Below, piece after piece: positions 1 through 64,000 of a stretch of DNA of 64,000 bases; within the stretch, counting starts at the first letter, position 1; the number at the start of each line of letters is the position of its first letter. The position numbers and the translations under genes are program-made. The DNA is taken from NCBI GenBank assembly GCA_000517005.1, contig KI912090.1, forward strand, positions 9,273 to 73,272. Direction: 5' to 3'. Below the pieces are notes generated by a model, which worked only from the letters and a program-made list of their open reading frames with translations, made no database searches and was not told where the DNA came from. Origin of the DNA: Microvirga lupini. Its GTDB lineage: Bacteria > Pseudomonadota > Alphaproteobacteria > Rhizobiales > Beijerinckiaceae.

Positions 1-1
1 C

Positions 2-691
2 GACGAGATCGAGAAGGCGCATCCGGACGTCTACAACGTTCTGCTGCAGGTGTTCGACGATGGACGTCTGACCGATGGCAAAGGACGCGTGGTCGATTTC
101 ACCAACACGATCCTGATCGCCACGTCGAACCTGGGTTCCGACATCATCCAGCGCCACCTCAACGTCCGCGGCACGGCCGAGGACGATCAGGCCAAACTTA
201 AGCGCGAGCTGATGGAGGTGCTGCGCGGCCACTTCCGGCCGGAATTCATCAACCGCATCGACGAGATCATCGTCTTCCATGCTCTGAGCCGCAACGAGAT
301 CCGCTCCATCGTCGAGCTCCAGCTCGAGCGGGTGAAGCGGACGGCTCATGCCCACGGGGTCGAACTCGTCATCGACGGCTCTGTCGTCGATCATCTTGCC
401 GCGGCGGGTTTCCGGCCGGAATTCGGCGCCCGCGAGCTGCGGCGTCTGATCCGCTCGGAGCTTGAAACCCAACTTGCGCGCGCGATGCTCGCGAACGAGG
501 TCCACGAAGGCGACCGGGTGACCGCGCGCTGGGACAGCACACAGCAGAAAGTCGTTCTGGAGCCGCAGTCTCGGGCGCGAGGCGCAGAACAGGATTCCGA
601 CGAAGCAACCGGCGAGCATCGAAATGCGGTCGAGGTGAAGCGGGATGCTCAGCGTGAGTCCAGCGACGAGGGACGCACGGCCGCCGAGTGA
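2..691 (+). CDS. Clp-type AAA+ ATPase, C-terminal fragment (5' end outside window)
   Basis: This is the last 229 residues of a Hsp100/Clp ATPase, an ATP-driven protein unfoldase or disaggregase. The reading frame is already open at the window edge, so the start and first AAA+ module are missing. Visible are the end of the D2 Walker B region (DEIEKAHPDVYNVLLQ), sensor-1 (ATSNLGSD), the FINRIDEI motif and sensor-2 (FGARELRR). These are shared by ClpA, ClpB, ClpC and ClpK. After the D2 small domain comes a charged, probably disordered tail of about 50 residues rich in E, R, D and S, which standard ClpB does not have. Without the N-terminus the class cannot be fixed. The gene converges on the HlyD gene at 830. 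Confidence 0.9.
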   Translation, partial: DEIEKAHPDVYNVLLQVFDDGRLTDGKGRVVDFTNTILIATSNLGSDIIQRHLNVRGTAEDDQAKLKRELMEVLRGHFRPEFINRIDEIIVFHALSRNEIRSIVELQLERVKRTAHAHGVELVIDGSVVDHLAAAGFRPEFGARELRRLIRSELETQLARAMLANEVHEGDRVTARWDSTQQKVVLEPQSRARGAEQDSDEATGEHRNAVEVKRDAQRESSDEGRTAAE

Positions 692-829
692 GAGATAAGG
701 TCATCCGAGTCGAGACAGGAGCGTTCGCCATGCAAGGGCGAACCGCCGCTGATTGCGCCTCGTTCCCAGGCCGATGTCTCCGGAGGAAGCGCGTGCTTGC
801 AGCACGCGAAGATTCCCGCCCGCTTTGCG

Positions 830-2182
830 CTAATCCTCGCGGAAGGCTCGGTTGAAGCTGTCCATCATGGGGCGCAGCATGTAGCCGGCTGCGGTGAACT
901 TGCCGGTCTTGATCAGGACCTCGACCGGCATGCCGGCCATCACCTCGACACCTGGCAACGAGGACAGTGAATTCTCGTCGAGGCGGATGCGCGCCGTGTA
1001 ATAGGTGCGCTCGGTGGTCTTGTCCGTCAGGCGGTCAGCCGAGACATAGGTGAGCGTGCCCTCCACCGGCGGGACGCGGCGGTGCTTGTAGGGCATGAGC
1101 CGCACCTGGGCCGGCAGCCCGGGGTGGACGACATCGATGTCGTCGGGCCTCACCTGGGCGGTGACGATGAGGCGGTCGTGCTTCGGCACGAGGTCGAGCA
1201 ACGGCTGGCCCTCCGCCACCACGCCGCCAGGCGTCCTGACCCTGAGATCGGTGACGACACCGTCCTCGGGCGCACGCACCTGCGTGCGGGCGAGGACATC
1301 TTTAGCGGCTTCGGAGCGTTCGGAGAGCTGGAAGATGAGCGCCTGGACCTCGCGGAGACTCTGAGCGATCTCAGCCTCCCGATCGCTGCGCAGCTTGAGG
1401 ATCTGGGCATTGGCTTCGCCCACTCCCTGCTCGGCACGCGCCATCTCCTCCTGCGCCTGGCCCCGTCGCCCGTCGATCTCGGCCTGCTCTCGTTCGAGCG
1501 CCAGCTTGCGCGGCTGGGCGATGACGCCCCTGGCGACGAGCGGTGCGATGGATTCCATCTCTCTCTTGATGATCTCTGCGCGCTTCTCCGCAGCGCTCAC
1601 CTGGTAACGCAGACCCAGCATCTGGCGCGAGATCTGTTGCTGCCGCTGCACCAGCACGGCGAGTTGCGACTGGTAGAGCTGGCGGCGGCTGGTGAAGATG
1701 CGCTGCTGTCCGGTCAGAGTCTCGGCGAGAGACGAATCCGTTTCCGCCGCCAAGCGCAAGGGGAGCGGGAACAGGATGGTGTCATGCCCATCGCGTTCGG
1801 CCAGAAGCCGCGCCTCGCGGGCCTGCGCCTCGCGGAGCTGGCCCTGGAGTGCCTGCGCCGACGCTCTGGCCCTGGTGTCATCGAGCTGAATCAGCGGCTG
1901 GCCGGTCGTCACGGCGTCGCCGTCCTTCACCAGGATCTTGGCAACGATGCCGCCTTCGAGATGCTGCACCGTCTTGCGGCTGGTTTCGGCCTCGACCGAG
2001 CCTATAGCGATGGCAGCGCTTTCAAGGGGTGCGGTGGTCGACCAGATTCCGAAGCCGCCGATGAACACGGCCACGAGCCCGAAGGCGGCTGCCGTCAGCC
2101 ACCTGATCCGCTGGAACGGTGTGGGCGGCGGCGGCGGCAGAACATCGGAAAGGTCGATGACAGGGGATGTCCTGGCCATCAC
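830..2182 (-). CDS. Type I secretion membrane fusion protein (HlyD family)
   Basis: This is the periplasmic adaptor of a type I secretion system, 450 residues, linking the inner-membrane ABC exporter to a TolC-like outer-membrane channel. A Pro-rich cytoplasmic N-terminus (PPPPP near residue 17) precedes one membrane helix at about 29-47. A lipoyl half-motif (HLEGGIVAKILVKDGD) follows, then a long coiled coil at about 115-290 and the second lipoyl half (RAPEDGVVTDL). The end, GMPVEVLIKTGKFTAAGYML, is the usual C-terminal signature of HlyD/PrtE adaptors. Its start overlaps the stop of the ABC gene by four bases, so the two are translationally coupled. No TolC homologue is encoded nearby; the channel must come from elsewhere in the genome. 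Confidence 0.92.
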   Translation of the reverse strand: MMARTSPVIDLSDVLPPPPPTPFQRIRWLTAAAFGLVAVFIGGFGIWSTTAPLESAAIAIGSVEAETSRKTVQHLEGGIVAKILVKDGDAVTTGQPLIQLDDTRARASAQALQGQLREAQAREARLLAERDGHDTILFPLPLRLAAETDSSLAETLTGQQRIFTSRRQLYQSQLAVLVQRQQQISRQMLGLRYQVSAAEKRAEIIKREMESIAPLVARGVIAQPRKLALEREQAEIDGRRGQAQEEMARAEQGVGEANAQILKLRSDREAEIAQSLREVQALIFQLSERSEAAKDVLARTQVRAPEDGVVTDLRVRTPGGVVAEGQPLLDLVPKHDRLIVTAQVRPDDIDVVHPGLPAQVRLMPYKHRRVPPVEGTLTYVSADRLTDKTTERTYYTARIRLDENSLSSLPGVEVMAGMPVEVLIKTGKFTAAGYMLRPMMDSFNRAFRED

Positions 2183-3987
2183 GCAGCTCCCTTGGCGGCC
2201 TGCTGGCCCGGCGCGGCGATCATCGGTCCCTCGTTGACTTTCGGCATGCGCGCATCAGACTTCGCCTTGGTCTGCTGCACTACCCTGATCGCCGTCCGCC
2301 CCTGTGCGATCCTCTCAGCGATCTCGCGGCGCTCGCCATAGGCGTTGACCATGCCGTTGTCGAGCACGAGCACGCTGTCGGCAACGGACAGGATGCCGAG
2401 GCGCTGAGCGATGATGATGATCGTCGCACCACGGGACTTCATCTCGTCGATGGCCCGACGCAGCGCTTCCTCGCCTTCGGGATCGAGGCTGGCATTGGGT
2501 TCGTCGAGAACGATGAGGCGCGGATCGCCGAAGAACGCGCGTGCGAGCCCCAGCTTCTGGCGCTGACCGCCGGAGAGCCGCGCTCCGCCTTCGCCGATGT
2601 GGGTGTCATAGCCTCTGGGCAGCCGCATGACGGTATCATGCAGATCCACGAGCCGGGCGGCCGCAATGATATCGGCTGAGTTCGCCTCGGACAGACGCGA
2701 GATATTCTCCGCGACGGTGCCGGCGAAGAGCTCGACGTCCTGCGGCAGATAGCCGAAATAACGATGACCGCCGGAGGCCATCCACACACCGACATCGGCC
2801 CCGTCGAGGCGCACATGTCCCGTGGTCGGCGGCACGGTTCCGGCGATCAGGCGTCCGAGCGTCGATTTTCCGGCACCCGAGGGGCCGACCACGCCGAGCA
2901 CCTTGCCGGCGCAGACCATCATCGAGAGGCGGCGTACGATGGGCTCGGTCGATCCGGGCGGCACATAGGTGAGTTGCTCGACCTCGAGGAGACCGCTCGG
3001 CGTGGGCAGCTCCATGCCCTTCACCGGCGGCGGAGCGGCCTGCATGATGCGCCGAATGCGGTCATAAGCGAGCCGCACGTTGGTGACGGCCTTCCAGGTG
3101 CCGATCGCGCCCTCGACGGGACCGAGCGAGCGGCCGAGCAGGATCGAGGCGGCGAAGATCGCCGCCGGGCTGACATCGTGCCGGATGACGAGGAACGAGG
3201 CCGCTGCCATCACGAGCACCTGTGCGAGAAAGCGGACGAAGCGTGCCAGCGCCTGGATCGTAGAGGCCCGCGCACCTGCCGACAGCTGAGCCGCCTTGGC
3301 GTGCGACTGCTCGTCGGACAGGATGCGTGCCACGCCGGGCAGCATGCCCATGGCGGTGATCGCTTCCACGTTGCGCATCAGCGATTCGAAGCGATGCTGG
3401 CTTTCGGACGAAGCCGCAGCGGCACGCGCGAAGGGCGCCCGCGTGACGGTCTCGTTGAGCCATGCGAAGGCGAACAGGATGAGGGAGGCCACGATGCCGA
3501 TGGCGCCCAGCAGCGGGTGAACCAGGGTCATGGCCAACAGGAAGATGGGCGTCCACGGCAGATCGAAGAGTGCCGTGCACGCAGAGCCCCCGAAGAACTG
3601 GCGCAAGGTGCCGAGGTCGCGCCATGCCTGCGCGGCTCCCGCCGGGTCGGCCCGCAACGCTGCTTGCACCGCCGCGGTGAGCACGGGAGCCTGCAGGCGC
3701 TCTTCGAGCCAAGCCCCGACCCGGGCGAGCATCTCGCGCCGAAGGGCCTCGATAACCGCGTGGAGCGCGAGCGCGAAAATGACGATGAGGGTGAGCATGA
3801 AGAGCGTGTCGAGGCTCTGGCTCGACAGCACATGGTCGTAGACCTGCAGCAGGTAGAGCGGCATGGTCAGGGCCAGCAGATTGACGAAGAAGCTCAAGCC
3901 CGCGACGAGGGCCAGAGAGTAACGACAGAGCCGGAAGGCTTGCTCCACCTCGGTCTGGTGGCGGACCTTCATCCAGTTCATGGCCAT
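2179..3987 (-). CDS. Type I secretion ABC transporter, permease/ATPase (PrtD type)
   Basis: This 602-residue half-transporter powers type I secretion and selects substrates by their C-terminus. The first 300 residues form a six-helix ABC membrane domain beginning near residue 24. The nucleotide-binding domain has Walker A GPSGAGKST at about 368-376, signature LSGGQRQ at 471-477 and Walker B LIVLDEP at 491-497. There is no N-terminal C39 peptidase domain, so it resembles PrtD/AprD exporters rather than leader-cleaving bacteriocin exporters. It is followed with a 4-base overlap by the HlyD adaptor. A probable substrate gene lies 120 bp upstream on the same strand, across a hairpin at 4061-4091. 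Confidence 0.94.
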   Translation of the reverse strand: MAMNWMKVRHQTEVEQAFRLCRYSLALVAGLSFFVNLLALTMPLYLLQVYDHVLSSQSLDTLFMLTLIVIFALALHAVIEALRREMLARVGAWLEERLQAPVLTAAVQAALRADPAGAAQAWRDLGTLRQFFGGSACTALFDLPWTPIFLLAMTLVHPLLGAIGIVASLILFAFAWLNETVTRAPFARAAAASSESQHRFESLMRNVEAITAMGMLPGVARILSDEQSHAKAAQLSAGARASTIQALARFVRFLAQVLVMAAASFLVIRHDVSPAAIFAASILLGRSLGPVEGAIGTWKAVTNVRLAYDRIRRIMQAAPPPVKGMELPTPSGLLEVEQLTYVPPGSTEPIVRRLSMMVCAGKVLGVVGPSGAGKSTLGRLIAGTVPPTTGHVRLDGADVGVWMASGGHRYFGYLPQDVELFAGTVAENISRLSEANSADIIAAARLVDLHDTVMRLPRGYDTHIGEGGARLSGGQRQKLGLARAFFGDPRLIVLDEPNASLDPEGEEALRRAIDEMKSRGATIIIIAQRLGILSVADSVLVLDNGMVNAYGERREIAERIAQGRTAIRVVQQTKAKSDARMPKVNEGPMIAAPGQQAAKGAA

Positions 3988-4060
3988 ACGCGGTCTCCAG
4001 GCGCGTCAGTCGGGATCGGGCTGGCGCTCGCACGTTTGGGGAAGATTGCGCGAGCGCCTA

Positions 4061-4091
4061 TCCGGGGCCGTGGGAGTGTTACGGCCCCGGA
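4061..4091 (-). terminator. Intercistronic hairpin between candidate substrate gene and T1SS genes
   Basis: An 11-bp perfect inverted repeat (TCCGGGGCCGT, 9-nt loop, ACGGCCCCGGA) sits 16 bp past the stop of the Gly/Asp-rich gene and about 75 bp before the ABC gene. It has no T tract on either side. A stabilising 3' hairpin or partial terminator that lets the abundant substrate mRNA outlast the transporter mRNA is the simplest reading. That arrangement is known in other type I secretion operons. Confidence 0.6.
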
Positions 4092-4107
4092 TTGCCGTTT
4101 CCGGCGC

Positions 4108-5319
4108 TCAGGCTCCGAAGCTGAAGTCGAAGTCGCCGAAGTCGAAGCTGAACGTCAGACTGGCGTCCTGCATGGCGTCCATCGTCTGGGCCACATCGAC
4201 CGTCACTGCCTGATCCTGCGTGGACGTGGCATCGGAGTCGTTGTCCTGGGTGAAGGCAAAGTCTCCGATGTCCTGATCGGAAGCAGCGGTTCCGCCACCC
4301 CCCTGCTCGGTGTTGGACATGGCGTTTCCGCCCGCACTGGAGTCGATGCTCGCCATGGCATCGTTGTCGGTCGCGGAGTCGGCGTCGCCGCTCGTGTCGC
4401 CGCTGTTCGCGTTAGCATTGCCGCCAGTCGCATTACCGCCCTGCGAGTCGCCGCCAGTGGTGTCGCCGCCTGTCGCTGCGCCGCTCGTCGCGCTACCGCC
4501 GGTGGTGTCGCCAACCGTTCCGGTGCCTGCGGCACCCGCTCCGCCGGTCCCGGCTCCGCCCGTGCCATCACCGCCATCGGCGTAGCCTGACGTGGCATCG
4601 CCGGAGGTGCCGTCACCACCAGTGCCGTCGCCGGAGGTGCCATCGCCGCTGGTCGCGGTGCCGTCGCCGCCTGCGCCACCTGCGCCGCCTTCAGCGTAGC
4701 CTCCGGTGCCTGCGCCACCCCCGGCATCGCCGCCTGTGCCGTCGCCGCCCTTGGCCCAGCCGCCTTCGCCATCGCCGCCCTTGGCCCAGCCACCGTCGCC
4801 ACCGTCGCCACCGTCGGCATCGGCGTAGCCGGTCTTGACCCAGCCGGATTCGCCGTCGCCGCCTTCGCCCTTGCCACTGTCGCCGCCTTCGCCTTTCGCG
4901 ATGCCGCCGAAGGTCGGGCCTGTCTTGGCATCGCCGCTGTCGGTATCGCCGCCTTCGGTGTCGCCGCCTTTCGACCAACCGCCGTACAGGTCACCGGCCT
5001 TGGCGAAGCCGCCGTTGGAGTCGTTGTCTGCGATGGCCTTCGAATCGCCGTTCGAGGTCACATCCGCGTCGACTTTCGAATCGTTGTCTGTCGTGGTGTT
5101 CGTGAAGGCCTTGTTGTTGGCGCTGGCGTCGTTGTGAGCCAGTTGCACAGGAGTGTATTTGACCGCGCCAAAGTTATCGTTGTCCTGGTCGATGTCGGAT
5201 TTCTGCTCGGCCTTCGTATCGACGTCCTGATCCTGCCACTGATCCAAGCTGTTCTTCAACTCGACGTCGAGATCGAAATCGAACCCGAATCCGCTTAGGA
5301 GTTCTGATAGGTCTGCCAT
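4108..5319 (-). CDS. Gly/Asp/Ser-rich repetitive acidic protein, candidate T1SS substrate
   Basis: This 403-residue protein is not one I can assign to a named family. Residues 1-45 alternate acidic and hydrophobic residues (GFGFDFDLDVEL, WQDQDVDT). Residues about 95-310 are a low-complexity tract of Gly, Asp, Ser, Thr and Ala with imperfect units such as GGWAKGGDG and GGDGTSGDG. The last 60 residues hold QD motifs and end in SFDFGDFDFSFGA. There is no Sec signal, no membrane helix and no cysteine. Acidic Gly/Asp-rich composition, an uncleaved N-terminus, an aromatic/acidic C-terminus and a position just upstream of a type I exporter all fit a T1SS substrate, although canonical RTX nonapeptides are not evident. 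The start has a strong GAGGAGG ribosome site. The C-terminus resembles that of the protein at 7097-8254. Confidence 0.8.
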   Translation of the reverse strand: MADLSELLSGFGFDFDLDVELKNSLDQWQDQDVDTKAEQKSDIDQDNDNFGAVKYTPVQLAHNDASANNKAFTNTTTDNDSKVDADVTSNGDSKAIADNDSNGGFAKAGDLYGGWSKGGDTEGGDTDSGDAKTGPTFGGIAKGEGGDSGKGEGGDGESGWVKTGYADADGGDGGDGGWAKGGDGEGGWAKGGDGTGGDAGGGAGTGGYAEGGAGGAGGDGTATSGDGTSGDGTGGDGTSGDATSGYADGGDGTGGAGTGGAGAAGTGTVGDTTGGSATSGAATGGDTTGGDSQGGNATGGNANANSGDTSGDADSATDNDAMASIDSSAGGNAMSNTEQGGGGTAASDQDIGDFAFTQDNDSDATSTQDQAVTVDVAQTMDAMQDASLTFSFDFGDFDFSFGA

Positions 5320-5498
5320 TCTCGCGCCTCCTCAAGTGGTTGCAGCCGCCTCGTGGAGTTCCGGGGCGGTTTGGCAGAGATTCCTGCATGTGCGACCTGA
5401 GAGAAAGTTGCCGATTTGCATGCCGCAGAATGGGTGAGGAGAATGTTCGGGTCGCCCATTCAGGCGATGAGCGTTTCTCTGGAGATGCAATCTGACTG

Positions 5499-5516
5499 TC
5501 GGATCGGCCGATCCGA
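5499..5516. promoter_or_regulatory. 18-bp perfect palindrome (operator candidate)
   Basis: TCGGATCGGCCGATCCGA reads identically on both strands. It lies 180 bp upstream of the Gly/Asp-rich gene, which is transcribed leftward. No binding protein is known; the LuxR regulator encoded at 6110 is one candidate by proximity only. Confidence 0.4.
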
Positions 5517-5885
5517 TGCACTATCCAATGCGGTACCTCTGGAGAGATATGAACACCACGGATACTCTAAACCGATGATCGGCACTGGAAATTTCCGCTG
5601 TCCCGGCGTTCCCGCAACCGGAGAATGGAGCTTACCCCAAAGTAGCCTCGGCTCTTATGGCGCTCGGCTGATCCGTGTGAATGCTAATGCGTTCAGAGGA
5701 TGGGAAGGTTTCCTTTCTCATAACGTGCAGGAGGCGCTTGTGACGATTGACCTATTCAGGACGCCCTTGAAGTTCTCTGAGATGACACGTCAGGAGCAAT
5801 AGTCTCTACGAGAGTTCCAGGGCCTGCTTGAATTGAAGCCAAGCTTGGCCATTCGATTGTTAGAAGTCGGCATGAAAAACGGTTA

Positions 5886-5901
5886 AAATAAGCGCTTATT
5901 T
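5886..5901. promoter_or_regulatory. 16-bp AT-rich perfect palindrome
   Basis: AAATAAGCGCTTATTT is a perfect palindrome in an AT-rich stretch, about 210 bp upstream of the LuxR gene at 6110. The AT-rich surroundings suggest a promoter/operator region, but no clear -35/-10 pair could be assigned. Confidence 0.35.
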
Positions 5902-6109
5902 ATTGTAGAATAGCCGCTACGTATCGTTTGCGTCTTCAATAATTAAACGCCAAGTTGCGCTGTATGCCCGATCAATGGCCAGGAGCGCTGATACGAGTGC
6001 TTGCCCGGCCTTGGTGTCCAATCGTTGCGTGAGATCTGCCGTTTTAGGAAACGCAAAAATTCTTGGGAACCCATTCAACGAGATTCGCCTCACATGAAGG
6101 AGGGTTGTG

Positions 6110-6904
6110 ATGCATTTTTCGTACGCAACGCCCGATGGTGACCCGAATGGTATGAGTCAGGAGGCCCTCGTCATTATCGATGAGGAGCCTTTCTCGCAGG
6201 AATGTCTCGTCCAAGCAATCAGCGGTGCATTCCCCGGTCGGCCGGTGGTGGGATTCTCGACGGTCGAAGAATTCTCTCATGCCGAAGAGACCACGGTCGG
6301 GCTCGTGCTGTTGAGGGCTCAGTCGCATTCCCTATCGGGCAGTCAGCTGACGAATGAAACCAGAGGCATCCTCCAGCACAATCCATCGGTTCCGATCGTC
6401 ATCCTCTCCATGTGCATGAGAGCCAAGGACGTTCAGGAAGCGATCGCTCTGGGGATCCGCGGCATCATCCCGGTGACGACCTCGTTCAAGGTCGCAGTCG
6501 CCGCTCTTCAGCTCGTGATGGTGGGCGGCACCTATTTCCCGCGCTTCGCGAACGGAGACCTGCCATATGCCAACGGGACCAAGGATGCGCGCGAGCTCGT
6601 GCCGGAAGAGCATGAACCGCTTACCGTGCCCCATGCCGGTCAACGCCCCTATCTCGCCATCGTGGAGCACACCAGAGATATGCTGAAGACGGAGGCAAAC
6701 GGGACGACGGTCATCTTCACGGCACGGGAACTGGATGTTCTGGAGGCGCTCCAGAAAGGCTGGTCCAACAAATGGATCGCCCATTCCCTCAACATTTCCG
6801 AGAACACCATCAAGGTGCATATCCAGCGCATCATGCGCAAGCTGCACGCCACCAACAGGACGGAGGCAGTCTTCCGGCATCGTCAGCTCAATGGTCTGAG
6901 TTAA
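6110..6904 (+). CDS. LuxR-family regulator with degenerate receiver domain
   Basis: A 264-residue transcription factor. The first 130 residues look like a response-regulator receiver fold (ALVIIDEEPFSQECL at the start; IVILSMCMRAKDVQEAIALGIRGIIP further on), but the strand that should carry the phosphorylated Asp reads GLVLLRAQS. Classical phosphorylation is therefore unlikely. Residues about 200-258 are a LuxR/FixJ helix-turn-helix (TARELDVLEAL, NKWIAHSLNISENTIKVHI). The ATG at 6110 is chosen because AAGGAGGG precedes it by 5 nt; an overlapping GTG at 6107 is possible. It sits between the two acidic repeat-protein genes and is a good candidate for their regulator. The gene at 11260 encodes a similar protein. 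Confidence 0.88.
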   Translation: MHFSYATPDGDPNGMSQEALVIIDEEPFSQECLVQAISGAFPGRPVVGFSTVEEFSHAEETTVGLVLLRAQSHSLSGSQLTNETRGILQHNPSVPIVILSMCMRAKDVQEAIALGIRGIIPVTTSFKVAVAALQLVMVGGTYFPRFANGDLPYANGTKDARELVPEEHEPLTVPHAGQRPYLAIVEHTRDMLKTEANGTTVIFTARELDVLEALQKGWSNKWIAHSLNISENTIKVHIQRIMRKLHATNRTEAVFRHRQLNGLS

Positions 6905-7096
6905 CGCCTGTAATCCATTCAGGTGTCGCCCGTTGGAATGAGGCCAGGGCAGATCGAAGCCGTGACGGATTGCCAGAACCGGTCGCCGGACATGCCATGC
7001 CGGGCAGAGACAGATCGATGCCGCCTGAATGGGTAACTGGCGCATCGGCGCATCGGCGCTCTACACTGTCTCGTCCATAATCGTCGCGCGAGGTCG

Positions 7097-8254
7097 ATGC
7101 CGATGCTGCCGCCCGACAGGGGAACACGCAACCTGCTCCCAATCCTGATCGAGAAGCAGGACGAGATGGTTCGAGCGGCCGACGACGGCGGCCAGGTTCG
7201 CCCGATCCCGGATCCTAAGCTGTCGACGTCCCATTCCTCCAATCCCGCCATCGATCCCGCGCTGCCGCACGTCGGGCCGATCCAGCAGGACGCCAGCTCA
7301 TCGCCTCAAGCGAACACGGCTCCGGCTGCACAAGATTCGTCCGCCCATTCTTCCGCATCCTCGATCGACCTGAATCGCGGGGATGGAATCGGCGGCGATC
7401 GCGCCACGATTGAAAGCGATGACGGCGGCGGCCAGTCAGGTCCATTCACGGCCCATGGATCTCCCTCGGGAATCCCCCATGCGACGGTTCTGGTTCCCAA
7501 CAGCGTCTCGCCTCGCCCGTCAGACGACGATGTCACGGACGAGGATGGGGGAGATCCCGGCCATGTCCCGGCGGGCAGGGACGCGGACACACCGATAACG
7601 GATTCCGCCCCGGCGGCAGGAATTCCGGCGGAGGCACCGGCACCGGCGGGCATCCCGATTGCGGTTCCGGACGGCGACAATATCCACATCGTCCAGACGG
7701 CCCTGGTGGATCAGGATGCGGACGTGCTGCTCAACGGCTGGATGGGCGAAAGCAAGATCCGCGTCTTCATGGACAATGATGCCGACATGGCTCAGGACTC
7801 CGACGTCGAGCTCGACATGGATGGAAACGGGCGCATGTTCCTGCGCCTCGACCAATCGATGCTCATCAATCAGGAGACGGAGATCGACCTCGATATCTAT
7901 GAGGTCCAGGGCGTCCTCTATGTCGACCTCTATCTCAGGAACGAAGTCGATATCGTGCAGGATACCGAACTCGATCTGATGATGGACGGCTGGGACGGCA
8001 CGAGCCAGTTCCTCGTCAACAACCATCTCGATATCCGTCAGGACGTCGACATCGACGTCGATATCGAGGACGAGCTCGAGGAGAAGTTCGCGATCAAGGT
8101 GGCGATCGGCGTGAAGCAGGCCATCGATGCCGACCAGGATGCGGATATCGACGTCAACTACGCCGATGGCGGCTTCGGCATCGACGTCGATGCAGTACAG
8201 ACCGCGACGATCGATCAGGATACGACGCTCAGGATCGACTTCTCGGTTGTCTAA
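7097..8254 (+). CDS. Acidic Q-D repeat protein, probable secreted β-repeat protein
   Basis: This is a 385-residue protein of no family I recognise. Residues 1-190 are low complexity, rich in Pro, Ala, Asp and Ser, and look disordered. Residues about 195-385 carry about seven degenerate repeats of 24-30 residues, each centred on Q-(D/E)-x-(D/E) followed by alternating acidic and aliphatic residues (VDQDADVLL, AQDSDVELDMD, NQETEIDLDI, VQDTELDLMMD, RQDVDIDVDI, DQDADIDVNY, DQDTTLRIDF). Strict alternation suggests stacked β-strands, possibly binding cations. It ends in DQDTTLRIDFSVV; an acidic residue followed by hydrophobic residues at the extreme C-terminus is typical of type I secretion signals. 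No Sec signal, membrane helix or cysteine is present. Whether the T1SS at 830-3987 exports it is an inference. Confidence 0.8.
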   Translation: MPMLPPDRGTRNLLPILIEKQDEMVRAADDGGQVRPIPDPKLSTSHSSNPAIDPALPHVGPIQQDASSSPQANTAPAAQDSSAHSSASSIDLNRGDGIGGDRATIESDDGGGQSGPFTAHGSPSGIPHATVLVPNSVSPRPSDDDVTDEDGGDPGHVPAGRDADTPITDSAPAAGIPAEAPAPAGIPIAVPDGDNIHIVQTALVDQDADVLLNGWMGESKIRVFMDNDADMAQDSDVELDMDGNGRMFLRLDQSMLINQETEIDLDIYEVQGVLYVDLYLRNEVDIVQDTELDLMMDGWDGTSQFLVNNHLDIRQDVDIDVDIEDELEEKFAIKVAIGVKQAIDADQDADIDVNYADGGFGIDVDAVQTATIDQDTTLRIDFSVV

Positions 8255-8291
8255 AGGCTATCCAAGCGGCGCATCGCGCTGCTGCCCGGCG

Positions 8292-9026
8292 TCACCTCTT
8301 GAGATGAAGATAGGAAGGGTCGAAGTCGCCCGCGGCTTGGAGTTCTTCCAAATCCGGAATGTGGAGCGTGCCTCCGTGCAGCACGATCAATCCTTCGCTT
8401 CGCAGATCCTGGAGCACGCGGTTCACATGAACCGTGGATAATCCCAGCGCATCGCCGAGTTCGTTCTGGGTTACCGGCAGGTCATAGCCGTTCCTAACGG
8501 CAAGGCCGACGGCCTTCAAACGCACCTGAAGCTCGCACAGAAGGTGTGCGATGCGCTGATAGGCCGAGCGACGTCCCATGCCGATCATCCATTCGCGAAA
8601 CATGGCTGCATCGATGAGGGTGTCTCGCCACAGAGCGGCTGCGAGACCGGGATGCCGCTCCAGAAGATGTCGCAGGCTCTCATGCGGAATGAGGGCGATG
8701 CTGCTCGTCACGAGAGCACTGATGCTGTGGTCCATCACATTCAAATGAAGGCTCTGCAGGTCGGGAATGTCGCCAGGGATATAGAAGCCCATGATCTGCC
8801 GCTTGCCTTCAGGAAGGATTTTGTATCGGCAAACGAAGCCGCTCAGGACCAGGCAGCATTCCGTAGGTCGGTCCCCATCCCGGACGATATCGCTGTCCGC
8901 CTCGAACACCTTGACGGTCAGGGGGAGGTCGAGGAGCGCCTGTTTCTCCTCATCGGACAGAACGGCGATGCTGTCCAGCTTCCAGAGCAGAGGATTGGCC
9001 TGTTTGTGCATGGCAAAGTTCATCAT
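8292..9026 (-). CDS. Crp/Fnr-family transcriptional regulator
   Basis: A 244-residue regulator with an N-terminal cyclic-nucleotide-binding-like β-barrel (about residues 30-125; GDRPTECCLVLSGFVCRYK, GFYIPGDIPDLQSLH) and a C-terminal winged helix (about 165-225; TQNELGDALGLSTVHVNRVL). The four clustered cysteines of oxygen-sensing FNR are absent, so an iron-sulfur sensor is unlikely. The effector is unknown. This subfamily is expanded in Methylobacteriaceae and Bradyrhizobium. GGAGGTGCT precedes the MM start, supporting position 9026. The gene converges on the acidic repeat-protein gene. Confidence 0.9.
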   Translation of the reverse strand: MMNFAMHKQANPLLWKLDSIAVLSDEEKQALLDLPLTVKVFEADSDIVRDGDRPTECCLVLSGFVCRYKILPEGKRQIMGFYIPGDIPDLQSLHLNVMDHSISALVTSSIALIPHESLRHLLERHPGLAAALWRDTLIDAAMFREWMIGMGRRSAYQRIAHLLCELQVRLKAVGLAVRNGYDLPVTQNELGDALGLSTVHVNRVLQDLRSEGLIVLHGGTLHIPDLEELQAAGDFDPSYLHLKR

Positions 9027-9507
9027 AGCACCTCCAGACCCTTTTGGCAGATCAAGACAGCTCAGCCTTGGGCCGGCAACAGGCCATCACCTTCATATTC
9101 ATAGATGGATCAACAACTTGACAATGCGAGGGCGGAGCATTCGGTTGCGCCATTCAGGAGCTGACATCTTCCGATGGAGGCCGCAACGAGCCTCTGATTG
9201 AGCGCGCGCTCTCGAGCGGCGAGTCTTTCGTGATCGAAAGGCGTCACCTTCGCCCGGACGGATCGATTGTCAGGGCGCGGAACAACGTCAGTGCCCGGCG
9301 GTGTCCGCTGCGTGATCGAATTTCCGCTCAACCAGCTGACCACACGCCCGGGTGACGGGGCTTCCTCGAACCGGCCCGGCGAAGACGATCGGACCGACGA
9401 GCCCCACCCCTCCTCCTGAAGATAAGGCTTGACCTGAGCGGTCGCCGTGTTCTCCATTTGGCCGTCGCAAGCGGCCGCGCGTCGCGCCATCAGCCAGAGG
9501 ATCTGCA
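9027..9507. other. Intergenic region with PAS remnant
   Basis: This gap of 480 bp lies between divergent Crp/Fnr and LysR genes. Apart from the PAS-like fragment at 9158-9355 nothing was recognised. A leftward ORF at 9110-9508 has no recognisable content and is probably spurious. Confidence 0.5.
9158..9355 (+). pseudogene. Remnant of a PAS/PAC sensor domain
   Basis: An open frame without a start codon encodes RNEPLIERALSSGESF and then ERRHLRPDGSIVRARNNVS, which matches the end of a PAS fold and its PAC motif (a basic residue plus RPDGSxVW). The frame stops at 9353-9355 and is closed upstream at 9119. No kinase or cyclase domain follows. It looks like a leftover from a deleted PAS-containing signalling gene. 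The call rests on motif recall only; a chance resemblance in GC-rich DNA cannot be excluded. Confidence 0.4.
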
Positions 9508-10398
9508 TTGGACTGGGACAAGATCAGATTGTTCTACGAGGTCGTCAACGCGGGGAATTTCACCCGTGCCGGCGAGAAGCTCGGAGTCAACCAATCGTCC
9601 ATCAGCCGGCAGATCAGCGCCCTCGAGCATGAACTGAAGGTTCCGCTCTTCCACCGGCATCCCCGCGGCCTCGTCCTGACCGAACATGGCGACGTGCTCT
9701 TCAGGGCCGCCCAGGATATCCGCCTGCGTCTGGACGAAACGCGCCAGCGCCTGACCGAGACCAGCGAGCGCCCTGCCGGCGAGCTCAAGGTCACGGCGAC
9801 CGTCGGCATCGGCGGGATCTGGCTCGCCCGGCGCATCACGGAATTCCTCGATCTCTATCCCGAGGTGCAAATCCAGCTCATCCTCACGAACGACGAGCTG
9901 GACCTCGCGATGCGGGAGGCGGATATCGCCATTCGCCTGCGCCTGCCGGCTCAGCCCGACCTGATCCAGCGCCGCCTCTTCACCATCCAGTATCACGCCT
10001 ATGCGGCCCATACCTATCTCGAGCGCTTCGGAGAGCCGGAGAGCATCGCGGATCTCGACAATCACTCCATCGTCAGCCTCGGAGGAGATCAGCCTTCCTT
10101 CATTCTCGATCTGCACCGCTTGGCGAATCTGGGGCGCAATCCCAAGGATCCCCGCTCCAGCCGGTTCGTGGTCAATGACAGCCTGGCGCTCCGGCAGGCC
10201 ATCGAGAACGGGGCCGGGATCGGCATGGCTCCCGATTATGCGATGAGCAACAATCCACGGGTCAAGCAGGTGTTGCGCGACGAGCAGATGCCGACCCTCG
10301 ACAGCTACCTTGTCTATCCGGAAGAGATGCGCTCCGTGGCGCGGGTCCAGGTCTTTCGCGACTTCCTCGTCTCCAAGGCCCAGCGCTGGGATTTTTGA
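9508..10398 (+). CDS. LysR-family transcriptional regulator
   Basis: A 296-residue LysR regulator. The N-terminal winged helix is clear (residues 1-60; AGNFTRAGEKLGVNQSSISR), followed by the linker helix and a periplasmic-binding-protein-like effector domain (about 90-290; LARRITEFLDLYPEVQIQL). The start is TTG at 9508, with AGAGG about 8 nt upstream; the protein then begins directly at the helix-turn-helix, as is normal. LysR proteins usually control a divergent neighbour, but the upstream neighbour here is a degraded region, so the target is not evident. Confidence 0.9.
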   Translation: MDWDKIRLFYEVVNAGNFTRAGEKLGVNQSSISRQISALEHELKVPLFHRHPRGLVLTEHGDVLFRAAQDIRLRLDETRQRLTETSERPAGELKVTATVGIGGIWLARRITEFLDLYPEVQIQLILTNDELDLAMREADIAIRLRLPAQPDLIQRRLFTIQYHAYAAHTYLERFGEPESIADLDNHSIVSLGGDQPSFILDLHRLANLGRNPKDPRSSRFVVNDSLALRQAIENGAGIGMAPDYAMSNNPRVKQVLRDEQMPTLDSYLVYPEEMRSVARVQVFRDFLVSKAQRWDF

Positions 10399-10494
10399 GC
10401 GCTCCTCAAGGCCGTGGCGAGGCCGCAACCTCATTTTCTCCACGATTCTTAAGCTACCTAAGACGTTTCCTCAAACCCTTAGGGGATTGCCCCC

Positions 10495-10695
10495 ATGTCA
10501 CGGCCTGTTCTTGCTGTCTTAAGTATTGCCCTCGGTCTCCCTTTCCTGATCCTGCTGGCTCTCGTCTCGTCGGCGTCAGGGGTCAGTGCGAGCGTGTTCA
10601 CGAATGCGCTCGGCCTCGTGATCATATCGGTTTTCCTGATGCTGGTCGTCTTTGAGATCAAGCGGATCGTGGATCTGCCGCCGGATGCGCATTGA
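10495..10695 (+). CDS. Small two-helix membrane protein
   Basis: This 66-residue protein consists almost entirely of two hydrophobic segments (about 5-27 and 35-57), ending in a short cytoplasmic tail EIKRIVDLPPDAH. AGGGGATT lies about 7 nt before the ATG, which supports translation. No family was recognised. It is followed by a bidirectional hairpin at 10742. Confidence 0.6.
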   Translation: MSRPVLAVLSIALGLPFLILLALVSSASGVSASVFTNALGLVIISVFLMLVVFEIKRIVDLPPDAH

Positions 10696-10741
10696 GATCT
10701 GAGTCAATTCGGGCGAAAAGAAAATCGCTCTCGAATGAAAT

Positions 10742-10772
10742 TGAGGATCGAACGCTCAACGTTCGATCCTCA
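10742..10772. terminator. Hairpin between convergent small genes
   Basis: A 13-bp perfect stem (TGAGGATCGAACG and its complement) with a 5-nt loop CTCAA lies between the converging genes ending at 10695 and 10800. T tracts are weak on both sides, so it is a bidirectional terminator candidate rather than a textbook one. Confidence 0.6.
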
Positions 10773-10799
10773 TGTCTTCTACTCCGAGAGGAGAATGAA

Positions 10800-11015
10800 T
10801 TAAGCTGCGGCGCGCGACCGTTCCGGACGTTCCTCGGCCGTGGCTCTCTCCAAAGCCAGCAGCAGAACTCCGATGTCGTCGTTAAGTAGACTGATGGCGT
10901 TGCGCGCGTATTCGCGATATTCTTGCTTGATGATTTCAGCCTCGCCATCCCAAAGGAAATCTTCATACTCGGCATCATAAAATGCACGAGCAACCAGCTC
11001 TACTTGATAATCCAT
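10800..11015 (-). CDS. Small conserved-looking acidic protein
   Basis: A 71-residue soluble protein beginning MDYQVELVARAFYDAEYED and ending in a basic Arg/Ala tail. It looks helical and acidic in its first half, with a DDIGVLLLALERA segment. No family was recognised. The conventional amino-acid composition and the flanking terminator argue that it is a real gene. Confidence 0.55.
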   Translation of the reverse strand: MDYQVELVARAFYDAEYEDFLWDGEAEIIKQEYREYARNAISLLNDDIGVLLLALERATAEERPERSRAAA

Positions 11016-11178
11016 GTATGCCCCGTTGCACCGTTCAGGTGATTTGTTATTGCTCTGGACCTGAGGCGCGAAGACGCATTTACTTTGTTAGTCTATTGAT
11101 CCGCCGTCAGGACGGAATCAGGCTTACAGCCGGATTCGACTGATCCGCAACTCGCCACATGGGCTACTCCCGAAGGGG

Positions 11179-11200
11179 TAGGTCACATTTCAGTGACCTA
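11179..11200. terminator. Inverted repeat downstream of LuxR gene
   Basis: TAGGTCAC, 6-nt loop ATTTCA, GTGACCTA form an 8-bp perfect stem 60 bp past the stop of the leftward LuxR gene. There is no clear T tract. It may be a terminator or an operator for something unseen. Confidence 0.35.
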
Positions 11201-11259
11201 TATCCTTGAGACAATTCGCGGAATTCAGCCGAAACGGATCTTGCAGCCGGCAGAGTTTC

Positions 11260-12030
11260 TTACTCGCCCGGGACGACGGAGCCCGCATTATCCTGTGCAA
11301 AGCCGAGATGCCCGGTCGCCCACATGGCCGCCTGGGTCCGGTTGGAGGCTTTCACCTTCCGCAGGATGGCTTTGATATGGACCTTCACTGTGGCCTCCGC
11401 CACGCCGAGTTCCCGCGCGATCACCTTGTTCGAAGCCCCTAGGGTGAGGCAACGGAGGATCTGGGCTTCCCGCTCCGACAGCTTGTTCAGATGCGCAGCA
11501 GGATCATTGGCCGGCGCGAAGGCAGTGCCATTGCCGAAATGGGACGCCCGACGACCCTGCCGGACCTGATCGAGAAGCGTGAGCCCGATCGAAGCGGGAA
11601 TATAGGTTTCCCCCAGGATCACGATCTCCAGGGCTTTGACCAGGGCGTGCCGATCCATGCTCGTCGGACAGAACCCGTCCAGGCCGGTGCGGCAGAGCTG
11701 CATGACGGCTTCAGGGTCCATTGAATCGGCCAGAACGACCACACGGGCGGATGAATGCTGCGCCTTCAGTTCTTCCACAGCGACCGCATACTCGTTCGTC
11801 GACCGGTTCTCGCAGATGATGAAGAGCATGGGTACGCTGTCGGTGAAAACAGGCAGACCCGATAGATCGTCATAGGGCTCTTTCGTGAGGGCAAAGCGGG
11901 TCCCGGAGAGAATGTGGCTGATACCGGTGCGAAGGAGGAGATTCTGACAGATCAGGACAGTGGTGACATTCTGGAACGGGTCCTGAGCAATGGGAAGAAT
12001 CTGCTTCTTATAGACGACATCGTGTCTCAT
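11260..12030 (-). CDS. LuxR-family regulator with degenerate receiver domain
   Basis: A 256-residue regulator resembling the one at 6110. The receiver-like first 130 residues keep the fold (TTVLICQNLLLRTGI, RVVVLADSMDPEAVMQL) but the phospho-acceptor position reads MLFIICENRS, with no Asp. The C-terminal LuxR helix-turn-helix is intact (LSEREAQILRCLTLGASNK, ARELGVAEATVKVHI). The ATG at 12030 is preferred because a GGGGG tract lies 10 nt upstream; a GTG at 12078 would add 16 residues without similarity. Two such proteins within 6 kb suggest a paralogous pair with related targets. Confidence 0.87.
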   Translation of the reverse strand: MRHDVVYKKQILPIAQDPFQNVTTVLICQNLLLRTGISHILSGTRFALTKEPYDDLSGLPVFTDSVPMLFIICENRSTNEYAVAVEELKAQHSSARVVVLADSMDPEAVMQLCRTGLDGFCPTSMDRHALVKALEIVILGETYIPASIGLTLLDQVRQGRRASHFGNGTAFAPANDPAAHLNKLSEREAQILRCLTLGASNKVIARELGVAEATVKVHIKAILRKVKASNRTQAAMWATGHLGFAQDNAGSVVPGE

Positions 12031-12432
12031 GCTGCTGTGCCCCCAAATAGCGTTCAGCGAAGTACCGTGCAGGATCACAACGCCGTTCGCACATGACGTG
12101 AGGCGGGTAAACCTTGGTCGAAAGGTGTCGGATCCAGAAGCCGATCCGTGATTGGACTAAGCGTGGCGACAACAATCCGTACAGGCATTAGTTCCTGGAC
12201 ACCATGGCCCCGAAAGGAGTAACTCCCACCCTATTGTGGGTGCCGCGAAAGAGTGAAAGCATCTTCTGCACAACGGATAAGCAATTTGCATCCTCGCTAG
12301 CGCATCGTGCGAAAAAGTGGCCTCGGTTTTTCGCCTTTAACGCTGCGCCACTTGGGAATTGAGCATCGTGCAGACCCGAAGGGTCGCAAAGATCGATGCG
12401 CCAGCACAGAGAAGAAGCATCGGATGCGGTGT
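12031..12432. other. Intergenic region with a GCATCG-family repeat
   Basis: No convincing gene. A leftward ORF at 12188-12472 runs through repeat sequence and is not called. The stretch from about 12297 holds a copy of the palindromic intergenic repeat described next. Confidence 0.5.
12297..12425. repeat. GCATCG-family palindromic intergenic repeat, copy 1
   Basis: It starts CTAGCGCATCGTGCG and contains the inverted arms GCGAAAAA (12309-12316) and TTTTTCGC (12327-12334). A second part follows with GAGCATCGTGCAGACCCGAAG and a GGGTCGCAAAGATCGATGCG end. The CTAGCGCATCGTGCG start and the GACCCGAAGGG core recur at 49941. Confidence 0.6.
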
Positions 12433-14739
12433 TCAGCCGGCTCTGAAAGCCGACGACCCGCCGACGTAACATTGGATCTCCTTCGATGACGAATGCATCA
12501 GCAGGCGCGTGAACTGCTCCTGCGTGAGCGCCTTCGAGAACAGGTAGCCCTGCATCTCGTTGCAGCCCGCCGCGTGAAGGAAGCTCTTTTGAATCTCCGT
12601 CTCGACGCCTTCGGCCGTGACCGTCAGCGACATGGCATGCCCGAGCGATACGATCGCCTTGATGACAGCGGCAGCCTTGGTTCCCTGCCCAAGACTCTGG
12701 ATAAAGGATCGGTCGATCTTGATCTTGTCGACCTCGAACCGATGAAGGTAGCCCAGACTCGAATAGCCCGTACCGAAATCATCCAAAGCGATGCGGAACC
12801 CTGCGATTCGCAAAGTACGGAGCGCATCGGCCGTCCCGCACTCTTCATCCAGAAGAACGCTTTCGGTCACCTCGAGCTCGATCCTGCGAGGATCCACTCC
12901 GCATTCGCGGACGATGGAAATCACGTGATCGGCGAAGTCGCAGGATCTGAACTGGATCGGAGAGAGATTGACGGAGACGAAGACATCCGGCCAGCGCTGC
13001 GAGGCCAGGCAGGCCTGACGCAGAATCCACTCGCCGAGCTGGACGATCAGGCCGGTTTGCTCGGCGACCGGAATGAACTGGCTTGGTGGAATATATCCGC
13101 GCGTCGGGTGCCGCCAGCGCGCAAGAGCTTCGACGCCGACGATGACGTCACTGCCCACCGCGATCTGCGGCTGGTAGGCGACTTCAAGTCCCTCCCCAGT
13201 TGCGAGCGCGATGCGAAGCTCCTCCTCGATGATCCTGCGCAGCGTGACGGTCTCGCCCATCTCCGGCGTGAAGATCCGATAACAATTCCGGCCTTCGGTT
13301 TTGGCACGATAGAGCGCAATATCGGCCTTTCTCAGGAGTTCACTGCGGTCCGTTCCGGCATCAGGAGCGAGCACGAGGCCGATGCTGGTTCCGACGAAAA
13401 TCTGGTTGCCCATGATGTCGTAGGGCTCATGAACCATCGCCAGGATCCGCTCGCAAAGGGCTTCAGGTTGCTCCATTCCTGCCGTGCAGACCTGCACGAT
13501 GGCAAATTCATCACCACCCAACCGGGTGATGGTGTCGTCTCCTCCCACAAGCTTGGACAGGCGAGCCGCGAAGTCTCGGATGAGGCTGTCGCCGGCTGGG
13601 TGTCCGAGGGTGTCGTTGACATGCTTGAAGCGATCGATATCCAGCATCATCACGGCGATCCGCTCGCCGTCCTGCCTGCGCGCAATGGCATGGTTGAGCC
13701 GATCCTCGAACAGGGCGCGGTTCGGCAACCCGGTCAGCACGTCATGAAAAGCTAGATGATGGGCTTGGGCCTCGCTGGCCTTCAGCTCGAGAACGGTGCG
13801 CTCAAGCGCGGACATGGACTTCTTCAGACGCCGCACGAGCACGCCGAGCAGGAGGAGAATGATTGCGGCCGCAAGTGCAGTGGCCGGGCCGACAGCTTTG
13901 AGAAGCCGATTTCCCGGCAGTTCCGGTCTCCAGACGAAATAGCCGATGAGATCACCGACATCGGAGCGGATCGGGACCGATATCTCACCATTCTTCGGAT
14001 TGTCGACGACGGAGAACCGCAGTCCCTCGATCAAATTCCGTTCCGAGATCTGCTTGATGAAGTTTCCGTCGAGATACCGGATGCCGACCAGGAGAAATTC
14101 CCTGTCATGAGGGTAAGGTACGGCGTCCGATTCCGGGACGATCTTCATGACGCTCACGGCCGCGGGCCGTCCGAGCAGTTCCAAGAGGTGAGCATCATGC
14201 ACGGCTCTTCCCGTGATCAGGTACGGGGCCTCAGCGCCCGCCACGGCATGATCCTTGTGCAGAGAATTCGATATCCCGCGAATGCCTGCAACAAGGTCCC
14301 CGATACCCTCTCGAACGCGTTCGAATTCGTGGTTCGACACGCGTGTCGCATCGATCACCGCGTTGATCGGCTCATTGCGGTCGTTCAGGATATAAACCTC
14401 GTCCTGTCCGAATGTACGGCTGAGCCAGACCCCAATATTGGCATCGACCCATGTGAGATCCATCGGGCTCTTGCCGAGTTCAACGATTGCATCGTCCCAG
14501 ATGGCAACCATTTCCTGCTGCTGAGCAAGCTCTTGAACCACCGCCCGGATGCTGCGTTCCGTCATTCGAAGCTGGCGCTCGGCGGAGACATCGTTGCTCT
14601 TGTTGACGGCCCAGAGGATCGAAGCCGCTCCGAGCGACAGGGTCGCCATGGCGACGAGCAGAACAGGCAGAACGACGCTGCGGACGAAGGGCAGGCCTGA
14701 ACGAGGGACGGTAAGAACTGAAAGAATTGTCTTCAACAC
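12433..14739 (-). CDS. Membrane GGDEF-EAL protein with CHASE4-like sensor
   Basis: This 768-residue protein makes or degrades cyclic di-GMP. Two membrane helices (about 19-44 and 284-303) bracket a periplasmic sensor of about 240 residues with a CHASE4-like opening (AIWDDAIVELG). The GGDEF domain (about 330-490) keeps its active-site GGDEF at 408-412. The RxxD inhibitory site expected a few residues upstream is absent (VGGD instead), so product feedback is probably lost. The EAL domain (about 510-745) keeps EAL at 537-539 and DDFGTGYSS at 653-661. Both domains look catalytically intact. The start is GTG with a weak ribosome site. Its product could feed BcsA encoded 27 kb away, but that link is inference. 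Confidence 0.93.
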   Translation of the reverse strand: MLKTILSVLTVPRSGLPFVRSVVLPVLLVAMATLSLGAASILWAVNKSNDVSAERQLRMTERSIRAVVQELAQQQEMVAIWDDAIVELGKSPMDLTWVDANIGVWLSRTFGQDEVYILNDRNEPINAVIDATRVSNHEFERVREGIGDLVAGIRGISNSLHKDHAVAGAEAPYLITGRAVHDAHLLELLGRPAAVSVMKIVPESDAVPYPHDREFLLVGIRYLDGNFIKQISERNLIEGLRFSVVDNPKNGEISVPIRSDVGDLIGYFVWRPELPGNRLLKAVGPATALAAAIILLLLGVLVRRLKKSMSALERTVLELKASEAQAHHLAFHDVLTGLPNRALFEDRLNHAIARRQDGERIAVMMLDIDRFKHVNDTLGHPAGDSLIRDFAARLSKLVGGDDTITRLGGDEFAIVQVCTAGMEQPEALCERILAMVHEPYDIMGNQIFVGTSIGLVLAPDAGTDRSELLRKADIALYRAKTEGRNCYRIFTPEMGETVTLRRIIEEELRIALATGEGLEVAYQPQIAVGSDVIVGVEALARWRHPTRGYIPPSQFIPVAEQTGLIVQLGEWILRQACLASQRWPDVFVSVNLSPIQFRSCDFADHVISIVRECGVDPRRIELEVTESVLLDEECGTADALRTLRIAGFRIALDDFGTGYSSLGYLHRFEVDKIKIDRSFIQSLGQGTKAAAVIKAIVSLGHAMSLTVTAEGVETEIQKSFLHAAGCNEMQGYLFSKALTQEQFTRLLMHSSSKEIQCYVGGSSAFRAG

Positions 14740-15059
14740 GCCGGCACCGGGGCGATTCCCAGCGCTGATGGGACTCCAAATGCCAGCGACAGGATCGCGT
14801 TAAAAGATTTCTAAGAATTGAAAACCGCCGGATTTTCACCGGCCTGGCAGGAGGGCGTCATGCCTTTGAGTTGCGCAATCTGCGAACAACAACTCAACCT
14901 GCCACAGGTATCATGCTGAGGGCTATAACCTTCTACAGCGGCCTTACAAAGTCATTAACACAGGACAGGCCGGCAGATGCCTTGTACTCTATAGTTAAAA
15001 ATCCCTAGAGCATCGGACATGACAAGTGGTTTCCACTTTGACGATGCACCGATGTCAGA
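14740..15059. other. Intergenic region with short repeat copy
   Basis: A gap of 320 bp. Only the short repeat at 15004-15056 was recognised; otherwise no gene or clear signal. Confidence 0.5.
15004..15056. repeat. GCATCG-family palindromic repeat, short copy
   Basis: CTAGAGCATCGGACAT opens the element, followed by AAGTGG-TTT-CCACTT (15024-15038) and a GATGCACCGATG end. It matches the left and inner parts of the larger copy at 49941-50096. Confidence 0.5.
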
Positions 15060-15365
15060 TCATTCCGGCTGCGCGTGGTCTTCCAAGACCTGAATGAGTT
15101 CAAGGCATTTCTCGGCGACAGCGGCCGATACTTTCGGATCCCCGTGGTGGTGGCGCATCGCCACGGCATTCGCCTGCTCGAAGAGATCGGTCAGGTTGCC
15201 GGAGATGAAGGGGCGGCAGCTTGGGAACTCGAAGGTCTTCTCGGAATGGGACTTGGGCTCGGTGCGGGATTTGGATTTCGAAGGACGCTTGGGTTCGAAC
15301 AGCGTCAACACTTCGCACCGGTCGGCAATTTTCTTGAGATCCTTGAACGCGATGATCTCGGCCAT
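15060..15365 (-). CDS. Small hypothetical protein
   Basis: A 101-residue protein: an N-terminal segment MAEIIAFKDLKKIADRCEVL, a basic Ser/Lys linker, then a helical C-terminus (NLTDLFEQANAVAMRHHHGD, VAEKCLELIQVLEDH). No membrane helix or signal. I do not recognise the family. The balanced composition and the distinct domain-like halves make it a likely real gene. Confidence 0.55.
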   Translation of the reverse strand: MAEIIAFKDLKKIADRCEVLTLFEPKRPSKSKSRTEPKSHSEKTFEFPSCRPFISGNLTDLFEQANAVAMRHHHGDPKVSAAVAEKCLELIQVLEDHAQPE

Positions 15366-15671
15366 GTCCTACTCCACGCAATACATTGAGCCCTGCTTTA
15401 TCCTCTTCCGACGCGGAGGTCATGGGGCCTGCAGCAAAAACAATCGGTTCATGGAAACCGTTCCAAAGAATAATCGCGGACGCCTCGAATGTGACCCGCC
15501 TCTTTCGGGTTAGGCCGGCTGGCTGAAACCTTCCCGTCATGGCCGGGCTCGTCCCGGCCATCCTGATCCTGTGAGGCGTGGCGCTCCAATGCATCGAGAT
15601 CACCGGCACAAGGCCGGTGATGACGTGCAGTGACAATCAATAACCGTGTTTGTCGGACAGCCTGTGCTGGC
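15366..15671. other. Intergenic region with composite repeat
   Basis: This gap of about 305 bp contains the repeat at 15536-15625 and no recognisable gene. Confidence 0.5.
15536..15625. repeat. Composite palindromic intergenic repeat with CGTCA ends
   Basis: Two hairpins lie inside terminal inverted CGTCA/TGACG: ATGGCCGGG-CTCGT-CCCGGCCAT (15539-15561) and ATCACCGGC-ACAAG-GCCGGTGAT (15599-15621). Elements with the GTCATGGCCGGG..CCCGGCCATCC pattern are frequent between genes in Hyphomicrobiales genomes. It has no coding capacity. Confidence 0.65.
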
Positions 15672-16091
15672 TCACCGTTCCCAGGAATGCCGCGGTCCTG
15701 CCGGCTGCCTTGCCCCGTCGACGCTCCATGCGCCCGGACCGGTGAAGACGAACAGCAGGAACACGAAGCAATAGAGGATCGCAGCATCGCCGCCATTGAG
15801 CGCCGGAAAAGGGCTCTGGGGTGCATGAAACATCCAATAGGCGACCGCCATCTCGCCAGCGAGGATGAAGGCGACCGGTCGGGTGGACCATCCGATCAGG
15901 ATCAGAAAGCCTCCGATGAGTTCGAGGATGGCTCCGATGCCGAAGAGCGAGAGGAGCGGCGGCATTCCGCTTTCAGGAGGGGCCGGGAAACCGAACAGCT
16001 TCTGCGTTCCATGCTCCATGAAGATCAGGGCCGTGACGATCCTCAGAACGGCCAGAGCGTAGGGGGACCAACGATCGAGAGTGTCAGACAT
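15672..16091 (-). CDS. DoxX-family membrane protein
   Basis: A 139-residue protein with four membrane segments (about 9-30, 47-70, 73-95, 105-125). The family pattern is visible at the start (LRIVTALIFMEHGTQKLFGF) and in GAILELIGGFLILIGW. DoxX proteins are small integral membrane proteins linked to redox stress or quinone-dependent oxidation in some species, but the exact role of this subfamily is unsettled. CAGGAGGTC about 8 nt before the ATG supports the start. It appears to be transcribed alone. Confidence 0.88.
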   Translation of the reverse strand: MSDTLDRWSPYALAVLRIVTALIFMEHGTQKLFGFPAPPESGMPPLLSLFGIGAILELIGGFLILIGWSTRPVAFILAGEMAVAYWMFHAPQSPFPALNGGDAAILYCFVFLLFVFTGPGAWSVDGARQPAGPRHSWER

Positions 16092-16450
16092 GCGAATAAG
16101 GACCTCCTGTTTGCGTCCGCAGCACCGGGGCGGGCTCAGCCTCCGCCGACCGAGTTATAAGGCAGATCGGCGAGACGGACATCGCTTACATGCCGATGTC
16201 CGTCCCCCGCAGCCCTGAGCCGGCCGGCGCAGCTACTTTATTGCAAGTCCTCACGTTAAATTGAGGCGTCCGGCTCTGCGATCGAGACGATCTAACCTTG
16301 CCCGGCGGGGGATTCGTGTCAGCTTCTCCTGGGAGTCCGGCTCATAAACGCTTCCCTCATCCTGAGGAGGTGCGTCAGCACCTCCTCAGGATGAGGGCTC
16401 AAGGGGCGACCCGAATGACGAGCCGGACTTCGGCATGAATGGAGGTCAGG
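16092..16450. other. Intergenic region between divergent genes with palindromic repeat
   Basis: No gene was seen. It contains repeat copy A of the CCTCATCCTGAGGAG family at 16337-16426 and presumably the promoters of the DoxX and DUF1194 genes, which could not be pinned down. Confidence 0.5.
16337..16426. repeat. CCTCATCCTGAGGAG-family inverted repeat, copy A
   Basis: Terminal arms CCGGCTC (16337-16343) and GAGCCGG (16420-16426) enclose a perfect 20-bp hairpin. Its arms, at 16354-16373 and 16378-16397, read CCCTCATCCTGAGGAGGTGC and its complement around the loop GTCA. The same ends and core recur at 17265-17417. Confidence 0.7.
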
Positions 16451-17248
16451 ATGGGTGTCAGGCGTCTCAGCATGGTCGCAGCTCTCATGGCCGCATCGCT
16501 CTGGCTACCGGTCCCCGACGCGAGAGCGGAAACGGAAGTGGACGTTGCGCTCGTCCTGGCCGTGGATGTCTCCCGCTCCATGGATCCGGACGAACAGGAA
16601 CTTCAGCGCCAGGGCTTCATCGACGCCTTCCGCTCACCCCAGGTGCACGATGCCATCCACAACGGCATGCTGGGCCGGATCATCGTCACCTATTTCGAAT
16701 GGTCGGGTGTCGATTATCAGAACGTCATCGTACCCTGGACGATCATCGACGGTCCGGAGGCCGCGATGAAATTCGCGGACGGTCTGCACGACAATCCGAT
16801 CGGTCGCCTGCGGCGGACATCGATCTCGGGTGCCATCGATTTCGGCGTGAAGCTTCTGGAGCAGACCGGCGCCGAGCCCATCCGCCGCGTCATCGACATT
16901 TCAGGCGACGGACCCAACAGCAGCGGCCGGGGCGTCGTGGCGGCCCGCGACGAGGCCGTTGCGAAAGGCATCACCATCAACGGGCTTCCCATCATGCTCA
17001 AGCGCCCGAGTGGCTTCGGCGACATGGAGAACCTCGACCTCTATTACAAAGGCTGCGTCATCGGTGGCGAAGGGGCATTTCTCGTTCCCGTGCGCGAGCG
17101 TCAGCAATTTGCCGAGGCCATCCGCACGAAGATCATCCGCGAGATCGCGACCCTTCCCGCCAATCCTTTGATCCAGACAGTCCGGGCGGATGCGCCCGTC
17201 AATTGCATGGAGGGCGACCGCGGAATGTATCGCTGGGATCGGAACTGA
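16451..17248 (+). CDS. DUF1194 protein, secreted von Willebrand A-like
   Basis: A 265-residue secreted protein of the DUF1194 family. A Sec signal peptide (MGVRRLSMVAALMAASLWL, cleavage near ARA-E) is followed by a von Willebrand A-like fold with the metal-site motif DVSRSMD. Later strands include RRVIDISGDGPNS and VAAKGITINGLPI-like segments. Function is unknown; the fold suggests metal-dependent protein binding in the periplasm or outside the cell. The ATG at 16451 is chosen because GGAGG lies 5 nt upstream; an in-frame ATG at 16439 has no such site. Two copies of one repeat family lie immediately before and after the gene. Confidence 0.85.
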   Translation: MGVRRLSMVAALMAASLWLPVPDARAETEVDVALVLAVDVSRSMDPDEQELQRQGFIDAFRSPQVHDAIHNGMLGRIIVTYFEWSGVDYQNVIVPWTIIDGPEAAMKFADGLHDNPIGRLRRTSISGAIDFGVKLLEQTGAEPIRRVIDISGDGPNSSGRGVVAARDEAVAKGITINGLPIMLKRPSGFGDMENLDLYYKGCVIGGEGAFLVPVRERQQFAEAIRTKIIREIATLPANPLIQTVRADAPVNCMEGDRGMYRWDRN

Positions 17249-17264
17249 CACGGCCTGAGACTTT

Positions 17265-17417
17265 GGCTCATCAATCTTAGACCTCATTCTGAGGAGCTTG
17301 CGGAGCAGGCGTCTCGAAGGAGGATCCAGAGAGCACTGGAGGCGCCCTGACCCTTCTAGACGGACCTGACGGTCCTCCTCAGGGTGAGGGCTCAGGAAGC
17401 AAACAGAATGATGAGCC
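17265..17417. repeat. CCTCATCCTGAGGAG-family inverted repeat, copy B
   Basis: Perfect 9-bp terminal inverted repeats GGCTCATCA (17265-17273) and TGATGAGCC (17409-17417) enclose CCTCATTCTGAGGAGCTTGC and, near the right end, GTCCTCCTCAGGGTGAGGGC. It is longer than copy A because of about 60 bp of inner sequence containing GGCGTCTCGAAGGAGGATCC, a familiar motif of Hyphomicrobiales intergenic repeats. Confidence 0.7.
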
Positions 17418-17434
17418 AGGCTCTCAAGCGATCC

Positions 17435-18418
17435 TCACTCCAGGGTGATGTTGGCTGTCCTGATAACCTTCTCCCACTTGGCGCCTTCGTCCTGCATGTA
17501 GGCGGCCATCTCGGCCGGCGAGCTCTGGAGCACGTCGATGCCGGCGCCGATCAGCTTGTCGCGGATCTCCGCATTGGCGATGACGTGACGATAGGTGTCG
17601 TTGAGCTTGGTGACGATCTCAGACGGGGTATTCGCCGGCGCAACGAAACCCTGCCAGGCCCAGGCCTCGAAGCCCGGATGATCGGCCGCCACCGGCGGCA
17701 CACCGGGAAGACCTGAAAACTCCTTCGGGGATGCGACCGCGATGGCCCGAATCGGGCCGGAGAGCTGCGAGCGGGCCGTGGCAAAGTCGCTGAACATCAT
17801 ATCCACCTGCCCGGCCACCAGATCCTGCACGGCGGGAGCGGCGCCCCGATAGGGCACATGGGTGAGCTTGATCCCGGCCGCCTGCGAGAGCAGCTCCGTG
17901 GCGAGATGGAACGGGCTGCCCAAGCCCGGCGTCGCATAATTGATGCGACCGGGATTCTTCTTCGCCTCGGCCACGAGTTCCTGGACGGATTTCACCGGCA
18001 GCTTGTTCGTGTTGACGAGAAGCACGAGGGCAAAGCGCCCGGTCAGCGAAATGGGAGTGAAATCCTTGTAGGGATCAAAGGACAGCTTCCGGTAAAGGGT
18101 GCGGTTCGTCGCGAAGGTCGCCGTATCGCCTAAGAGCAGCGTGTAGCCGTCGGGCTCCGCCCGCGCCGCCGCCTCGGCCCCGATATTGGTGCCAGCGCCC
18201 GGTTTGTTCTCGATGACGAATTGCTGCCCGAGCTGCTCGCCCATGGCCCCGAAGACGAGGCGGGCGAAGAAATCCGTCCCGCCGCCGGCCGCATAGGGCA
18301 CGATCACGCGGACGGGTCTCGTGGGATAAGCCGATTGCGCGTAGGCAGGCCATGGCGACAGGCCCGCGGCGGAAGCAGCGGCCAGGGTCTTGAGGATGCT
18401 GCGGCGGGTCGGATTCAT
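17435..18418 (-). CDS. Tripartite tricarboxylate transporter substrate-binding protein (Bug/TctC family)
   Basis: A 327-residue periplasmic solute receptor. An N-terminal signal with a twin-arginine-like start (NPTRRSILKTLAAASAAGL) ends near AYAQ-S. The family core follows: YPTRPVRVIVPYAAGGGTDF near residue 30, FVIENKPGAGTNIGA and GYTLLLGDTATFATNR. Bug proteins bind carboxylates or similar small anions and normally hand them to TctA/TctB permeases, but neither permease gene is adjacent. Such orphan receptors are very common in beta- and alphaproteobacteria. The ligand cannot be deduced. Confidence 0.93.
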   Translation of the reverse strand: MNPTRRSILKTLAAASAAGLSPWPAYAQSAYPTRPVRVIVPYAAGGGTDFFARLVFGAMGEQLGQQFVIENKPGAGTNIGAEAAARAEPDGYTLLLGDTATFATNRTLYRKLSFDPYKDFTPISLTGRFALVLLVNTNKLPVKSVQELVAEAKKNPGRINYATPGLGSPFHLATELLSQAAGIKLTHVPYRGAAPAVQDLVAGQVDMMFSDFATARSQLSGPIRAIAVASPKEFSGLPGVPPVAADHPGFEAWAWQGFVAPANTPSEIVTKLNDTYRHVIANAEIRDKLIGAGIDVLQSSPAEMAAYMQDEGAKWEKVIRTANITLE

Positions 18419-18603
18419 TGGCGTCTCCCGGATATCGGTCCCGTTGTGGTTCAGGCGTCCGGCTGCAGATAGTGGAGCAGTTTGCTGCGACCAAGGCCGA
18501 CTTAGGTTGAGGATCGCCTCCCCAGGACACCGATCCTGCCGAGATCAACAACGCGCCCAAGCGGCCGTCCGGCGGCAACCATCCCTGACCTCATCCTCTG
18601 CCG

Positions 18604-18639
18604 ATCTCTGGCATGTCTTCGGTAGAACATGCCAGAGAT
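18604..18639. promoter_or_regulatory. 13-bp inverted repeat upstream of pgm
   Basis: ATCTCTGGCATGT (18604-18616) and its exact complement (18627-18639) flank a 10-nt spacer. It could be a hairpin in a leader RNA or a two-half-site operator. No regulator is known. Confidence 0.4.
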
Positions 18640-18731
18640 TGTGGTGGAAGCTACCAGTAGAATTCCAGACCTTTTCATCCTGCCTTCATCTTGGCAGTGG
18701 CATCTGCCTTAAGTGACCCTAAAATGGTCCT

Positions 18732-18749
18732 TGATCCCGTCCGGGATCA
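18732..18749. promoter_or_regulatory. Operator-like palindrome upstream of pgm
   Basis: TGATCCCG-TC-CGGGATCA, 8-bp half sites with a 2-bp centre, ends 57 bp before the pgm start. The position and symmetry fit an operator or a short 5'-leader hairpin. Confidence 0.4.
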
Positions 18750-18797
18750 GCGAAGCATTTCGAGAACAGGCCCTGAAGGGCCGCCTCAAGGAAGTGA

Positions 18798-20438
<1,641 letters not shown>

Positions 20439-20445
20439 CGTAAGC

Positions 20446-20859
20446 TTAATAGGTTTCCCAGAGCCCCGGCGTCGCCAGTTCGAGCAGGTGACCGTCGGGG
20501 TCGCGAAAATAGACACTGGTCCCGCCCCGGGACCAGGTGGTTCTGCTCTCGATCGGGATCCCGTGTTCTTGGAGCCGCCCTTCCCACTCGGCCAGCTCGC
20601 TCGCCGAAATGGCGAAGCCGATATGCAGCGGTCCCTGTCCGTCATGGGGCGGGATCATCCCGCCGGGCGTCGGCATCGGCTCGTTCGAGCCGCCGCGCAG
20701 GAACAGGAGCAGCACGCTTCTCCCGCCCACGTCGAAGGCGCACATGCGCTGGTTGCTGAAAAGCAGCCTCAGGCCGAGATCGTCCTCATAGAAGGCCCGG
20801 GCGCGGGACAAATCGTCGACATAGAGCGCGGTCTCGAGAATGGCGTTCAGCTGGGGCAT
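20446..20859 (-). CDS. VOC-family (glyoxalase/dioxygenase superfamily) protein
   Basis: A 137-residue vicinal-oxygen-chelate protein with two βαβββ modules (ILETALYVDDLSRARAFYED at the start; SVYFRDPDGHLLELATPG at the end). The C-terminal DPDGHLLEL pattern carries the metal-ligand Glu. Proteins of this type include glyoxalases, fosfomycin-resistance enzymes and ring-cleaving dioxygenases, so the substrate is open. The start MPQLN at 20859 has GAGG upstream and matches the usual family start. An upstream ATG at 20892 with a strong GGAGG is an equally translatable alternative. Confidence 0.85.
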   Translation of the reverse strand: MPQLNAILETALYVDDLSRARAFYEDDLGLRLLFSNQRMCAFDVGGRSVLLLFLRGGSNEPMPTPGGMIPPHDGQGPLHIGFAISASELAEWEGRLQEHGIPIESRTTWSRGGTSVYFRDPDGHLLELATPGLWETY

Positions 20860-20959
20860 CTCTGACCTCATGAAGATTATGAATGCCTGCATTTTGTCCT
20901 CCGGCGCCATTTCCATGTCCAGATATCCCTGCAAACAGGGCATATCAGGGCGGCGAAAA

Positions 20960-21112
20960 ATTGGGCAATGGTGCTGACCTTTTGGACTTGAAACGGGCTG
21001 ACCGACCCCTTACTTCTTGCAGTGCAACACGGCGGTTGGCGTCGCAGCGTTGCTGCCCTTCTTGGGCGTTTCCTCCCTAAACTTCGGGCCGCTCGCAAGG
21101 GTGGCCTTTTTT
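20960..21112 (+). ncRNA. Candidate structured small RNA, possibly 6S RNA
   Basis: A strong intrinsic terminator at 21087-21112 points rightward, but no coding gene on that strand precedes it; the upstream gene is leftward. The preceding sequence folds on paper. GCAGTGCAAC (from about 21018) can pair with GTTGCTGC (from about 21046). Pyrimidine-rich strands TTACTTCTT and CCTTCTT flank that stem as an internal loop, and GAAACG (from about 20990) can pair with CGTTTC further out. A long hairpin with a central open bubble is the shape of 6S RNA. The identity is a guess and the 5' end is approximate. Confidence 0.45.
21087..21112 (+). terminator. Intrinsic terminator with GNRA tetraloop
   Basis: The stem GGCCGCTC/GGGTGGCC (8 pairs, two of them G-U) closes a GCAA tetraloop and is followed directly by TTTTTT. 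This is the clearest rho-independent terminator in the window apart from those at 30071 and 63246. Confidence 0.8.
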
Positions 21113-21208
21113 CTTGTCTGAAGACAGGAGGATCCTGAGGCAGTTGCAGGACCGGAACTTGGCGTAATCCCGGCGGTTTCTCCACTCAGCGGAGCCCGGG
21201 AGAGTACG

Positions 21209-21589
21209 ATGTCCACCCGTTCAGACAACCATAATCAGGCCGATATTCCTCCGACGCATACGGTCAAGCCGATGGATGCGCCACCGTTGACCGAAGGCTC
21301 GACCACGGCACAGCTCAAGGGCGACATCGACAGCGGCCGCACGGGCGACAAGAACGCGGTGTTCGATCCCGCTCTCTCCCCGCTCGGCACCGACGACGAG
21401 GCTGCCGGTACTCCTCCGAAACCGGAACAGATCGATCAGGCGCGCCATCAGGAATCGTCCGTGCGCTGGAAGGACGGCGCCGAGAAGGACAGCTACGCCC
21501 ATCAGGATTCCCGCAAGGCCCTCTACGCCTATGTCGGCTTCATCGGCTTGGTGCTCGTCCTGTTCGTCGGCGCGTTTTCGATCTTCTAA
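21209..21589 (+). CDS. Hypothetical tail-anchored membrane protein
   Basis: A 126-residue protein: a hydrophilic Asp/Pro/Thr-rich segment of about 100 residues followed by one C-terminal membrane helix (AYVGFIGLVLVLFVGAFSIF). No signal peptide or cysteine. The layout is that of a tail-anchored inner-membrane protein with a cytoplasmic disordered domain. No family was recognised. GGGAGAG about 8 nt upstream supports the ATG. Confidence 0.65.
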   Translation: MSTRSDNHNQADIPPTHTVKPMDAPPLTEGSTTAQLKGDIDSGRTGDKNAVFDPALSPLGTDDEAAGTPPKPEQIDQARHQESSVRWKDGAEKDSYAHQDSRKALYAYVGFIGLVLVLFVGAFSIF

Positions 21590-21595
21590 TCCTTA

Positions 21596-22654
21596 TTAGA
21601 GCGGCGCGACGCTGTCCCGGATCACCAGCTCCGTCTCCAGCCGGATCCGTTTGGGCGAAGGCCGCCCCTGCAGGAGGTCGATCAGGGCCGATGCAGCGGC
21701 CTGCCCCAACTCCCGCCGGGGCTGATGGATCGTGGTCAGCGGCGGCTCGGCCACGGCGGCAAACTCGATATCGTCGAATCCAGCCACCGAGATATCCTCA
21801 GGAACCCTCAGCCCGGCGGAAAAGAGGGTGCGCATCAGGCCGATAGCCATCTCGTCGCTGGTGCAGAACACGGCTGTCGGACGGCTGGATCGTGCCACCA
21901 GGTCCTGCCCTGCCCGCACGCCCGATTCGATGGTGTAATCCCCTGGAATGACGAGAGCAGGATCGAACATCAGACCGGCTCTCTCCAATCCATCCTTGAA
22001 ACCCTGGAAGCGTTCGCGCTCGAGGATATTGCTGGCGGGACCACTCACATAGGCGATGTTTCGATGGCCCAGAGAGGCCAAATGCTGCGTCATGCGGCAG
22101 GCCGCGGCGCGGTTGTCGATCTCGATCTGCGGAATGTCGGCTCCGGGAATCGCTTCGCAAGCCGCCACGAGCGGGATCGTGGTCCGGGCCGGCTTCCCCT
22201 CCCCTTCGCGGCTCTGCCCGAACAGATGGCCGTTCAGGAGGATGGCGCCATCCACCCGCCCCGCAGCCGTGAAGGCCGCGAAATGCGCCTCCTTCTCGGG
22301 CGAGCCGTCGAGATCGCTGATGATCATGCCGTAGCCGGCCTCGAAGAGAGTCTCCTCGATGCCGCGCAGGATCTTGGAGAAGAAGGTGTTGGCAAGATCC
22401 GGCAGGACGACCAACACCATAAGGGTCTTCTGGGAGCGAAGGGTGCGCGCGGCGGGGTTGGGCACGTAGCCGGTCTTGGCAATGGCTTCCAGCACCCGGG
22501 CCCGGGCCTCGGGCGAGACCCGCTCCGGGGTAGCGAGAGCCCGGCTGACCGTTGCGGTCGAGACATCGGCGAGCTTGGCGACATCCTGAATCCGCGCCGC
22601 TCGGACCGAGATGCTCCCCTGCTCCGGCTCGTCCTTTTGCCCTAAATTGTCCAT
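21596..22654 (-). CDS. LacI-family transcriptional repressor
   Basis: A 352-residue LacI/GalR repressor. The helix-turn-helix and hinge are canonical (IQDVAKLADVSTATVSRAL, then GYVPNPAARTLRSQKT), followed by a ribose-binding-protein-like effector domain (ANTFFSKILRGIEE, AVFCTSDEMAIGLMRTL). The ATG at 22654 is preferred to the longest frame because GGGGAGG lies just upstream of it. It is divergent from the sugar ABC operon beginning at 22908, and a perfect LacI-type operator lies between them, so it most probably represses that operon until the transported sugar or a derivative binds. Confidence 0.94.
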   Translation of the reverse strand: MDNLGQKDEPEQGSISVRAARIQDVAKLADVSTATVSRALATPERVSPEARARVLEAIAKTGYVPNPAARTLRSQKTLMVLVVLPDLANTFFSKILRGIEETLFEAGYGMIISDLDGSPEKEAHFAAFTAAGRVDGAILLNGHLFGQSREGEGKPARTTIPLVAACEAIPGADIPQIEIDNRAAACRMTQHLASLGHRNIAYVSGPASNILERERFQGFKDGLERAGLMFDPALVIPGDYTIESGVRAGQDLVARSSRPTAVFCTSDEMAIGLMRTLFSAGLRVPEDISVAGFDDIEFAAVAEPPLTTIHQPRRELGQAAASALIDLLQGRPSPKRIRLETELVIRDSVAPL

Positions 22655-22679
22655 CGGCCTCCCCCTACCATGGTTCTGT

Positions 22680-22726
22680 TTGACAGAAGCCACCGTTTCG
22701 GTAAAGTTTCATGTAATCGATTACAT
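22680..22726 (+). promoter_or_regulatory. Promoter and LacI-type operator of the sugar operon
   Basis: ATGTAATCGATTACAT at 22711-22726 is a 16-bp perfect palindrome with the central CG typical of LacI/GalR operators. A consensus -35 TTGACA at 22680-22685 and a TAAAGT at 22702-22707 (16-bp spacer) lie directly upstream. Bound repressor would therefore cover the start site of the rightward operon. The -10 assignment is tentative; the palindrome is not. Confidence 0.75.
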
Positions 22727-22907
22727 AGGGTCGTTGTCACGCCCTTCGATAGCACTAGATCGCTCAATGTCCCGAGAGAGGACAGGCCGATAAGCCAGGA
22801 GGAAACGAATGCCAGCTCACGCCTCGTCCAGCTGATCCTCGACGCACTGCCTTCGACGACCGTCTTCCCTGGTGGAAGCGAGCGATGCCGCTCATCCGGA
22901 GCCGTTT

Positions 22908-24428
22908 ATGGAATCCGTTCTTCGCGCAGAGAACATCTCAAAATCCTTCGGACCCATCGAGGTCCTGAGCGGCATTTCGCTGGATCTGCAGCCCGGCGAG
23001 GTTCATGCCGTCATCGGCGAGAACGGCGCCGGCAAATCGACCCTGATGCGCATTCTCTCGGGCCACATCTCGCCGACGAAGGGCAGCCTGCACCTGAACG
23101 GCCAGCCGATCACCTTCTCAGGTCCCGTGGATGCGGAGAGCCACGGCATCGTTCTGGTCCACCAGGAAATCCTTCTCGCTCCGGATCTGACGGTGGCGCA
23201 GAACCTCTTCCTCGGCCGGGAGATCCGGCGCTTCGGCTTTGTCGACGACAAGGCCATGCGCGAGCGGACGCGGGCCATCCTGCGTGAGCTCGGCACGGGC
23301 ATCGATCCCGACCGGGAGGTCAGCCGCCAGTCCATCGCCGACCGGCAGCTGGTGCAGATCGCCCGTGCGCTGCTGGTGCCGCACAAGGTGGTGGCCTTCG
23401 ACGAGCCGACCGCGGTGCTCACGCCCATCGAGGCGGAGAGCCTGTTCGAGATCATCCGCAAGCTGCGTTCGCAAGGCGTCGCGGTCCTCTACATCTCGCA
23501 TCGCCTGAATGAGGTGAAGGCGATTGCCGATCGCGTCACGGTGCTGCGCGACGGACGCCACATCGCAACGCGCGATATCGAAGGGCTGGAGCCGCTGGAA
23601 ATGGCGCGCCTCATGGTCGGCCGCGACATGTCCAAGCTCTACCCGGAAAAGCCCGCCACCGCCTCCAACCAGCCCCTTCTGAGCGTCCGCGACATGGCCG
23701 TGCCCGGCTATGTGGAAAACGCCTCCTTCACATTGCATCGCGGCGAGATCCTCGGCTTCGGCGGCCTCATCGGAGCGGGCCGCACGGAACTGTTCGAGGC
23801 ACTCGTGGGGCTCCGCCCCGGTCACGGCACAATCACTCTCGACGGCCGACCGGCTCATTTCCGCGATGCCCGTGAGGCCATGGCGGCGGGCATCGTCTAT
23901 CTCTCCGAGGACCGGAAAGGCAAAGGCCTGCTGCTGCAGCAGAACCTTCGGGTCAACCTGACCCTGGCGGCTCTGGAAAAATTCAGCCGCGGATCCTTCA
24001 TCGACAGCGGCGGCGAAGAAGAGGCGCTCGACACGGCGATCAAGGATTTCGACATTCGCACCCGGCGCCGCGATCTCCTGGCGGGGCAGCTCTCTGGCGG
24101 CAACCAGCAGAAGCTGCTGCTCGCCAAGATGATGCTGGTGGAGCCGCGCATCGTCATCATCGACGAGCCGACACGCGGCGTCGATATCGGCACCAAGGAG
24201 CAGATCTACCGCTTCATTGCTTCGCTTGCCGCCGAGGGCCGTGCCGTCATCGTCATCTCGTCCGAGATGCAGGAGCTGATCGGCCTGTGCCACCGTGTCG
24301 TCGTGATGCGCAACGGGCGCGTCGCGGGCGAAGTCTCGCAAGCCGATCTGTCGGAAGATTCCATCGTTTATCTCGCCACCGGCGTCCATGAAGAAAGGGC
24401 GGCGGAAATCGCCGCAGGCCACGCATGA
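22908..24428 (+). CDS. Sugar ABC transporter ATP-binding protein (RbsA/XylG type)
   Basis: A 506-residue tandem ATPase that energises uptake of a monosaccharide. NBD1 carries Walker A GENGAGKST, Q-loop VLVHQEILLAPDL and DEPTAVLT. NBD2 has the characteristic degenerate loop GGLIGAGRTELFEAL, a normal signature LSGGNQQKLLLAKMM and Walker B IVIIDEPTRGVD. This pairing of one normal and one degenerate site is standard in the CUT2 group. The ATG at 22908 has CGGAG 7 nt upstream; a longer frame from GTG at 22872 adds 12 unrelated residues. It overlaps the permease gene by four bases. Confidence 0.95.
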   Translation: MESVLRAENISKSFGPIEVLSGISLDLQPGEVHAVIGENGAGKSTLMRILSGHISPTKGSLHLNGQPITFSGPVDAESHGIVLVHQEILLAPDLTVAQNLFLGREIRRFGFVDDKAMRERTRAILRELGTGIDPDREVSRQSIADRQLVQIARALLVPHKVVAFDEPTAVLTPIEAESLFEIIRKLRSQGVAVLYISHRLNEVKAIADRVTVLRDGRHIATRDIEGLEPLEMARLMVGRDMSKLYPEKPATASNQPLLSVRDMAVPGYVENASFTLHRGEILGFGGLIGAGRTELFEALVGLRPGHGTITLDGRPAHFRDAREAMAAGIVYLSEDRKGKGLLLQQNLRVNLTLAALEKFSRGSFIDSGGEEEALDTAIKDFDIRTRRRDLLAGQLSGGNQQKLLLAKMMLVEPRIVIIDEPTRGVDIGTKEQIYRFIASLAAEGRAVIVISSEMQELIGLCHRVVVMRNGRVAGEVSQADLSEDSIVYLATGVHEERAAEIAAGHA

Positions 24429-25423
24429 CCGAAACCGTGCTTCGCTCGAGCGCTGAGAAGCGCCGATTCAACATCGACATGCGGGCTCTCTCTCCCTTCA
24501 TCGCACTCATCGTGCTCATCATCGCGGGCACGCTGATCAACCCGGACTTCCTGACCGCGTCGAACCTGCTCAACGTGGTGACGCGCTCGGCCTTCATCGC
24601 CATCATCGCGGTCGGCGCGACCTTCGTGATCGCCGGCGGCGGGCTCGACCTCTCTGTCGGCTCCATGGCGGCACTGACGGCCGGCGTCATGATCCTGACC
24701 CTGAACAATCTCGGCGGCGGGGATGTGGGCACCTTGGCGCTCGGCATGCTCGCCGCCATTGCCCTGAGCGCCGCCTGCGGATTGGCGAACGGCCTCATCG
24801 TCACCTTCGGGCGCATCGAGCCCTTCATCGTGACGCTCGGCACCATGGGCATCTATCGCTCCCTGGTAATCTGGCTTGCGGCAGGCGGCACCATCACCAT
24901 GCGCAATTTCGAGCTGCGCGAACTCTACCGCCCGGTCTATTTCGACAGCATTCTCGGGATTCCGATTCCGATCATCGCGTTCCTCGTGGTGGCAGCCATC
25001 GGCGCGCTGATCCTCTACCGCACGTCCTTTGGCCGGCATGTGGTCGCGCTCGGCTCCAACGAGGATGTGGCCCGCTATTCGGGCGTGCCGATCTGGCGCG
25101 TGCGCACGCTCACCTACGTCATCCAGGGCATCTGCGTCGGCATCGCCGTGCTGATCTATGTGCCGCGCCTCGGCTCGGCCACGCCGACCACGGGTCTCTT
25201 GTGGGAATTGCAGGCCATCACGGCCGTCGTCATCGGCGGCACGGCGCTCAAAGGCGGCATCGGCCGCATCTGGGGCACGGTGGTCGGCGCCGTGATCCTC
25301 GAACTCGTCGCCAATATCCTGGTGCTGTCGAACTTCGTCTCCGAGTTTCTCGTGGGCGCGGTGCAGGGCGCCATCATCATTATCGCCATGCTCGTGCAGC
25401 GGTCAGTCCACCGCGGGCGATGA
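24425..25423 (+). CDS. Sugar ABC transporter permease (RbsC type)
   Basis: A 332-residue CUT2-type permease with 8-10 predicted membrane helices. The family patterns are ATFVIAGGGLDLSVGSMAAL near residue 60, NGLIVTFGRIEPFIVTLGTM near 122 and GGTALKGGIGRIWGTVVGA near 275. It forms the membrane channel for the ATPase encoded just upstream, with which it overlaps as ATGA. Substrate specificity cannot be read from it. Confidence 0.95.
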   Translation: MTETVLRSSAEKRRFNIDMRALSPFIALIVLIIAGTLINPDFLTASNLLNVVTRSAFIAIIAVGATFVIAGGGLDLSVGSMAALTAGVMILTLNNLGGGDVGTLALGMLAAIALSAACGLANGLIVTFGRIEPFIVTLGTMGIYRSLVIWLAAGGTITMRNFELRELYRPVYFDSILGIPIPIIAFLVVAAIGALILYRTSFGRHVVALGSNEDVARYSGVPIWRVRTLTYVIQGICVGIAVLIYVPRLGSATPTTGLLWELQAITAVVIGGTALKGGIGRIWGTVVGAVILELVANILVLSNFVSEFLVGAVQGAIIIIAMLVQRSVHRGR

Positions 25424-25487
25424 AACCGGTGCGGGCCTGCCGGACAAGGGACAAAGGCCCCAAACCAACCCTCCAGGGAGGAATGAG

Positions 25488-26438
25488 ATGAAAGCAACGG
25501 TACTGAAGATCGCGGTCGCAGCAGGCCTCATGGCCGGCGTTGCCACCGGCGCGATGGCCCAGCAGAAGAACGTGACGATCGGCGTCTCGATTCCGGCCGC
25601 GACCCATGGCTGGACCGGCGGCGTCGTCTATCACGCGCAAGAGACGGCCAAGCAGCTCGAGAAGGGTTATCCAGGCCTCAAGGTCATCGTGAAGACCTCG
25701 CCGGACGGCGCGTCGCAGGCAAACGCCCTCGACGACCTGACCTCGCAGAAGGTCGATGCGCTGGTGGTGCTGCCCTTCAACTCCGACGAGCTGACGAATC
25801 CCGTCCGCGAGATCAAGAAGCGCGGCACCTTCGTCACCGTGGTTGACCGCGGACTCAAGGATCCGTCGATCCAGGACATCTATGTCGCGGGCAACAATCC
25901 GGAATTCGGCCGCGTCGCCGGCAAGTACTTCGTCGACAACCTGAAGCAGGGCAATGTCGTCGTCTTCCGCGGCATCCCGACCGTGATCGACGAGGAACGC
26001 GTGACGAATTTCGAGAAGGCCCTCGAAGGTTCGGACGTGAAGGTGATCGACAAGCAATATGCCAACTGGAACCGGGATGATGCCTTCAAGGTGATGCAGG
26101 ACTTCCTGTCCAAGCACCCGAAGATCGATGCGGTCTGGGCTTCGGACGACGACATGGCGCTCGGCGTCATGGAGGCGATCCGTCAGGCCAAGCGCGAGGA
26201 CATCAAGTTCGTCCTCGGCGGCGCCGGCATGAAGGACATGGTCAAGAAGGTGATGGACGGCGACAAGATGATCCCGGCCGACGTGTCCTATCCTCCGTCG
26301 ATGATCTCCACCGCCATGGGCGTCACCGCAGCGCATTTCTACACCAACGCTCCCATGCGCGGCACCTACGTGCTCAATGCCCAGCTGATCACGAAGGACA
26401 ACGCCAAGGAACACTACTTCCCCAACTCGCCGTTCTGA
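25488..26438 (+). CDS. Sugar-binding periplasmic protein (RbsB-like)
   Basis: A 316-residue periplasmic receptor of the ribose/galactose type. The signal peptide ends near AMAQ-Q. The mature chain opens with VTIGVSIPAATHGWTGGVVYH, the first ligand-contacting segment, and includes VWASDDDMALGVMEAIRQA near 222, which supplies further sugar contacts in the family. It has a strong GGAGG ribosome site. The gene follows the ATPase and permease genes; in many operons of this type the receptor comes first. Confidence 0.94.
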   Translation: MKATVLKIAVAAGLMAGVATGAMAQQKNVTIGVSIPAATHGWTGGVVYHAQETAKQLEKGYPGLKVIVKTSPDGASQANALDDLTSQKVDALVVLPFNSDELTNPVREIKKRGTFVTVVDRGLKDPSIQDIYVAGNNPEFGRVAGKYFVDNLKQGNVVVFRGIPTVIDEERVTNFEKALEGSDVKVIDKQYANWNRDDAFKVMQDFLSKHPKIDAVWASDDDMALGVMEAIRQAKREDIKFVLGGAGMKDMVKKVMDGDKMIPADVSYPPSMISTAMGVTAAHFYTNAPMRGTYVLNAQLITKDNAKEHYFPNSPF

Positions 26439-26561
26439 TCGCGTGACGTGGTTCCCGCCTCTCTCTGATGAGGGAGGCGGGGCAACGGCAAGCTGCCCGA
26501 CCAATGGCAGCTTCCCCTTGCCGATTCCTGCCTTCACTCACGCCAGCTCGGGAGTTCACCC

Positions 26562-27623
26562 ATGAAGACCATGAAAGGCCCCGGCCTTTTCCTTGCGCAG
26601 TTCGCAGGCGACGAGGCTCCGTTCAACTCGCTCGACGCGATCTGCCGATGGGCTGCTTCTCTCGGCTACAAGGGCGTTCAGATTCCCACCTGGGATCCGC
26701 GCCTCATCGATCTCAAGAAAGCCGCGGAATCGGACGCTTATTGCGACGAGGTCGCCGGCGTCGTGCGCTCGCACGGCATGGAGATCACGGAGCTCTCCAC
26801 GCACCTGCAGGGCCAGCTCGTCGCGGTTCACCCGGCCTATGACGAGGCCTTCGACGGATTTGCGGCGCCCGATGTGCGCGGCAATCCGAAAGCGCGGCAG
26901 GAATGGGCCGTCAACCAGATGCTGATGGCGGCGAAAGCCTCGAAGCGTCTCGGCCTGAACGCTAGTGTCACCTTCTCCGGCGCGCTGGCCTGGCCCTTCA
27001 TGTATCCCTGGCCGCAGCGTTCCGCCGGCCTCGTCGAGACGGCCTTCGAGGAGCTAGGCCGCCGGTGGAAGCCGATCCTCGACGCCTATGAGGATGCAGG
27101 CTGCGATGTCTGCTACGAGATCCATCCCGGCGAGGACATTCACGACGGCGCAACCTTCGAGCGCTTCGTCGATGCGGTCGGCGGACATCGGCGCGCCTGC
27201 ATCAACTACGACCCGAGCCACTTCCTGCTGCAGCAGCTCGACTACATCGCCTTCATCGATCTCTATCACGAGCGCATCAAGGCCTTTCACGCCAAGGATG
27301 CGGAGTTCAATCCATCCGGGCGCATCGGCGTCTATGGCGGCTACGAGAGCTGGATCAACCGCGCCGGCCGCTTCCGCTCGCTCGGCGACGGGCAGGTGGA
27401 TTTCAACGCCATCTTCTCCAAGCTCGCACAGTACGACTACGATTCCTGGGCCGTGCTGGAATGGGAATGCGCGTTGAAGCATCCGGAGGACGGCGCGCGC
27501 GAAGGCGCCGAGTTCATCAAGGCGCATATCATCCGCGTCACGGAAAAGGCCTTCGACGATTTCGCCGCCGGCAGAACGGACGAGGCGGCCAACCGCCGGA
27601 TGCTCGGCATCGACGCGGCATAA
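26562..27623 (+). CDS. Sugar phosphate isomerase/epimerase (xylose isomerase-like TIM barrel)
   Basis: A 353-residue AP-endonuclease-2/xylose-isomerase-type TIM barrel. Probable metal ligands are the Glu in VCYEIHPGEDIHDG, the Asp and His in INYDPSHFLLQQ, the His in IKAFHAKDAEFN and the Glu in AVLEWECALKHP. These match the Glu-Asp-His-Glu arrangement of epimerases and isomerases in the IolE/IolH and tagatose-3-epimerase relatives. Paired with the Gfo/Idh/MocA dehydrogenase downstream, it probably acts on the imported sugar or its keto derivative. Which sugar is unknown. Confidence 0.9.
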   Translation: MKTMKGPGLFLAQFAGDEAPFNSLDAICRWAASLGYKGVQIPTWDPRLIDLKKAAESDAYCDEVAGVVRSHGMEITELSTHLQGQLVAVHPAYDEAFDGFAAPDVRGNPKARQEWAVNQMLMAAKASKRLGLNASVTFSGALAWPFMYPWPQRSAGLVETAFEELGRRWKPILDAYEDAGCDVCYEIHPGEDIHDGATFERFVDAVGGHRRACINYDPSHFLLQQLDYIAFIDLYHERIKAFHAKDAEFNPSGRIGVYGGYESWINRAGRFRSLGDGQVDFNAIFSKLAQYDYDSWAVLEWECALKHPEDGAREGAEFIKAHIIRVTEKAFDDFAAGRTDEAANRRMLGIDAA

Positions 27624-27641
27624 GCGTTAAGGGGGCAACAC

Positions 27642-28817
27642 ATGACGATTGCAGGATCACCGGATCAGAAGCTGAACCGCCGCTTACGCCTTGGCATGGT
27701 CGGCGGCGGACGCGGCGCGTTCATCGGCGCCGTGCACCGCATCGCCGCCCGTCTCGACGACCGCTGGGAACTGGTGGCGGGCGCCCTCTCGTCCGATCCG
27801 GAGCGGGCCAAGGCCTCCGGCCAGGATCTGCTCCTCAAGCCCGACCGCAACTATGGCGATTTCAGCGAGATGGCCCGCCGTGAGCGGCGGCTGAAGGACG
27901 GCATCGACGCGGTCGCCATCGTGACGCCGAACCACGCCCATGCGGCGACTGCGCGTGCCTTCCTGAAGGCCGGCATCCACGTGATCTGCGACAAGCCGCT
28001 GACCACCACCCGGCGCGAGGCGGATCAGCTCGCGAAGCTGGCGCGCGAATCCGGCCTCATCTTCGCGGTCACGCATAATTATACCGGCTACCCGCTCGTG
28101 CGGCAGGCCCGCGCCATGGTGCAGGCGGGCGAGCTCGGGGCGATCCGCGTGGTGCAGGTGGAATACGCGCAGGACTGGCTCGCCACCCGCATGGAGGAGA
28201 CGGGCAGCAAGCAGGCCGAATGGCGCACGGATCCGGCCCGCTCGGGCCCCGCGGGCGCCGTCGGGGATATCGGCACCCATGCCTTCAACCTCGCCGAGTT
28301 CATCGCCGGCGACGAGGTCACGTCCCTGTCGGCGGAATTGCACACCTTCGTGGAGGGCCGCAGGCTCGACGACAACGCGCACATGATGCTGCGCTTCGCG
28401 TCCGGCGCCAAAGGCATGCTCTGGTGCAGCCAGGTGGCGGCCGGGCTCGAGAACGGCCTTCGCATCCGCATCTATGGCGAGAAGGCGGGCCTCGAATGGC
28501 ATCAGGAGAACCCGAACTATCTCACCTTCTCACCCCTGGGCGAGCCGCCGCGCACCATCCGCCGCAACGGCTATGGCGCCGACGAAGTCTCGCGCGCAGC
28601 CTCGCGCATCCCGGGCGGCCATCCGGAAGGCTATCTTGAAGGCTTCGCCCAGCTCTACACGGATGTGGCCGAGCAGATCACGGCGCGGATCGAGAACCGC
28701 GAGCCCAATCCCTTCTCGCTCCAGGTGCCCAATGTCGAGCACGGCGTGCGCGGCGTGCGCTTCATCGAGGCCGCGGTCCGCTCGTCGCAGCGCAAGGCGG
28801 CCTGGGTCGATCTCTAA
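27642..28817 (+). CDS. Gfo/Idh/MocA-family oxidoreductase
   Basis: A 391-residue NAD(P)-dependent sugar dehydrogenase-like protein. The Rossmann motif GMVGGGRGAFIGAVHRIA begins near residue 13. The cofactor segment HVICDKPLTTTRREAD near 111 holds the catalytic Lys of the family (CDKP variant of EKP). A DIGTHAFNLAEFIAG segment near 208 carries the conserved Asp and His. It lies 18 bp after the isomerase gene and is the last gene of the LacI-controlled operon. It probably oxidises the sugar at one carbon before or after isomerisation. Confidence 0.92.
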   Translation: MTIAGSPDQKLNRRLRLGMVGGGRGAFIGAVHRIAARLDDRWELVAGALSSDPERAKASGQDLLLKPDRNYGDFSEMARRERRLKDGIDAVAIVTPNHAHAATARAFLKAGIHVICDKPLTTTRREADQLAKLARESGLIFAVTHNYTGYPLVRQARAMVQAGELGAIRVVQVEYAQDWLATRMEETGSKQAEWRTDPARSGPAGAVGDIGTHAFNLAEFIAGDEVTSLSAELHTFVEGRRLDDNAHMMLRFASGAKGMLWCSQVAAGLENGLRIRIYGEKAGLEWHQENPNYLTFSPLGEPPRTIRRNGYGADEVSRAASRIPGGHPEGYLEGFAQLYTDVAEQITARIENREPNPFSLQVPNVEHGVRGVRFIEAAVRSSQRKAAWVDL

Positions 28818-28949
28818 CCTATGACGCAAGGAGACCGAGCCCTGCCGGAGCATCCGGCAGGCTCGGCCCTGCCCGCCTCTCTTGAAATCGCCTGCACAAT
28901 CATGACGTATAGGCTGATCACGCTCATATGCGGACTTGACGATTTTAAG

Positions 28950-29360
28950 ATGGCTGCCACGCATCACCACCACGGCCTCGAGGACCTGAACGACACCCAG
29001 AAGCGGGTTCACCGGATTCTGTGCTCCGCCCAGAACCCGCTTTCGGCCTATGAGGTCCTCGACAAGATGCGGGCCAAGGGCGCCGTGACGCCGCCGACCG
29101 TCTATCGGTCCCTGGACAAGCTGATCGAGAAGGGCCTCGCTCATCGCCTCGAGAGCCTCAATGCCTACGTGGCCTGCAAGCATCCTCATCACGAGCACGA
29201 CATGGCAGCCTTCGCCATCTGCGAGAGCTGCGGCCTGGTCAAGGAGTTCACGGATCCGCATATCAGCGAGCGCCTGTCCCATTGGGGCAGCGATCACGCC
29301 TTCTGCACCAAGAAGGTGACGGTCGAGATTCGGGGCCTGTGCGAGTCCTGCGTGAAGTAA
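28950..29360 (+). CDS. zur: Zinc uptake regulator (Fur family)
   Basis: A 136-residue Fur-family repressor. The winged helix is PLSAYEVLDKMRAKGAVTPP and TVYRSLDKLIEKGLAHRLES. The segment LNAYVACKHPHHEHDM and the two CESC pairs (structural zinc site) are typical of alphaproteobacterial Zur, which represses zinc-uptake genes when zinc is plentiful. The start at 28950 (MAATHHHH) follows family usage; there is no strong ribosome site and longer frames exist from 28821 or 28902. No znuABC genes are nearby. Confidence 0.85.
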   Translation: MAATHHHHGLEDLNDTQKRVHRILCSAQNPLSAYEVLDKMRAKGAVTPPTVYRSLDKLIEKGLAHRLESLNAYVACKHPHHEHDMAAFAICESCGLVKEFTDPHISERLSHWGSDHAFCTKKVTVEIRGLCESCVK

Positions 29361-29518
29361 GCTTATCCTCAGGAAAATCTCCTTATTTGATACTTTGTTA
29401 CGTATCGAGATAGCTTAGCCGTCACCTTGTCTGTGTCTAAACGCCAAATTCCTTTGCGGAATATGCACAGCTGCAAGCGCCGTCAGTAACGATAGCACAT
29501 TGTCAGATTCGCATTTTA

Positions 29519-29536
29519 CCTATATGAATATATAGG
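29519..29536. promoter_or_regulatory. Inverted repeat upstream of Fur-like gene
   Basis: CCTATAT-GAAT-ATATAGG, two 7-bp half sites, ends 25 bp before the ATG of the Fur-like gene. The AT-rich dyad is where a Fur-family operator or a -10 region would lie. Confidence 0.5.
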
Positions 29537-29561
29537 TTCCGTAATAACAGGAGTGTGGCTC

Positions 29562-30014
29562 ATGAGCACCAAGGCCCTCAGGAAAGAAGAAGAGGAAAAC
29601 CTCCTTCGCCGTGCAGACGATCTGTGCCGCCAGAACAATCTCAGGCTCACGCCGATTCGCGAGCGCGTCTATCGCGAGCTGGTCCAGAGCGGCGGGCCGG
29701 TCGGCGCTTACGATCTGGTCGACCGTCTCAGCAGCGAGAAAAAGCGTCTGGCTCCGGTCACGATCTATCGCGCGCTCGACTTCCTGCGTGATGCCGGCCT
29801 CGTCCATCGCTTGGCGACCCAGAACTCCTACGTCATCTCCCACGGCCAGCCGGACGTGAACGCGATGAAGATCATGTTCGTCGATTCCAAGACGGGCGAG
29901 ACCATCGAGGTTCACTCGACCGAGGTTGCAGAGGCTGTGAAGAAGGCCGCCGAACAGGCCGGCTTCAAGTCCGTCTCTCCGTTCATGGAAGTCGAGGGCG
30001 AAATCGCCCACTAA
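29562..30014 (+). CDS. Fur-family regulator lacking metal ligands
   Basis: A 150-residue Fur homologue. The DNA-binding half is clear (LRLTPIRERVYRELVQSG, APVTIYRALDFLRDAGLVHR). The C-terminal half is not normal: after HRLATQNSYVISHGQPDVN there is none of the usual HxH or CxxC, and only one cysteine remains in the whole protein, in the N-terminal part. Neither the structural zinc site nor the regulatory metal site seems possible, so it may respond to something else or dimerise constitutively. The ATG at 29562 has AGGAG 8 nt upstream. It follows zur after about 200 bp and ends before two terminator hairpins. Confidence 0.85.
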   Translation: MSTKALRKEEEENLLRRADDLCRQNNLRLTPIRERVYRELVQSGGPVGAYDLVDRLSSEKKRLAPVTIYRALDFLRDAGLVHRLATQNSYVISHGQPDVNAMKIMFVDSKTGETIEVHSTEVAEAVKKAAEQAGFKSVSPFMEVEGEIAH

Positions 30015-30025
30015 CGCTCAAACAA

Positions 30026-30056
30026 AAAGGCAGAGTCGATACTGAACCCTGCCTTT
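30026..30056 (+). terminator. Hairpin after Fur-like gene
   Basis: AAAGGCAG (30026-30033) pairs with CTGCCTTT (30049-30056) 12 bp past the Fur-like stop codon. The T run is short. A second, stronger terminator follows at 30071. Confidence 0.55.
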
Positions 30057-30070
30057 CGAGACCTGAACTT

Positions 30071-30097
30071 AAAAGGCCGGGCATTGCCCGGCCTTTT
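30071..30097. terminator. Bidirectional intrinsic terminator
   Basis: AAAAGGCCGGGC-ATT-GCCCGGCCTTTT is a 12-bp perfect stem with A and T tracts on opposite sides. It lies between the convergent Fur-like and RND genes and ends 2 bp before the RND stop codon, so it can serve both. Confidence 0.9.
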
Positions 30098-30098
30098 C

Positions 30099-33000
30099 TT
30101 ATTCGGCTGCCAGGGCCTGGCGATGGGGATGCTTCTCCTCCGCCCGGCCGGCCCGCACTGTCTCCTTCGAGATGAAGGTGTAGAACATCGGCACCACGAA
30201 GAGCGTGAAGATCGTGCCGATCGACATGCCCGCGGCGATCACGAGGCCCATGGAGAACCGAGCCGCGGCACCCGCGCCGCTGGCATAGAGCAGCGGCGCG
30301 ACGCCGAGCACCATGGCGGCCGTGGTCATGAGGATCGGACGAAGGCGCACGCGCGCCGCCTCCTCGATGGCCTCACGCTTGCTGACGCCGTGCTTCTCTT
30401 TCTGCTCGTTGGCGAACTCCACCATCAGGATGCCGTGCTTGGTGATCAGTCCCACGAGGGTGATCAAGCCGACCTGCGTGTAGATGTTCAGGGTCGCCAG
30501 ACCGAGATTCAGGAAGATCATGGCGCCGAACATGGAGAGCGGCACCGACATCATGATGATGAACGGATCGCGGAAGCTCTCGAACTGCGCCGCCAGCACC
30601 AGATAGATCACGATGACCGCCAAGCCGAAGGCGAGGAAGATCGAACTTCCTTCCTGGATCTCCAGGCGCGACTGGCCGGCATAATCCTCGTAGAAGCCCT
30701 GAGGCATGACCTCCTGCGCAACGGAGCGCAGCGTCGCCAAGCCCTCCGACGTGGTCACGCCCGGCAGCGGCAGCGCCGAGATCGTCGCCGAGTTGAGCTG
30801 GTTGAACTGCTCGATGACGGCAGGCGCCGCATCGGTCTTGATGGTCACCAGCGCGGAGAGCGGCACCATGGATCCGTCGGAGGCCCGGACATAGTACTCG
30901 GCCAGGCGTTCCGGATTCAGACGATCCTCCTGCCGGACTTGGCTGACGACATCGTAGCTCCGGCTATCGCGATCGAACTTTGAGATCGGCGCGCCGCCGA
31001 CGAGAGCGCCGAGCGTGTTGCCGATCTCGGAGACCGGCACGCCGAGAGCGGCGGCACGGTCACGATCCACCGTGATACGGGCGCGCGGGGTCTCATAGGA
31101 GATGGAGTTCTGAACGACGATGAACTTGCCGGACTTCATCGCGCGCTGGCGAATCTGCTCGGCGACTTCATAGGCCTGGGACGAGTCGCCGATGGTGCGC
31201 AGCACATACTGGATCGGCAGACCGTCACCGCCGCCCGGCAGGGACGGTGGCGCGAAGGCGAAGGCCTGCACACCGGCATTCTGGTCCAGAAGGCTCTGGA
31301 TCTCCTGCTTGGTCTGCTCGCCCTTCTTCTCACGCTCGCTCCACTCCTTCAGCTTGAAGCCGAAGAAGCCGCCGCCGCCGCCGTCGATGCCGACGATGAG
31401 GAAGCTGTCGTCGATCTCAGGGATCTTCTCGCCTGCATTCGTGAACTGCTTGGAGAAGGCCTGCGTGTATTCGGCGGTCGCGTATTTCGGCACGTTGAGG
31501 ATGCCGAGATAGGCGCCCTGATCCTCTTCCGGCGCGAGCTCGGAGGAGGTCTTGGTGAACAGGAAGGCCGTGGTGCCGAGCAGGACGGCGACGATGACAA
31601 GAGTCACGCCGCGGTAATCCAGCGAGCCTTTCAGGCGCCTTGCATACCAGTTCTCGAGACCCGTGAAGGTGCGGTCCACGAAGGCGGCGAACCGCCCTTG
31701 GCCGCCATGCGACTTCAGCAGCTTCGACGACATCATCGGCGAGAGCGTCACGGCGACGATGCCCGAGATGATCACCGCACCCGCAAGCGTGAAGGCGAAC
31801 TCGCGGAAGAGCGAGCCCGTCAACCCTTGAGTGAAGCCGATCGGCGCATAGACCGCCGCCAGGGTGATCGTCATGGACACGATGGGGACGAAGATCTCCT
31901 TCATGCCCACGATGGCCGCATCGACGGGCTTCAATCCCTCCTCGATGTGACGGTGGATGTTCTCCAGCACCACGATGGCGTCGTCGACCACGAGACCGAT
32001 GGCGAGCACCATCGCCAGCAGGGTCAGGAGGTTGATCGAGTAGCCCAGCGCGTAGAGGAAGAAGCACACGCCGATGAGCGAGAGCGGAATCGTCACGATG
32101 GGGATCAGCACCGAGCGGAAGGAGCCCAGGAACAGCAGGATCACCACCACGACGATGAGCGCCGCTTCACCGATGGTCTTGAACACCTCCTCGATGGACG
32201 CCGAGATGAAGTTCGACGCATCATAGACGATCTCGACGCTCATGCCCTTCGGCAGGGTCGGAGCAATCGAGTCGATGGCCTTCGTGACTTCGGCCGCGAC
32301 AGTCAGCGGGTTGGCCGACGGCGTCGGCGTGATGCCGATGAAGGTGCCCTGGCTGCCGTTGAAGCTGACGATGGTGTCGGTGCTCTCGGGGCCAAGCTCC
32401 ACATCGGCCACGTCGCGCAGGCGCACGACCTGATCGCCGTTGGACCGGATCGGCAGCATGCCGAAGGTCTCGGGCGTCTGCAGGGTGGTCTGCATGTCGA
32501 GCCTGTAGGCCACGTACTCGCTCTGCGTCTTGCCGGGCGCGGCGAGGAAGTTGTTGGCATTGATCGCCTGGACGACATCGCCGGCCGTGACGCCGCGAGC
32601 GGCCAGGCGCACGGGGTCGAGCCACACGCGCATGGAGAAATCGCGCCCGCCGAGGATTTCGGCATTGCCGACGCCCTCGAGCGTCGCGAAGCGCGGCTGC
32701 ACCACGCGCGTCAGGAATTCGGAGACCTGCTCCGGATTCATCTCCGTGCTGCCGAAGGTGATGTACATGAGGGCGAAGCTCTGGCCCGTGCCCTTCATGA
32801 TCACCGGATCTTCAGCCTCGGAGGGAAGCTGCGCACGAACCTGCTGCACCTTCGCGGTGACTTCGGTGAGCGCCGCGTTCGGATCGGTGTTCAGGCGCAT
32901 GCGCACGGACACCGTGCTGACGCCGAGACGGCTCTGCGTCGTCACGTAGTCCACGCCTTCCGCGCTCGATACGGACTTGGCGATGGGCGTACTGATGAAG

Positions 33001-33182
33001 CCCTGGATCAGGTCGGCGCTGGCGCCCGTGTAGGTCGTCGTGATCGTGATCGTGGTTTCCTCGACCTCAGGATACTGACGCACCTGCAGGTTCATCAGAC
33101 CCTGCGCACCGAGCAGCAGGATCAGGAGGCTCACCACCATCGACAGGACGGGGCGGCGGATGAAAAGTTCAGTGAAACTCAT
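30099..33182 (-). CDS. RND multidrug efflux permease (HAE-1/AcrB family)
   Basis: A 1027-residue proton-driven efflux transporter of the inner membrane. It has the usual 12-helix layout: helix 1 at about 10-28, a large periplasmic loop, helices 2-6 from about 335, helix 7 near 535 and helices 8-12 from about 865. The start MSFTELFIRRPVLSMVVS is typical, helix 4 carries the paired acidic residues (GLVVDDAIVVLENIHRHIE), and the C-terminal half has LITKHGILMVEFAN. The adaptor gene is 9 bp upstream in the same operon. There is no TolC-type gene here. Substrates cannot be predicted. Confidence 0.96.
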   Translation of the reverse strand: MSFTELFIRRPVLSMVVSLLILLLGAQGLMNLQVRQYPEVEETTITITTTYTGASADLIQGFISTPIAKSVSSAEGVDYVTTQSRLGVSTVSVRMRLNTDPNAALTEVTAKVQQVRAQLPSEAEDPVIMKGTGQSFALMYITFGSTEMNPEQVSEFLTRVVQPRFATLEGVGNAEILGGRDFSMRVWLDPVRLAARGVTAGDVVQAINANNFLAAPGKTQSEYVAYRLDMQTTLQTPETFGMLPIRSNGDQVVRLRDVADVELGPESTDTIVSFNGSQGTFIGITPTPSANPLTVAAEVTKAIDSIAPTLPKGMSVEIVYDASNFISASIEEVFKTIGEAALIVVVVILLFLGSFRSVLIPIVTIPLSLIGVCFFLYALGYSINLLTLLAMVLAIGLVVDDAIVVLENIHRHIEEGLKPVDAAIVGMKEIFVPIVSMTITLAAVYAPIGFTQGLTGSLFREFAFTLAGAVIISGIVAVTLSPMMSSKLLKSHGGQGRFAAFVDRTFTGLENWYARRLKGSLDYRGVTLVIVAVLLGTTAFLFTKTSSELAPEEDQGAYLGILNVPKYATAEYTQAFSKQFTNAGEKIPEIDDSFLIVGIDGGGGGFFGFKLKEWSEREKKGEQTKQEIQSLLDQNAGVQAFAFAPPSLPGGGDGLPIQYVLRTIGDSSQAYEVAEQIRQRAMKSGKFIVVQNSISYETPRARITVDRDRAAALGVPVSEIGNTLGALVGGAPISKFDRDSRSYDVVSQVRQEDRLNPERLAEYYVRASDGSMVPLSALVTIKTDAAPAVIEQFNQLNSATISALPLPGVTTSEGLATLRSVAQEVMPQGFYEDYAGQSRLEIQEGSSIFLAFGLAVIVIYLVLAAQFESFRDPFIIMMSVPLSMFGAMIFLNLGLATLNIYTQVGLITLVGLITKHGILMVEFANEQKEKHGVSKREAIEEAARVRLRPILMTTAAMVLGVAPLLYASGAGAAARFSMGLVIAAGMSIGTIFTLFVVPMFYTFISKETVRAGRAEEKHPHRQALAAE

Positions 33183-33191
33183 GGCTTATGC

Positions 33192-34325
33192 CTATTGCCC
33201 ACTCGCAAGCTTCGACGCGTCGAGCTTCGTCACATCAATGGAGTTGTCGATTTTGACGACCGCGCCGGACTGCAGCTTGTTCTGTCCCGAGGCAACCACC
33301 TGCTGACCTGCGTTCAGGCCGGAGACGATCTCGAGAGCGCCGCCGCGACGACGACCGGTCTTCACGAAGACCTGCTTGGCGATCTGGACCGTGTTGCCGT
33401 CCCGCTGCTCCTCGTCGATCGTGTAGACGTAATCGCCGTAGAGGCTGGCGATAACGGCCGTCTGCGGCACGGTCATGACATTGGGCTGCTCCGGCAGGAT
33501 CACCTCCACGTGGAGGAACTGACCCGGGAGAATGGCTCCGTCCTTGTTGTCCTCGACAAGAGCCTGGACCGAGACGAGCCGGGTCTTGGGATCGACGCGC
33601 GGATCCTTGCCGATGACGCGGCCCTTGAACGGAAGATTGCCTTCGGTGGTGCCGAGGTGGATCTCCTGACCGAGCTTGACCTCGGCGGCCCGCTGCTCCG
33701 GAACCGTGAAGTCGACCTTCATCGAAGACAGATCCTGGAAGCTCGCAATGACCGTTCCGGGCTGCAGGTACTGCCCGACATCGACCCGCGGAATGCCGAT
33801 CACGCCCGAGAAGGGGGCCTTCAGAGCCTTCTGCTCGATCGTCGCCTGCAAGCGTGCGAGGCGCGAGCGTGCCGCAGCGAGCAACGCGCTGGCCTGATCG
33901 AGATTGGCCTCCGTGCCGTAGCCGCGGGTCGACAGGGTCTTGGCGCGCTCGAAGCTGCTCTCGGCCGTCTTTACGTTCGCCTGGACGTCCTGGATGTCGG
34001 CGCGCTCGACCGAATCGTCGAGCTGGACGAGAACCTCGCCCTGGCGGACGTTCTGGTTCGCCTTGAACTTGATCTCGCTGACGATGCCTGCCGTCTCGAA
34101 GGCCAGTTCGACGCCGTTGGCGGCCTTGGCCGTACCGATGGCGCTGATACTCGGCGTCCAGGTCTTCGCCTCGACCTTGGCAGCCGAAATCGTCTGCGGC
34201 GGCGGCTGCATGTTGGCGAAGAACTGGGTGATCATCTTGTCGCGGAAAAAGTTGAACCAGACCAACCCGGCGCAAAGTCCGATTGCAAGAATAAAGACAA
34301 GAACAACTACAATGCGCCGTTTCAT
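33192..34325 (-). CDS. RND efflux periplasmic adaptor
   Basis: A 377-residue membrane fusion protein that joins the RND pump to an outer-membrane channel. One N-terminal helix (IVVVLVFILAIGLCAGLVWFNF) precedes the lipoyl halves (VSEIKFKANQNVRQGEVLVQ; KAPFSGVIGIPRVDVGQYLQ) around a short coiled-coil hairpin, then the β-barrel domain. It is the first gene of the efflux operon. A dyad operator lies 111-124 bp upstream, between it and the divergent TetR gene. Confidence 0.94.
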   Translation of the reverse strand: MKRRIVVVLVFILAIGLCAGLVWFNFFRDKMITQFFANMQPPPQTISAAKVEAKTWTPSISAIGTAKAANGVELAFETAGIVSEIKFKANQNVRQGEVLVQLDDSVERADIQDVQANVKTAESSFERAKTLSTRGYGTEANLDQASALLAAARSRLARLQATIEQKALKAPFSGVIGIPRVDVGQYLQPGTVIASFQDLSSMKVDFTVPEQRAAEVKLGQEIHLGTTEGNLPFKGRVIGKDPRVDPKTRLVSVQALVEDNKDGAILPGQFLHVEVILPEQPNVMTVPQTAVIASLYGDYVYTIDEEQRDGNTVQIAKQVFVKTGRRRGGALEIVSGLNAGQQVVASGQNKLQSGAVVKIDNSIDVTKLDASKLASGQ

Positions 34326-34435
34326 AGGCTTTTTCCGAGAGTTAGGGCTTATGGAATAAGCCCTGTACGACTATGGTGGGTGCGGCAATAGCGTAACTTT
34401 ACCTTGACGCCAAGGCCATGAGAGGGAATTTATAT

Positions 34436-34449
34436 ACCGTCTGGACGGT
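34436..34449. promoter_or_regulatory. TetR-type operator between efflux operon and repressor
   Basis: ACCGTC-TG-GACGGT, 6-bp inverted half sites around a 2-bp centre, lies in the divergent promoter region. An AT-rich TTTATATA abuts it on the left. The location and symmetry fit the binding site of the TetR protein encoded 40 bp to the right. Confidence 0.65.
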
Positions 34450-34489
34450 TTAGTTGCAAGTGCGGCGACGCACGAGACAAGAGTTGTAG

Positions 34490-35062
34490 ATGCTGTTTCC
34501 CTGTACCAGAGGTCGCAAAAGTTCCCGAGAAAAAATTCTTGATGCGGCTGCAGAACTCGTCGGCGAGATCGGCGCCGGACGGCTCACGCTGGACGCTGTT
34601 GCCGATAGGGCCGGGCTCAGCAAGGGCGGGCTTCTCTACAATTTCCCGACCAAGGACGCGCTGCTTCAGGCCATGATCCAGCGCATGATCGACCAAGTGG
34701 CCTCCGAGAAGGAGGCCTTACGGGAAAGGGCCGGTCCAGGGCGCAATCTCGAAGCCCGGGTCGTCACGAAAACCCTGCTCAATTTCTGCTGCGGCGGGAA
34801 AATGCAGGACATGGCCACCGGCATGATGGTGGCCACAGCCGAGAACCCGGGTCTCCTCGACCCGGTCCGTCAGGTGATCAGCACCACTCTGGAGCAGTTG
34901 AAGGCAAACTCTGACGATTTGGATTCCGCCCTGCTGGCATGGCTTGCCACGGAAGGGCTCAGCAGTCTCGAGATGCACAAGCTCAGCCCGTTCTCGGACG
35001 AGGACCGCGATCGGATTGTGCAGGCGATTGACCGGCTCGTGACCAAAGGCATTGCCGAGTAG
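34490..35062 (+). CDS. TetR-family transcriptional repressor
   Basis: A 190-residue TetR regulator. The helix-turn-helix is standard (REKILDAAAELVGEIGAGRL, LDAVADRAGLSKGGLLYNFP), followed by an all-helical ligand domain. It is divergent from the RND efflux operon and probably represses it until a pump substrate binds. Only a weak AAGAG precedes the ATG. The 3' end faces the CoA-transferase gene 11 bp away on the other strand. Confidence 0.92.
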   Translation: MLFPCTRGRKSSREKILDAAAELVGEIGAGRLTLDAVADRAGLSKGGLLYNFPTKDALLQAMIQRMIDQVASEKEALRERAGPGRNLEARVVTKTLLNFCCGGKMQDMATGMMVATAENPGLLDPVRQVISTTLEQLKANSDDLDSALLAWLATEGLSSLEMHKLSPFSDEDRDRIVQAIDRLVTKGIAE

Positions 35063-35073
35063 GTGTCCCCACC

Positions 35074-36246
35074 TCAGGCGATCCAGGCCGGATCGCTCAA
35101 GACTTCGTCCGTATGCTCGCCGAGACGCGGCGAAGGCCGGTCGGCCGCCATCGGCTGCCCATCCATCACGATGGGCGAACGGACGGACGGGATCGCTCCG
35201 CCTTTGGCCGCCTGGGAGGATAGATCGATCCTCATGCCGCGGGCGACGACCTGCGGATCGGCGAAAACATCCGCCACCGTGTTGATGGGACCGGCCGGAA
35301 CACCCTGCCCTTCCAGAGCCGACAGGAGGTCCTCGCGGGTGAAGTTCAGCGTCCGTTCGGTCAGCAGGGGGATGAGCTCGGCCCGATGGCCGACACGGCC
35401 GGCATTGGTTCGGAAGCGCTCGTCGCTGGCCAGTTCGGGTCGTCCCAGCACGGAAACGAAGCGGGAGAACTGCCCATCATTGCCCACTGCCACGATCACA
35501 TGGCCGTCCGCCACCGGAAACACCTGGTAGGGCACGATGTTGGGATGGGCATTGCCCATGCGACGCGGCGACTTGCCGGATGCCAGATAGTTCATGGCCT
35601 GGTTGGCCAGCACGCTCGTCTGCACATCGAGGAGCGCCATGTCGAGATGAGCCCCTTCTCCGGTCTGATCGCGGCGGCGAAGGGCGGCGAGGATGCCGAC
35701 GACGGAATAGACGCCTGTGAAGATGTCCACATAGGCCACGCCGATCTTCTGCGGCTCCCCGTCCGGGTCACCCGTCAGATCCATGATCCCGCCGAGGCCC
35801 TGGATCATGAAATCGTAGCCGGCGCGGGAGGCATAGGGACCGTTCTGTCCGAAGCCCGTGATCGAGCAATAGACGAGGCGCGGATTGACCTGTTTCAGGC
35901 TCTCGTAGTCGAGGCCGTATTTCTTCAGCCCCCCGACCTTGAAGTTCTCGATCACCACGTCCGCCTGGGCAGCGAGCCTGCGGACGAGCTCCTGCCCTTC
36001 GGGCGATTCGAAATCGACCGCAATGGAGCGCTTGCCGCGATTGCAGGAATGGAAATAGGCGGCCGAGAGGTGGTCGCCCTCCGCGCCCTCGATGAAGGGC
36101 GGACCCCAGCCACGGGTGTCGTCGCCGGCACCGGGCCGCTCCACCTTCACCACATCGGCACCGAGATCGGCGAGAAGCTGGCCGACCCAGGGGCCCGCGA
36201 GAATGCGCGCGAGTTCGAGGACTTTGAGGCCTTCGAAGGGTTTCAT
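35074..36246 (-). CDS. CaiB/BaiF-family CoA-transferase
   Basis: A 390-residue family III CoA-transferase. The start MKPFEGLKVLELARILAGPW and the nucleotide/CoA segment ADLGADVVKVERPGAGDDTR are typical. The catalytic Asp lies in AHLDMALLDVQTSVLANQ near residue 165. The real start is the ATG at 36246, 5 bp after the DapB-like stop codon; the frame continues open far upstream, but that part is a shadow of the neighbouring gene. Next to glutaryl-CoA dehydrogenase it most likely activates glutarate with CoA from succinyl-CoA, as mammalian SUGCT does. Confidence 0.92.
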   Translation of the reverse strand: MKPFEGLKVLELARILAGPWVGQLLADLGADVVKVERPGAGDDTRGWGPPFIEGAEGDHLSAAYFHSCNRGKRSIAVDFESPEGQELVRRLAAQADVVIENFKVGGLKKYGLDYESLKQVNPRLVYCSITGFGQNGPYASRAGYDFMIQGLGGIMDLTGDPDGEPQKIGVAYVDIFTGVYSVVGILAALRRRDQTGEGAHLDMALLDVQTSVLANQAMNYLASGKSPRRMGNAHPNIVPYQVFPVADGHVIVAVGNDGQFSRFVSVLGRPELASDERFRTNAGRVGHRAELIPLLTERTLNFTREDLLSALEGQGVPAGPINTVADVFADPQVVARGMRIDLSSQAAKGGAIPSVRSPIVMDGQPMAADRPSPRLGEHTDEVLSDPAWIA

Positions 36247-36251
36247 TCCGG

Positions 36252-37058
36252 TCAATCCATCACGGCATCGAGGCCGCGCTTCAATCCGATGAAGGACGGA
36301 ACGCGGCGGGCTGCCAGCAGCGTGCCGGCGACATAAGGAGCGGCCGAGGAGCCCGCGTCGTGGCGGATCACGAGACGCTCGTTGTCCGCGCCGAACACGG
36401 CCTCGCAGGACAGGACGAAGGACGGCATGCGCAGGGAATGAACCTGCACCGGCTCTCGCGCGCCGAGGGAGCCCCCGCGCGTTTCGGGCACCCCGGTCAG
36501 CTCGCCGACCGGCTTCGACGTCGCGGGCTGGCGGACCTCGCTGAGAAGCTCGGCCAGCTCGCGGGCCGTGCCTGAGGGCGTATCGGGCTTCTTGGCGGAG
36601 GCGTAGTCGATGACCTCCACATCCGGAACGTAGCGAGCCGCTTCCAAGGCGAAGCGGCGCAGCAGCGTCGCCGTGATCGAGAAATTGCCGGCCGCAAACA
36701 CGCCGCGCTCGGCCTTGAGCGCATGGCGATCGATCTCCGCATAATCTTCGGCGGAGAGCCCGGACGTGCCGATGACCACATGCCGGCCCTGTGCCAGCGC
36801 GGCGAGGGCATGCGGCTTGACGGCGCCGGGCTTGGTGTAGTCGATCACCACATCGGACGGCACCTGCAGGGCTTCCTCCAGCGTGGCGCTGACCGGAACT
36901 CCGAGGAGGGAGAGCCCCGCGGCCTCGCCCGCATCCTGGCCCGCCGCGCTGCGGCTGACCGCGCCCGCGAGCACGAGATCGTCCGAGGCGGCGATCGCCG
37001 CTACGAGAGCCCGGCCGACCCAGCCGGTCGAGCCCGCCAAGGTGATCCGAATTGACAT
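36252..37058 (-). CDS. DapB-like dihydrodipicolinate reductase paralogue
   Basis: A 268-residue protein of the DapB fold. The N-terminal dinucleotide motif ITLAGSTGWVGRALVAAI and the C-terminal signature KKPDTPSGTARELAE are present, as is AAGNFSITATLLRRF. In true DapB the signature starts with two histidines (EAHHxxKxDAPSGT), one catalytic; here the matching positions read YASAKKPDTPSGT, so both are replaced while the lysine remains. It is therefore doubtful as a lysine-biosynthesis enzyme. It sits between glutaryl-CoA dehydrogenase and a CoA-transferase, both degradative, with gaps of 17 and 5 bp, so it is co-transcribed with them. A reductase for a related cyclic imine or ketone is possible. 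Confidence 0.82.
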   Translation of the reverse strand: MSIRITLAGSTGWVGRALVAAIAASDDLVLAGAVSRSAAGQDAGEAAGLSLLGVPVSATLEEALQVPSDVVIDYTKPGAVKPHALAALAQGRHVVIGTSGLSAEDYAEIDRHALKAERGVFAAGNFSITATLLRRFALEAARYVPDVEVIDYASAKKPDTPSGTARELAELLSEVRQPATSKPVGELTGVPETRGGSLGAREPVQVHSLRMPSFVLSCEAVFGADNERLVIRHDAGSSAAPYVAGTLLAARRVPSFIGLKRGLDAVMD

Positions 37059-37075
37059 GAGCTACCAGCCTTCTC

Positions 37076-38272
37076 TCAGAAGAATGCCTGCAGGCCCGTC
37101 TGCGCGCGGCCCAGGATAAGGGCGTGCACATCGTGCGTGCCCTCATAGGTGTTCACGGTTTCCAGGTTCTGCGCATGGCGCATGACATGATATTCCTCTT
37201 GGATACCATTTCCGCCATGCATGTCGCGGGCCTGCCGGGCGATATCGAGCGCCTTGCCGCAATTGTTGCGCTTGACCAGCGAGATCATCTCCGGCGCCAC
37301 GCGGCCCTCGTCGAAGAGACGGCCGACCCGAAGCGAAGCGTGCAGGCCGAGCGTGATCTCGGTCATCATGTCGGCGAGCTTCTTCTGCACGAGTTGGGTC
37401 GCGGCGAGCGGGCGGTCGAACTGCTTGCGGTCGAGCGTGTATTGGCGCGCCCGGTGCCAGCAATCCTCCGCAGCCCCCATGGAGCCCCAGGAGATGCCGT
37501 AGCGGGCCCGGTTGAGGCAGCCGAACGGGCCCTTCAGGCCCGACACGTTGGGAAGCAGCGCCTCCTCGCCCACCTCGACGCCGTCCATGACGATCTCGCC
37601 GGTGATGGAGGCGCGTAAGCTGAGCTTGCCGCCGATCTTGGGCGCCGAGAGACCCTTCATGCCCTTCTCCAGCACGAAGCCGCGGATCTGGTTGTCATGG
37701 GCCTCGGACTTGGCCCAGACCACGAAGACGTCCGCGATGGGGGAGTTGGAGATCCACATCTTGGAGCCGGTGAGGCGATAGCCGCCATCAATCTTCACGG
37801 CGCGGGTCTTCATGCCGGCCGGATCGGAGCCCGCATCCGGCTCGGTCAGGCCGAAGCAGCCGACGAACTCGCCCGAGGCGAGCTTGGGCAGGTATTTCCG
37901 GCGCTGTTCCTCCGAGCCATAGGCATAGATCGGATACATGACGAGGGAGGACTGTACGCTCATCATGGACCGGTAGCCGGAATCGACCCGCTCCACCTCC
38001 CGTGCCACGAGGCCGTAGGCGACGTAGGAAGCGCCTGCACAGCCATATTCTTCCGGCAGGGTCACGCCCAGAAGGCCCAGCTCGCCCATCTCGTTGAAGA
38101 TGGCGCGGTCGGTCTTCTCCTCCCGATAGGCTTCGATCACGCGGGGCAGGAGCTTGTCCTGGGCATAGGCGCGGGCCGTGTCGCGGATCATGCGCTCGTC
38201 ATCGGTGAGAAGATCGTCGAGGAGGAGCGGGTCATCCCATTTGAACTTCGCATATTCCTGAGCACCGGCCAT
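37076..38272 (-). CDS. gcdH: Glutaryl-CoA dehydrogenase
   Basis: A 398-residue FAD enzyme of the acyl-CoA dehydrogenase family that oxidises and decarboxylates glutaryl-CoA to crotonyl-CoA in lysine, tryptophan and glutarate breakdown. The glutaryl-specific arginine segment [20 protein letters not shown], the FAD motif [12 protein letters not shown] and the catalytic base in [19 protein letters not shown] all match the family. The ATG at 38272 has GGGAAGG 9 nt upstream; another in-frame ATG at 38281 adds three residues. It is first in an operon with the DapB-like protein and the CoA-transferase, divergent from a LysR gene. Confidence 0.94.
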
Positions 38273-38405
38273 GACGATCATCCTTCCCGAAAGAGTGTGC
38301 GGTCAGCCGCTCAGGCTAACCAAAGCTATGAAATTGAGCGGCAAAATCGCGCTGGACAGGGGAAATGTAAATCGACATCTTCGCAGCAGGTTATTCTCAA
38401 ATGGA

Positions 38406-39308
38406 ATGAACGTGTTTCGTCGCGGCTTTCTGCCCAATGTGGGCAATCTCCTGGCCTTCGAGGCCACAGCCCGTCATGGCAGCGTGTCGAGAGCCGCCGA
38501 GGAATTGAACCTGACCCAGAGCGCCGTGTCGCGGCAGATCCAGCAGCTCGAGGAATCCCTCGGTGTCTCCCTGTTCAGTCGCTCCCGGCAGCGGGTCGTG
38601 CTCACCGATGTGGGGCGCATGTATGCCTCCCAGGTGCGCAGCACCCTGTCCGAACTCTCGGATGCCACCCATCAGGCCATTGCGCTCTCCGGCACGAGCG
38701 GGGTCCTGAACCTCGCCACCCTGCCGACCTTCGGCACCCGCTGGCTCATTCCGCGCATTCCCGACTTCTTCGCCCGGCACCCCGGCGCAACGGTCAATTT
38801 CGGTGTACGCCTCGTACCCTTCGACTTTGCAACTGATCCTTTCGACGCAGCCATCCATTTCGGCGAGCCGCATTGGCCGGGCGCAGTCTGCGAACTCTTA
38901 CGAACCGAGGAGGTCGTGCCTGTCTGCAGCCCGGCCTATCGGGAGCGGGAGAAGCTTCACTCTCCACAGGATCTCACTCGCGCCACCCTGCTGCAGCAAA
39001 GCACCCGCCCGACGGCCTGGGCGGAGTGGTTCGCCAGCGTCGGCGTGGCGGTCGGCAATCCGCTGCGCGGCCCGCGCTTCGAGCAATTCGCCATGGTGGC
39101 CCAGGCGGCGGCGGCGGGCCTGGGCGCCGCGCTCATTCCGCATTTCCTGATCGCCGACGAGCTGGCTTCGGGTCGTCTTGAGATTCTGTTTCCCAACACT
39201 CTCGTCAGCGGCGGCGCCTATTACCTCGTCTATCCCGAGCACAAGGCGGAGACGCCGCTGCTGCGCTCCTTCCGCGACTGGATCCTGGACGAAATTCGTC
39301 AGGGATAG
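38406..39308 (+). CDS. LysR-family regulator, probable glutarate-pathway activator
   Basis: A 300-residue LysR regulator with a standard helix-turn-helix (GSVSRAAEELNLTQSAVSRQ) and effector domain (TLPTFGTRWLIPRIPDFFAR, then VAQAAAAGLGAALIPHFLIA). It resembles the GcvA-type branch. The ATG at 38406 gives the usual LysR length; longer frames run into the gcdH start. Divergent placement from gcdH is the classic arrangement for a LysR activator of glutaryl-CoA dehydrogenase (GcdR-like). Confidence 0.9.
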   Translation: MNVFRRGFLPNVGNLLAFEATARHGSVSRAAEELNLTQSAVSRQIQQLEESLGVSLFSRSRQRVVLTDVGRMYASQVRSTLSELSDATHQAIALSGTSGVLNLATLPTFGTRWLIPRIPDFFARHPGATVNFGVRLVPFDFATDPFDAAIHFGEPHWPGAVCELLRTEEVVPVCSPAYREREKLHSPQDLTRATLLQQSTRPTAWAEWFASVGVAVGNPLRGPRFEQFAMVAQAAAAGLGAALIPHFLIADELASGRLEILFPNTLVSGGAYYLVYPEHKAETPLLRSFRDWILDEIRQG

Positions 39309-40485
39309 GCCTGCTTCGGCTTCATGATGCGGAAGCTCAAAGTGAACGCCACAATCCCGCAGGCCACGATGGCGCTGACCATCGAAAGCGGCGTGCCGTC
39401 GTAGAAGGCGCTGACGAGAATGATGATCAGGGCGCCCGTGCTGAGCTGCAAGGTGCCCATGAGCGCCGAAGCGGTCCCGGCCACCGGGCCATGCTCCTCG
39501 AGCGCGAGCACGGCCGTCGAGGGAATGACGTAGCCGAGGCAGCCGAACGACACGAAGAGCAGTCCCCAGAGAATATAGGCGTTGTCGACGCCGAGGATCG
39601 TGAGCACGAACAACAGGATCACCAAAGCGGCAAAGCCGGAGATCGCGGTTCTCACCACCCGCTCGGCACCGAACCGGCGCATGAAGATGCTGTTGAACTG
39701 CGCACTGCCGATGAAGGCGATGGCGTTCGACGCGAAGACCATGCTGTAGGCCGAGGGCGTCAGGCCGAAATGCTCGATGAAGATGACGGATGAGCCGGCA
39801 AGATAAGCAAAGAAACTCGCCTGGCTGAAGCCGCCGATGAACGCGAGCCCCAGGAAGCGCCGATCCTTCAGAAGACTTCTGTAGGTGGCAAAGGCATGCG
39901 CAATGCCTTTTCTGTCCGCATCCGGCTTGTGGGTTTCCGGCAGGAGGAAGAGGACGACGGCAAGGCCCACGAGGCCGATTGCGGCAATGGCCCAGAAGAT
40001 CGCGCGCCAGCTGAAGATGCCGTCAATGTGCTGCCGGCCAGAGGCGCCAGGATGGGAGAAACGCTGAAGACCAGCATCGTCGTTGCCATCAAGCGGGCTG
40101 CCTCGTGCCCGGTATGCAGATCGCGAATGATGGCGCGGGGAATCACCATGGCCGCGCAGGACCCGACGCCCTGCAGGAATCGAAAGACAATCAGCGTTTC
40201 CACATTGGGCGCGAAGCTGCAGCCGATGCCTGCCAGAATGAAAAGGCCCAACCCGAAATAGAGCGGCGGCTTGCGGCCGAACCGATCCGAGAGTGGCCCA
40301 TAGGCGATCTGGCAGACCGCAACCGCCAGAAAGAAGCTCATCAGGCTCATCTGCACGGCGCTGACATCGACCTGAAACTCGCGGGCAATGGCCGGGAAGG
40401 ACGGCAGATACATGTCGATGGCGAAAGGCCCGACAGCGGAGAGCATGCCGAGGACCAGCGCGTTACGCAAAAAGACGGACTTCAT
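39299..40485 (-). pseudogene. Bcr/CflA-family drug MFS transporter, frameshifted
   Basis: Two overlapping frames together encode one complete 12-helix major facilitator transporter. The first (from 40485) opens with MKSVFLRNALVLGMLSAVGP and carries the family motif YGPLSDRFGRKPPLYFGLG, ending its sensible sequence at SPILAPLAGS. The second continues as IDGIFSWRAIFWAIAAIGL and runs to 39299. The break lies near 40025-40033, where one base appears to be missing. It is either a true inactivating mutation or an assembly error; the rest of both halves shows no decay. Its 3' end overlaps the LysR gene end by 10 bp. Confidence 0.88.
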
Positions 40486-40834
40486 GGAGAAAGGCTTTCG
40501 TAGCCCCGGCCGACGAGCCGAGATTGAGAAAACGGCCTGCCCCAGGGGAACAGGTCAAGCAATGCGGATGGAGAAAGGTCCCGGCTCACCTCGGGCCAGG
40601 AGCACCGGAGGACGTACGCTGCTTGTAAGCCCTCAAACGCCCGGGTTCAAGACGGCCATCGTTCGACATCGGATTATAGTCCGCTCTGGAAGTAATGCTT
40701 ACTCTTCGTTAACCATGAATGGTCATAGCTGATTAACCATCCAGCCGGGTGGGCTGATCCGCAAAAGACCCGTCCCTCATGCGTGGCAGCCCGACGCGGC
40801 TGACCGGCTGGCCCCAGAGTTATCAAAGTCCTTC
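40486..40834. other. Promoter region of the cellulose operon
   Basis: About 350 bp between the MFS and bcsN genes. The two TTAACCAT boxes are the only signals recognised; no small gene is supported. Confidence 0.5.
40709..40740 (+). promoter_or_regulatory. Pair of CtrA-like TTAACCAT boxes
   Basis: TTAACCAT occurs at 40709-40716 and again at 40733-40740, 24 bp apart on the same strand, about 100 bp before bcsN. This octamer is a known CtrA-associated motif in alphaproteobacteria. Two exact copies in phase suggest cell-cycle or CtrA control of cellulose synthesis. Confidence 0.5.
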
Positions 40835-41803
40835 ATGACCGCTTCGATGCCCCCGAATCAGACGAGCCTCAGCGGTTCGCGGTCCACACGACACTCCGAT
40901 TCCTTCCGTCGGGGGCCGGTCAGCCTTCACACCGCACTGAATTGTCTTGCTGCCGGGGCTGTCCTGATGACGGTATCGGCCTGCGCGGGCCGCTCGGATC
41001 TGGGTTACGCGAGCCTCATGTCGGAAGTTCCGGCAACGCGGGCAATCGTCGTTCCTCCGCCCGGCGGCCCCTCCGTGGTCGCGGTTTTGCAGCAGCAGTA
41101 CCAGAACGGCCTTTCGCAGGAGATTGCCCTTTCGACGGCTTCCCTGACCACAGATCAGAACGCTTTCTATGTCAGCCTGCTCAACAACACGGCCGGCAAC
41201 ATGGAGATCCCGGACACCCTGTCCCTGCCTTCCCTGTCTCCGGACCGGATCCAGAGGGAGATGGAGGAACGGATACCGGGCGTCGAGATGGAGACCTCGC
41301 TGGTCTACGTGCAGAACAAGTTCGGCCCCTTCGGCTTCGCCACCGGGCGCTCGTCCGCGGGCGATCTGTGCCTTTATGCCTGGCAGCAGATCGAGCCCGG
41401 CGAACCCGCTATCTTCGTACCGGGGGGAGCCGTCTCGGTCCGCCTGCGTCTGTGCGATGCGGATGCCAGCGTGGATCAGCTGCTGCGCGTGTTCTACGGC
41501 TACACGATCGCAGCCTATTACCGCCAGGAATCCTGGAATCCCTACGGAGACCCGCCCTCCCCGCCCGCTCATTTCGGGGAAAAGGATGCCCCCATGTATC
41601 CCCTGGGCCTCGCCGATGGCGCAGGAAGCACCACAGTCGTCCGTCGGCGGAGCATCTCGCAGGGAACGCATCGGGCCGCCCCATCCGCCCAAGCGCCCGG
41701 GCGCATGATCGACAAGGACACAGTCCCCCCGCCTGCTGCCGTTCCGTCGGAAACAGCACCGCCGGCCGGCTACCCGGTTGTCCCGCCACCTCCGACGCAA
41801 TAA
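40835..41803 (+). CDS. bcsN: Cellulose biosynthesis protein BcsN
   Basis: A 322-residue outer-membrane lipoprotein of the BcsN family, found with alphaproteobacterial cellulose operons. A long basic n-region precedes the signal, and the lipobox VSAC places the lipidated cysteine at residue 50. Conserved-looking segments are NMEIPDTLSLPSLSPDRIQ and FGPFGFATGRSSAGDLCLYA. The last 90 residues are Pro-rich and variable. Its precise role in cellulose export or deposition is not established. It is separated from bcsA by about 160 bp of AT-rich DNA that may hold a second promoter. Confidence 0.8.
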   Translation: MTASMPPNQTSLSGSRSTRHSDSFRRGPVSLHTALNCLAAGAVLMTVSACAGRSDLGYASLMSEVPATRAIVVPPPGGPSVVAVLQQQYQNGLSQEIALSTASLTTDQNAFYVSLLNNTAGNMEIPDTLSLPSLSPDRIQREMEERIPGVEMETSLVYVQNKFGPFGFATGRSSAGDLCLYAWQQIEPGEPAIFVPGGAVSVRLRLCDADASVDQLLRVFYGYTIAAYYRQESWNPYGDPPSPPAHFGEKDAPMYPLGLADGAGSTTVVRRRSISQGTHRAAPSAQAPGRMIDKDTVPPPAAVPSETAPPAGYPVVPPPPTQ

Positions 41804-41825
41804 CGGAAGATAAAATCAAGTTACG

Positions 41826-41873
41826 TTATTTCGTACAATAACATTCTATTTACCGCTGTGACATTAGGCCTAA
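41826..41873. promoter_or_regulatory. AT-rich bcsN-bcsA spacer with two dyads
   Basis: GTTATT-TCGTAC-AATAAC (41825-41842) and the palindrome TTAGGCCTAA (41864-41873) lie in an AT-rich spacer, followed by TATATTAAT near 41888. They may mark an internal promoter for bcsA. Confidence 0.3.
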
Positions 41874-41964
41874 GCAACGCTGTCGATATATTAATAGACC
41901 CGTTTTTAGTCTTGAATTAAGCGTGCGATCTCCCACGCAAACCTTCGAGCCGAGAATCCAGACG

Positions 41965-44160
41965 ATGCGAACGGGTCTTATCGTGGCCTTTTGGGCTGTG
42001 GCGGCGGTATTGATCGTCTCGATTGTTGCTCTCCCCATCAGCCTCCAGGCACATCTTGTTGCGGGCCTCACGGTCGTGGCCTGCATGATCATCCTCAAGT
42101 TCTTCCGCGCCCAAGGCATCTGGCGACTGATCGCCCTGGCGCTCGGCACCGCCATCGTGCTGCGCTACGTCTTCTGGCGCACCACCAGCACGATCCCGCC
42201 GATCACCGAGGTCGCCAGCTTCATTCCGGGCTTTCTGCTTTATCTGGCCGAGATGTACAGCGTCATGATGCTGTTCCTGAGCCTTTTCGTGGTGTCGAGC
42301 CCGCTGAAGTCACGCAAAGCGCCTCAAATCGACCCGCAGAACCTGCCGACCGTCGACGTCTTCATTCCGAGCTACAACGAGAGCGCCGATCTGCTGGCGA
42401 CAACCTTGGCGGCGGCGAAAGGCATGACCTATCCGGCGGACAAGGTCACGGTCTGGCTTCTCGACGACGGCGGCACGGACGAGAAGTGCAATTCGAGCAA
42501 CGCGAACGGCGCGCATCAGGCGCGCGAACGCCGTGCGGAACTGCAGGCTCTCTGCGCCGCCATGGACGTGAAATACCTGACCCGGGCGCGAAACCTGCAT
42601 GCCAAGGCCGGTAACCTCAACAACGGCCTCGAGCACTCGACCGGCGATCTGGTCGCCGTCTTCGATGCCGATCATGCCCCTGCGCGCAGCTTCCTCACGG
42701 AGACGGTCGGCTATTTCACCACGGACAAGAGCCTGTTTCTGGTTCAGACCCCGCACTTCTTCATCAATCCCGATCCTCTGGAGCGCAATCTCGGCACGTT
42801 CCAGACCATGCCGTCCGAAAACGAGATGTTCTACGGCGTCATCCAGCGCGGCCTGGACAAGTGGGACGCGGCTTTCTTCTGCGGCTCGGCGGCCGTGCTC
42901 CGGCGCGAGGCCCTGCAGGAAACCAACGGGTTCAGCGGCGTCAGCATCACCGAGGATTGCGAGACCGCCCTCGACCTCCATTCCCGCGGCTGGTCGAGCG
43001 TCTACGTGGACAAGCCGTTGATCGCCGGCCTGCAGCCGGACAGCTTCGCCAGCTTCATCGGCCAGCGCTCGCGCTGGGCGCAAGGGATGATGCAGATCCT
43101 GCGCTACAAGTTTCCGCCCTTCAAGCGCGGGCTCAAGCTGTCGCAGCGCCTCTGCTACATGTCGAGCAGCATGTTCTGGCTGTTCCCGTTTTCGCGTTTC
43201 TGCTTCCTCGTCTCGCCGCTGTGCTACCTCTTCTTCTCGCTCGAGATCTTCACCGCATCGGGAGGCGAGTTCTTCGCCTATACGTTCACCTACATGATGG
43301 TGAACTTCATGATGCAGAACTATCTCTACGGCCGCTATCGCTGGCCGTGGATTTCGGATCTCTACGAGTACATCCAGACGATCTATCTGCTGCCGGCCGT
43401 AGTGTCGGTGATCGCCAATCCCAGCAAGCCCACCTTCAAGGTCACGGCGAAGAACGAGTCCATGGAGGAAAGCCGCGTCTCGGAACTTGGAACACCGTAC
43501 TTCATCATCTTCGGCATCCTGATCCTCGGCGTCATCGCCACCGGCGTCCGGGTCTGGGCGGAGCCTTACAAGGCGGACCTCACTCTGGTGACCGGCGCCT
43601 GGAACGTTCTCAACCTCATCATCGCAGGCTGCGCCTTGGGCGTGGTGTCGGAGCGGGCCACGCGGCGCCAGAGCCATCGGGTTCGCGTCGAGCGGCCCTG
43701 CCGCTTCATCATGGGGGACGAGATCATCGATGCGGTCCTCAAAGATGTCTCGGTCGGCGGCGCAAGGGTTCACGTTCCGCCTTCCGCCGAGCCGAAGCTG
43801 AAGAAGGGAGCGTCGGGCACGCTCGAATTCCAGCCCTTCTCCAGCCTTCCCGTCCAGCATCTGCCGATGGAAATCCGCAAGGTCGGCATGGACGACAGGG
43901 GCCTGCTGCTCGGCTGCCGTTTCATGATCGAAAAGCCCGAACATCGCCGGATGATCGCCGATCTCGTCTTCGCCAACGCGGATCAGTGGAGCGAATTCCA
44001 AAAGAACCGACACCATGACATCGGCGTTCTTCGCGGTACGCTCTGGTTCTTCATGGTCGCGTTCTATCAGACGGGACGGGGCCTCTCCTATTTCTTCGGC
44101 CTGCAGAAGATCGGCACCTCAAACCCTCCGGCGCCGTCCGTGGCCTCGGCCGTCAAGTAG
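41965..44160 (+). CDS. bcsA: Cellulose synthase catalytic subunit
   Basis: A 731-residue inner-membrane family-2 glycosyltransferase that polymerises UDP-glucose into β-1,4-glucan and extrudes it. Four N-terminal helices precede the catalytic domain, which shows VFIPSYNESADLL, LLDDGG, the DxD motif AVFDADHAP, TED (ITEDCETA) and QRSRWAQGM (the QxxRW motif). Four more helices follow. The C-terminal PilZ domain (about 43,670-43,960) has RRQSHRVRVERPCRF and DVSVGGARV, which bind cyclic di-GMP and relieve auto-inhibition. The ATG at 41965 is chosen; a GTG at 41923 would add 14 residues. The BcsB gene begins 9 bp later. Confidence 0.97.
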   Translation: MRTGLIVAFWAVAAVLIVSIVALPISLQAHLVAGLTVVACMIILKFFRAQGIWRLIALALGTAIVLRYVFWRTTSTIPPITEVASFIPGFLLYLAEMYSVMMLFLSLFVVSSPLKSRKAPQIDPQNLPTVDVFIPSYNESADLLATTLAAAKGMTYPADKVTVWLLDDGGTDEKCNSSNANGAHQARERRAELQALCAAMDVKYLTRARNLHAKAGNLNNGLEHSTGDLVAVFDADHAPARSFLTETVGYFTTDKSLFLVQTPHFFINPDPLERNLGTFQTMPSENEMFYGVIQRGLDKWDAAFFCGSAAVLRREALQETNGFSGVSITEDCETALDLHSRGWSSVYVDKPLIAGLQPDSFASFIGQRSRWAQGMMQILRYKFPPFKRGLKLSQRLCYMSSSMFWLFPFSRFCFLVSPLCYLFFSLEIFTASGGEFFAYTFTYMMVNFMMQNYLYGRYRWPWISDLYEYIQTIYLLPAVVSVIANPSKPTFKVTAKNESMEESRVSELGTPYFIIFGILILGVIATGVRVWAEPYKADLTLVTGAWNVLNLIIAGCALGVVSERATRRQSHRVRVERPCRFIMGDEIIDAVLKDVSVGGARVHVPPSAEPKLKKGASGTLEFQPFSSLPVQHLPMEIRKVGMDDRGLLLGCRFMIEKPEHRRMIADLVFANADQWSEFQKNRHHDIGVLRGTLWFFMVAFYQTGRGLSYFFGLQKIGTSNPPAPSVASAVK

Positions 44161-44169
44161 AGGTATATC

Positions 44170-46728
44170 GTGCGTCGGGTCTTGATCTCCTCTCTACTGG
44201 CCATTCAGGCGCTCAGTGCGCAGAACGCTCTCGCACAGGCGCCTTTCAGCATGTCGCCCGGCGCGCCGAGCTCTTCCCCGGCGACCCGGCCTGCACAGCA
44301 GCAGGAACCGGCGCAACAGGCTCCGTCGGCAGCCCCTTTCGAGATGCGCCAGCCAGGCGCGACGCCCCCGACGCCGCCTCCCGCCGCACAGCCTGCGCCG
44401 CCCGCCGGCACCACAACGCCTTTCACCATAAACCCCCAGCGTCCGGCCCCGGCATCTCCCCCGGCGCAGACCGGGTCAGCTCCTGCCAGACCCGCAACGG
44501 GAGCCCTGGCGCCCCGCAACGCTGCGCGCATCGAACGCCCCGTCCTTCCCTTCGAAACAATCCGCCTCGAGGGTGAGACGGATGCGAGATCCTGGACCGT
44601 TCACCTCACCCAGGACGAGGCAGCGAGCGGCGCCAGCATCGCGCTCGGCTATAAGAACGCCGTCGTGGTGATGCCCGAAGGATCGCGCCTGAGGGTTGCG
44701 ATCAACGGCGAAGCCGTCATCGACACGCCGATCTCGTCGTCCAGCGACATCAAGCGCGTGACCGCCTCGATCCGCCCCGGCCTCCTGCGGGCGGGGCAGA
44801 ACATCATCCGCATGGAAGCCTTCCAGCGCCACCGGACGGACTGTACCATTGAGGCCACCTACGAGCTTTGGACGGATGTGGACTCGGCTTCCACGAAGCT
44901 CGTCTTCGCCGAAGGCGCCACCAAGACATTGCGCGGCCTTGACGATCTGCCTGCCGTCGGCGTCGACAATACGGGGGTGACGACGATCCGGGTGGTCGCC
45001 CCCAAGATCTACCGCCCCGAAATCCGCGACCGACTGCTGCGCCTCGTGCAGCTCGTCGCCCTCCGCGGACGCTATGCCCATCCCGTGATCCAGGTGGTGG
45101 AATCCGATCCCGGTCCCTCTCCCGTCGGCACGATCAAGGTAGCGATGGGCCTGGCCAGCGAGCTGCGCGGCCTGATTGCGGGCGTGCCGGATGCCGCCAC
45201 GATCCAGCCGCTGACCATGATGATGCAGGAACCAGGCTCCCTGGGTTCCACCCTGGTCGTTTCCGGGCCGACCTGGCAGGATCTCGACACGGCCATCGGC
45301 ATCGTCGGAACGCGCGGCATCAACGCCGCACAGGCCGACCGCGGCATGATCGACACCGCCTCGTGGCAATGGCCGGAAGTTCCGACCGCCTTCGGCGCGC
45401 ACTCCTTCCGCTTTGCGGATCTCGGCGTGCCGACGCAGGAATTCTCCGGTCGGCGGCTGAAGACCAGGTTTTCCATCAACCTGCCCCCGGATTTCTACGC
45501 CACGGAATATGGCGAGGCCGTCCTGCATCTGGACGCAGCTTACACGTCGGCCGTGCGGCCGGGCAGCTATGTCAACGTGTTCGTCAACGGCATGATCAGC
45601 ACGCAGATGACGATCACCTCGCAAGGAGACATCGTCCGGCGGCATAACATCAGAGTGCCTCTCAAGAACTTCAAATCCGGGCTCAACCACATCACCGTTG
45701 AGGCCATCCTGCTGACGGATGCCGATGAGCGCTGCGCGCCAGGCGAGACCTTGTCCGAGACCAACCGCTTCGTCCTGTTCGACACCAGCACGATCGAGTT
45801 TCCGACCTATGGGCGCATCGGACGCCTGCCGGATCTTGCCGTCCTGAGCGCAGGCCGCTTCCCGGACGAGGATCTTCCGACGACTGTGGTTCTGGCCCGG
45901 CCCGATCCCCTGAACTATTCTGCAGCCGGCACCCTGCTCGCCCGCATGGCGCGCAGCGCCGGTTCTCCTGTGCGCGCGCAGTTCGCAAACGCAGCCTCGG
46001 CGGACGACGAATCCGTGCTTTTCATCGGCGCCGTCGATCAGATCCCCGCAGGCCTGCTCAACCGCGTGAAGGTGTCGGAGCACCTGCGCATGATCTGGCC
46101 TTCGACGCCGACAGCGGGTGATAGGCCCGGCCAGCAGATGGCCAGCACGGATTTCAGCCTTCCCGCCGCTCAGGTCTCTCCGGACCGCTTGGCCACCGCC
46201 TCGACGGACGAGATCCGCAAGCGCTGGTCGGAAACATTCCAAAGGCGCGGCATTCTTCAGCAGACGATCGGCACCGTGCAGGACTGGCTGGAAAAGACAT
46301 TCAGCCTCTCTCTCAGTTCCCTGTCGCTGGACGAGCGCACCGATGCGCCCTACGAGCCGCCGCAGCGCGCTTCCCTGCTGGTTGCGCAAAGCCGCACCGA
46401 AGCATCCGGGGTCTGGACCCTCGTGACGGCCCGAACGGACAAGGCTCTAGCGGAGGAAACGGCTCGTCTGGCCAACCCGATGCTCTGGTCGCAGGTCGCA
46501 GGGCGCGCCATCGCGCTCGAGCCCAGGGAGATGAAGCTGCAGGTCGAACCCATCAAGGACTATCGCTTCGTGCAGACGCAGCCACCGTCCCTGGCGAACC
46601 TGCGCCTCGTCGCGGCAAACTGGATGTCCGCCAACATTCTCCCCTACGCCCTTCTCATGCTGGCTTGCTGTACGTTCCTGGGCATTGCAACCTCTCTGCT
46701 CCTGAACCGCCTGGGACGCCGGTCATGA
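44170..46728 (+). CDS. bcsB: Cellulose synthase periplasmic subunit
   Basis: An 852-residue periplasmic partner of BcsA that guides the nascent glucan. A signal peptide (cleavage near ALAQA) is followed by an unusually long Pro/Ala/Gln-rich linker to about residue 115, then the BcsB domains (PFETIRLEGETDARSWTVHL; RTDCTIEATYELWTD; ERCAPGETLSETNRFVLFDT). One C-terminal helix (ILPYALLMLACCTFLGIAT) anchors it beside BcsA. The start is GTG with AGAGGT upstream. Its stop codon overlaps the bcsZ start as ATGA. Confidence 0.95.
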   Translation: MRRVLISSLLAIQALSAQNALAQAPFSMSPGAPSSSPATRPAQQQEPAQQAPSAAPFEMRQPGATPPTPPPAAQPAPPAGTTTPFTINPQRPAPASPPAQTGSAPARPATGALAPRNAARIERPVLPFETIRLEGETDARSWTVHLTQDEAASGASIALGYKNAVVVMPEGSRLRVAINGEAVIDTPISSSSDIKRVTASIRPGLLRAGQNIIRMEAFQRHRTDCTIEATYELWTDVDSASTKLVFAEGATKTLRGLDDLPAVGVDNTGVTTIRVVAPKIYRPEIRDRLLRLVQLVALRGRYAHPVIQVVESDPGPSPVGTIKVAMGLASELRGLIAGVPDAATIQPLTMMMQEPGSLGSTLVVSGPTWQDLDTAIGIVGTRGINAAQADRGMIDTASWQWPEVPTAFGAHSFRFADLGVPTQEFSGRRLKTRFSINLPPDFYATEYGEAVLHLDAAYTSAVRPGSYVNVFVNGMISTQMTITSQGDIVRRHNIRVPLKNFKSGLNHITVEAILLTDADERCAPGETLSETNRFVLFDTSTIEFPTYGRIGRLPDLAVLSAGRFPDEDLPTTVVLARPDPLNYSAAGTLLARMARSAGSPVRAQFANAASADDESVLFIGAVDQIPAGLLNRVKVSEHLRMIWPSTPTAGDRPGQQMASTDFSLPAAQVSPDRLATASTDEIRKRWSETFQRRGILQQTIGTVQDWLEKTFSLSLSSLSLDERTDAPYEPPQRASLLVAQSRTEASGVWTLVTARTDKALAEETARLANPMLWSQVAGRAIALEPREMKLQVEPIKDYRFVQTQPPSLANLRLVAANWMSANILPYALLMLACCTFLGIATSLLLNRLGRRS

Positions 46729-47822
46729 CGATCCGAATGCCTCGGCCTCTTCAGCTCCTGCCCTGGCTCTTTGCCGCCTTCTTCCTTCTCGTGGCGTCGA
46801 TGGCATTCTCTCAGAGCCTCTCCGTCCAGCCTTTGAACCTAGTAGGCACCATTTCTCCGGCTGATTGGGAGGCTTATCGCTCCCGATTCGTGGAGGACAA
46901 CGGGCGCGTGGTTGATACGGCCAACGGCAATATCAGCCACAGCGAGGGGCAGGGATACGGTTTGCTGCTAGCCCTGGCTGCGGGCGACAGACGCTCCTTC
47001 GAGCAGATCTGGAACTTCACCTTTACCGAACTTCTCATCCGGGACGATGGCCTGGCCGCTTGGAAATGGGATCCCAGCAGCAAGCCGCGGGTCACCGACC
47101 GCAACAATGCAAGCGATGGCGATCTTCTCATCGCCTATGCGCTGGCGAAGGCGGGCGCAGTCTGGCAGGAACCCCGCTACAGGACAGCCGCGCAGAAGCT
47201 CGCCAAAGCCATCGGCAAGAACACGTTCAGCCGCAGCGGACGATCTATGATTCTCCTGCCCGGCGCCCAGGGCTTCGGTGCCGGCGATCGCCCCGATGGT
47301 CCGGTCATCAATCTCTCCTACTGGGTCTTCGAAACCTTTCCGGTGCTGGCGGCCCTCGCGCCCGAGTATGAATGGAGCCACGTCTGGCGGGACGGCGTGA
47401 TGCTGCTGCAGCAGGCGACCTCGGGCCGCGTCAGGCTTCCTGCCGACTGGATCTCGCTTCAGAATGGGCTCCAGCCTCAACCGGCGGATGGCTTTCCTCC
47501 CGAGTTCGGTTACAACTCGTTAAGGATACCGCTTTACCTGTTGAGAGCAGGGATGACTGACATGGAGTGGCTGAGGGCTCTCAAGCAGCGCTGGTCTGCG
47601 GAGAACGAAGGAGTTACCGTGGTCAATGTGGTGACCGGACAGGTCCGGGAGCGACTAACCGATCAGGGCTACGCCATTCTGCCCGCAGCTCTCGCCTGTG
47701 CGCTTGACGGAACACCTGTTCCAGAAGCGCTGAAGACCTTCGAGCCGAGCCTCTATTACCCGTCGACCCTGTATCTTTTGGCGAAATCCCTGCTCGGTGA
47801 AAAATATCCGCAATGCGTCTAG
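46725..47822 (+). CDS. bcsZ: Periplasmic endoglucanase (GH8)
   Basis: A 365-residue family-8 glycosidase that trims misfolded or tangled glucan during cellulose export. The signal peptide ends near AFSQS. The proton-donor Glu lies in ISHSEGQGYGLLLALAAGD, and a further active-site Asp in NNASDGDLLIAYALAKAG. YWVFETFPVLAALAP and FGYNSLRIPLYLLRAG are also GH8 patterns. The ATG at 46725 overlaps the bcsB stop codon; the longer frame from 46665 is inside bcsB. The 3' end overlaps bcsK by 10 bp. Confidence 0.95.
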   Translation: MTIRMPRPLQLLPWLFAAFFLLVASMAFSQSLSVQPLNLVGTISPADWEAYRSRFVEDNGRVVDTANGNISHSEGQGYGLLLALAAGDRRSFEQIWNFTFTELLIRDDGLAAWKWDPSSKPRVTDRNNASDGDLLIAYALAKAGAVWQEPRYRTAAQKLAKAIGKNTFSRSGRSMILLPGAQGFGAGDRPDGPVINLSYWVFETFPVLAALAPEYEWSHVWRDGVMLLQQATSGRVRLPADWISLQNGLQPQPADGFPPEFGYNSLRIPLYLLRAGMTDMEWLRALKQRWSAENEGVTVVNVVTGQVRERLTDQGYAILPAALACALDGTPVPEALKTFEPSLYYPSTLYLLAKSLLGEKYPQCV

Positions 47823-49930
47823 TCGGCAGTGCCATAACGATTGCGGTTGCAATCCTGGGCTTCGCGGCTATCGCGCAGCAGACGGGCTCCGGCAGCGGCC
47901 AGCCGCCTGCCGAATCGCCGCCGACGACGCCTCCGGCCAACGGATCACAGCCTCAGGTCGATGAATCCGCTCTGCGCTACTTCGCATCCCAGGGCGATAC
48001 CCGCCGGGTGAATGCGGAAATCGCACGGCTGCGCGCGCTCTATCCCAATTGGACTCCCCCCAGCGACCTGTCGCAGCTCTCGGCAGGGGCCGGCGCTGCG
48101 GCGCCCGATCCACTCATCGAGCGCCTCTGGAACCTCTATCGCGAAGACCGAATCGCCGAGGTCCGCGCCGCCATCGCCGAACGTCAGACCTCCGACCCGA
48201 ACTGGAAGGCCCCCGAAGAGCTGATCGCGGCTCTCGATACGGTCGAGGCGCGCCGCCGCCTGACCAATGCGTCCGACACAGGCCAATGGCGCACGGTGCT
48301 GCAGGTGGCGACGGAAACACCGAGCCTCCTGACCTGCATGAACGTGGACGTGATGTGGCGGGTGGCGGAAGCCTTCGCCCGGACAGACCAGCCGAACCGG
48401 ACGCGGGATGTCTATACCTATCTCCTGCAAAACTGCGCCAACCCGGGCGAGCGCCTGGCCACCCTGCAGAAGGCCCTGACCTTGCTGCCCGAGCAGCAGG
48501 TGACCGCCCTGCTGCAGTTCGAGCGCAAGACCGGCGAGACGCCGGACGATTTCAGCTCCATCCGGGACGAACTGGCCCGCCGCCGGGTCGAGCGAGCCTC
48601 CCTCGACAGCAAGACGACTGCATCGGCCGAGGATCTCGCCGTGGTCGAGCGGCTGATCCAGAACACGAATGAAGTCGGCCCCGTGCTGATCCTCGGATGG
48701 TACAATTACCACCACGGCAATCCGGCGCGGGCGCTCGAATTGTTCAAGACGGCCCTTGACCGCAACGGCGGAGCGAAGGCGGCGGAAGGCTACGCCATGT
48801 CGCTGCGCGCGCTCGAGCGGCTCTCGGATGCGGAGGCCTTCGCCTATGAATGGCGCGAGCGCGCGCCCGAGAACATGAAGATCTATCTCGACGTGGCGAC
48901 GGCGCTCCTCAGCCAGGATCCGCCGCCGCGCCTCGAACCGCAGGTCCTTGCGCGGATCGTCCCGGTCGTCACGGCACAGCGCTTCTCCGACGCGGCCCAG
49001 GCCCTGGGCTGGTACTCCTACAACACGGAGCAGATTCGCACGGCGCGCGACTGGTTCCGCACGGCCCTGACCTGGAAAGCGGACGACGAACCCTCCGCCT
49101 ATGGATTGGCCCTGTCGACCCAGCGCCTGAACGATCGCGCCGGCTTCAACGCCGTGGTCGCTCAATGGCGAAGCCGCTCGCAGCGCATCGCCGACCTGGC
49201 CGATGGGATCAATCCGGCCTCCAGGCGGCAGCCTGCCGCCACACGGCCTGTTGTCGCGCAGGTCCCCACGGCGCAGCCTCTCGAGAGCACTCCTCTGCCG
49301 GTTCAACCCCGCCAGGTCACCGTCGAACGGGTCGAGACCGAGCAGACTTTCTCCCGGACCGAAGACAATGTCCGCCGCAGGCAGACCCAGGCCCGGTCCG
49401 CCCTCGGGCGCAATTGCGCCATGACGCGCAATCCGACTGGCCTATCCGGCGACGCTGCCCTCACCCGCGGCTGGTGCCTCATGGAGATCAACCGTCCCAT
49501 GGAGGCCGTGGCCGCCTTCGATCAGGCTATCGCCTCCGGCAGCAGCCGCACTCGCGAGGAGGCTGCCTACGGCAAGTCCCTTGCCTATCTGCGCAAGAAC
49601 CTGACGTCCGAGGCGGCCATTGCTGCCGCCGAGGCGCCGCAGACCCGTGAGCGCCGGGTGGAGCTCGGGGCCTCGATCCTGACCCAGCGTGCGCTGGCGG
49701 CCTATCGCGACGGGCGCTATGTGGAAACCCTCCTCGCCCTGAGCGAGCGAGCCCGGCTCGTCCCGGAACAGAACGATCTTCTGCTCATCCGCGGCTGGTC
49801 CTATCTCAAGCTCGGTCGCTACGACGATGCGGAGAAGATTTTCCGTGCCGTTCAGCAGACGGGATATTCAGAGGAAGCCGCTGCCGGATTGAACGCCATT
49901 GCCGAAGTCACTGGCCAGATGCGCTACTAG
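47813..49930 (+). CDS. bcsK: TPR-rich cellulose synthesis protein (BcsK type)
   Basis: A 705-residue secreted TPR protein. A signal peptide (AITIAVAILGFAAIAQ) and a Pro/Ser-rich linker precede degenerate tetratricopeptide repeats through the rest of the chain (e.g. VLILGWYNYHHGNPARALEL; LLLIRGWSYLKLGRYDDAEK at the end). It resembles the periplasmic TPR part of BcsC but lacks the C-terminal β-barrel that makes BcsC an outer-membrane pore. This matches the BcsK described for BcsC-less operons of the Agrobacterium kind. It probably organises the export path in the periplasm; the pore is unknown. A palindromic repeat follows immediately. Confidence 0.85.
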   Translation: MRLVGSAITIAVAILGFAAIAQQTGSGSGQPPAESPPTTPPANGSQPQVDESALRYFASQGDTRRVNAEIARLRALYPNWTPPSDLSQLSAGAGAAAPDPLIERLWNLYREDRIAEVRAAIAERQTSDPNWKAPEELIAALDTVEARRRLTNASDTGQWRTVLQVATETPSLLTCMNVDVMWRVAEAFARTDQPNRTRDVYTYLLQNCANPGERLATLQKALTLLPEQQVTALLQFERKTGETPDDFSSIRDELARRRVERASLDSKTTASAEDLAVVERLIQNTNEVGPVLILGWYNYHHGNPARALELFKTALDRNGGAKAAEGYAMSLRALERLSDAEAFAYEWRERAPENMKIYLDVATALLSQDPPPRLEPQVLARIVPVVTAQRFSDAAQALGWYSYNTEQIRTARDWFRTALTWKADDEPSAYGLALSTQRLNDRAGFNAVVAQWRSRSQRIADLADGINPASRRQPAATRPVVAQVPTAQPLESTPLPVQPRQVTVERVETEQTFSRTEDNVRRRQTQARSALGRNCAMTRNPTGLSGDAALTRGWCLMEINRPMEAVAAFDQAIASGSSRTREEAAYGKSLAYLRKNLTSEAAIAAAEAPQTRERRVELGASILTQRALAAYRDGRYVETLLALSERARLVPEQNDLLLIRGWSYLKLGRYDDAEKIFRAVQQTGYSEEAAAGLNAIAEVTGQMRY

Positions 49931-49940
49931 TTGCTGGCCT

Positions 49941-50096
49941 CTAGCGCATCGTGCGGACCCGAAGGGCCACGTCAGTGAAAAGTGGACCCGGTTTTCGTTG
50001 ACGCGGACCTCCGGTTCCGCTCCGAACGATGCGCCAGTCAAGAGAAGGAGCATCGGACCCAAAAGTGCAAATCCACTTTTGGGTCCGATGCTCTAG
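49941..50096. repeat. GCATCG-family palindromic repeat, full copy
   Basis: A 156-bp element bounded by CTAG at both ends. The left part starts CTAGCGCATCGTGCGGACCC. The right part is a perfect 20-bp hairpin (50048-50067 and 50074-50093, loop CAAATC) whose arm reads GAGCATCGGACCCAAAAGTG. It separates the cellulose and chemosensory operons and could terminate transcripts in both directions. Related copies are at 12297 and 15004. Confidence 0.75.
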
Positions 50097-50179
50097 ATGG
50101 TTGCCAGACCAAGCTTCGCACCTATTTAATGATCGAATGGGCTTCAGGCCTCTCGTTTCCCTCCCTCGACCCGAATTCC

Positions 50180-50686
50180 ATGACCAGCTTGCAGATCATC
50201 GTGTTCGACGTGTGCGGCACCGCCTGTGCCTTGCACCGGACCGCTGTGCGCGAGTTTCTGCCGCTGCCTCACCTGTGGCGCCCCCCGGCCCTGCCCCGTC
50301 CGGTGGCGGGCTTCTTCAATCTGGGCGGCCATGCGGTTCCGGTCCTTCGGCTCGATGTGCTGTTCGGCCTCCAGCGGGCTGAGAAGGACGCCGAGGAGGA
50401 TCTCTATCAGCATCTGATCCTCATTGATCGGTTCAATGCATCGGGAACGTCTGCCCTCCTCGTCGATCGGGTTCTCGATGTTGCGAGCGTGGATCCATCC
50501 CGACTTTCATCCGTCAGAGAAGAGGGCACCTTGAACGGCTGCGTCGAGGCGGAGGTCACGTGGGACAACCGGCTCGTCCACCTGCTTTCGGTCGAGCGCA
50601 TCCTCCTCGCCGAGGAGCAGCAGGCTCTGGCGGAACTCGGACGCCAGGCCCAGAACCGGCTCAGCGAATGGGCGGTCCAGGCCTGA
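50180..50686 (+). CDS. cheW: CheW-type adaptor (WspB position)
   Basis: A 168-residue CheW scaffold that links a chemoreceptor to the CheA kinase. The β-barrel patterns are TSLQIIVFDVCGTACALHRT, VAGFFNLGGHAVPVLRLDVL and LYQHLILIDRFNASGTSALL. It is first in the Wsp-like operon. No strong ribosome site marks the start; ATG 50180 begins at the domain, while ATG 50129 adds 17 residues and a GTG at 49982 would start inside the repeat. Its stop overlaps the CheR start (TGATG). Confidence 0.88.
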   Translation: MTSLQIIVFDVCGTACALHRTAVREFLPLPHLWRPPALPRPVAGFFNLGGHAVPVLRLDVLFGLQRAEKDAEEDLYQHLILIDRFNASGTSALLVDRVLDVASVDPSRLSSVREEGTLNGCVEAEVTWDNRLVHLLSVERILLAEEQQALAELGRQAQNRLSEWAVQA

Positions 50687-52131
50687 TGGCCGCACGCGCT
50701 TCCGCCGCCCCGCTGATCGATGCCGGTTTTCCCGAACTGAAAAGCCGCATCATCGAGCGCACGGGACATTTCTACTATCAGGACAAGGACGACCTGCTCT
50801 GGGAGCGCGTACGCAAGCGCCTGCGTGCGACGGGACTTCCCGATTCGATTCAGTATCTGAATCTCCTGAACGATGCGATTTCGGGTCCTGTCGAATGGGG
50901 CAAGCTGGAAACCGAAATCACCATCGGCGAGACCTTCTTCTTCCGCTACGCGGAGCAGTTTGCAGCCCTGCGCGATACGATCCTGCCCGAGCTCATCGAG
51001 AGAAAGAGCGCCACGCGGCGGCTGCGGATCTGGAGCGCAGGATGTTCAACCGGAGCGGAACCCTATTCTCTCGCGATCCTCGTCAACGAGATTCTCGGCG
51101 AGAGTCTTGAAACATGGCGTGTCAGCATCGTCGGCACGGACATCAATGACAGCTTCCTCAACCTTGCCAGGCAGGCGCGGTTCGGGAAGTGGGCGCTTCG
51201 GTCCATGCCCGCTGGCGAAAGAGAACGCTACTTCCTGAGTGCGGGAAAGGACCAATGGCAGGTGCGGCCGCAATTCCGCTCCCTGGTCCGCTTCGAGAAG
51301 CACAATCTCCTGAGTCTTCTCGATGGAACCTCGCCGCTTGAGTTCACCGATTTCGATCTGATCCTCTGCCGAAACGTCCTGATCTACTTTCATCCGGACA
51401 CCGTGATCCGGATCGTCGAGGCCCTGCGCGACCGCCTCGCGGAGAGAGGCTGGATGCTGCTGGGCCATGCGGAGCCCAATCCTGCCTTTTCCGCCATGAT
51501 GCAGACCCTGAATCTGCCGGGGACGGTAGCCTATCGATCCGGCTCAAAGGAGGAAACCTCTGCAATCCCGTCCTTCGAGCAGCTCAAACTGCCTCTGAGG
51601 GATCCTGCACCGCTTCTGCCCGCTCCGAAGCCGGTAGAACGAGCAAAGCGGCAAGTCCCCCCACGACCGGCAACGATTTCTCCCAAGGCCCCTCTCTCTC
51701 CCGCTGCCCCTCAGGCTCCGGATGCCTTGCTGGACGAGGTCAAAGCCCAAGCCAATTCCGGCGATTTCGCCGCGGCCGATGCTCTCTGCCGGAAGGCCCT
51801 TGCCGTTCAGCCCCTGAACGCCAGCCTTCACTTCTACCATGGCCTCATCCTGCAGGCGCTCAGGCGGCCCGATGAAGCTGAGAACAGCTTCCTTAAAAGC
51901 ATCTATCTCGATAAAAGCTTTGCCATGGCTCATTACCACCTCGGACTGCTGCTGCTCGCAGAAAGGCGATCCGGTCCTGGCCGGCGCGCTCTGACCAATG
52001 CGGCCCGCATTGCGGCAGCGATGCCTGACGACCGCCTGCTCGACGAGGCGGACGGTCTCACCGCCCTGGAACTGCGCAATCTGGTCCGCATCCACCTTGA
52101 AGCGGCAATGCCGTCCAAGCGCCGGAGATGA
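50686..52131 (+). CDS. cheR: CheR methyltransferase with TPR domain (WspC type)
   Basis: A 481-residue glutamate methyltransferase that modifies the chemoreceptor of this array. The N-terminal helical domain (FPELKSRIIERTGHFYYQ) and the SAM-binding motif SAGCSTGAEPYSLAILVNE are typical, with LILCRNVLIYFHPDTV near residue 220. After a Pro-rich linker (about 300-345) come TPRs (residues about 355-440; LHFYHGLILQALRRPDEAE). CheR plus TPR is the WspC architecture rather than that of flagellar CheR. The start at 50686 shares a base with the cheW stop codon. Confidence 0.93.
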   Translation: MAARASAAPLIDAGFPELKSRIIERTGHFYYQDKDDLLWERVRKRLRATGLPDSIQYLNLLNDAISGPVEWGKLETEITIGETFFFRYAEQFAALRDTILPELIERKSATRRLRIWSAGCSTGAEPYSLAILVNEILGESLETWRVSIVGTDINDSFLNLARQARFGKWALRSMPAGERERYFLSAGKDQWQVRPQFRSLVRFEKHNLLSLLDGTSPLEFTDFDLILCRNVLIYFHPDTVIRIVEALRDRLAERGWMLLGHAEPNPAFSAMMQTLNLPGTVAYRSGSKEETSAIPSFEQLKLPLRDPAPLLPAPKPVERAKRQVPPRPATISPKAPLSPAAPQAPDALLDEVKAQANSGDFAAADALCRKALAVQPLNASLHFYHGLILQALRRPDEAENSFLKSIYLDKSFAMAHYHLGLLLLAERRSGPGRRALTNAARIAAAMPDDRLLDEADGLTALELRNLVRIHLEAAMPSKRRR

Positions 52132-52733
52132 CCATGGCGAAATCGGTGCGTCGCAAATTGAGGCAGATGGAACAGATCCGCATTCGCTCCGCCGAGGAAC
52201 GCGTGCAGCAGATCCTCGACGAGCGCACGGAACGCCTTGCAGCTCGAAAGAATGCGGCAGCCGTTCCGGCACAAGCATTGCCCCGCGCCCTGGTCTGCGG
52301 CGCGGGCCGCGAGCGCTTCGGTCTTCCGATCGATGTCGTAGCGGAGGTTCTGCCGTCTCAAAATTGCATGCCCGTTCCCGATGGGCCGCCGGCCCTGATC
52401 GGCCTGTTCGGGCGGGGCGGGCGGCTGGTCAGCGTGATCGATCTTGCCCTCGCGCTAGGACTTGAACCTTCCTCCTCGGATGACGAAAGCCACCATTTGG
52501 TCCTGCTGCGGCGGGATCAGCCGCAGGTGGCGCTCAGAGTCGAGCGCGCTTATGCGGTCGCGGACATCCTGCCTCTGACAGGCGAGGAGGCCGCAGGTTT
52601 CCGCAACGACGCCGTCATCGGCTATGGCAAGGTTCAATCCGGCTCTGCCGACCACGACGAAACGCTCTCTCTTCTCGATACCGAACGCCTCCTGCGCCCC
52701 TTCCTGCCAACATCCTCTGTTCCTGGAGTCTGA
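52128..52733 (+). CDS. cheW: CheW-type adaptor (WspD position)
   Basis: A 201-residue CheW protein with an extra N-terminal helical extension of about 45 residues ([20 protein letters not shown]), as in WspD. The domain includes [20 protein letters not shown] and [20 protein letters not shown]. The ATG at 52128 overlaps the cheR stop codon. Two CheW proteins in one operon is the usual Wsp layout. Confidence 0.9.
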
Positions 52734-52734
52734 C

Positions 52735-54411
52735 GTGACGATCTCGATCGCCAACCGCATTCTTCTCGGCTTCGCCGTCATCGTCGCGCTGATGGTCGGC
52801 CTTGGCGTCTATGCCATCAACCAGCTCGACGACGTCCGACAATCGACGGAGACGATCGTGACGCGCGATCTGGCCCTGATGCGTCAGATCGAAGATCTTG
52901 GCGACCTGCAGAACAACATGCGGGGCGTGCGGGAGGATATGCTCTCCCGCTTCTTCCTGCGTTCGCTCGGTCAGCAGCAGGCTGCCAGCGACGATCTGAT
53001 CCGCTCCTGGGAACAGCAGGCCGCCGCGACCGAAGCCTCCATGGCGCAAGCTATTGCAACAGTGAATGATTTTGCCGCGCAGTCGGTCACGTCGCAGAGG
53101 GCGGAAGCCTGGCGACGCATCACCGAGATTCTCAATCGTGCCAACGGAGACCTGCGTCAGATCCGTTCCTCGACTGAACGGCAATTCGCGGCCCAGCAGA
53201 GCAATGACCTTGCAGCAGTGGCCGCTACCCAGAATGCCCTGAATGCCAGCCGCGAATCCTGGAACAGGAACCTGGTGCAAGCCCGTAGTGTCCTGGGTGA
53301 GGCGATCACGATCGGACAGAGACGGATCGGCGAGGTTTACGAGCAGAGCCGGATGTCGATCATCCTGGCGGTGGCTGGTGCTGCGCTTCTGAGCATCCTC
53401 ATCACTTATGCCCTGCGCTCCTCCATCACGGGACCGCTCGGCACCTTCATGAACTTCGTCGAAAGAGTCGGACGCGGCGAGCTCGGAGGTCAGATGGCCG
53501 TCACCGGCAAGGACGAGATCGGGCATCTCGGTGCGACCCTCAACACCATGGTCGAAGGCCTGCGCCAGCTCGCGCAACAGAGCCGCGAGGCGACCGAGAA
53601 CCTGAATGCCGCAGCGGCGGAAATCCGTGCTTCGACCCAGGAACAGGCTGCCTCCGTCGAGGAACAATTGGCCGCCGTTCAGGAGACCGCCGCGACCGTG
53701 GATGAGATCACCCATTCAGGCACGCAGATCGGAAAACGTGCACAGGAAGTCATCGCATCAGCACAGGCAGCGGCACAGACCAGCATGTCGGGTCTGCAGG
53801 CTGTCGAGGAAACCGCACGCGCCATGGATGCCATCCGCGAGCAGGCGGAAGCGGTGGCAGAAAACATCGTCGCCTTGAGCGAGAAGACGCAGGCCGTCGG
53901 CGAGATCATCACATCGGTCAACGATATTTCCGAGCGTACACATCTTCTCGCTCTCAACGCCGCCATCGAGGCCGCCGCAGCCGGCGAGAATGGCCGCAGC
54001 TTCGCGGTGGTCGCCTCCGAGATGAAGACGCTTGCCGATCAGGCGAAGGATGCGACGCTTCAGGTGCGCTCGATCTTGGGCGACATCCAGCGCGGCATCA
54101 ATTCATCCGTGATGCTCACGGAAGAGGCCGTGAAGCGCGTCGCCGCCGGCAAGGAGCGGACGGACATCACCCAGCACACCATCACCGGCATCTCCGGCCA
54201 GATCCAGGAAAGCGTCCAGACCTTCCAGCAGATCATCGCCTCGACCAACCAGCAGCAGCTCGGCATCGAGCAGGTGATGGGTGCTCTCCAGAACATCCGC
54301 CAGGCAAGCCAGCAGACGGCCGCCGGCACCCGCCAGCTCGATACGGCGGCGGCCAATTTGTCCAGCCTTGCGCAGCAGTTGCTCGGCCTTGCCGAGCGCT
54401 ATCGCCTGTAA
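52735..54411 (+). CDS. Methyl-accepting chemoreceptor (WspA position)
   Basis: A 558-residue chemoreceptor. Helix 1 (about 8-28) and helix 2 (about 203-225; [20 protein letters not shown]) bracket a periplasmic four-helix-bundle sensor of roughly 175 residues. A HAMP domain follows, then the kinase-control hairpin with its tip near [20 protein letters not shown] and [20 protein letters not shown], which resembles WspA. The start is GTG at 52735, two bases past the cheW stop, with CTGGAGTC upstream. The frame continues open upstream, but that part overlaps cheW. Confidence 0.92.
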
Positions 54412-54438
54412 GCGATCGATGGTAGGGACGCGCGTTTC

Positions 54439-56658
54439 GTGACGGATATTCGTAAGCAGCTGCTGGCAGCCTTCGAGGCGGAGCATCGGGAGCATCTTCA
54501 GGCGATCCGATCCGCGCTCGACCATGCGGGCGGAGGCGAGATCGACCTGACGGATGTCTTTCGCCGGGCGCACAGTCTCAAGGGAGCCGCCCGCGCCGTC
54601 GACCTACCGGCTGTGGAGGAGGTTGCGCACCAGCTCGAAGCGCTCTTCTCCCAGGTGCTCGACGGGCAACAAACCCTGGACGCTTCCACCATCGCGACGG
54701 TGCGCCAAAATCTCGACCTCATCGAGGATCTTGTTGCGAATGTCCTGAAGCCGCCGGAGCTGCAGACGCCTCCGGCACCGATGTCAAAGTCCGTACCGCT
54801 CGAACCGGAACCAACGGCTCCAAAGACGGATGCGCCTGCACCCGCCGATACCGGCACAGGATCCTATCTCCGCGTTTCCGCAGAGCAGATGGAGGAACTG
54901 TCCGATTCCATGCATCAGCTCCTGGCGGAGCTACAGGCCGATGAGGGAATCGACGACACGCTGCGGCAGATCGAGCTGGACGTTCGGGGCTTGAGAAGAA
55001 GCTGGGATCAGCTTCATGCGCAGATCAACGCCTTGAACTCCTCAACGCAGCAAAGCCCCAGCGGGACCAATTCCCGCAACAGCCCATCCTTTGCCCCGCG
55101 CCTGCGCGATTTCGATCAGGGCCTGAAAGCCCTGTTTCGCAGGCTGTCCGCCCTGTCCCGGGGCAGAAGGCAATCCAGCTGGTCCATCGAGCAGGCGGCG
55201 CGTCAGGTCCGCGACAACATCGACCGCGTGTCCCTTGTCTCAGCGGAGACGGTTTTCGGCGGCTTCGGCCATATGGTGCGTGAGATCGCCCGCAAGGCGG
55301 GACGCGACGTGCATGTGCGCAGCATCGGTCTCGATATTCAGGTCGACCGGCAGGTGCTTCAGGCCCTCAAGGATCCCGTGATGCATCTGCTGCGAAACGC
55401 GGTGAGCCACGGGACCGAGCCGCCGGAGGAACGCGCCACCAAGGGCAAGCCGGAACGTGCCGAAGTGACCCTCGAACTCGCCTCCCGCGGCGGGCGTCTG
55501 GTCATCAGCATTCGCGACGACGGACGCGGCCCCAATCTCGCGCGCATCGAGCAGGTCGCCGTCGAACGTGGGCTGCTGCAGCCGCGGGATCCAGGCCATC
55601 CGCCACCGATGATGGACCAGCTGCTGTCCCTCGTCTTCACGCCCGGCTTCTCGACGGCGGGCGAGGTCGACCGGTTGTCCGGCCGGGGCATGGGCCTTTC
55701 CGTCGTCGCGGAGGCCGTCCGCAAGCTGCAGGGTTCGGTTCTGCTACGGCCACGTTTCCCCTACGGGACAGAGGTTCTACTGAATGTGCCCTTCACGGCG
55801 GCGCGCCAGCCGCTGCTCCTGCTGGAAGCCGAGGAGCGGATGTTCGGCCTGCCCTCCCATGCGGTGGAGCGCCTCCTGCGGCTGCCTGCCAAGACGCTGG
55901 AAACTGTGGAAGGCCGTCCCACAGCACGGATCGAGATCGGGGGACAGGACGTTATCGTTCCAGTCGTCGCCCTCGCAGCCCTGACAGGATCCCCGAATGC
56001 CCCCCTTCCCACCGAGGCAGGACACGTGAAGGCCGTGCTTGTCCGTCACGGCTCCCGGACCTGCGCACTCGCTGTCAATGCATTCCATGATGTCCGCACA
56101 ATGCTGGTCAGCGATATCCAGGCCATCGGTCTGGGCGAGTTGGTCTCGGGCACCATCCTCCTGGAAAACGAGCTGCCGGCCCTCGTGCTGAGCCCGGACA
56201 AGCTGGTCGAGCACTGGGTCAGGAACGAGGGCAAGCTCGCGGCCGGGGGGCTGGGGCTCACCCGATGGGCTCCCGACGAGGAACGCCGGGCAAGGACCAT
56301 CCTCGTGGTCGATGATTCCATCACCACCCGGACCCTCGAGAAGAGTATCCTGGAAGCACAAGGCTACGAGATCCTCCTCAGCGTCGACGGCATCGACGCC
56401 CTTCACGTGCTGCGCTCAGGCGAGGCCATCGTCGATCTCGTCATAGCCGATGTGGAAATGCCGCGCATGGACGGCTTCGGCCTGCTGCAGGCGATCAAGA
56501 ACGATCCGCGGCTGTCCACCCTACCGGTGATCCTCATGACCTCGCGTGCCGACCCGGAGGATGTGCGCAAGGGTCTCGATCTGGGCGCGAGCGCCTATAT
56601 TACAAAGCAGAAGTTCGATCAGCGCGAGCTCCTGGCGACGATCGGACAGGTGTTATGA
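54439..56658 (+). CDS. cheA: CheA-REC hybrid histidine kinase (WspE type)
   Basis: A 739-residue hybrid kinase. The HPt domain carries the phosphorylated His in FRRAHSLKGAARAVDLP. The ATPase domain shows HLLRNAVSHGTEPPEERATK, DDGRGPNLARI and SGRGMGLSVVAEAVRKLQG. A CheW-like coupling domain follows, and a C-terminal receiver (about 620-739) has ILVVDDSITTRTLEKSILE, with the acceptor Asp in VIADVEMPRMDG and the conserved Lys in YITKQKF. A fused receiver is characteristic of WspE. The start is GTG. Its targets would be CheB and a response regulator, which is not encoded as a separate gene here. Confidence 0.94.
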   Translation: MTDIRKQLLAAFEAEHREHLQAIRSALDHAGGGEIDLTDVFRRAHSLKGAARAVDLPAVEEVAHQLEALFSQVLDGQQTLDASTIATVRQNLDLIEDLVANVLKPPELQTPPAPMSKSVPLEPEPTAPKTDAPAPADTGTGSYLRVSAEQMEELSDSMHQLLAELQADEGIDDTLRQIELDVRGLRRSWDQLHAQINALNSSTQQSPSGTNSRNSPSFAPRLRDFDQGLKALFRRLSALSRGRRQSSWSIEQAARQVRDNIDRVSLVSAETVFGGFGHMVREIARKAGRDVHVRSIGLDIQVDRQVLQALKDPVMHLLRNAVSHGTEPPEERATKGKPERAEVTLELASRGGRLVISIRDDGRGPNLARIEQVAVERGLLQPRDPGHPPPMMDQLLSLVFTPGFSTAGEVDRLSGRGMGLSVVAEAVRKLQGSVLLRPRFPYGTEVLLNVPFTAARQPLLLLEAEERMFGLPSHAVERLLRLPAKTLETVEGRPTARIEIGGQDVIVPVVALAALTGSPNAPLPTEAGHVKAVLVRHGSRTCALAVNAFHDVRTMLVSDIQAIGLGELVSGTILLENELPALVLSPDKLVEHWVRNEGKLAAGGLGLTRWAPDEERRARTILVVDDSITTRTLEKSILEAQGYEILLSVDGIDALHVLRSGEAIVDLVIADVEMPRMDGFGLLQAIKNDPRLSTLPVILMTSRADPEDVRKGLDLGASAYITKQKFDQRELLATIGQVL

Positions 56659-56668
56659 GTTTCCGGCG

Positions 56669-57745
56669 ATGAGTATGGCGTCTCAGTCACGGGTCCGTGT
56701 GATGGTCGTCGAGGATTCCCTCGTCGTCCGTCAGCTGCTCGTCCATATCATCGCCAGTGATCCGCGCCTCGTGGTTGCGGCCGCCGTCAGCTCGGCGGAG
56801 GAGGCGCTCCAGGAAATCGGCCGGGTGCAGCCGGACGTCGTGTCCATGGATATCCGCCTTCCGGGAATGGATGGGTTGGAGGCGACGCGCCGGATCATGT
56901 CGGAGCACCCGACGCCTATCGTCGTCATCGCCGACAGCATCGAGGATTCCTCGCTCAAGATCTCCATGAATGCGCTCCGGGCCGGGGCGCTCACGGTGGT
57001 GGAAAAGCCGGTCGGCCTCTCGAGCGCCAATTATGCAGGGATTGCCAGCACCATCTGCACCCAGCTCTATATCATGAGCCAGGTTCCGGTGGTCCGGCAG
57101 CGCTCTTTCGCGCCCTGGCGCGAGAAGAGCGCAACGGCGGCTCCTAAGCCCAATCCGGATTGGAGCGCGACGCGCCCGAGCATCATGGGAATTGCCGCCT
57201 CCACCGGCGGACCGCCGGCCCTGGCCAAAGTCCTGGGCGCCCTCCCGGAGGACTTTCCGCTGCCGATCCTCCTCGTCCAGCACATGGGGGCGCCGTTCAT
57301 GGAGGGGTTCGCCTCCTGGCTGAACGGGCTGATACCTCTGAAGGTCCGCTTGGTGCAGGATCAGGAGATCCCGGCTGCCGGTCATGTCTATGTCGCTCCC
57401 GGCGACCGGCACCTGCTCCTTTCCCCTGCGGGCACCTTGAAGGTGAGCAGCGAGCCTCCCTTGGGCAACCAACGGCCTTCCGCCACCATGCTCTTCCAGT
57501 CGATGGCGCGATCGGCAGGCCGAAGGGGGCTCGGTGTCATCCTCACCGGCATGGGCGAGGACGGGGCACAGGGACTCGTCGAGTTGCGCCAGGCAGGGGG
57601 CTATGGACTGGCCGAGGATGAAAGCACCGCCGTCGTCTATGGCATGCCCGCCGCGGCATCCCGCATGGGCGGAGTCAATATCAGCCTGCCCCTCGACTTG
57701 ATCGCATCCCGGATCCTGAGGCTGGTGCGGGGAGAAGGCGAATGA
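56669..57745 (+). CDS. cheB: CheB methylesterase (WspF type)
   Basis: A 358-residue protein-glutamate methylesterase. The receiver domain (RVRVMVVEDSLVVRQLL; acceptor Asp in VVSMDIRLPGMDG) is joined to the esterase domain with the catalytic Ser in GIAASTGGPPALAKVL, His in LVQHMGAPFMEGFASW and Asp in TGMGEDGAQGLVELRQ. It removes methyl groups from the chemoreceptor when phosphorylated. The ATG at 56669 lies 11 bp after the cheA stop codon; the longer frame upstream is inside cheA. The stop overlaps the next gene as ATGA. Confidence 0.94.
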   Translation: MSMASQSRVRVMVVEDSLVVRQLLVHIIASDPRLVVAAAVSSAEEALQEIGRVQPDVVSMDIRLPGMDGLEATRRIMSEHPTPIVVIADSIEDSSLKISMNALRAGALTVVEKPVGLSSANYAGIASTICTQLYIMSQVPVVRQRSFAPWREKSATAAPKPNPDWSATRPSIMGIAASTGGPPALAKVLGALPEDFPLPILLVQHMGAPFMEGFASWLNGLIPLKVRLVQDQEIPAAGHVYVAPGDRHLLLSPAGTLKVSSEPPLGNQRPSATMLFQSMARSAGRRGLGVILTGMGEDGAQGLVELRQAGGYGLAEDESTAVVYGMPAAASRMGGVNISLPLDLIASRILRLVRGEGE

Positions 57746-59466
57746 GTGCCGGTTCCGTTGCGCAGACCGCCGAGATTCTCCTGGTCGAGGATTCGGAGAC
57801 CCAGGCGCTGCAGTTGCGCCACATGCTGGAGACGAACGGATTCAGCGTCTCCTGGCGCGCCACGGCGGAAGCTGCCCTCGACAGCCTGAACGAAAAGCTG
57901 CCCGATCTCGTCATCGCCGATTACCACCTGCCCGGCATGAACGGGGACGAGCTGACCCGACAGATGCGCCTCAACGTGCGGACGCGGGCGCTTCCCGTGA
58001 TCATGCTCACGGAAGCGCGGGAACGCGCCGTCGAGCGCCAAGGCCTGGAAAGCGGCGCGGATGCCTATATCTCCAAATCCGCCGAGCAGGAATTGATCGT
58101 CCTACGGATCAAGGCGCTGCTACGCCGGCGCTCGTCTCCCAGCGGCGATCCCAAAGAAGCGCGGCAATCCCCGAGCTTCGGCACCTTCCGCCGGGCCTGC
58201 CTCCTGATCGTGGACGACAGCCCGACACGCCGCGCCTATCTCCAGAACATGCTGGCCCATGAAGGCTATGCGGTGACGTCCGCCTCGGAATCGGCCGAGG
58301 CTCTCCGGCTGGTCCGCTCGCCGGACGCGACCTGGGACTGCATTCTGGTCAACCTGCTCAGCCCGGGCTTCGACGGCATCGAACTGTGCCGCCAGCTGAA
58401 CCTCTACCGCGGCCTCGCACCTCTGCCGGGCACGGATGCCCCAAGCTTTGCCATCGTCGGTCTCGGCAATGAAGAGGGTGGCGATATGCTTGCGCGTGCC
58501 TTTGCCGCGGGCGTGGACGATATCGTTCCCTCCACGGTCGAAGCCGATGTGATGCGCGTGCGCATTCGCGCGCTCGTCCGGCGCAAGCTCATGCAGGACG
58601 AGAACTGGCGCATCGAGGCGGAGCTGCGCGAGCGGGAGCTGGCCCTGGCCAAGGCTCGGGCGGAGGCCGCCTCCGCGGAGGCTCTTGCCAATGCCAACCG
58701 CGAGCTGGAAGAAGCCAACCATCTCCTCAAAGGCACACAGGCGCAGCTCGTCCAGGCCGCCAAGATGGCGTCCCTCGGTGAATTGGTGGCGGGCATCGCC
58801 CATGAGATCAACAATCCCCTTGCCTTTATCCAGGCACACCAAGGGACCGTGGAGAAATTGCTTACCGAGATCGCCGCGAAGCTCCCGCCGGAGGCAGGCC
58901 TTGAAAGGCAGGTGCAGAAATCGCGCGATCGCGTCGCTGCGATGAAGCTCGGCCTCGCCCGGATCCAGGAACTGGTCCTCAATCTGAGACGATTTTCCCG
59001 CCTGGACGAGGGAGACTTCCAGACCGTCAATGTGCCGGAATCGATCGAGACCGTTCTGGCCCTCCTGGGGCATAAGCTCGGCACGCGAATCGATGTGCGC
59101 CGCCGCTACAACGCCGTGCCCGATCTCTATTGCTCGCCAGCCCTTTTGAACCAGGTTGTCATGAACATCGTCGGCAATGCCGCCGATGCGATCAAAGGCA
59201 CCGGCGGCATAGACATTGAAACTGAGAGCAACGAGACAACCTATACCATCAAGATCAGCGATACAGGTCCGGGTATTCCAGGGGAATTGCGGGAGCGCAT
59301 CTTCGAACCCTTCTTCACCACCAAACCCGTCGGGTCTGGAACTGGACTCGGCCTAGCCATCGCTTATAGCGTCGTTCAGGCCCATAAAGGATCGATCGCG
59401 GTGGATTCGGGTCCCCCTGGGGGCGCCAGCTTCACCATCACGATCCCGAGGCATATTGTTTCATGA
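57742..59466 (+). CDS. Hybrid histidine kinase: two receivers plus kinase
   Basis: A 574-residue soluble sensor kinase. Receiver 1 (about 10-130) keeps its acceptor Asp ([13 protein letters not shown]). Receiver 2 (about 150-275; [19 protein letters not shown]) reads [13 protein letters not shown], so the acceptor Asp is replaced by Asn. A coiled coil leads to the HisKA box ([20 protein letters not shown]) and ATPase motifs ([50 protein letters not shown]). No membrane segment or PAS domain is seen. Receiver 1 is well placed to take phosphate from CheA and control this kinase. Translationally coupled to cheB and to the next kinase by 4-bp overlaps. Confidence 0.92.
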
Positions 59467-61379
59467 CCTTGTCGAGCGAGATGACTTCAACCAATGGTAC
59501 GATCCTGGTCGTCGATGACGAACCGGACATCCTGATCGCGCTCGAGGATCTGTTCGAGAACGACTACCGGGTCCTGACGGCCTCGTCCCCGGTCCAGGCG
59601 CTCGACATCATCCGGCAGGAGCCGGACATCGCCATCATCATCTCGGACCAGCGCATGCCCGAGATGCAGGGCGACGAGTTCCTGGCCAAGGCCCGCCATG
59701 AAACCGATGCCGATGCGATCCTTCTCACCGGCTACGCGGATCTCAAGGCGGTGATCGGAGCGGTCAACAAGGGCCGCATCATGGCCTACGTTCCCAAGCC
59801 CTGGGATCCGGCCGCCCTCTCCAACATGGTGGCCGCAGCTTATCAGCGGCGCATGCTGGCCCGGAAGCTCGACACGGAACGCGCGCTTCTGCGCGGGCTG
59901 ATGGAAAGCACGGGCGATCTGATCTCGTTCAAGGATCTGGACGGCCGTTTCGTCCGCCTGAACGCCAGCAAGGCGCGAAGCCTCGGTTGCAGCTCAGAAG
60001 ACTGCCTGGGCCGCAAGGAAAGGGATTTCATCTCGCCGGAACGGGCCAGGATGATCGAGGAGGCGGAGCGCCGGGCCATCGTGGCGCGGGCCCCCAATGA
60101 AGTGATCGAGGAACGGACCTCGCCCGATGGCGCGACCCAGTGGTTCCTCATCAACCACATCCCGATCATCGACGAGGCGGGAGCCGTCACGAACCTTGCC
60201 ACCATCGAGCGCGACATCACCGAGCGCAAGCTGATGGAGATGCGCCTGCGGCAGGCGGACAAGATGCAGGCCCTCGGGACCCTTGCCGGCGGCGTCGCTC
60301 ACGACTTCAACAACCTGCTGATGGCCGTCCTCGGCAGTCTCGACCTCGCCTCGCGCCGGGCGCCCGACGATCCCCGCCTGACACGGCTTTTACAGAACGC
60401 CACCTATGCGGCCGAACGCGGCGCCTCCCTGACCCAGCGGCTCCTGAGCTTCAGCCGCCAGCGCGACCTGCGGCTGCAGGCCGTGGACGTGAATCAGGTC
60501 ATCACCAGCATGAACGACCTGCTGACACGCACGCTTGGCGGCGTCATCCGGATCGAGCGGCATCTTCATGACGGCTTGTGGGCCGCCATGGTCGACCCGG
60601 ATCAGCTCGAACTCGCAATCCTCAACCTGTGCATCAATGCCCGTGATGCCATGGCCGAAAACGGGATTCTGACCCTCTCGACCCGCAATGAGACGGTCAG
60701 AGAAGGGCGAATTACCGATCTGAGCGGTGGCGAGTATGTGGTGATCTCCGTCACGGATACGGGCAGCGGCATTCCACCCGAGGTCCTAGCCAGGGTCCTT
60801 GAGCCCTTCTTCACCACCAAGGAGGTGGGCAAGGGAACGGGCCTCGGATTGCCTATGGTTTATGGTCTGGCCCAGCAATCCGGCGGTACCGTCACGATCC
60901 AGAGCACGGTCGGATCAGGGACGACGGTGGAACTCTATCTGTCCCGCGCCGCCACGGAGCGGGAGGATGGACCGCAGGAGGAGCAGGCGATTGCACCGAA
61001 CGCGCCCAAAGTGCGGATTCTGCTCGTCGACGACGATGCGGAAGTGAGAACTGTGACGGCTGCCTATCTCACCGAGATGGGACATCGGGTCGTGGAGGCT
61101 GCAGACGGATCCTCAGCCCTCGATATCCTGAAGACCGACGACCAACTCGATCTCCTCATTGCCGATTTTGCCATGCCCGGCATGACCGGAACCGATTTGG
61201 CCGACAAGGCCAGAGAGATCCGGTCCGATCTCGGCATTCTGCTCGTGACCGGATATGCCGATCCGAAGCGGCTTCCGGACGGTTACCTAATGCTCCACAA
61301 GCCCTTCAGCCGCACCGACCTGGCCGCGAAGGTCACCCAGGCGGCCCGTCGGGAGCAGGAGCGAAGCTCATCCGACTGA
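59463..61379 (+). CDS. Hybrid histidine kinase: REC-PAS-kinase-REC
   Basis: A 638-residue soluble hybrid kinase. The N-terminal receiver (ILVVDDEPDILIALEDL; acceptor in IIISDQRMPEMQGDEFL) is of the type often joined to RpfG-like output. A PAS domain (about 145-260; GDLISFKDLDGRFVRLNASK) follows, then HisKA (LAGGVAHDFNNLLMAVLGSL), the ATPase (LNLCINARDAMAENG, DTGSGIPPEVLARVLEPFF) and a second receiver at the C-terminus (RILLVDDDAEVRTVTAA; acceptor in LLIADFAMPGMTG). It closes the Wsp-like operon. The phosphate may leave through an unlinked HPt or regulator. Confidence 0.93.
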   Translation: MTLSSEMTSTNGTILVVDDEPDILIALEDLFENDYRVLTASSPVQALDIIRQEPDIAIIISDQRMPEMQGDEFLAKARHETDADAILLTGYADLKAVIGAVNKGRIMAYVPKPWDPAALSNMVAAAYQRRMLARKLDTERALLRGLMESTGDLISFKDLDGRFVRLNASKARSLGCSSEDCLGRKERDFISPERARMIEEAERRAIVARAPNEVIEERTSPDGATQWFLINHIPIIDEAGAVTNLATIERDITERKLMEMRLRQADKMQALGTLAGGVAHDFNNLLMAVLGSLDLASRRAPDDPRLTRLLQNATYAAERGASLTQRLLSFSRQRDLRLQAVDVNQVITSMNDLLTRTLGGVIRIERHLHDGLWAAMVDPDQLELAILNLCINARDAMAENGILTLSTRNETVREGRITDLSGGEYVVISVTDTGSGIPPEVLARVLEPFFTTKEVGKGTGLGLPMVYGLAQQSGGTVTIQSTVGSGTTVELYLSRAATEREDGPQEEQAIAPNAPKVRILLVDDDAEVRTVTAAYLTEMGHRVVEAADGSSALDILKTDDQLDLLIADFAMPGMTGTDLADKAREIRSDLGILLVTGYADPKRLPDGYLMLHKPFSRTDLAAKVTQAARREQERSSSD

Positions 61380-61545
61380 CAGGCCTCCCGGGCTGCCAAT
61401 TGGTGGACAAGGGGTTTTTGGGCGATTTTGGACGGAAAGTGCCCGGAATCGCGGAAAATTGACCCCTGGCCTGCCGATTCTGGCCGCCGCAGAGGCAGAA
61501 AATGGTAAATTTCCTTTAAAAATTATCCATTGTTGCATGGACAGA

Positions 61546-61575
61546 TTGACATTATCGGGGCTTCGCACCTTAACT
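61546..61575 (+). promoter_or_regulatory. Possible promoter of the peptide transporter operon
   Basis: A consensus TTGACA at 61546-61551 with a weak TTAACT at 61570-61575 (18-bp spacer) lies 47-76 bp before the substrate-binding protein gene, after an AT-rich stretch. The -10 is poor, so this is tentative. Confidence 0.3.
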
Positions 61576-61621
61576 CCGTCACAGAACGGCCACGAGTAGA
61601 GCCGTCTCAGAGGACTAGGTA

Positions 61622-63226
61622 ATGAAAAAATCAGCCCTTTTCGCAGCCATCTGCGTTCCGGCCTTCCTGGCCGCCGCTCCGCTGGCCGCCAAAACTCTCG
61701 TCTATTGCTCCGAGGGCAGCCCGGAGAACTTCTATCCCGGCGTCAACACCACCGGCACGTCCTTCGACGTGACGGAGCACATTTACGACAACATCGTCGA
61801 TTTCGAGCGTGGCGGCACCACGGTCGTTCCCGGCCTCGCCGAGAAGTGGGACATTTCGGCTGACGGCACCGTCTACACCTTCCACATCCGCAAGGGCGTG
61901 AAGTTCCACAACACCAACAAGAATTTCAAGCCGACCCGCGATCTGAACGCCGACGACATCATCTTCATGATCGAGCGTCAGTGGAAGGAAGATCACCCGT
62001 ACTTCAAGGTGACGAGCCCGAACCATTCCTACTTCACCGACATGGGCATGCCCAAGCTGCTGAAGTCCGTGGAGAAGGTTGACGATTACACCGTCCGCAT
62101 CACCCTCAACCAGCCTGAGGCTCCCTTCCTTGCCAACCTCGCCATGCAATGGGCCGGCGTTCAGTCGAAGGAATATGCCGATGCCATGCTGAAGGCCGGC
62201 ACGCCGGAGAAGATCGACCAAGATCCGGTCGGCTCAGGCCCGTTCTATCTCGTGAATTATCAGAAGGACGCTATCGTCCGCTTCAAGGCCTTCCCGCAGT
62301 ACTGGGGCGGCAAGGCCAAGATCGATGACCTCGTGTTCTCGATCACCCCGGATGCCTCCGTGCGCTGGGCCAAGCTCCAGAAGGGCGAATGCCACGTCAT
62401 GCCGTATCCGAACCCGGCTGACCTCGAGGCCATGAAGAAGGACCCGAACGTCACGGTCATGGAGCAGCCTGGCCTGAACATCGGCTATCTCGCCTACCAG
62501 ACCACGAAGAAGCCCTTCGACGACGTGCGCGTCCGCAAGGCCTTCAACATGGCCATGAACAAGAAGGCGATCGTCGACGCCGTGTTCCTCGGCTCGGGCG
62601 TGCCTGCCACGAACCCGATCCCGCCCTCCATGTGGTCGTACAACAAGTCCGTCAAGGACGACGAGTACAACCCTGAAGCGGCCAAGAAGCTCCTGGCCGA
62701 GGCCGGCTACCCGAATGGCCTCGAGACCGACCTCTGGGCCATGCCGGTTCAGCGCCCCTACAACCCGAATGCACGCCGCATCGCCGAGCTCATGCAGGCC
62801 GACCTCGCCAAAATCGGCGTGAAGGCTGAGATCAAGAGCTTCGAGTGGGGCGAATACCGCAAGCGGGCCCAGGCCGGCGAGCACCAGATGGCTCAGCTCG
62901 GCTGGACGGGCGACAACGGCGATCCGGACAACTTCCTTCACACCCTGCTCGGCTGCGCCTCGGCGCAGAGTGCTTCGGGCTCGAACATCGCCAAGTGGTG
63001 CTACAAGCCCTTCGACGATCTCGTGACGAAGGCGAAGGTTGTGACCAACCAAGCCGAGCGTACGAAGCTCTACGAGCAGGCCCAGGTGCTCTTCAAGGAA
63101 CAGGCTCCGTGGTTCACGGTGGCTCACGCCGTGCAGCTGAAGCCGGTCCGCAAGGAAGTCGTGGATTTCAAGCTCTCGCCGTTCGGCCGCCACTCCTTCT
63201 ACGGCGTCGACATCAAGGGCAAGTAA
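61622..63226 (+). CDS. Dipeptide-type ABC transporter substrate-binding protein (DppA-like)
   Basis: A 534-residue periplasmic receptor of the family-5 peptide/nickel group. The signal peptide ends near APLAAK-T. TLVYCSEGSPENFYPGVNTT at the mature start, GTVYTFHIRKGVKFHNT and MPVQRPYNPNARRIAELM are the DppA patterns; NGDPDNFLHTLLGCASAQS near 440 is close to the dipeptide-binding group. Dipeptides or heme are plausible ligands. GAGGACTAGGT lies before the ATG. A strong hairpin with a T tract separates it from the permease gene. Confidence 0.93.
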   Translation: MKKSALFAAICVPAFLAAAPLAAKTLVYCSEGSPENFYPGVNTTGTSFDVTEHIYDNIVDFERGGTTVVPGLAEKWDISADGTVYTFHIRKGVKFHNTNKNFKPTRDLNADDIIFMIERQWKEDHPYFKVTSPNHSYFTDMGMPKLLKSVEKVDDYTVRITLNQPEAPFLANLAMQWAGVQSKEYADAMLKAGTPEKIDQDPVGSGPFYLVNYQKDAIVRFKAFPQYWGGKAKIDDLVFSITPDASVRWAKLQKGECHVMPYPNPADLEAMKKDPNVTVMEQPGLNIGYLAYQTTKKPFDDVRVRKAFNMAMNKKAIVDAVFLGSGVPATNPIPPSMWSYNKSVKDDEYNPEAAKKLLAEAGYPNGLETDLWAMPVQRPYNPNARRIAELMQADLAKIGVKAEIKSFEWGEYRKRAQAGEHQMAQLGWTGDNGDPDNFLHTLLGCASAQSASGSNIAKWCYKPFDDLVTKAKVVTNQAERTKLYEQAQVLFKEQAPWFTVAHAVQLKPVRKEVVDFKLSPFGRHSFYGVDIKGK

Positions 63227-63245
63227 GCTAATCCCTTCAACCTAC

Positions 63246-63279
63246 GGCGGAGCGGCTTTTTGAGCCGCTCCGCCTTTTT
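63246..63279 (+). terminator. Intercistronic terminator/attenuator
   Basis: GGCGGAGCGGCT (63246-63257), loop TTTTG, AGCCGCTCCGCC (63263-63274), then TTTTT. This 12-bp perfect stem with a T run lies between the receptor and permease genes and probably stops most transcripts after the receptor, so that it is made in excess. Confidence 0.88.
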
Positions 63280-63290
63280 ACGTTCAGACG

Positions 63291-64000
63291 ATGCTCAGAT
63301 TCATTTTAACTCGCGTCAGCCTGATCATTCCGACCTTCATCGGAATCACGTTGCTGGCCTTCTTCCTGATCCGCCTCGTACCGGGTGACCCGATTGAAAC
63401 CCTTGCCGGCGAGCGCGGAATCGACCCTGCTCGCCATGAACAGCTCCGCAAGGAATATGGCTTCGACCAGCCGATCCTCGTTCAGTACGGGATCTATCTG
63501 ACGCGCGTCCTGCAGGGCGATCTCGGCAAGTCGATGATCACCCAAGAGCCCGTGCTCAACGAGTTCTCGGCGCTCTTTCCGGCGACCATCGAACTGGCGC
63601 TTTGCGCCATCATCTTCGCGCTTCTTCTCGGCCTTCCGGCAGGCATCATCGCAGCCATCCGACGAAACTCAGTTTTCGACCATGGCGTGATGGGCATCTC
63701 GCTCGCCGGCTATTCCATGCCGATCTTCTGGTGGGGTCTCATCCTCATCCTGCTGTTCTCGGTGCAATTCGACCTGACACCCGTCTCGGGCCGGATCGAC
63801 GTCCTGTATTATATCGAGCCGATCACGGGCTTCCTCCTGATCGACACCCTTCTCTCCGATGAACCGGAAGCCTTCTGGTCAGCCGTCAGGCACCTGATCC
63901 TGCCCACCATCGTGCTCGGCACGGTGCCGCTGGCCGTGATTGCCCGCATGACCCGCTCGGCGATGCTGGAAGTGCTCGGCGAGGATTACATCCGCACCGC
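63291..64000 (+). CDS. Dipeptide-type ABC transporter permease, partial (DppB-like)
   Basis: The first 236 residues of a family-5 permease; the 3' end lies outside the window. It opens with MLRFILTRVSLIIPTFIGIT (helix 1) and FFLIRLVPGDPIETLAGERG, typical of DppB, and continues through ALFPATIELALCAIIFALLL and YSMPIFWWGLILILLFSVQF to the start of the cytoplasmic coupling segment (ARMTRSAMLEVLGEDYIRTA). It forms one half of the membrane channel, with a DppC-like partner expected downstream. The ATG at 63291 is 12 bp after the terminator hairpin. Confidence 0.92.
   Translation, partial: MLRFILTRVSLIIPTFIGITLLAFFLIRLVPGDPIETLAGERGIDPARHEQLRKEYGFDQPILVQYGIYLTRVLQGDLGKSMITQEPVLNEFSALFPATIELALCAIIFALLLGLPAGIIAAIRRNSVFDHGVMGISLAGYSMPIFWWGLILILLFSVQFDLTPVSGRIDVLYYIEPITGFLLIDTLLSDEPEAFWSAVRHLILPTIVLGTVPLAVIARMTRSAMLEVLGEDYIRT

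Follow-up and report, generated by a model that had tools for sequence, protein, structure and literature searches.

An eight-gene signalling cassette was found on the plus strand of Microvirga lupini DNA, at positions 50180-61379 of the window (the whole stretch of 64,000 nucleotides that was analysed), from the open reading frame list and Pfam matches. The cassette opens at an ATG at 50180 with the gene for a CheW coupling protein (50180..50686; Pfam CheW, 2.6e-17). This is followed by genes for a CheR methyltransferase with a C-terminal TPR region whose matches are weak (50686..52131; CheR, 1.1e-48), a second CheW with an N-terminal extension (52128..52733; 1.5e-17) and an MCP with HAMP and signal domains (52735..54411, from a chosen GTG start; MCPsignal 3.3e-31, HAMP 7.9e-9), the sensor region of which gave a 4HB-type Pfam match under its cut-off. 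Next are a CheA-REC hybrid with Pfam layout Hpt-HATPase-CheW-REC (54439..56658) and a CheB methylesterase with a receiver (56669..57745; CheB, 1.4e-56). Two histidine kinases complete the cassette, HK1 (57742..59466) and HK2 (59463..61379).

Successive genes are separated, in order, by -1, -4, +1, +27, +10, -4 and -4 bp, figures that depend on the chosen start codons. The gene content, domains and tight spacing (-4 to +27 bp) thus agree with the original prediction for this DNA. Both phospho-acceptors of CheA are conserved, with P1 His45 present in 96 of 97 distinct sequences (one gap) and receiver Asp671 in all 97.

As also predicted, no WspR-like regulator is encoded, as Pfam found no GGDEF domain within the array. 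The genome holds 26 GGDEF matches, one of which is in the window, in a CHASE4-GGDEF-EAL protein (12433-14739, minus strand) about 35 kb from the array.

Affiliation of the CheA array

The gene order had been described as that of Wsp. However, the MCP gene precedes the CheW genes in the six Wsp loci that were read, whereas here it is fourth, between the second CheW and CheA, as in the che3 cluster of Rhodospirillum centenum. The six CheAs from Wsp loci formed a separate clade in the CheA tree (support 100/100), with the CheA of the window outside it; the latter grouped with R. centenum CheA3 in a 24-row clade, also at 100/100. The R. centenum sequences came from genome G517, which was taken to be this species because CheA H49 and D663 and CheS3 D54, A191 and H453 fit the published numbering. 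On both counts, tree and order of genes, Wsp membership was rejected. The outputs of known Wsp systems are likewise absent from the array: there is no REC-GGDEF protein of the WspR kind, and WspH matches HK1 only weakly, in the receiver and HATPase.

The complete MCP-CheW-CheA-CheR-CheB set could also belong to a second flagellar chemotaxis cluster. We find this scarcely credible, as neither a stand-alone CheY nor any other single-receiver gene was found in the cassette (open reading frames and Pfam), a separate CheA/CheW locus lies on contig C34 of the same genome, and the CheA shares its clade with a protein that governs encystment, according to the available text of the R. centenum study (PMC3868531).

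The two kinases and their conservation

HK1 has the layout REC1-REC2-long helix-HisKA-HATPase, as judged by Pfam, alignment and an AlphaFold model. Residues 1-340 are homologous to R. centenum CheS3, with 36% identity over residues 12-340 (E 7e-38), and a REC-REC-PAS-HWE kinase of Indioceanicola was matched at 39% identity (E 2e-44). The receiver sites correspond: Asp60 of REC1 (57919..57921) aligns with the live Asp54 of CheS3, and Asn204, at the acceptor place of REC2 (58351..58353), aligns with Ala191, leaving this receiver without an acceptor. Asp60, together with Glu16, Asp17, Thr90 and Lys112 of REC1 and the phospho-acceptor His354 (58801..58803), was present in all 93 distinct sequences. 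Mean identity was highest in REC1 (69%), followed by DHp (65), CA (62), the coil (56) and REC2 (42). Both Asp and Lys were retained in REC2 of 27 of the 93 sequences, all from Methylobacterium or Methylorubrum, and REC2 is therefore not dead in every relative; row L092 of this comparison, a slice in the wrong frame, was disregarded. The model (mean pLDDT 79.9, pTM 0.52) contains two receiver folds and a helix at 268-380 that joins REC2 to the dimerisation domain; its relative domain placement is not trusted.

HK2 has the Pfam layout REC-PAS-HisKA-HATPase-REC. Asp62, His280 and Asp568 were each present in all 93 distinct sequences, and Lys112 of its first receiver in 92. The best solved match to its kinase core was a CckA structure (5idj, E 6e-44), and CckA shares the PAS-HisKA-HATPase-REC part of the layout. 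HK2 differs from CckA in its N-terminal receiver and in its lack of a membrane helix by a crude check, and it fell far short of the cut-offs that define the CckA families, with 388 and 333 bits where 1000 are required. A c-di-GMP site in CckA is described in the text available from PMC5189948. One relative, L165, has an HK2 without the C-terminal receiver, so a transfer step to the kinase's own receiver is not universal. The first receiver of HK2 was also compared with the presumed CheY3 of R. centenum, a small receiver upstream of that cluster whose assignment is unproven. There was no special similarity; matches were weak and to other receivers, and a replacement of CheY3 by this domain was rejected as lacking sequence support.

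The original prediction of two soluble hybrid kinases with N-terminal receivers was borne out, with the refinement that HK1 lacks a C-terminal receiver. Neither kinase has a membrane helix by crude hydropathy.

A synteny survey, proposed with the prediction, showed that the kinases are kept with the array. Both were present in 35/35 array-bearing genomes of the genus and in 0/13 array-less ones, and they accompanied the array at 75 of 80 named loci. The cassette was found in Microvirga, Methylobacterium, Methylorubrum, Roseomonas, Pseudoroseomonas, Caulobacter, Phenylobacterium, Chthonobacter and Alsobacter. Apparent variants in order (CheR before the first CheW, HK1 before CheB) were artefacts of sorting stop-to-stop frames by their starts; sorting by alignment gave the usual order, so these do not count as rearrangements. 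A conserved ninth gene for the output was sought in a list of the 25 largest flanking-frame clusters, ranked by loci outside Microvirga. None of them crosses families, and those seen recur within Methylobacterium and Methylorubrum.

Several loci depart from the usual arrangement. In Crenalkalicoccus the array contig continues for about 9 kb past CheB without the kinases, which lie together on another contig. In G414 both kinases are upstream of the array, and its CheA falls outside the Che3 clade. A Hyphomonadaceae genome encodes the REC-REC module of HK1 fused to an HK2-type PAS-HisKA-HATPase-REC, with the HK1 kinase and the first HK2 receiver both missing; this is a single metagenome-assembled case, in which Pfam finds two receivers and profile search with alignment three. 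These variants raise the tentative idea that the HK1-HK2 pair is an output module that can be transferred. It would make the array a three-kinase serial relay, from CheA through HK1 and HK2 to a distant regulator, be used with more than one CheA lineage (G414) and have collapsed to one protein in a Hyphomonadaceae genome. CheR and CheB would in that case adapt a chain of kinases and not a motor.

CheA might instead phosphorylate the N-terminal receiver of each kinase on its own, so that HK1 and HK2 would be parallel branches and not a series. The intact acceptor and lysine of both receivers fit such an arrangement, as does locus L167 (G156), where one REC-PAS-HK-REC kinase follows CheB with no HK1 between. 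Yet the Hyphomonadaceae fusion keeps the HK1 receivers and drops the first receiver of HK2, as if the latter were needed only for the HK1 kinase, and the two first receivers are of different types, that of HK1 best matching solved structures of PhoB and PleD and that of HK2 an HD-domain response regulator and HupR. We therefore consider parallel branches rather unlikely.

The cellulose neighbourhood

The adjacency to a cellulose operon noted in the original prediction was confirmed, with bcsN-A-B-Z and a TPR protein gene at 40835-49930, directly upstream of the array. With the window excluded, bcsT lies directly upstream of the array at 29 of 33 readable loci of the genus; in 18 named relatives the measured gap is 96-203 bp. 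At 4 of the 33 the array has no adjoining cellulose genes. A second, independent neighbourhood occurs in Caulobacter segnis (L109), where HK2 is followed after 221 bp, in the same orientation, by a cellulose synthase gene of different build, a BcsA-BcsB fusion with PilZ (1451 aa, 38% to the BcsA of the window).

These neighbourhoods, the second of which adds weight, and the exopolysaccharide coat described for R. centenum cysts in the accessible part of PMC3868531 would suit a system of the Che3 type that has been recruited locally to control cellulose or exopolysaccharide, with the adjoining operon among its outputs here. Several observations speak against it. A BcsA orthologue was found in 32/35 array genomes and 10/13 array-less genomes of the genus (Fisher p 0.32), and the array is kept with no BcsA match at E <= 1e-60 in G034 and G053 and with a 49% match only in G045. 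A search of the flanks at 69 loci outside Microvirga with an array or an array-like set found no bcs match at 68 of them; these flanks were mostly at most about 10 kb and in several cases ended at contig ends. In 9/9 readable array-less genomes, a dppA-like gene lies behind bcsT, within about 0.3-0.5 kb. The same adjacency occurs in G052, where the array is on a different contig from bcsT. The cassette is thus present or absent as a unit at one constant site. On the strength of the presence/absence survey and the empty site, a dedicated cellulose role was not accepted; we regard it as improbable and retain it as a rival.

The reading first proposed, a Wsp system with changed output that governs c-di-GMP and thereby cellulose, could draw on the shared CheR-TPR, two CheWs and CheA-REC without a P2 match, on the adjoining synthase with PilZ, and on Burkholderia Wsp H-systems, in which a REC-kinase stands where WspR would otherwise be (PMC8552884). 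It is highly improbable given the independent variation of array and cellulose genes in the genus, the CheA outside the Wsp clade, the MCP in fourth place and the array without GGDEF.

A proposed relay and known systems

These sequences are best read as a chemosensory CheA in control of histidine kinases. This part of the original prediction gains from the homology of HK1 to CheS3 and the strict co-conservation of array and kinases, while the Wsp identity finds no support and the cellulose link is at best tentative. Our preferred reading, to which we give a probability of roughly two in three, is a Che3-type system with a non-flagellar output in which signals pass from CheA to HK1 REC1, through HK1 to HK2 and on to a distant regulator. 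Gene content, active-site residues, homology and co-conservation are shown by the sequences; for M. lupini itself, we infer the step from CheA to HK1 REC1, that from HK1 to HK2 and all that follows HK2.

In this relay, the transmembrane MCP, both CheWs, CheR and CheB would form an adapting array that sets CheA activity. CheA would autophosphorylate at His45, lose phosphate to its own Asp671, which corresponds to CheA3 D663 and is on that ground a putative sink, and phosphorylate Asp60 of HK1. The acceptor-less REC2 may relay the signal by structural means to the long helix that leads to the dimerisation domain, so that the state of REC1 would set the kinase/phosphatase balance of HK1. By homology with CheS3, phosphorylation would lower the kinase; the sign and details may differ, as the HK1 core is HisKA and that of CheS3 is HWE. 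HK1 would then act on the first receiver of HK2, and HK2, as a CckA-like PAS kinase, would hand phosphate to its C-terminal receiver. An Hpt protein and a regulator with genes outside the cassette would carry it on to the output.

CheA control of a kinase via a receiver is not new in principle, as R. centenum Che3 (2013) and the Burkholderia Wsp H-system precede it. The main idea of the original prediction was already demonstrated in the homologue: in the portion of PMC3868531 available, phosphorylated CheA3 D663A phosphorylates the first CheS3 receiver in vitro, with transfer reported for this form only and none detectable from the wild type. The same text describes opposite phenotypes for CheS3 D54A and H453A, and cheS3 as epistatic to cheA3. 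A full-text literature search, with subscription papers mostly outside its scope, listed no paper that, by its title, the start of its abstract or selected passages, sets out these two kinases behind a CheA array.

The R. centenum cluster and the cassette have in common the order CheW-CheR-CheW-MCP-CheA-REC-CheB-kinase, with a kinase of REC-REC type. CheS3 and HK1 both consist of a live REC1, an acceptor-less REC2 and a linker, but the CheS3 core is PAS-HWE whereas that of HK1 is HisKA with no PAS; HK1 is therefore a relative of CheS3, not an orthologue across its whole length. HK2, with its PAS and C-terminal receiver, is extra in the cassette, and the single receiver CheY3 has no counterpart there.

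The Wsp R-system shares CheR, two CheWs, CheA-REC and CheB with the cassette but has the MCP first and REC-GGDEF last (L152, L155). In the Burkholderia H-system, CheA-REC is thought to feed WspH, a REC-kinase that replaces the diguanylate cyclase, and c-di-GMP was unchanged in wsp mutants according to the authors (both from the accessible text of PMC8552884). That system differs in its single kinase, encoded upstream of the MCP (L150, L151), and in a CheA of another clade. Azospirillum plasmids and chromids (L145-L147) carry the six-gene core and, after CheB, an HK1-related REC-REC protein. It is stand-alone, with the first receiver lacking an acceptor and the second intact; behind it, a HisKA-HATPase-REC hybrid kinase is encoded as a protein of its own.

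By sequence, then, the cassette is a Che3-type relative with an exchangeable output, rather than Wsp. This corrects a natural misreading, as a Wsp label would point experiments to c-di-GMP first, and carries the biochemically studied R. centenum case, a chemotaxis-type kinase governing another kinase, over to an eight-gene cassette that is conserved across several genera. Across these systems the input core is fixed and the output exchanged, being a PAS-HWE kinase, a stand-alone double receiver with a kinase, a pair of hybrid kinases or a single fused one.

Organisation of the cassette and its cellulose neighbourhood

The cassette comprises eight genes, all on the plus strand (window 50180-61379), in the order CheW, CheR-TPR, CheW, MCP, CheA-REC, CheB, HK1 and HK2, with successive junctions of -1, -4, +1, +27, +10, -4 and -4 bp. 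HK1 (574 aa) is a REC-REC-HisKA-HATPase kinase and HK2 (638 aa) a REC-PAS-HisKA-HATPase-REC kinase; their first and second receivers are referred to as REC1 and REC2. Upstream lie bcsN-A-B-Z and the gene for a TPR protein, named bcsT here (40835-49930), and downstream is a gene for a DppA-like binding protein (61622-63226). The genome bearing the window, a Microvirga, amounts to 9.63 Mb in 160 contigs. The sole GGDEF match within the window is a CHASE4-GGDEF-EAL protein encoded on the minus strand at 12433-14739.

The gap between bcsT and cheW measures 250 bp in the window versus 96-203 bp in 18 named relatives. It holds a perfect 20-bp palindrome with a 6-base loop (50048-50093), which looks like a repeated palindromic element because its core is found, base for base, at seven places in the genome. 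A comparable but different inverted repeat was seen in this gap in only one of those 18 relatives (L065).

We examined how closely the array follows the cellulose genes. Within the genus, bcsT was directly upstream of the array in 29 of 33 readable loci and absent in four. Orthologues of BcsA, counted from 74% identity upwards and with fragments included, were present in 32 of 35 genomes with the array versus 10 of 13 without it (p 0.32). In array-less genomes, bcsT was followed by the dppA-like gene within ~0.3-0.5 kb in all nine readable loci, the tenth (L183) ending ahead of the dppA-like gene; the same short junction was found in G052, a genome whose array is on another contig. As the bcsT-dppA-like junction is closed where the array is absent, the cassette occupies one constant site and is found there either complete or not at all. 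Co-transcription of the Microvirga cassette with bcs is possible.

The five bcs proteins were also searched for at 69 array or array-like loci outside Microvirga, and 68 gave no match in flanks that were mostly ~10 kb or less and in several cases cut short. The exception is Caulobacter segnis (L109:16969-21324), where HK2 is followed 221 bp later, in the same orientation, by the start of a gene for a 1451-aa protein that fuses BcsA to BcsB and contains PilZ; a cellulose synthase thus adjoins the cassette in one further, independent instance. This points either to some tie between cassette and polysaccharide, confined to a few lineages, or to chance. When flanking ORFs were clustered, none of the 25 largest groups reached across families as a shared neighbour that might serve as the output.

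Conservation of the array and its kinases

CheA, HK1 and HK2 (cut-offs E <= 1e-60, 1e-60 and 1e-120, respectively) were each found in 35 of 48 genus genomes. These were the identical 35, and the other 13 had none of the three; co-occurrence of CheA and HK1 gave a Fisher p of 5e-12, with genomes treated as independent and kinship ignored. Among the 34 genus array loci besides the window's (L030-L041, L043-L064), 33 carried the eight genes in unchanged order and the remaining one begins within MCP at a contig end.

A second sample consisted of 80 named loci, the best-scoring of 532 confirmed in a capped scan with a CheA profile, which are thus close relatives by construction: 21 from Microvirga, many of them genomes of the genus survey too, and 59 others. 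The closest CheA relatives among these 80 were all Microvirga. Both kinases lay 3' of CheB in 75 of these 80 loci. All eight genes were present in 59 of the 75, and 12 were cut at contig starts; the second CheW was not detected by profile in three (L092, L100, L118), and Methylobacterium sp. Leaf118 (L136) had CheA-CheB-HK1-HK2 only, with CheW, CheR and MCP not detected in the ~10 kb read upstream. The five loci without the pair 3' of CheB were a Hyphomonadaceae locus with a fused kinase (L135), three ending at contig ends (L114, L117, L122), and a Crenalkalicoccus locus (L088) where an Era-like GTPase gene follows CheB and the HK1-HK2 pair is on a different contig. The original prediction, that of a Wsp-like array whose CheA controls two hybrid kinases, would have fallen had the kinases not been conserved with the array; they accompany it in all 35 genus array genomes and in most of the best 80 loci.

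In a looser sample of 385 class genomes, the HK1 receiver module (E <= 1e-28) was detected in six, the window's own genome counted. In four of the six, 1.1-1.2 kb separated the module from a CheA match, and in G234 it was distant from che genes. In G414 (L164), relatives of HK1 and HK2 lie upstream of CheW-CheR-CheW-MCP-CheA-CheB, and this CheA falls outside the clade of Che3, the cyst-control system of R. centenum; from this case the HK1-HK2 pair seems exchangeable between arrays. CheA (E <= 1e-70) was found in nine of the 385 genomes. Three of these loci lacked the HK1 module and had other outputs: one REC-PAS-HK-REC kinase (L167, in G156), a receiver gene near a contig end (L168) and a Wsp order (L169).

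Relationship to R. centenum Che3

Che3 is described in excerpts of PMC3868531 as CheA3 (CheA-REC, H49, D663), CheS3 and CheY3, with CheS3 made up of REC1 (D54), REC2 (A191), PAS and an HWE kinase (H453). The cluster was sought among 82 genomes of the Azospirillaceae, the family of G234. In one genome (G517; one contig, 4,355,543 bp), the genes run CheW-CheR-CheW-MCP-CheA-CheB-kinase; the CheA carries H49 and D663, and D54, A191 and H453 are found in the kinase, all five residues at the published positions. Because of these residues and the gene order, G517 was taken as R. centenum. Residues 12-340 of HK1 are 36% identical to its CheS3 (E 7e-38), with D60 on D54 and N204 on A191, and the same receiver module stands ahead of a PAS-HWE kinase in Indioceanicola (39% to HK1, E 2e-44).

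In a CheA tree of 37 rows, the window's CheA shared a 24-row clade (100/100) with R. centenum CheA3 and with CheAs of Indioceanicola and Azospirillum, and six CheAs from Wsp loci formed a separate clade (100/100). The rows were hand-picked from loci at hand and the midpoint root is for drawing, so the split is what counts; it was reproduced without R. centenum. Judged by sequence, the cassette can be filed as a variant of the Che3 kind.

Two alphaproteobacterial Wsp-like clusters with MCP first, on a Novosphingobium plasmid (L155) and in G099 (L169), have CheAs in the Wsp clade; 3' of CheB, REC-GGDEF was confirmed in L155, and L169 has a receiver gene. An excerpt of PMC8552884 describes Wsp as exclusive to beta- and gammaproteobacteria, in contrast to these loci. 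Elsewhere, an HK1-related kinase with three receivers plus HisKA, HATPase and Hpt is encoded on a Niveispirillum plasmid (L029:12980-15871) with no adjoining che cluster, and in L166 a CheS3-like kinase stands beside a single receiver, che genes not being found in the 20 kb read.

Proposed signalling path and known systems

Among 93 distinct HK1 sequences, REC1 was invariant at Glu16, Asp17, Asp60, Thr90 and Lys112, as were His354 and those ATP-site residues that were inspected. At the REC2 acceptor place, Asp occurred in 31 of 93 and Asp together with Lys in 27, all from Methylobacterium or Methylorubrum. Asp62, His280, Asp568 and Lys613 were invariant in 93 distinct HK2 sequences, and Lys112 was present in 92; the window and the fused L135 are counted in both sets, the L135 row having another receiver aligned at HK2 REC1. 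Of 97 CheA sequences, all have Asp671 and 96 have His45, the other showing a gap there. Mean identity across 29 non-redundant HK1 sequences was highest for REC1 (69%), followed by DHp (65%), CA (62%), coil (56%) and REC2 (42%). In the HK1 AlphaFold model (pTM 0.52, domain placement uncertain), REC2 keeps a receiver fold and its last helix is prolonged into the dimerisation domain (helix 268-380), pointing to a possible route for the receivers to steer the kinase. Unlike in HK1, the double receiver is free-standing in Azospirillum (L145:12359-13126, L146, L147); its first receiver has Glu instead of the acceptor Asp and its second retains Asp, so that by sequence the receiver roles look swapped relative to HK1.

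In R. centenum, the excerpts of PMC3868531 report that CheA3 in its D663A form phosphorylates CheS3 REC1, with no transfer detected from wild-type CheA3, and that REC1 governs the kinase; CheY3 was phosphorylated by CheS3~P only, and cheS3 was epistatic over cheA3. By homology, CheA of the cassette would phosphorylate Asp60 of HK1, with its own receiver as a sink, and HK1 would in turn act on HK2 REC1. This second step has indirect support: the pair stays together even when separated from the array by lying on a different contig (L198) or when the order is changed (L164), and the Hyphomonadaceae protein after CheB (L135:13149-15518), which joins an HK1-type REC-REC to an HK2-type PAS-HisKA-HATPase-REC, has lost the HK1 kinase and the HK2 first receiver jointly. 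Two observations count against it: HK2 REC1 has no recognisable relationship to the receiver taken as R. centenum CheY3, and in L167 the single REC-PAS-HK-REC kinase stands alone, which also fits a scheme in which CheA feeds a receiver-first kinase directly, HK1 not lying between. An HK2 relative without the C-terminal receiver was also seen (L165:5149-6882, in G393).

A path from CheA through HK1 to HK2 would extend what is already known. According to excerpts of the two papers, a receiver-bearing kinase governed by CheA is known from R. centenum Che3 (PMC3868531), and a REC-kinase replacing WspR from Burkholderia WspH (PMC8552884). As far as the full-text literature was searched, the two-kinase version, the swap of kinase core, its spread and the fused form are new.
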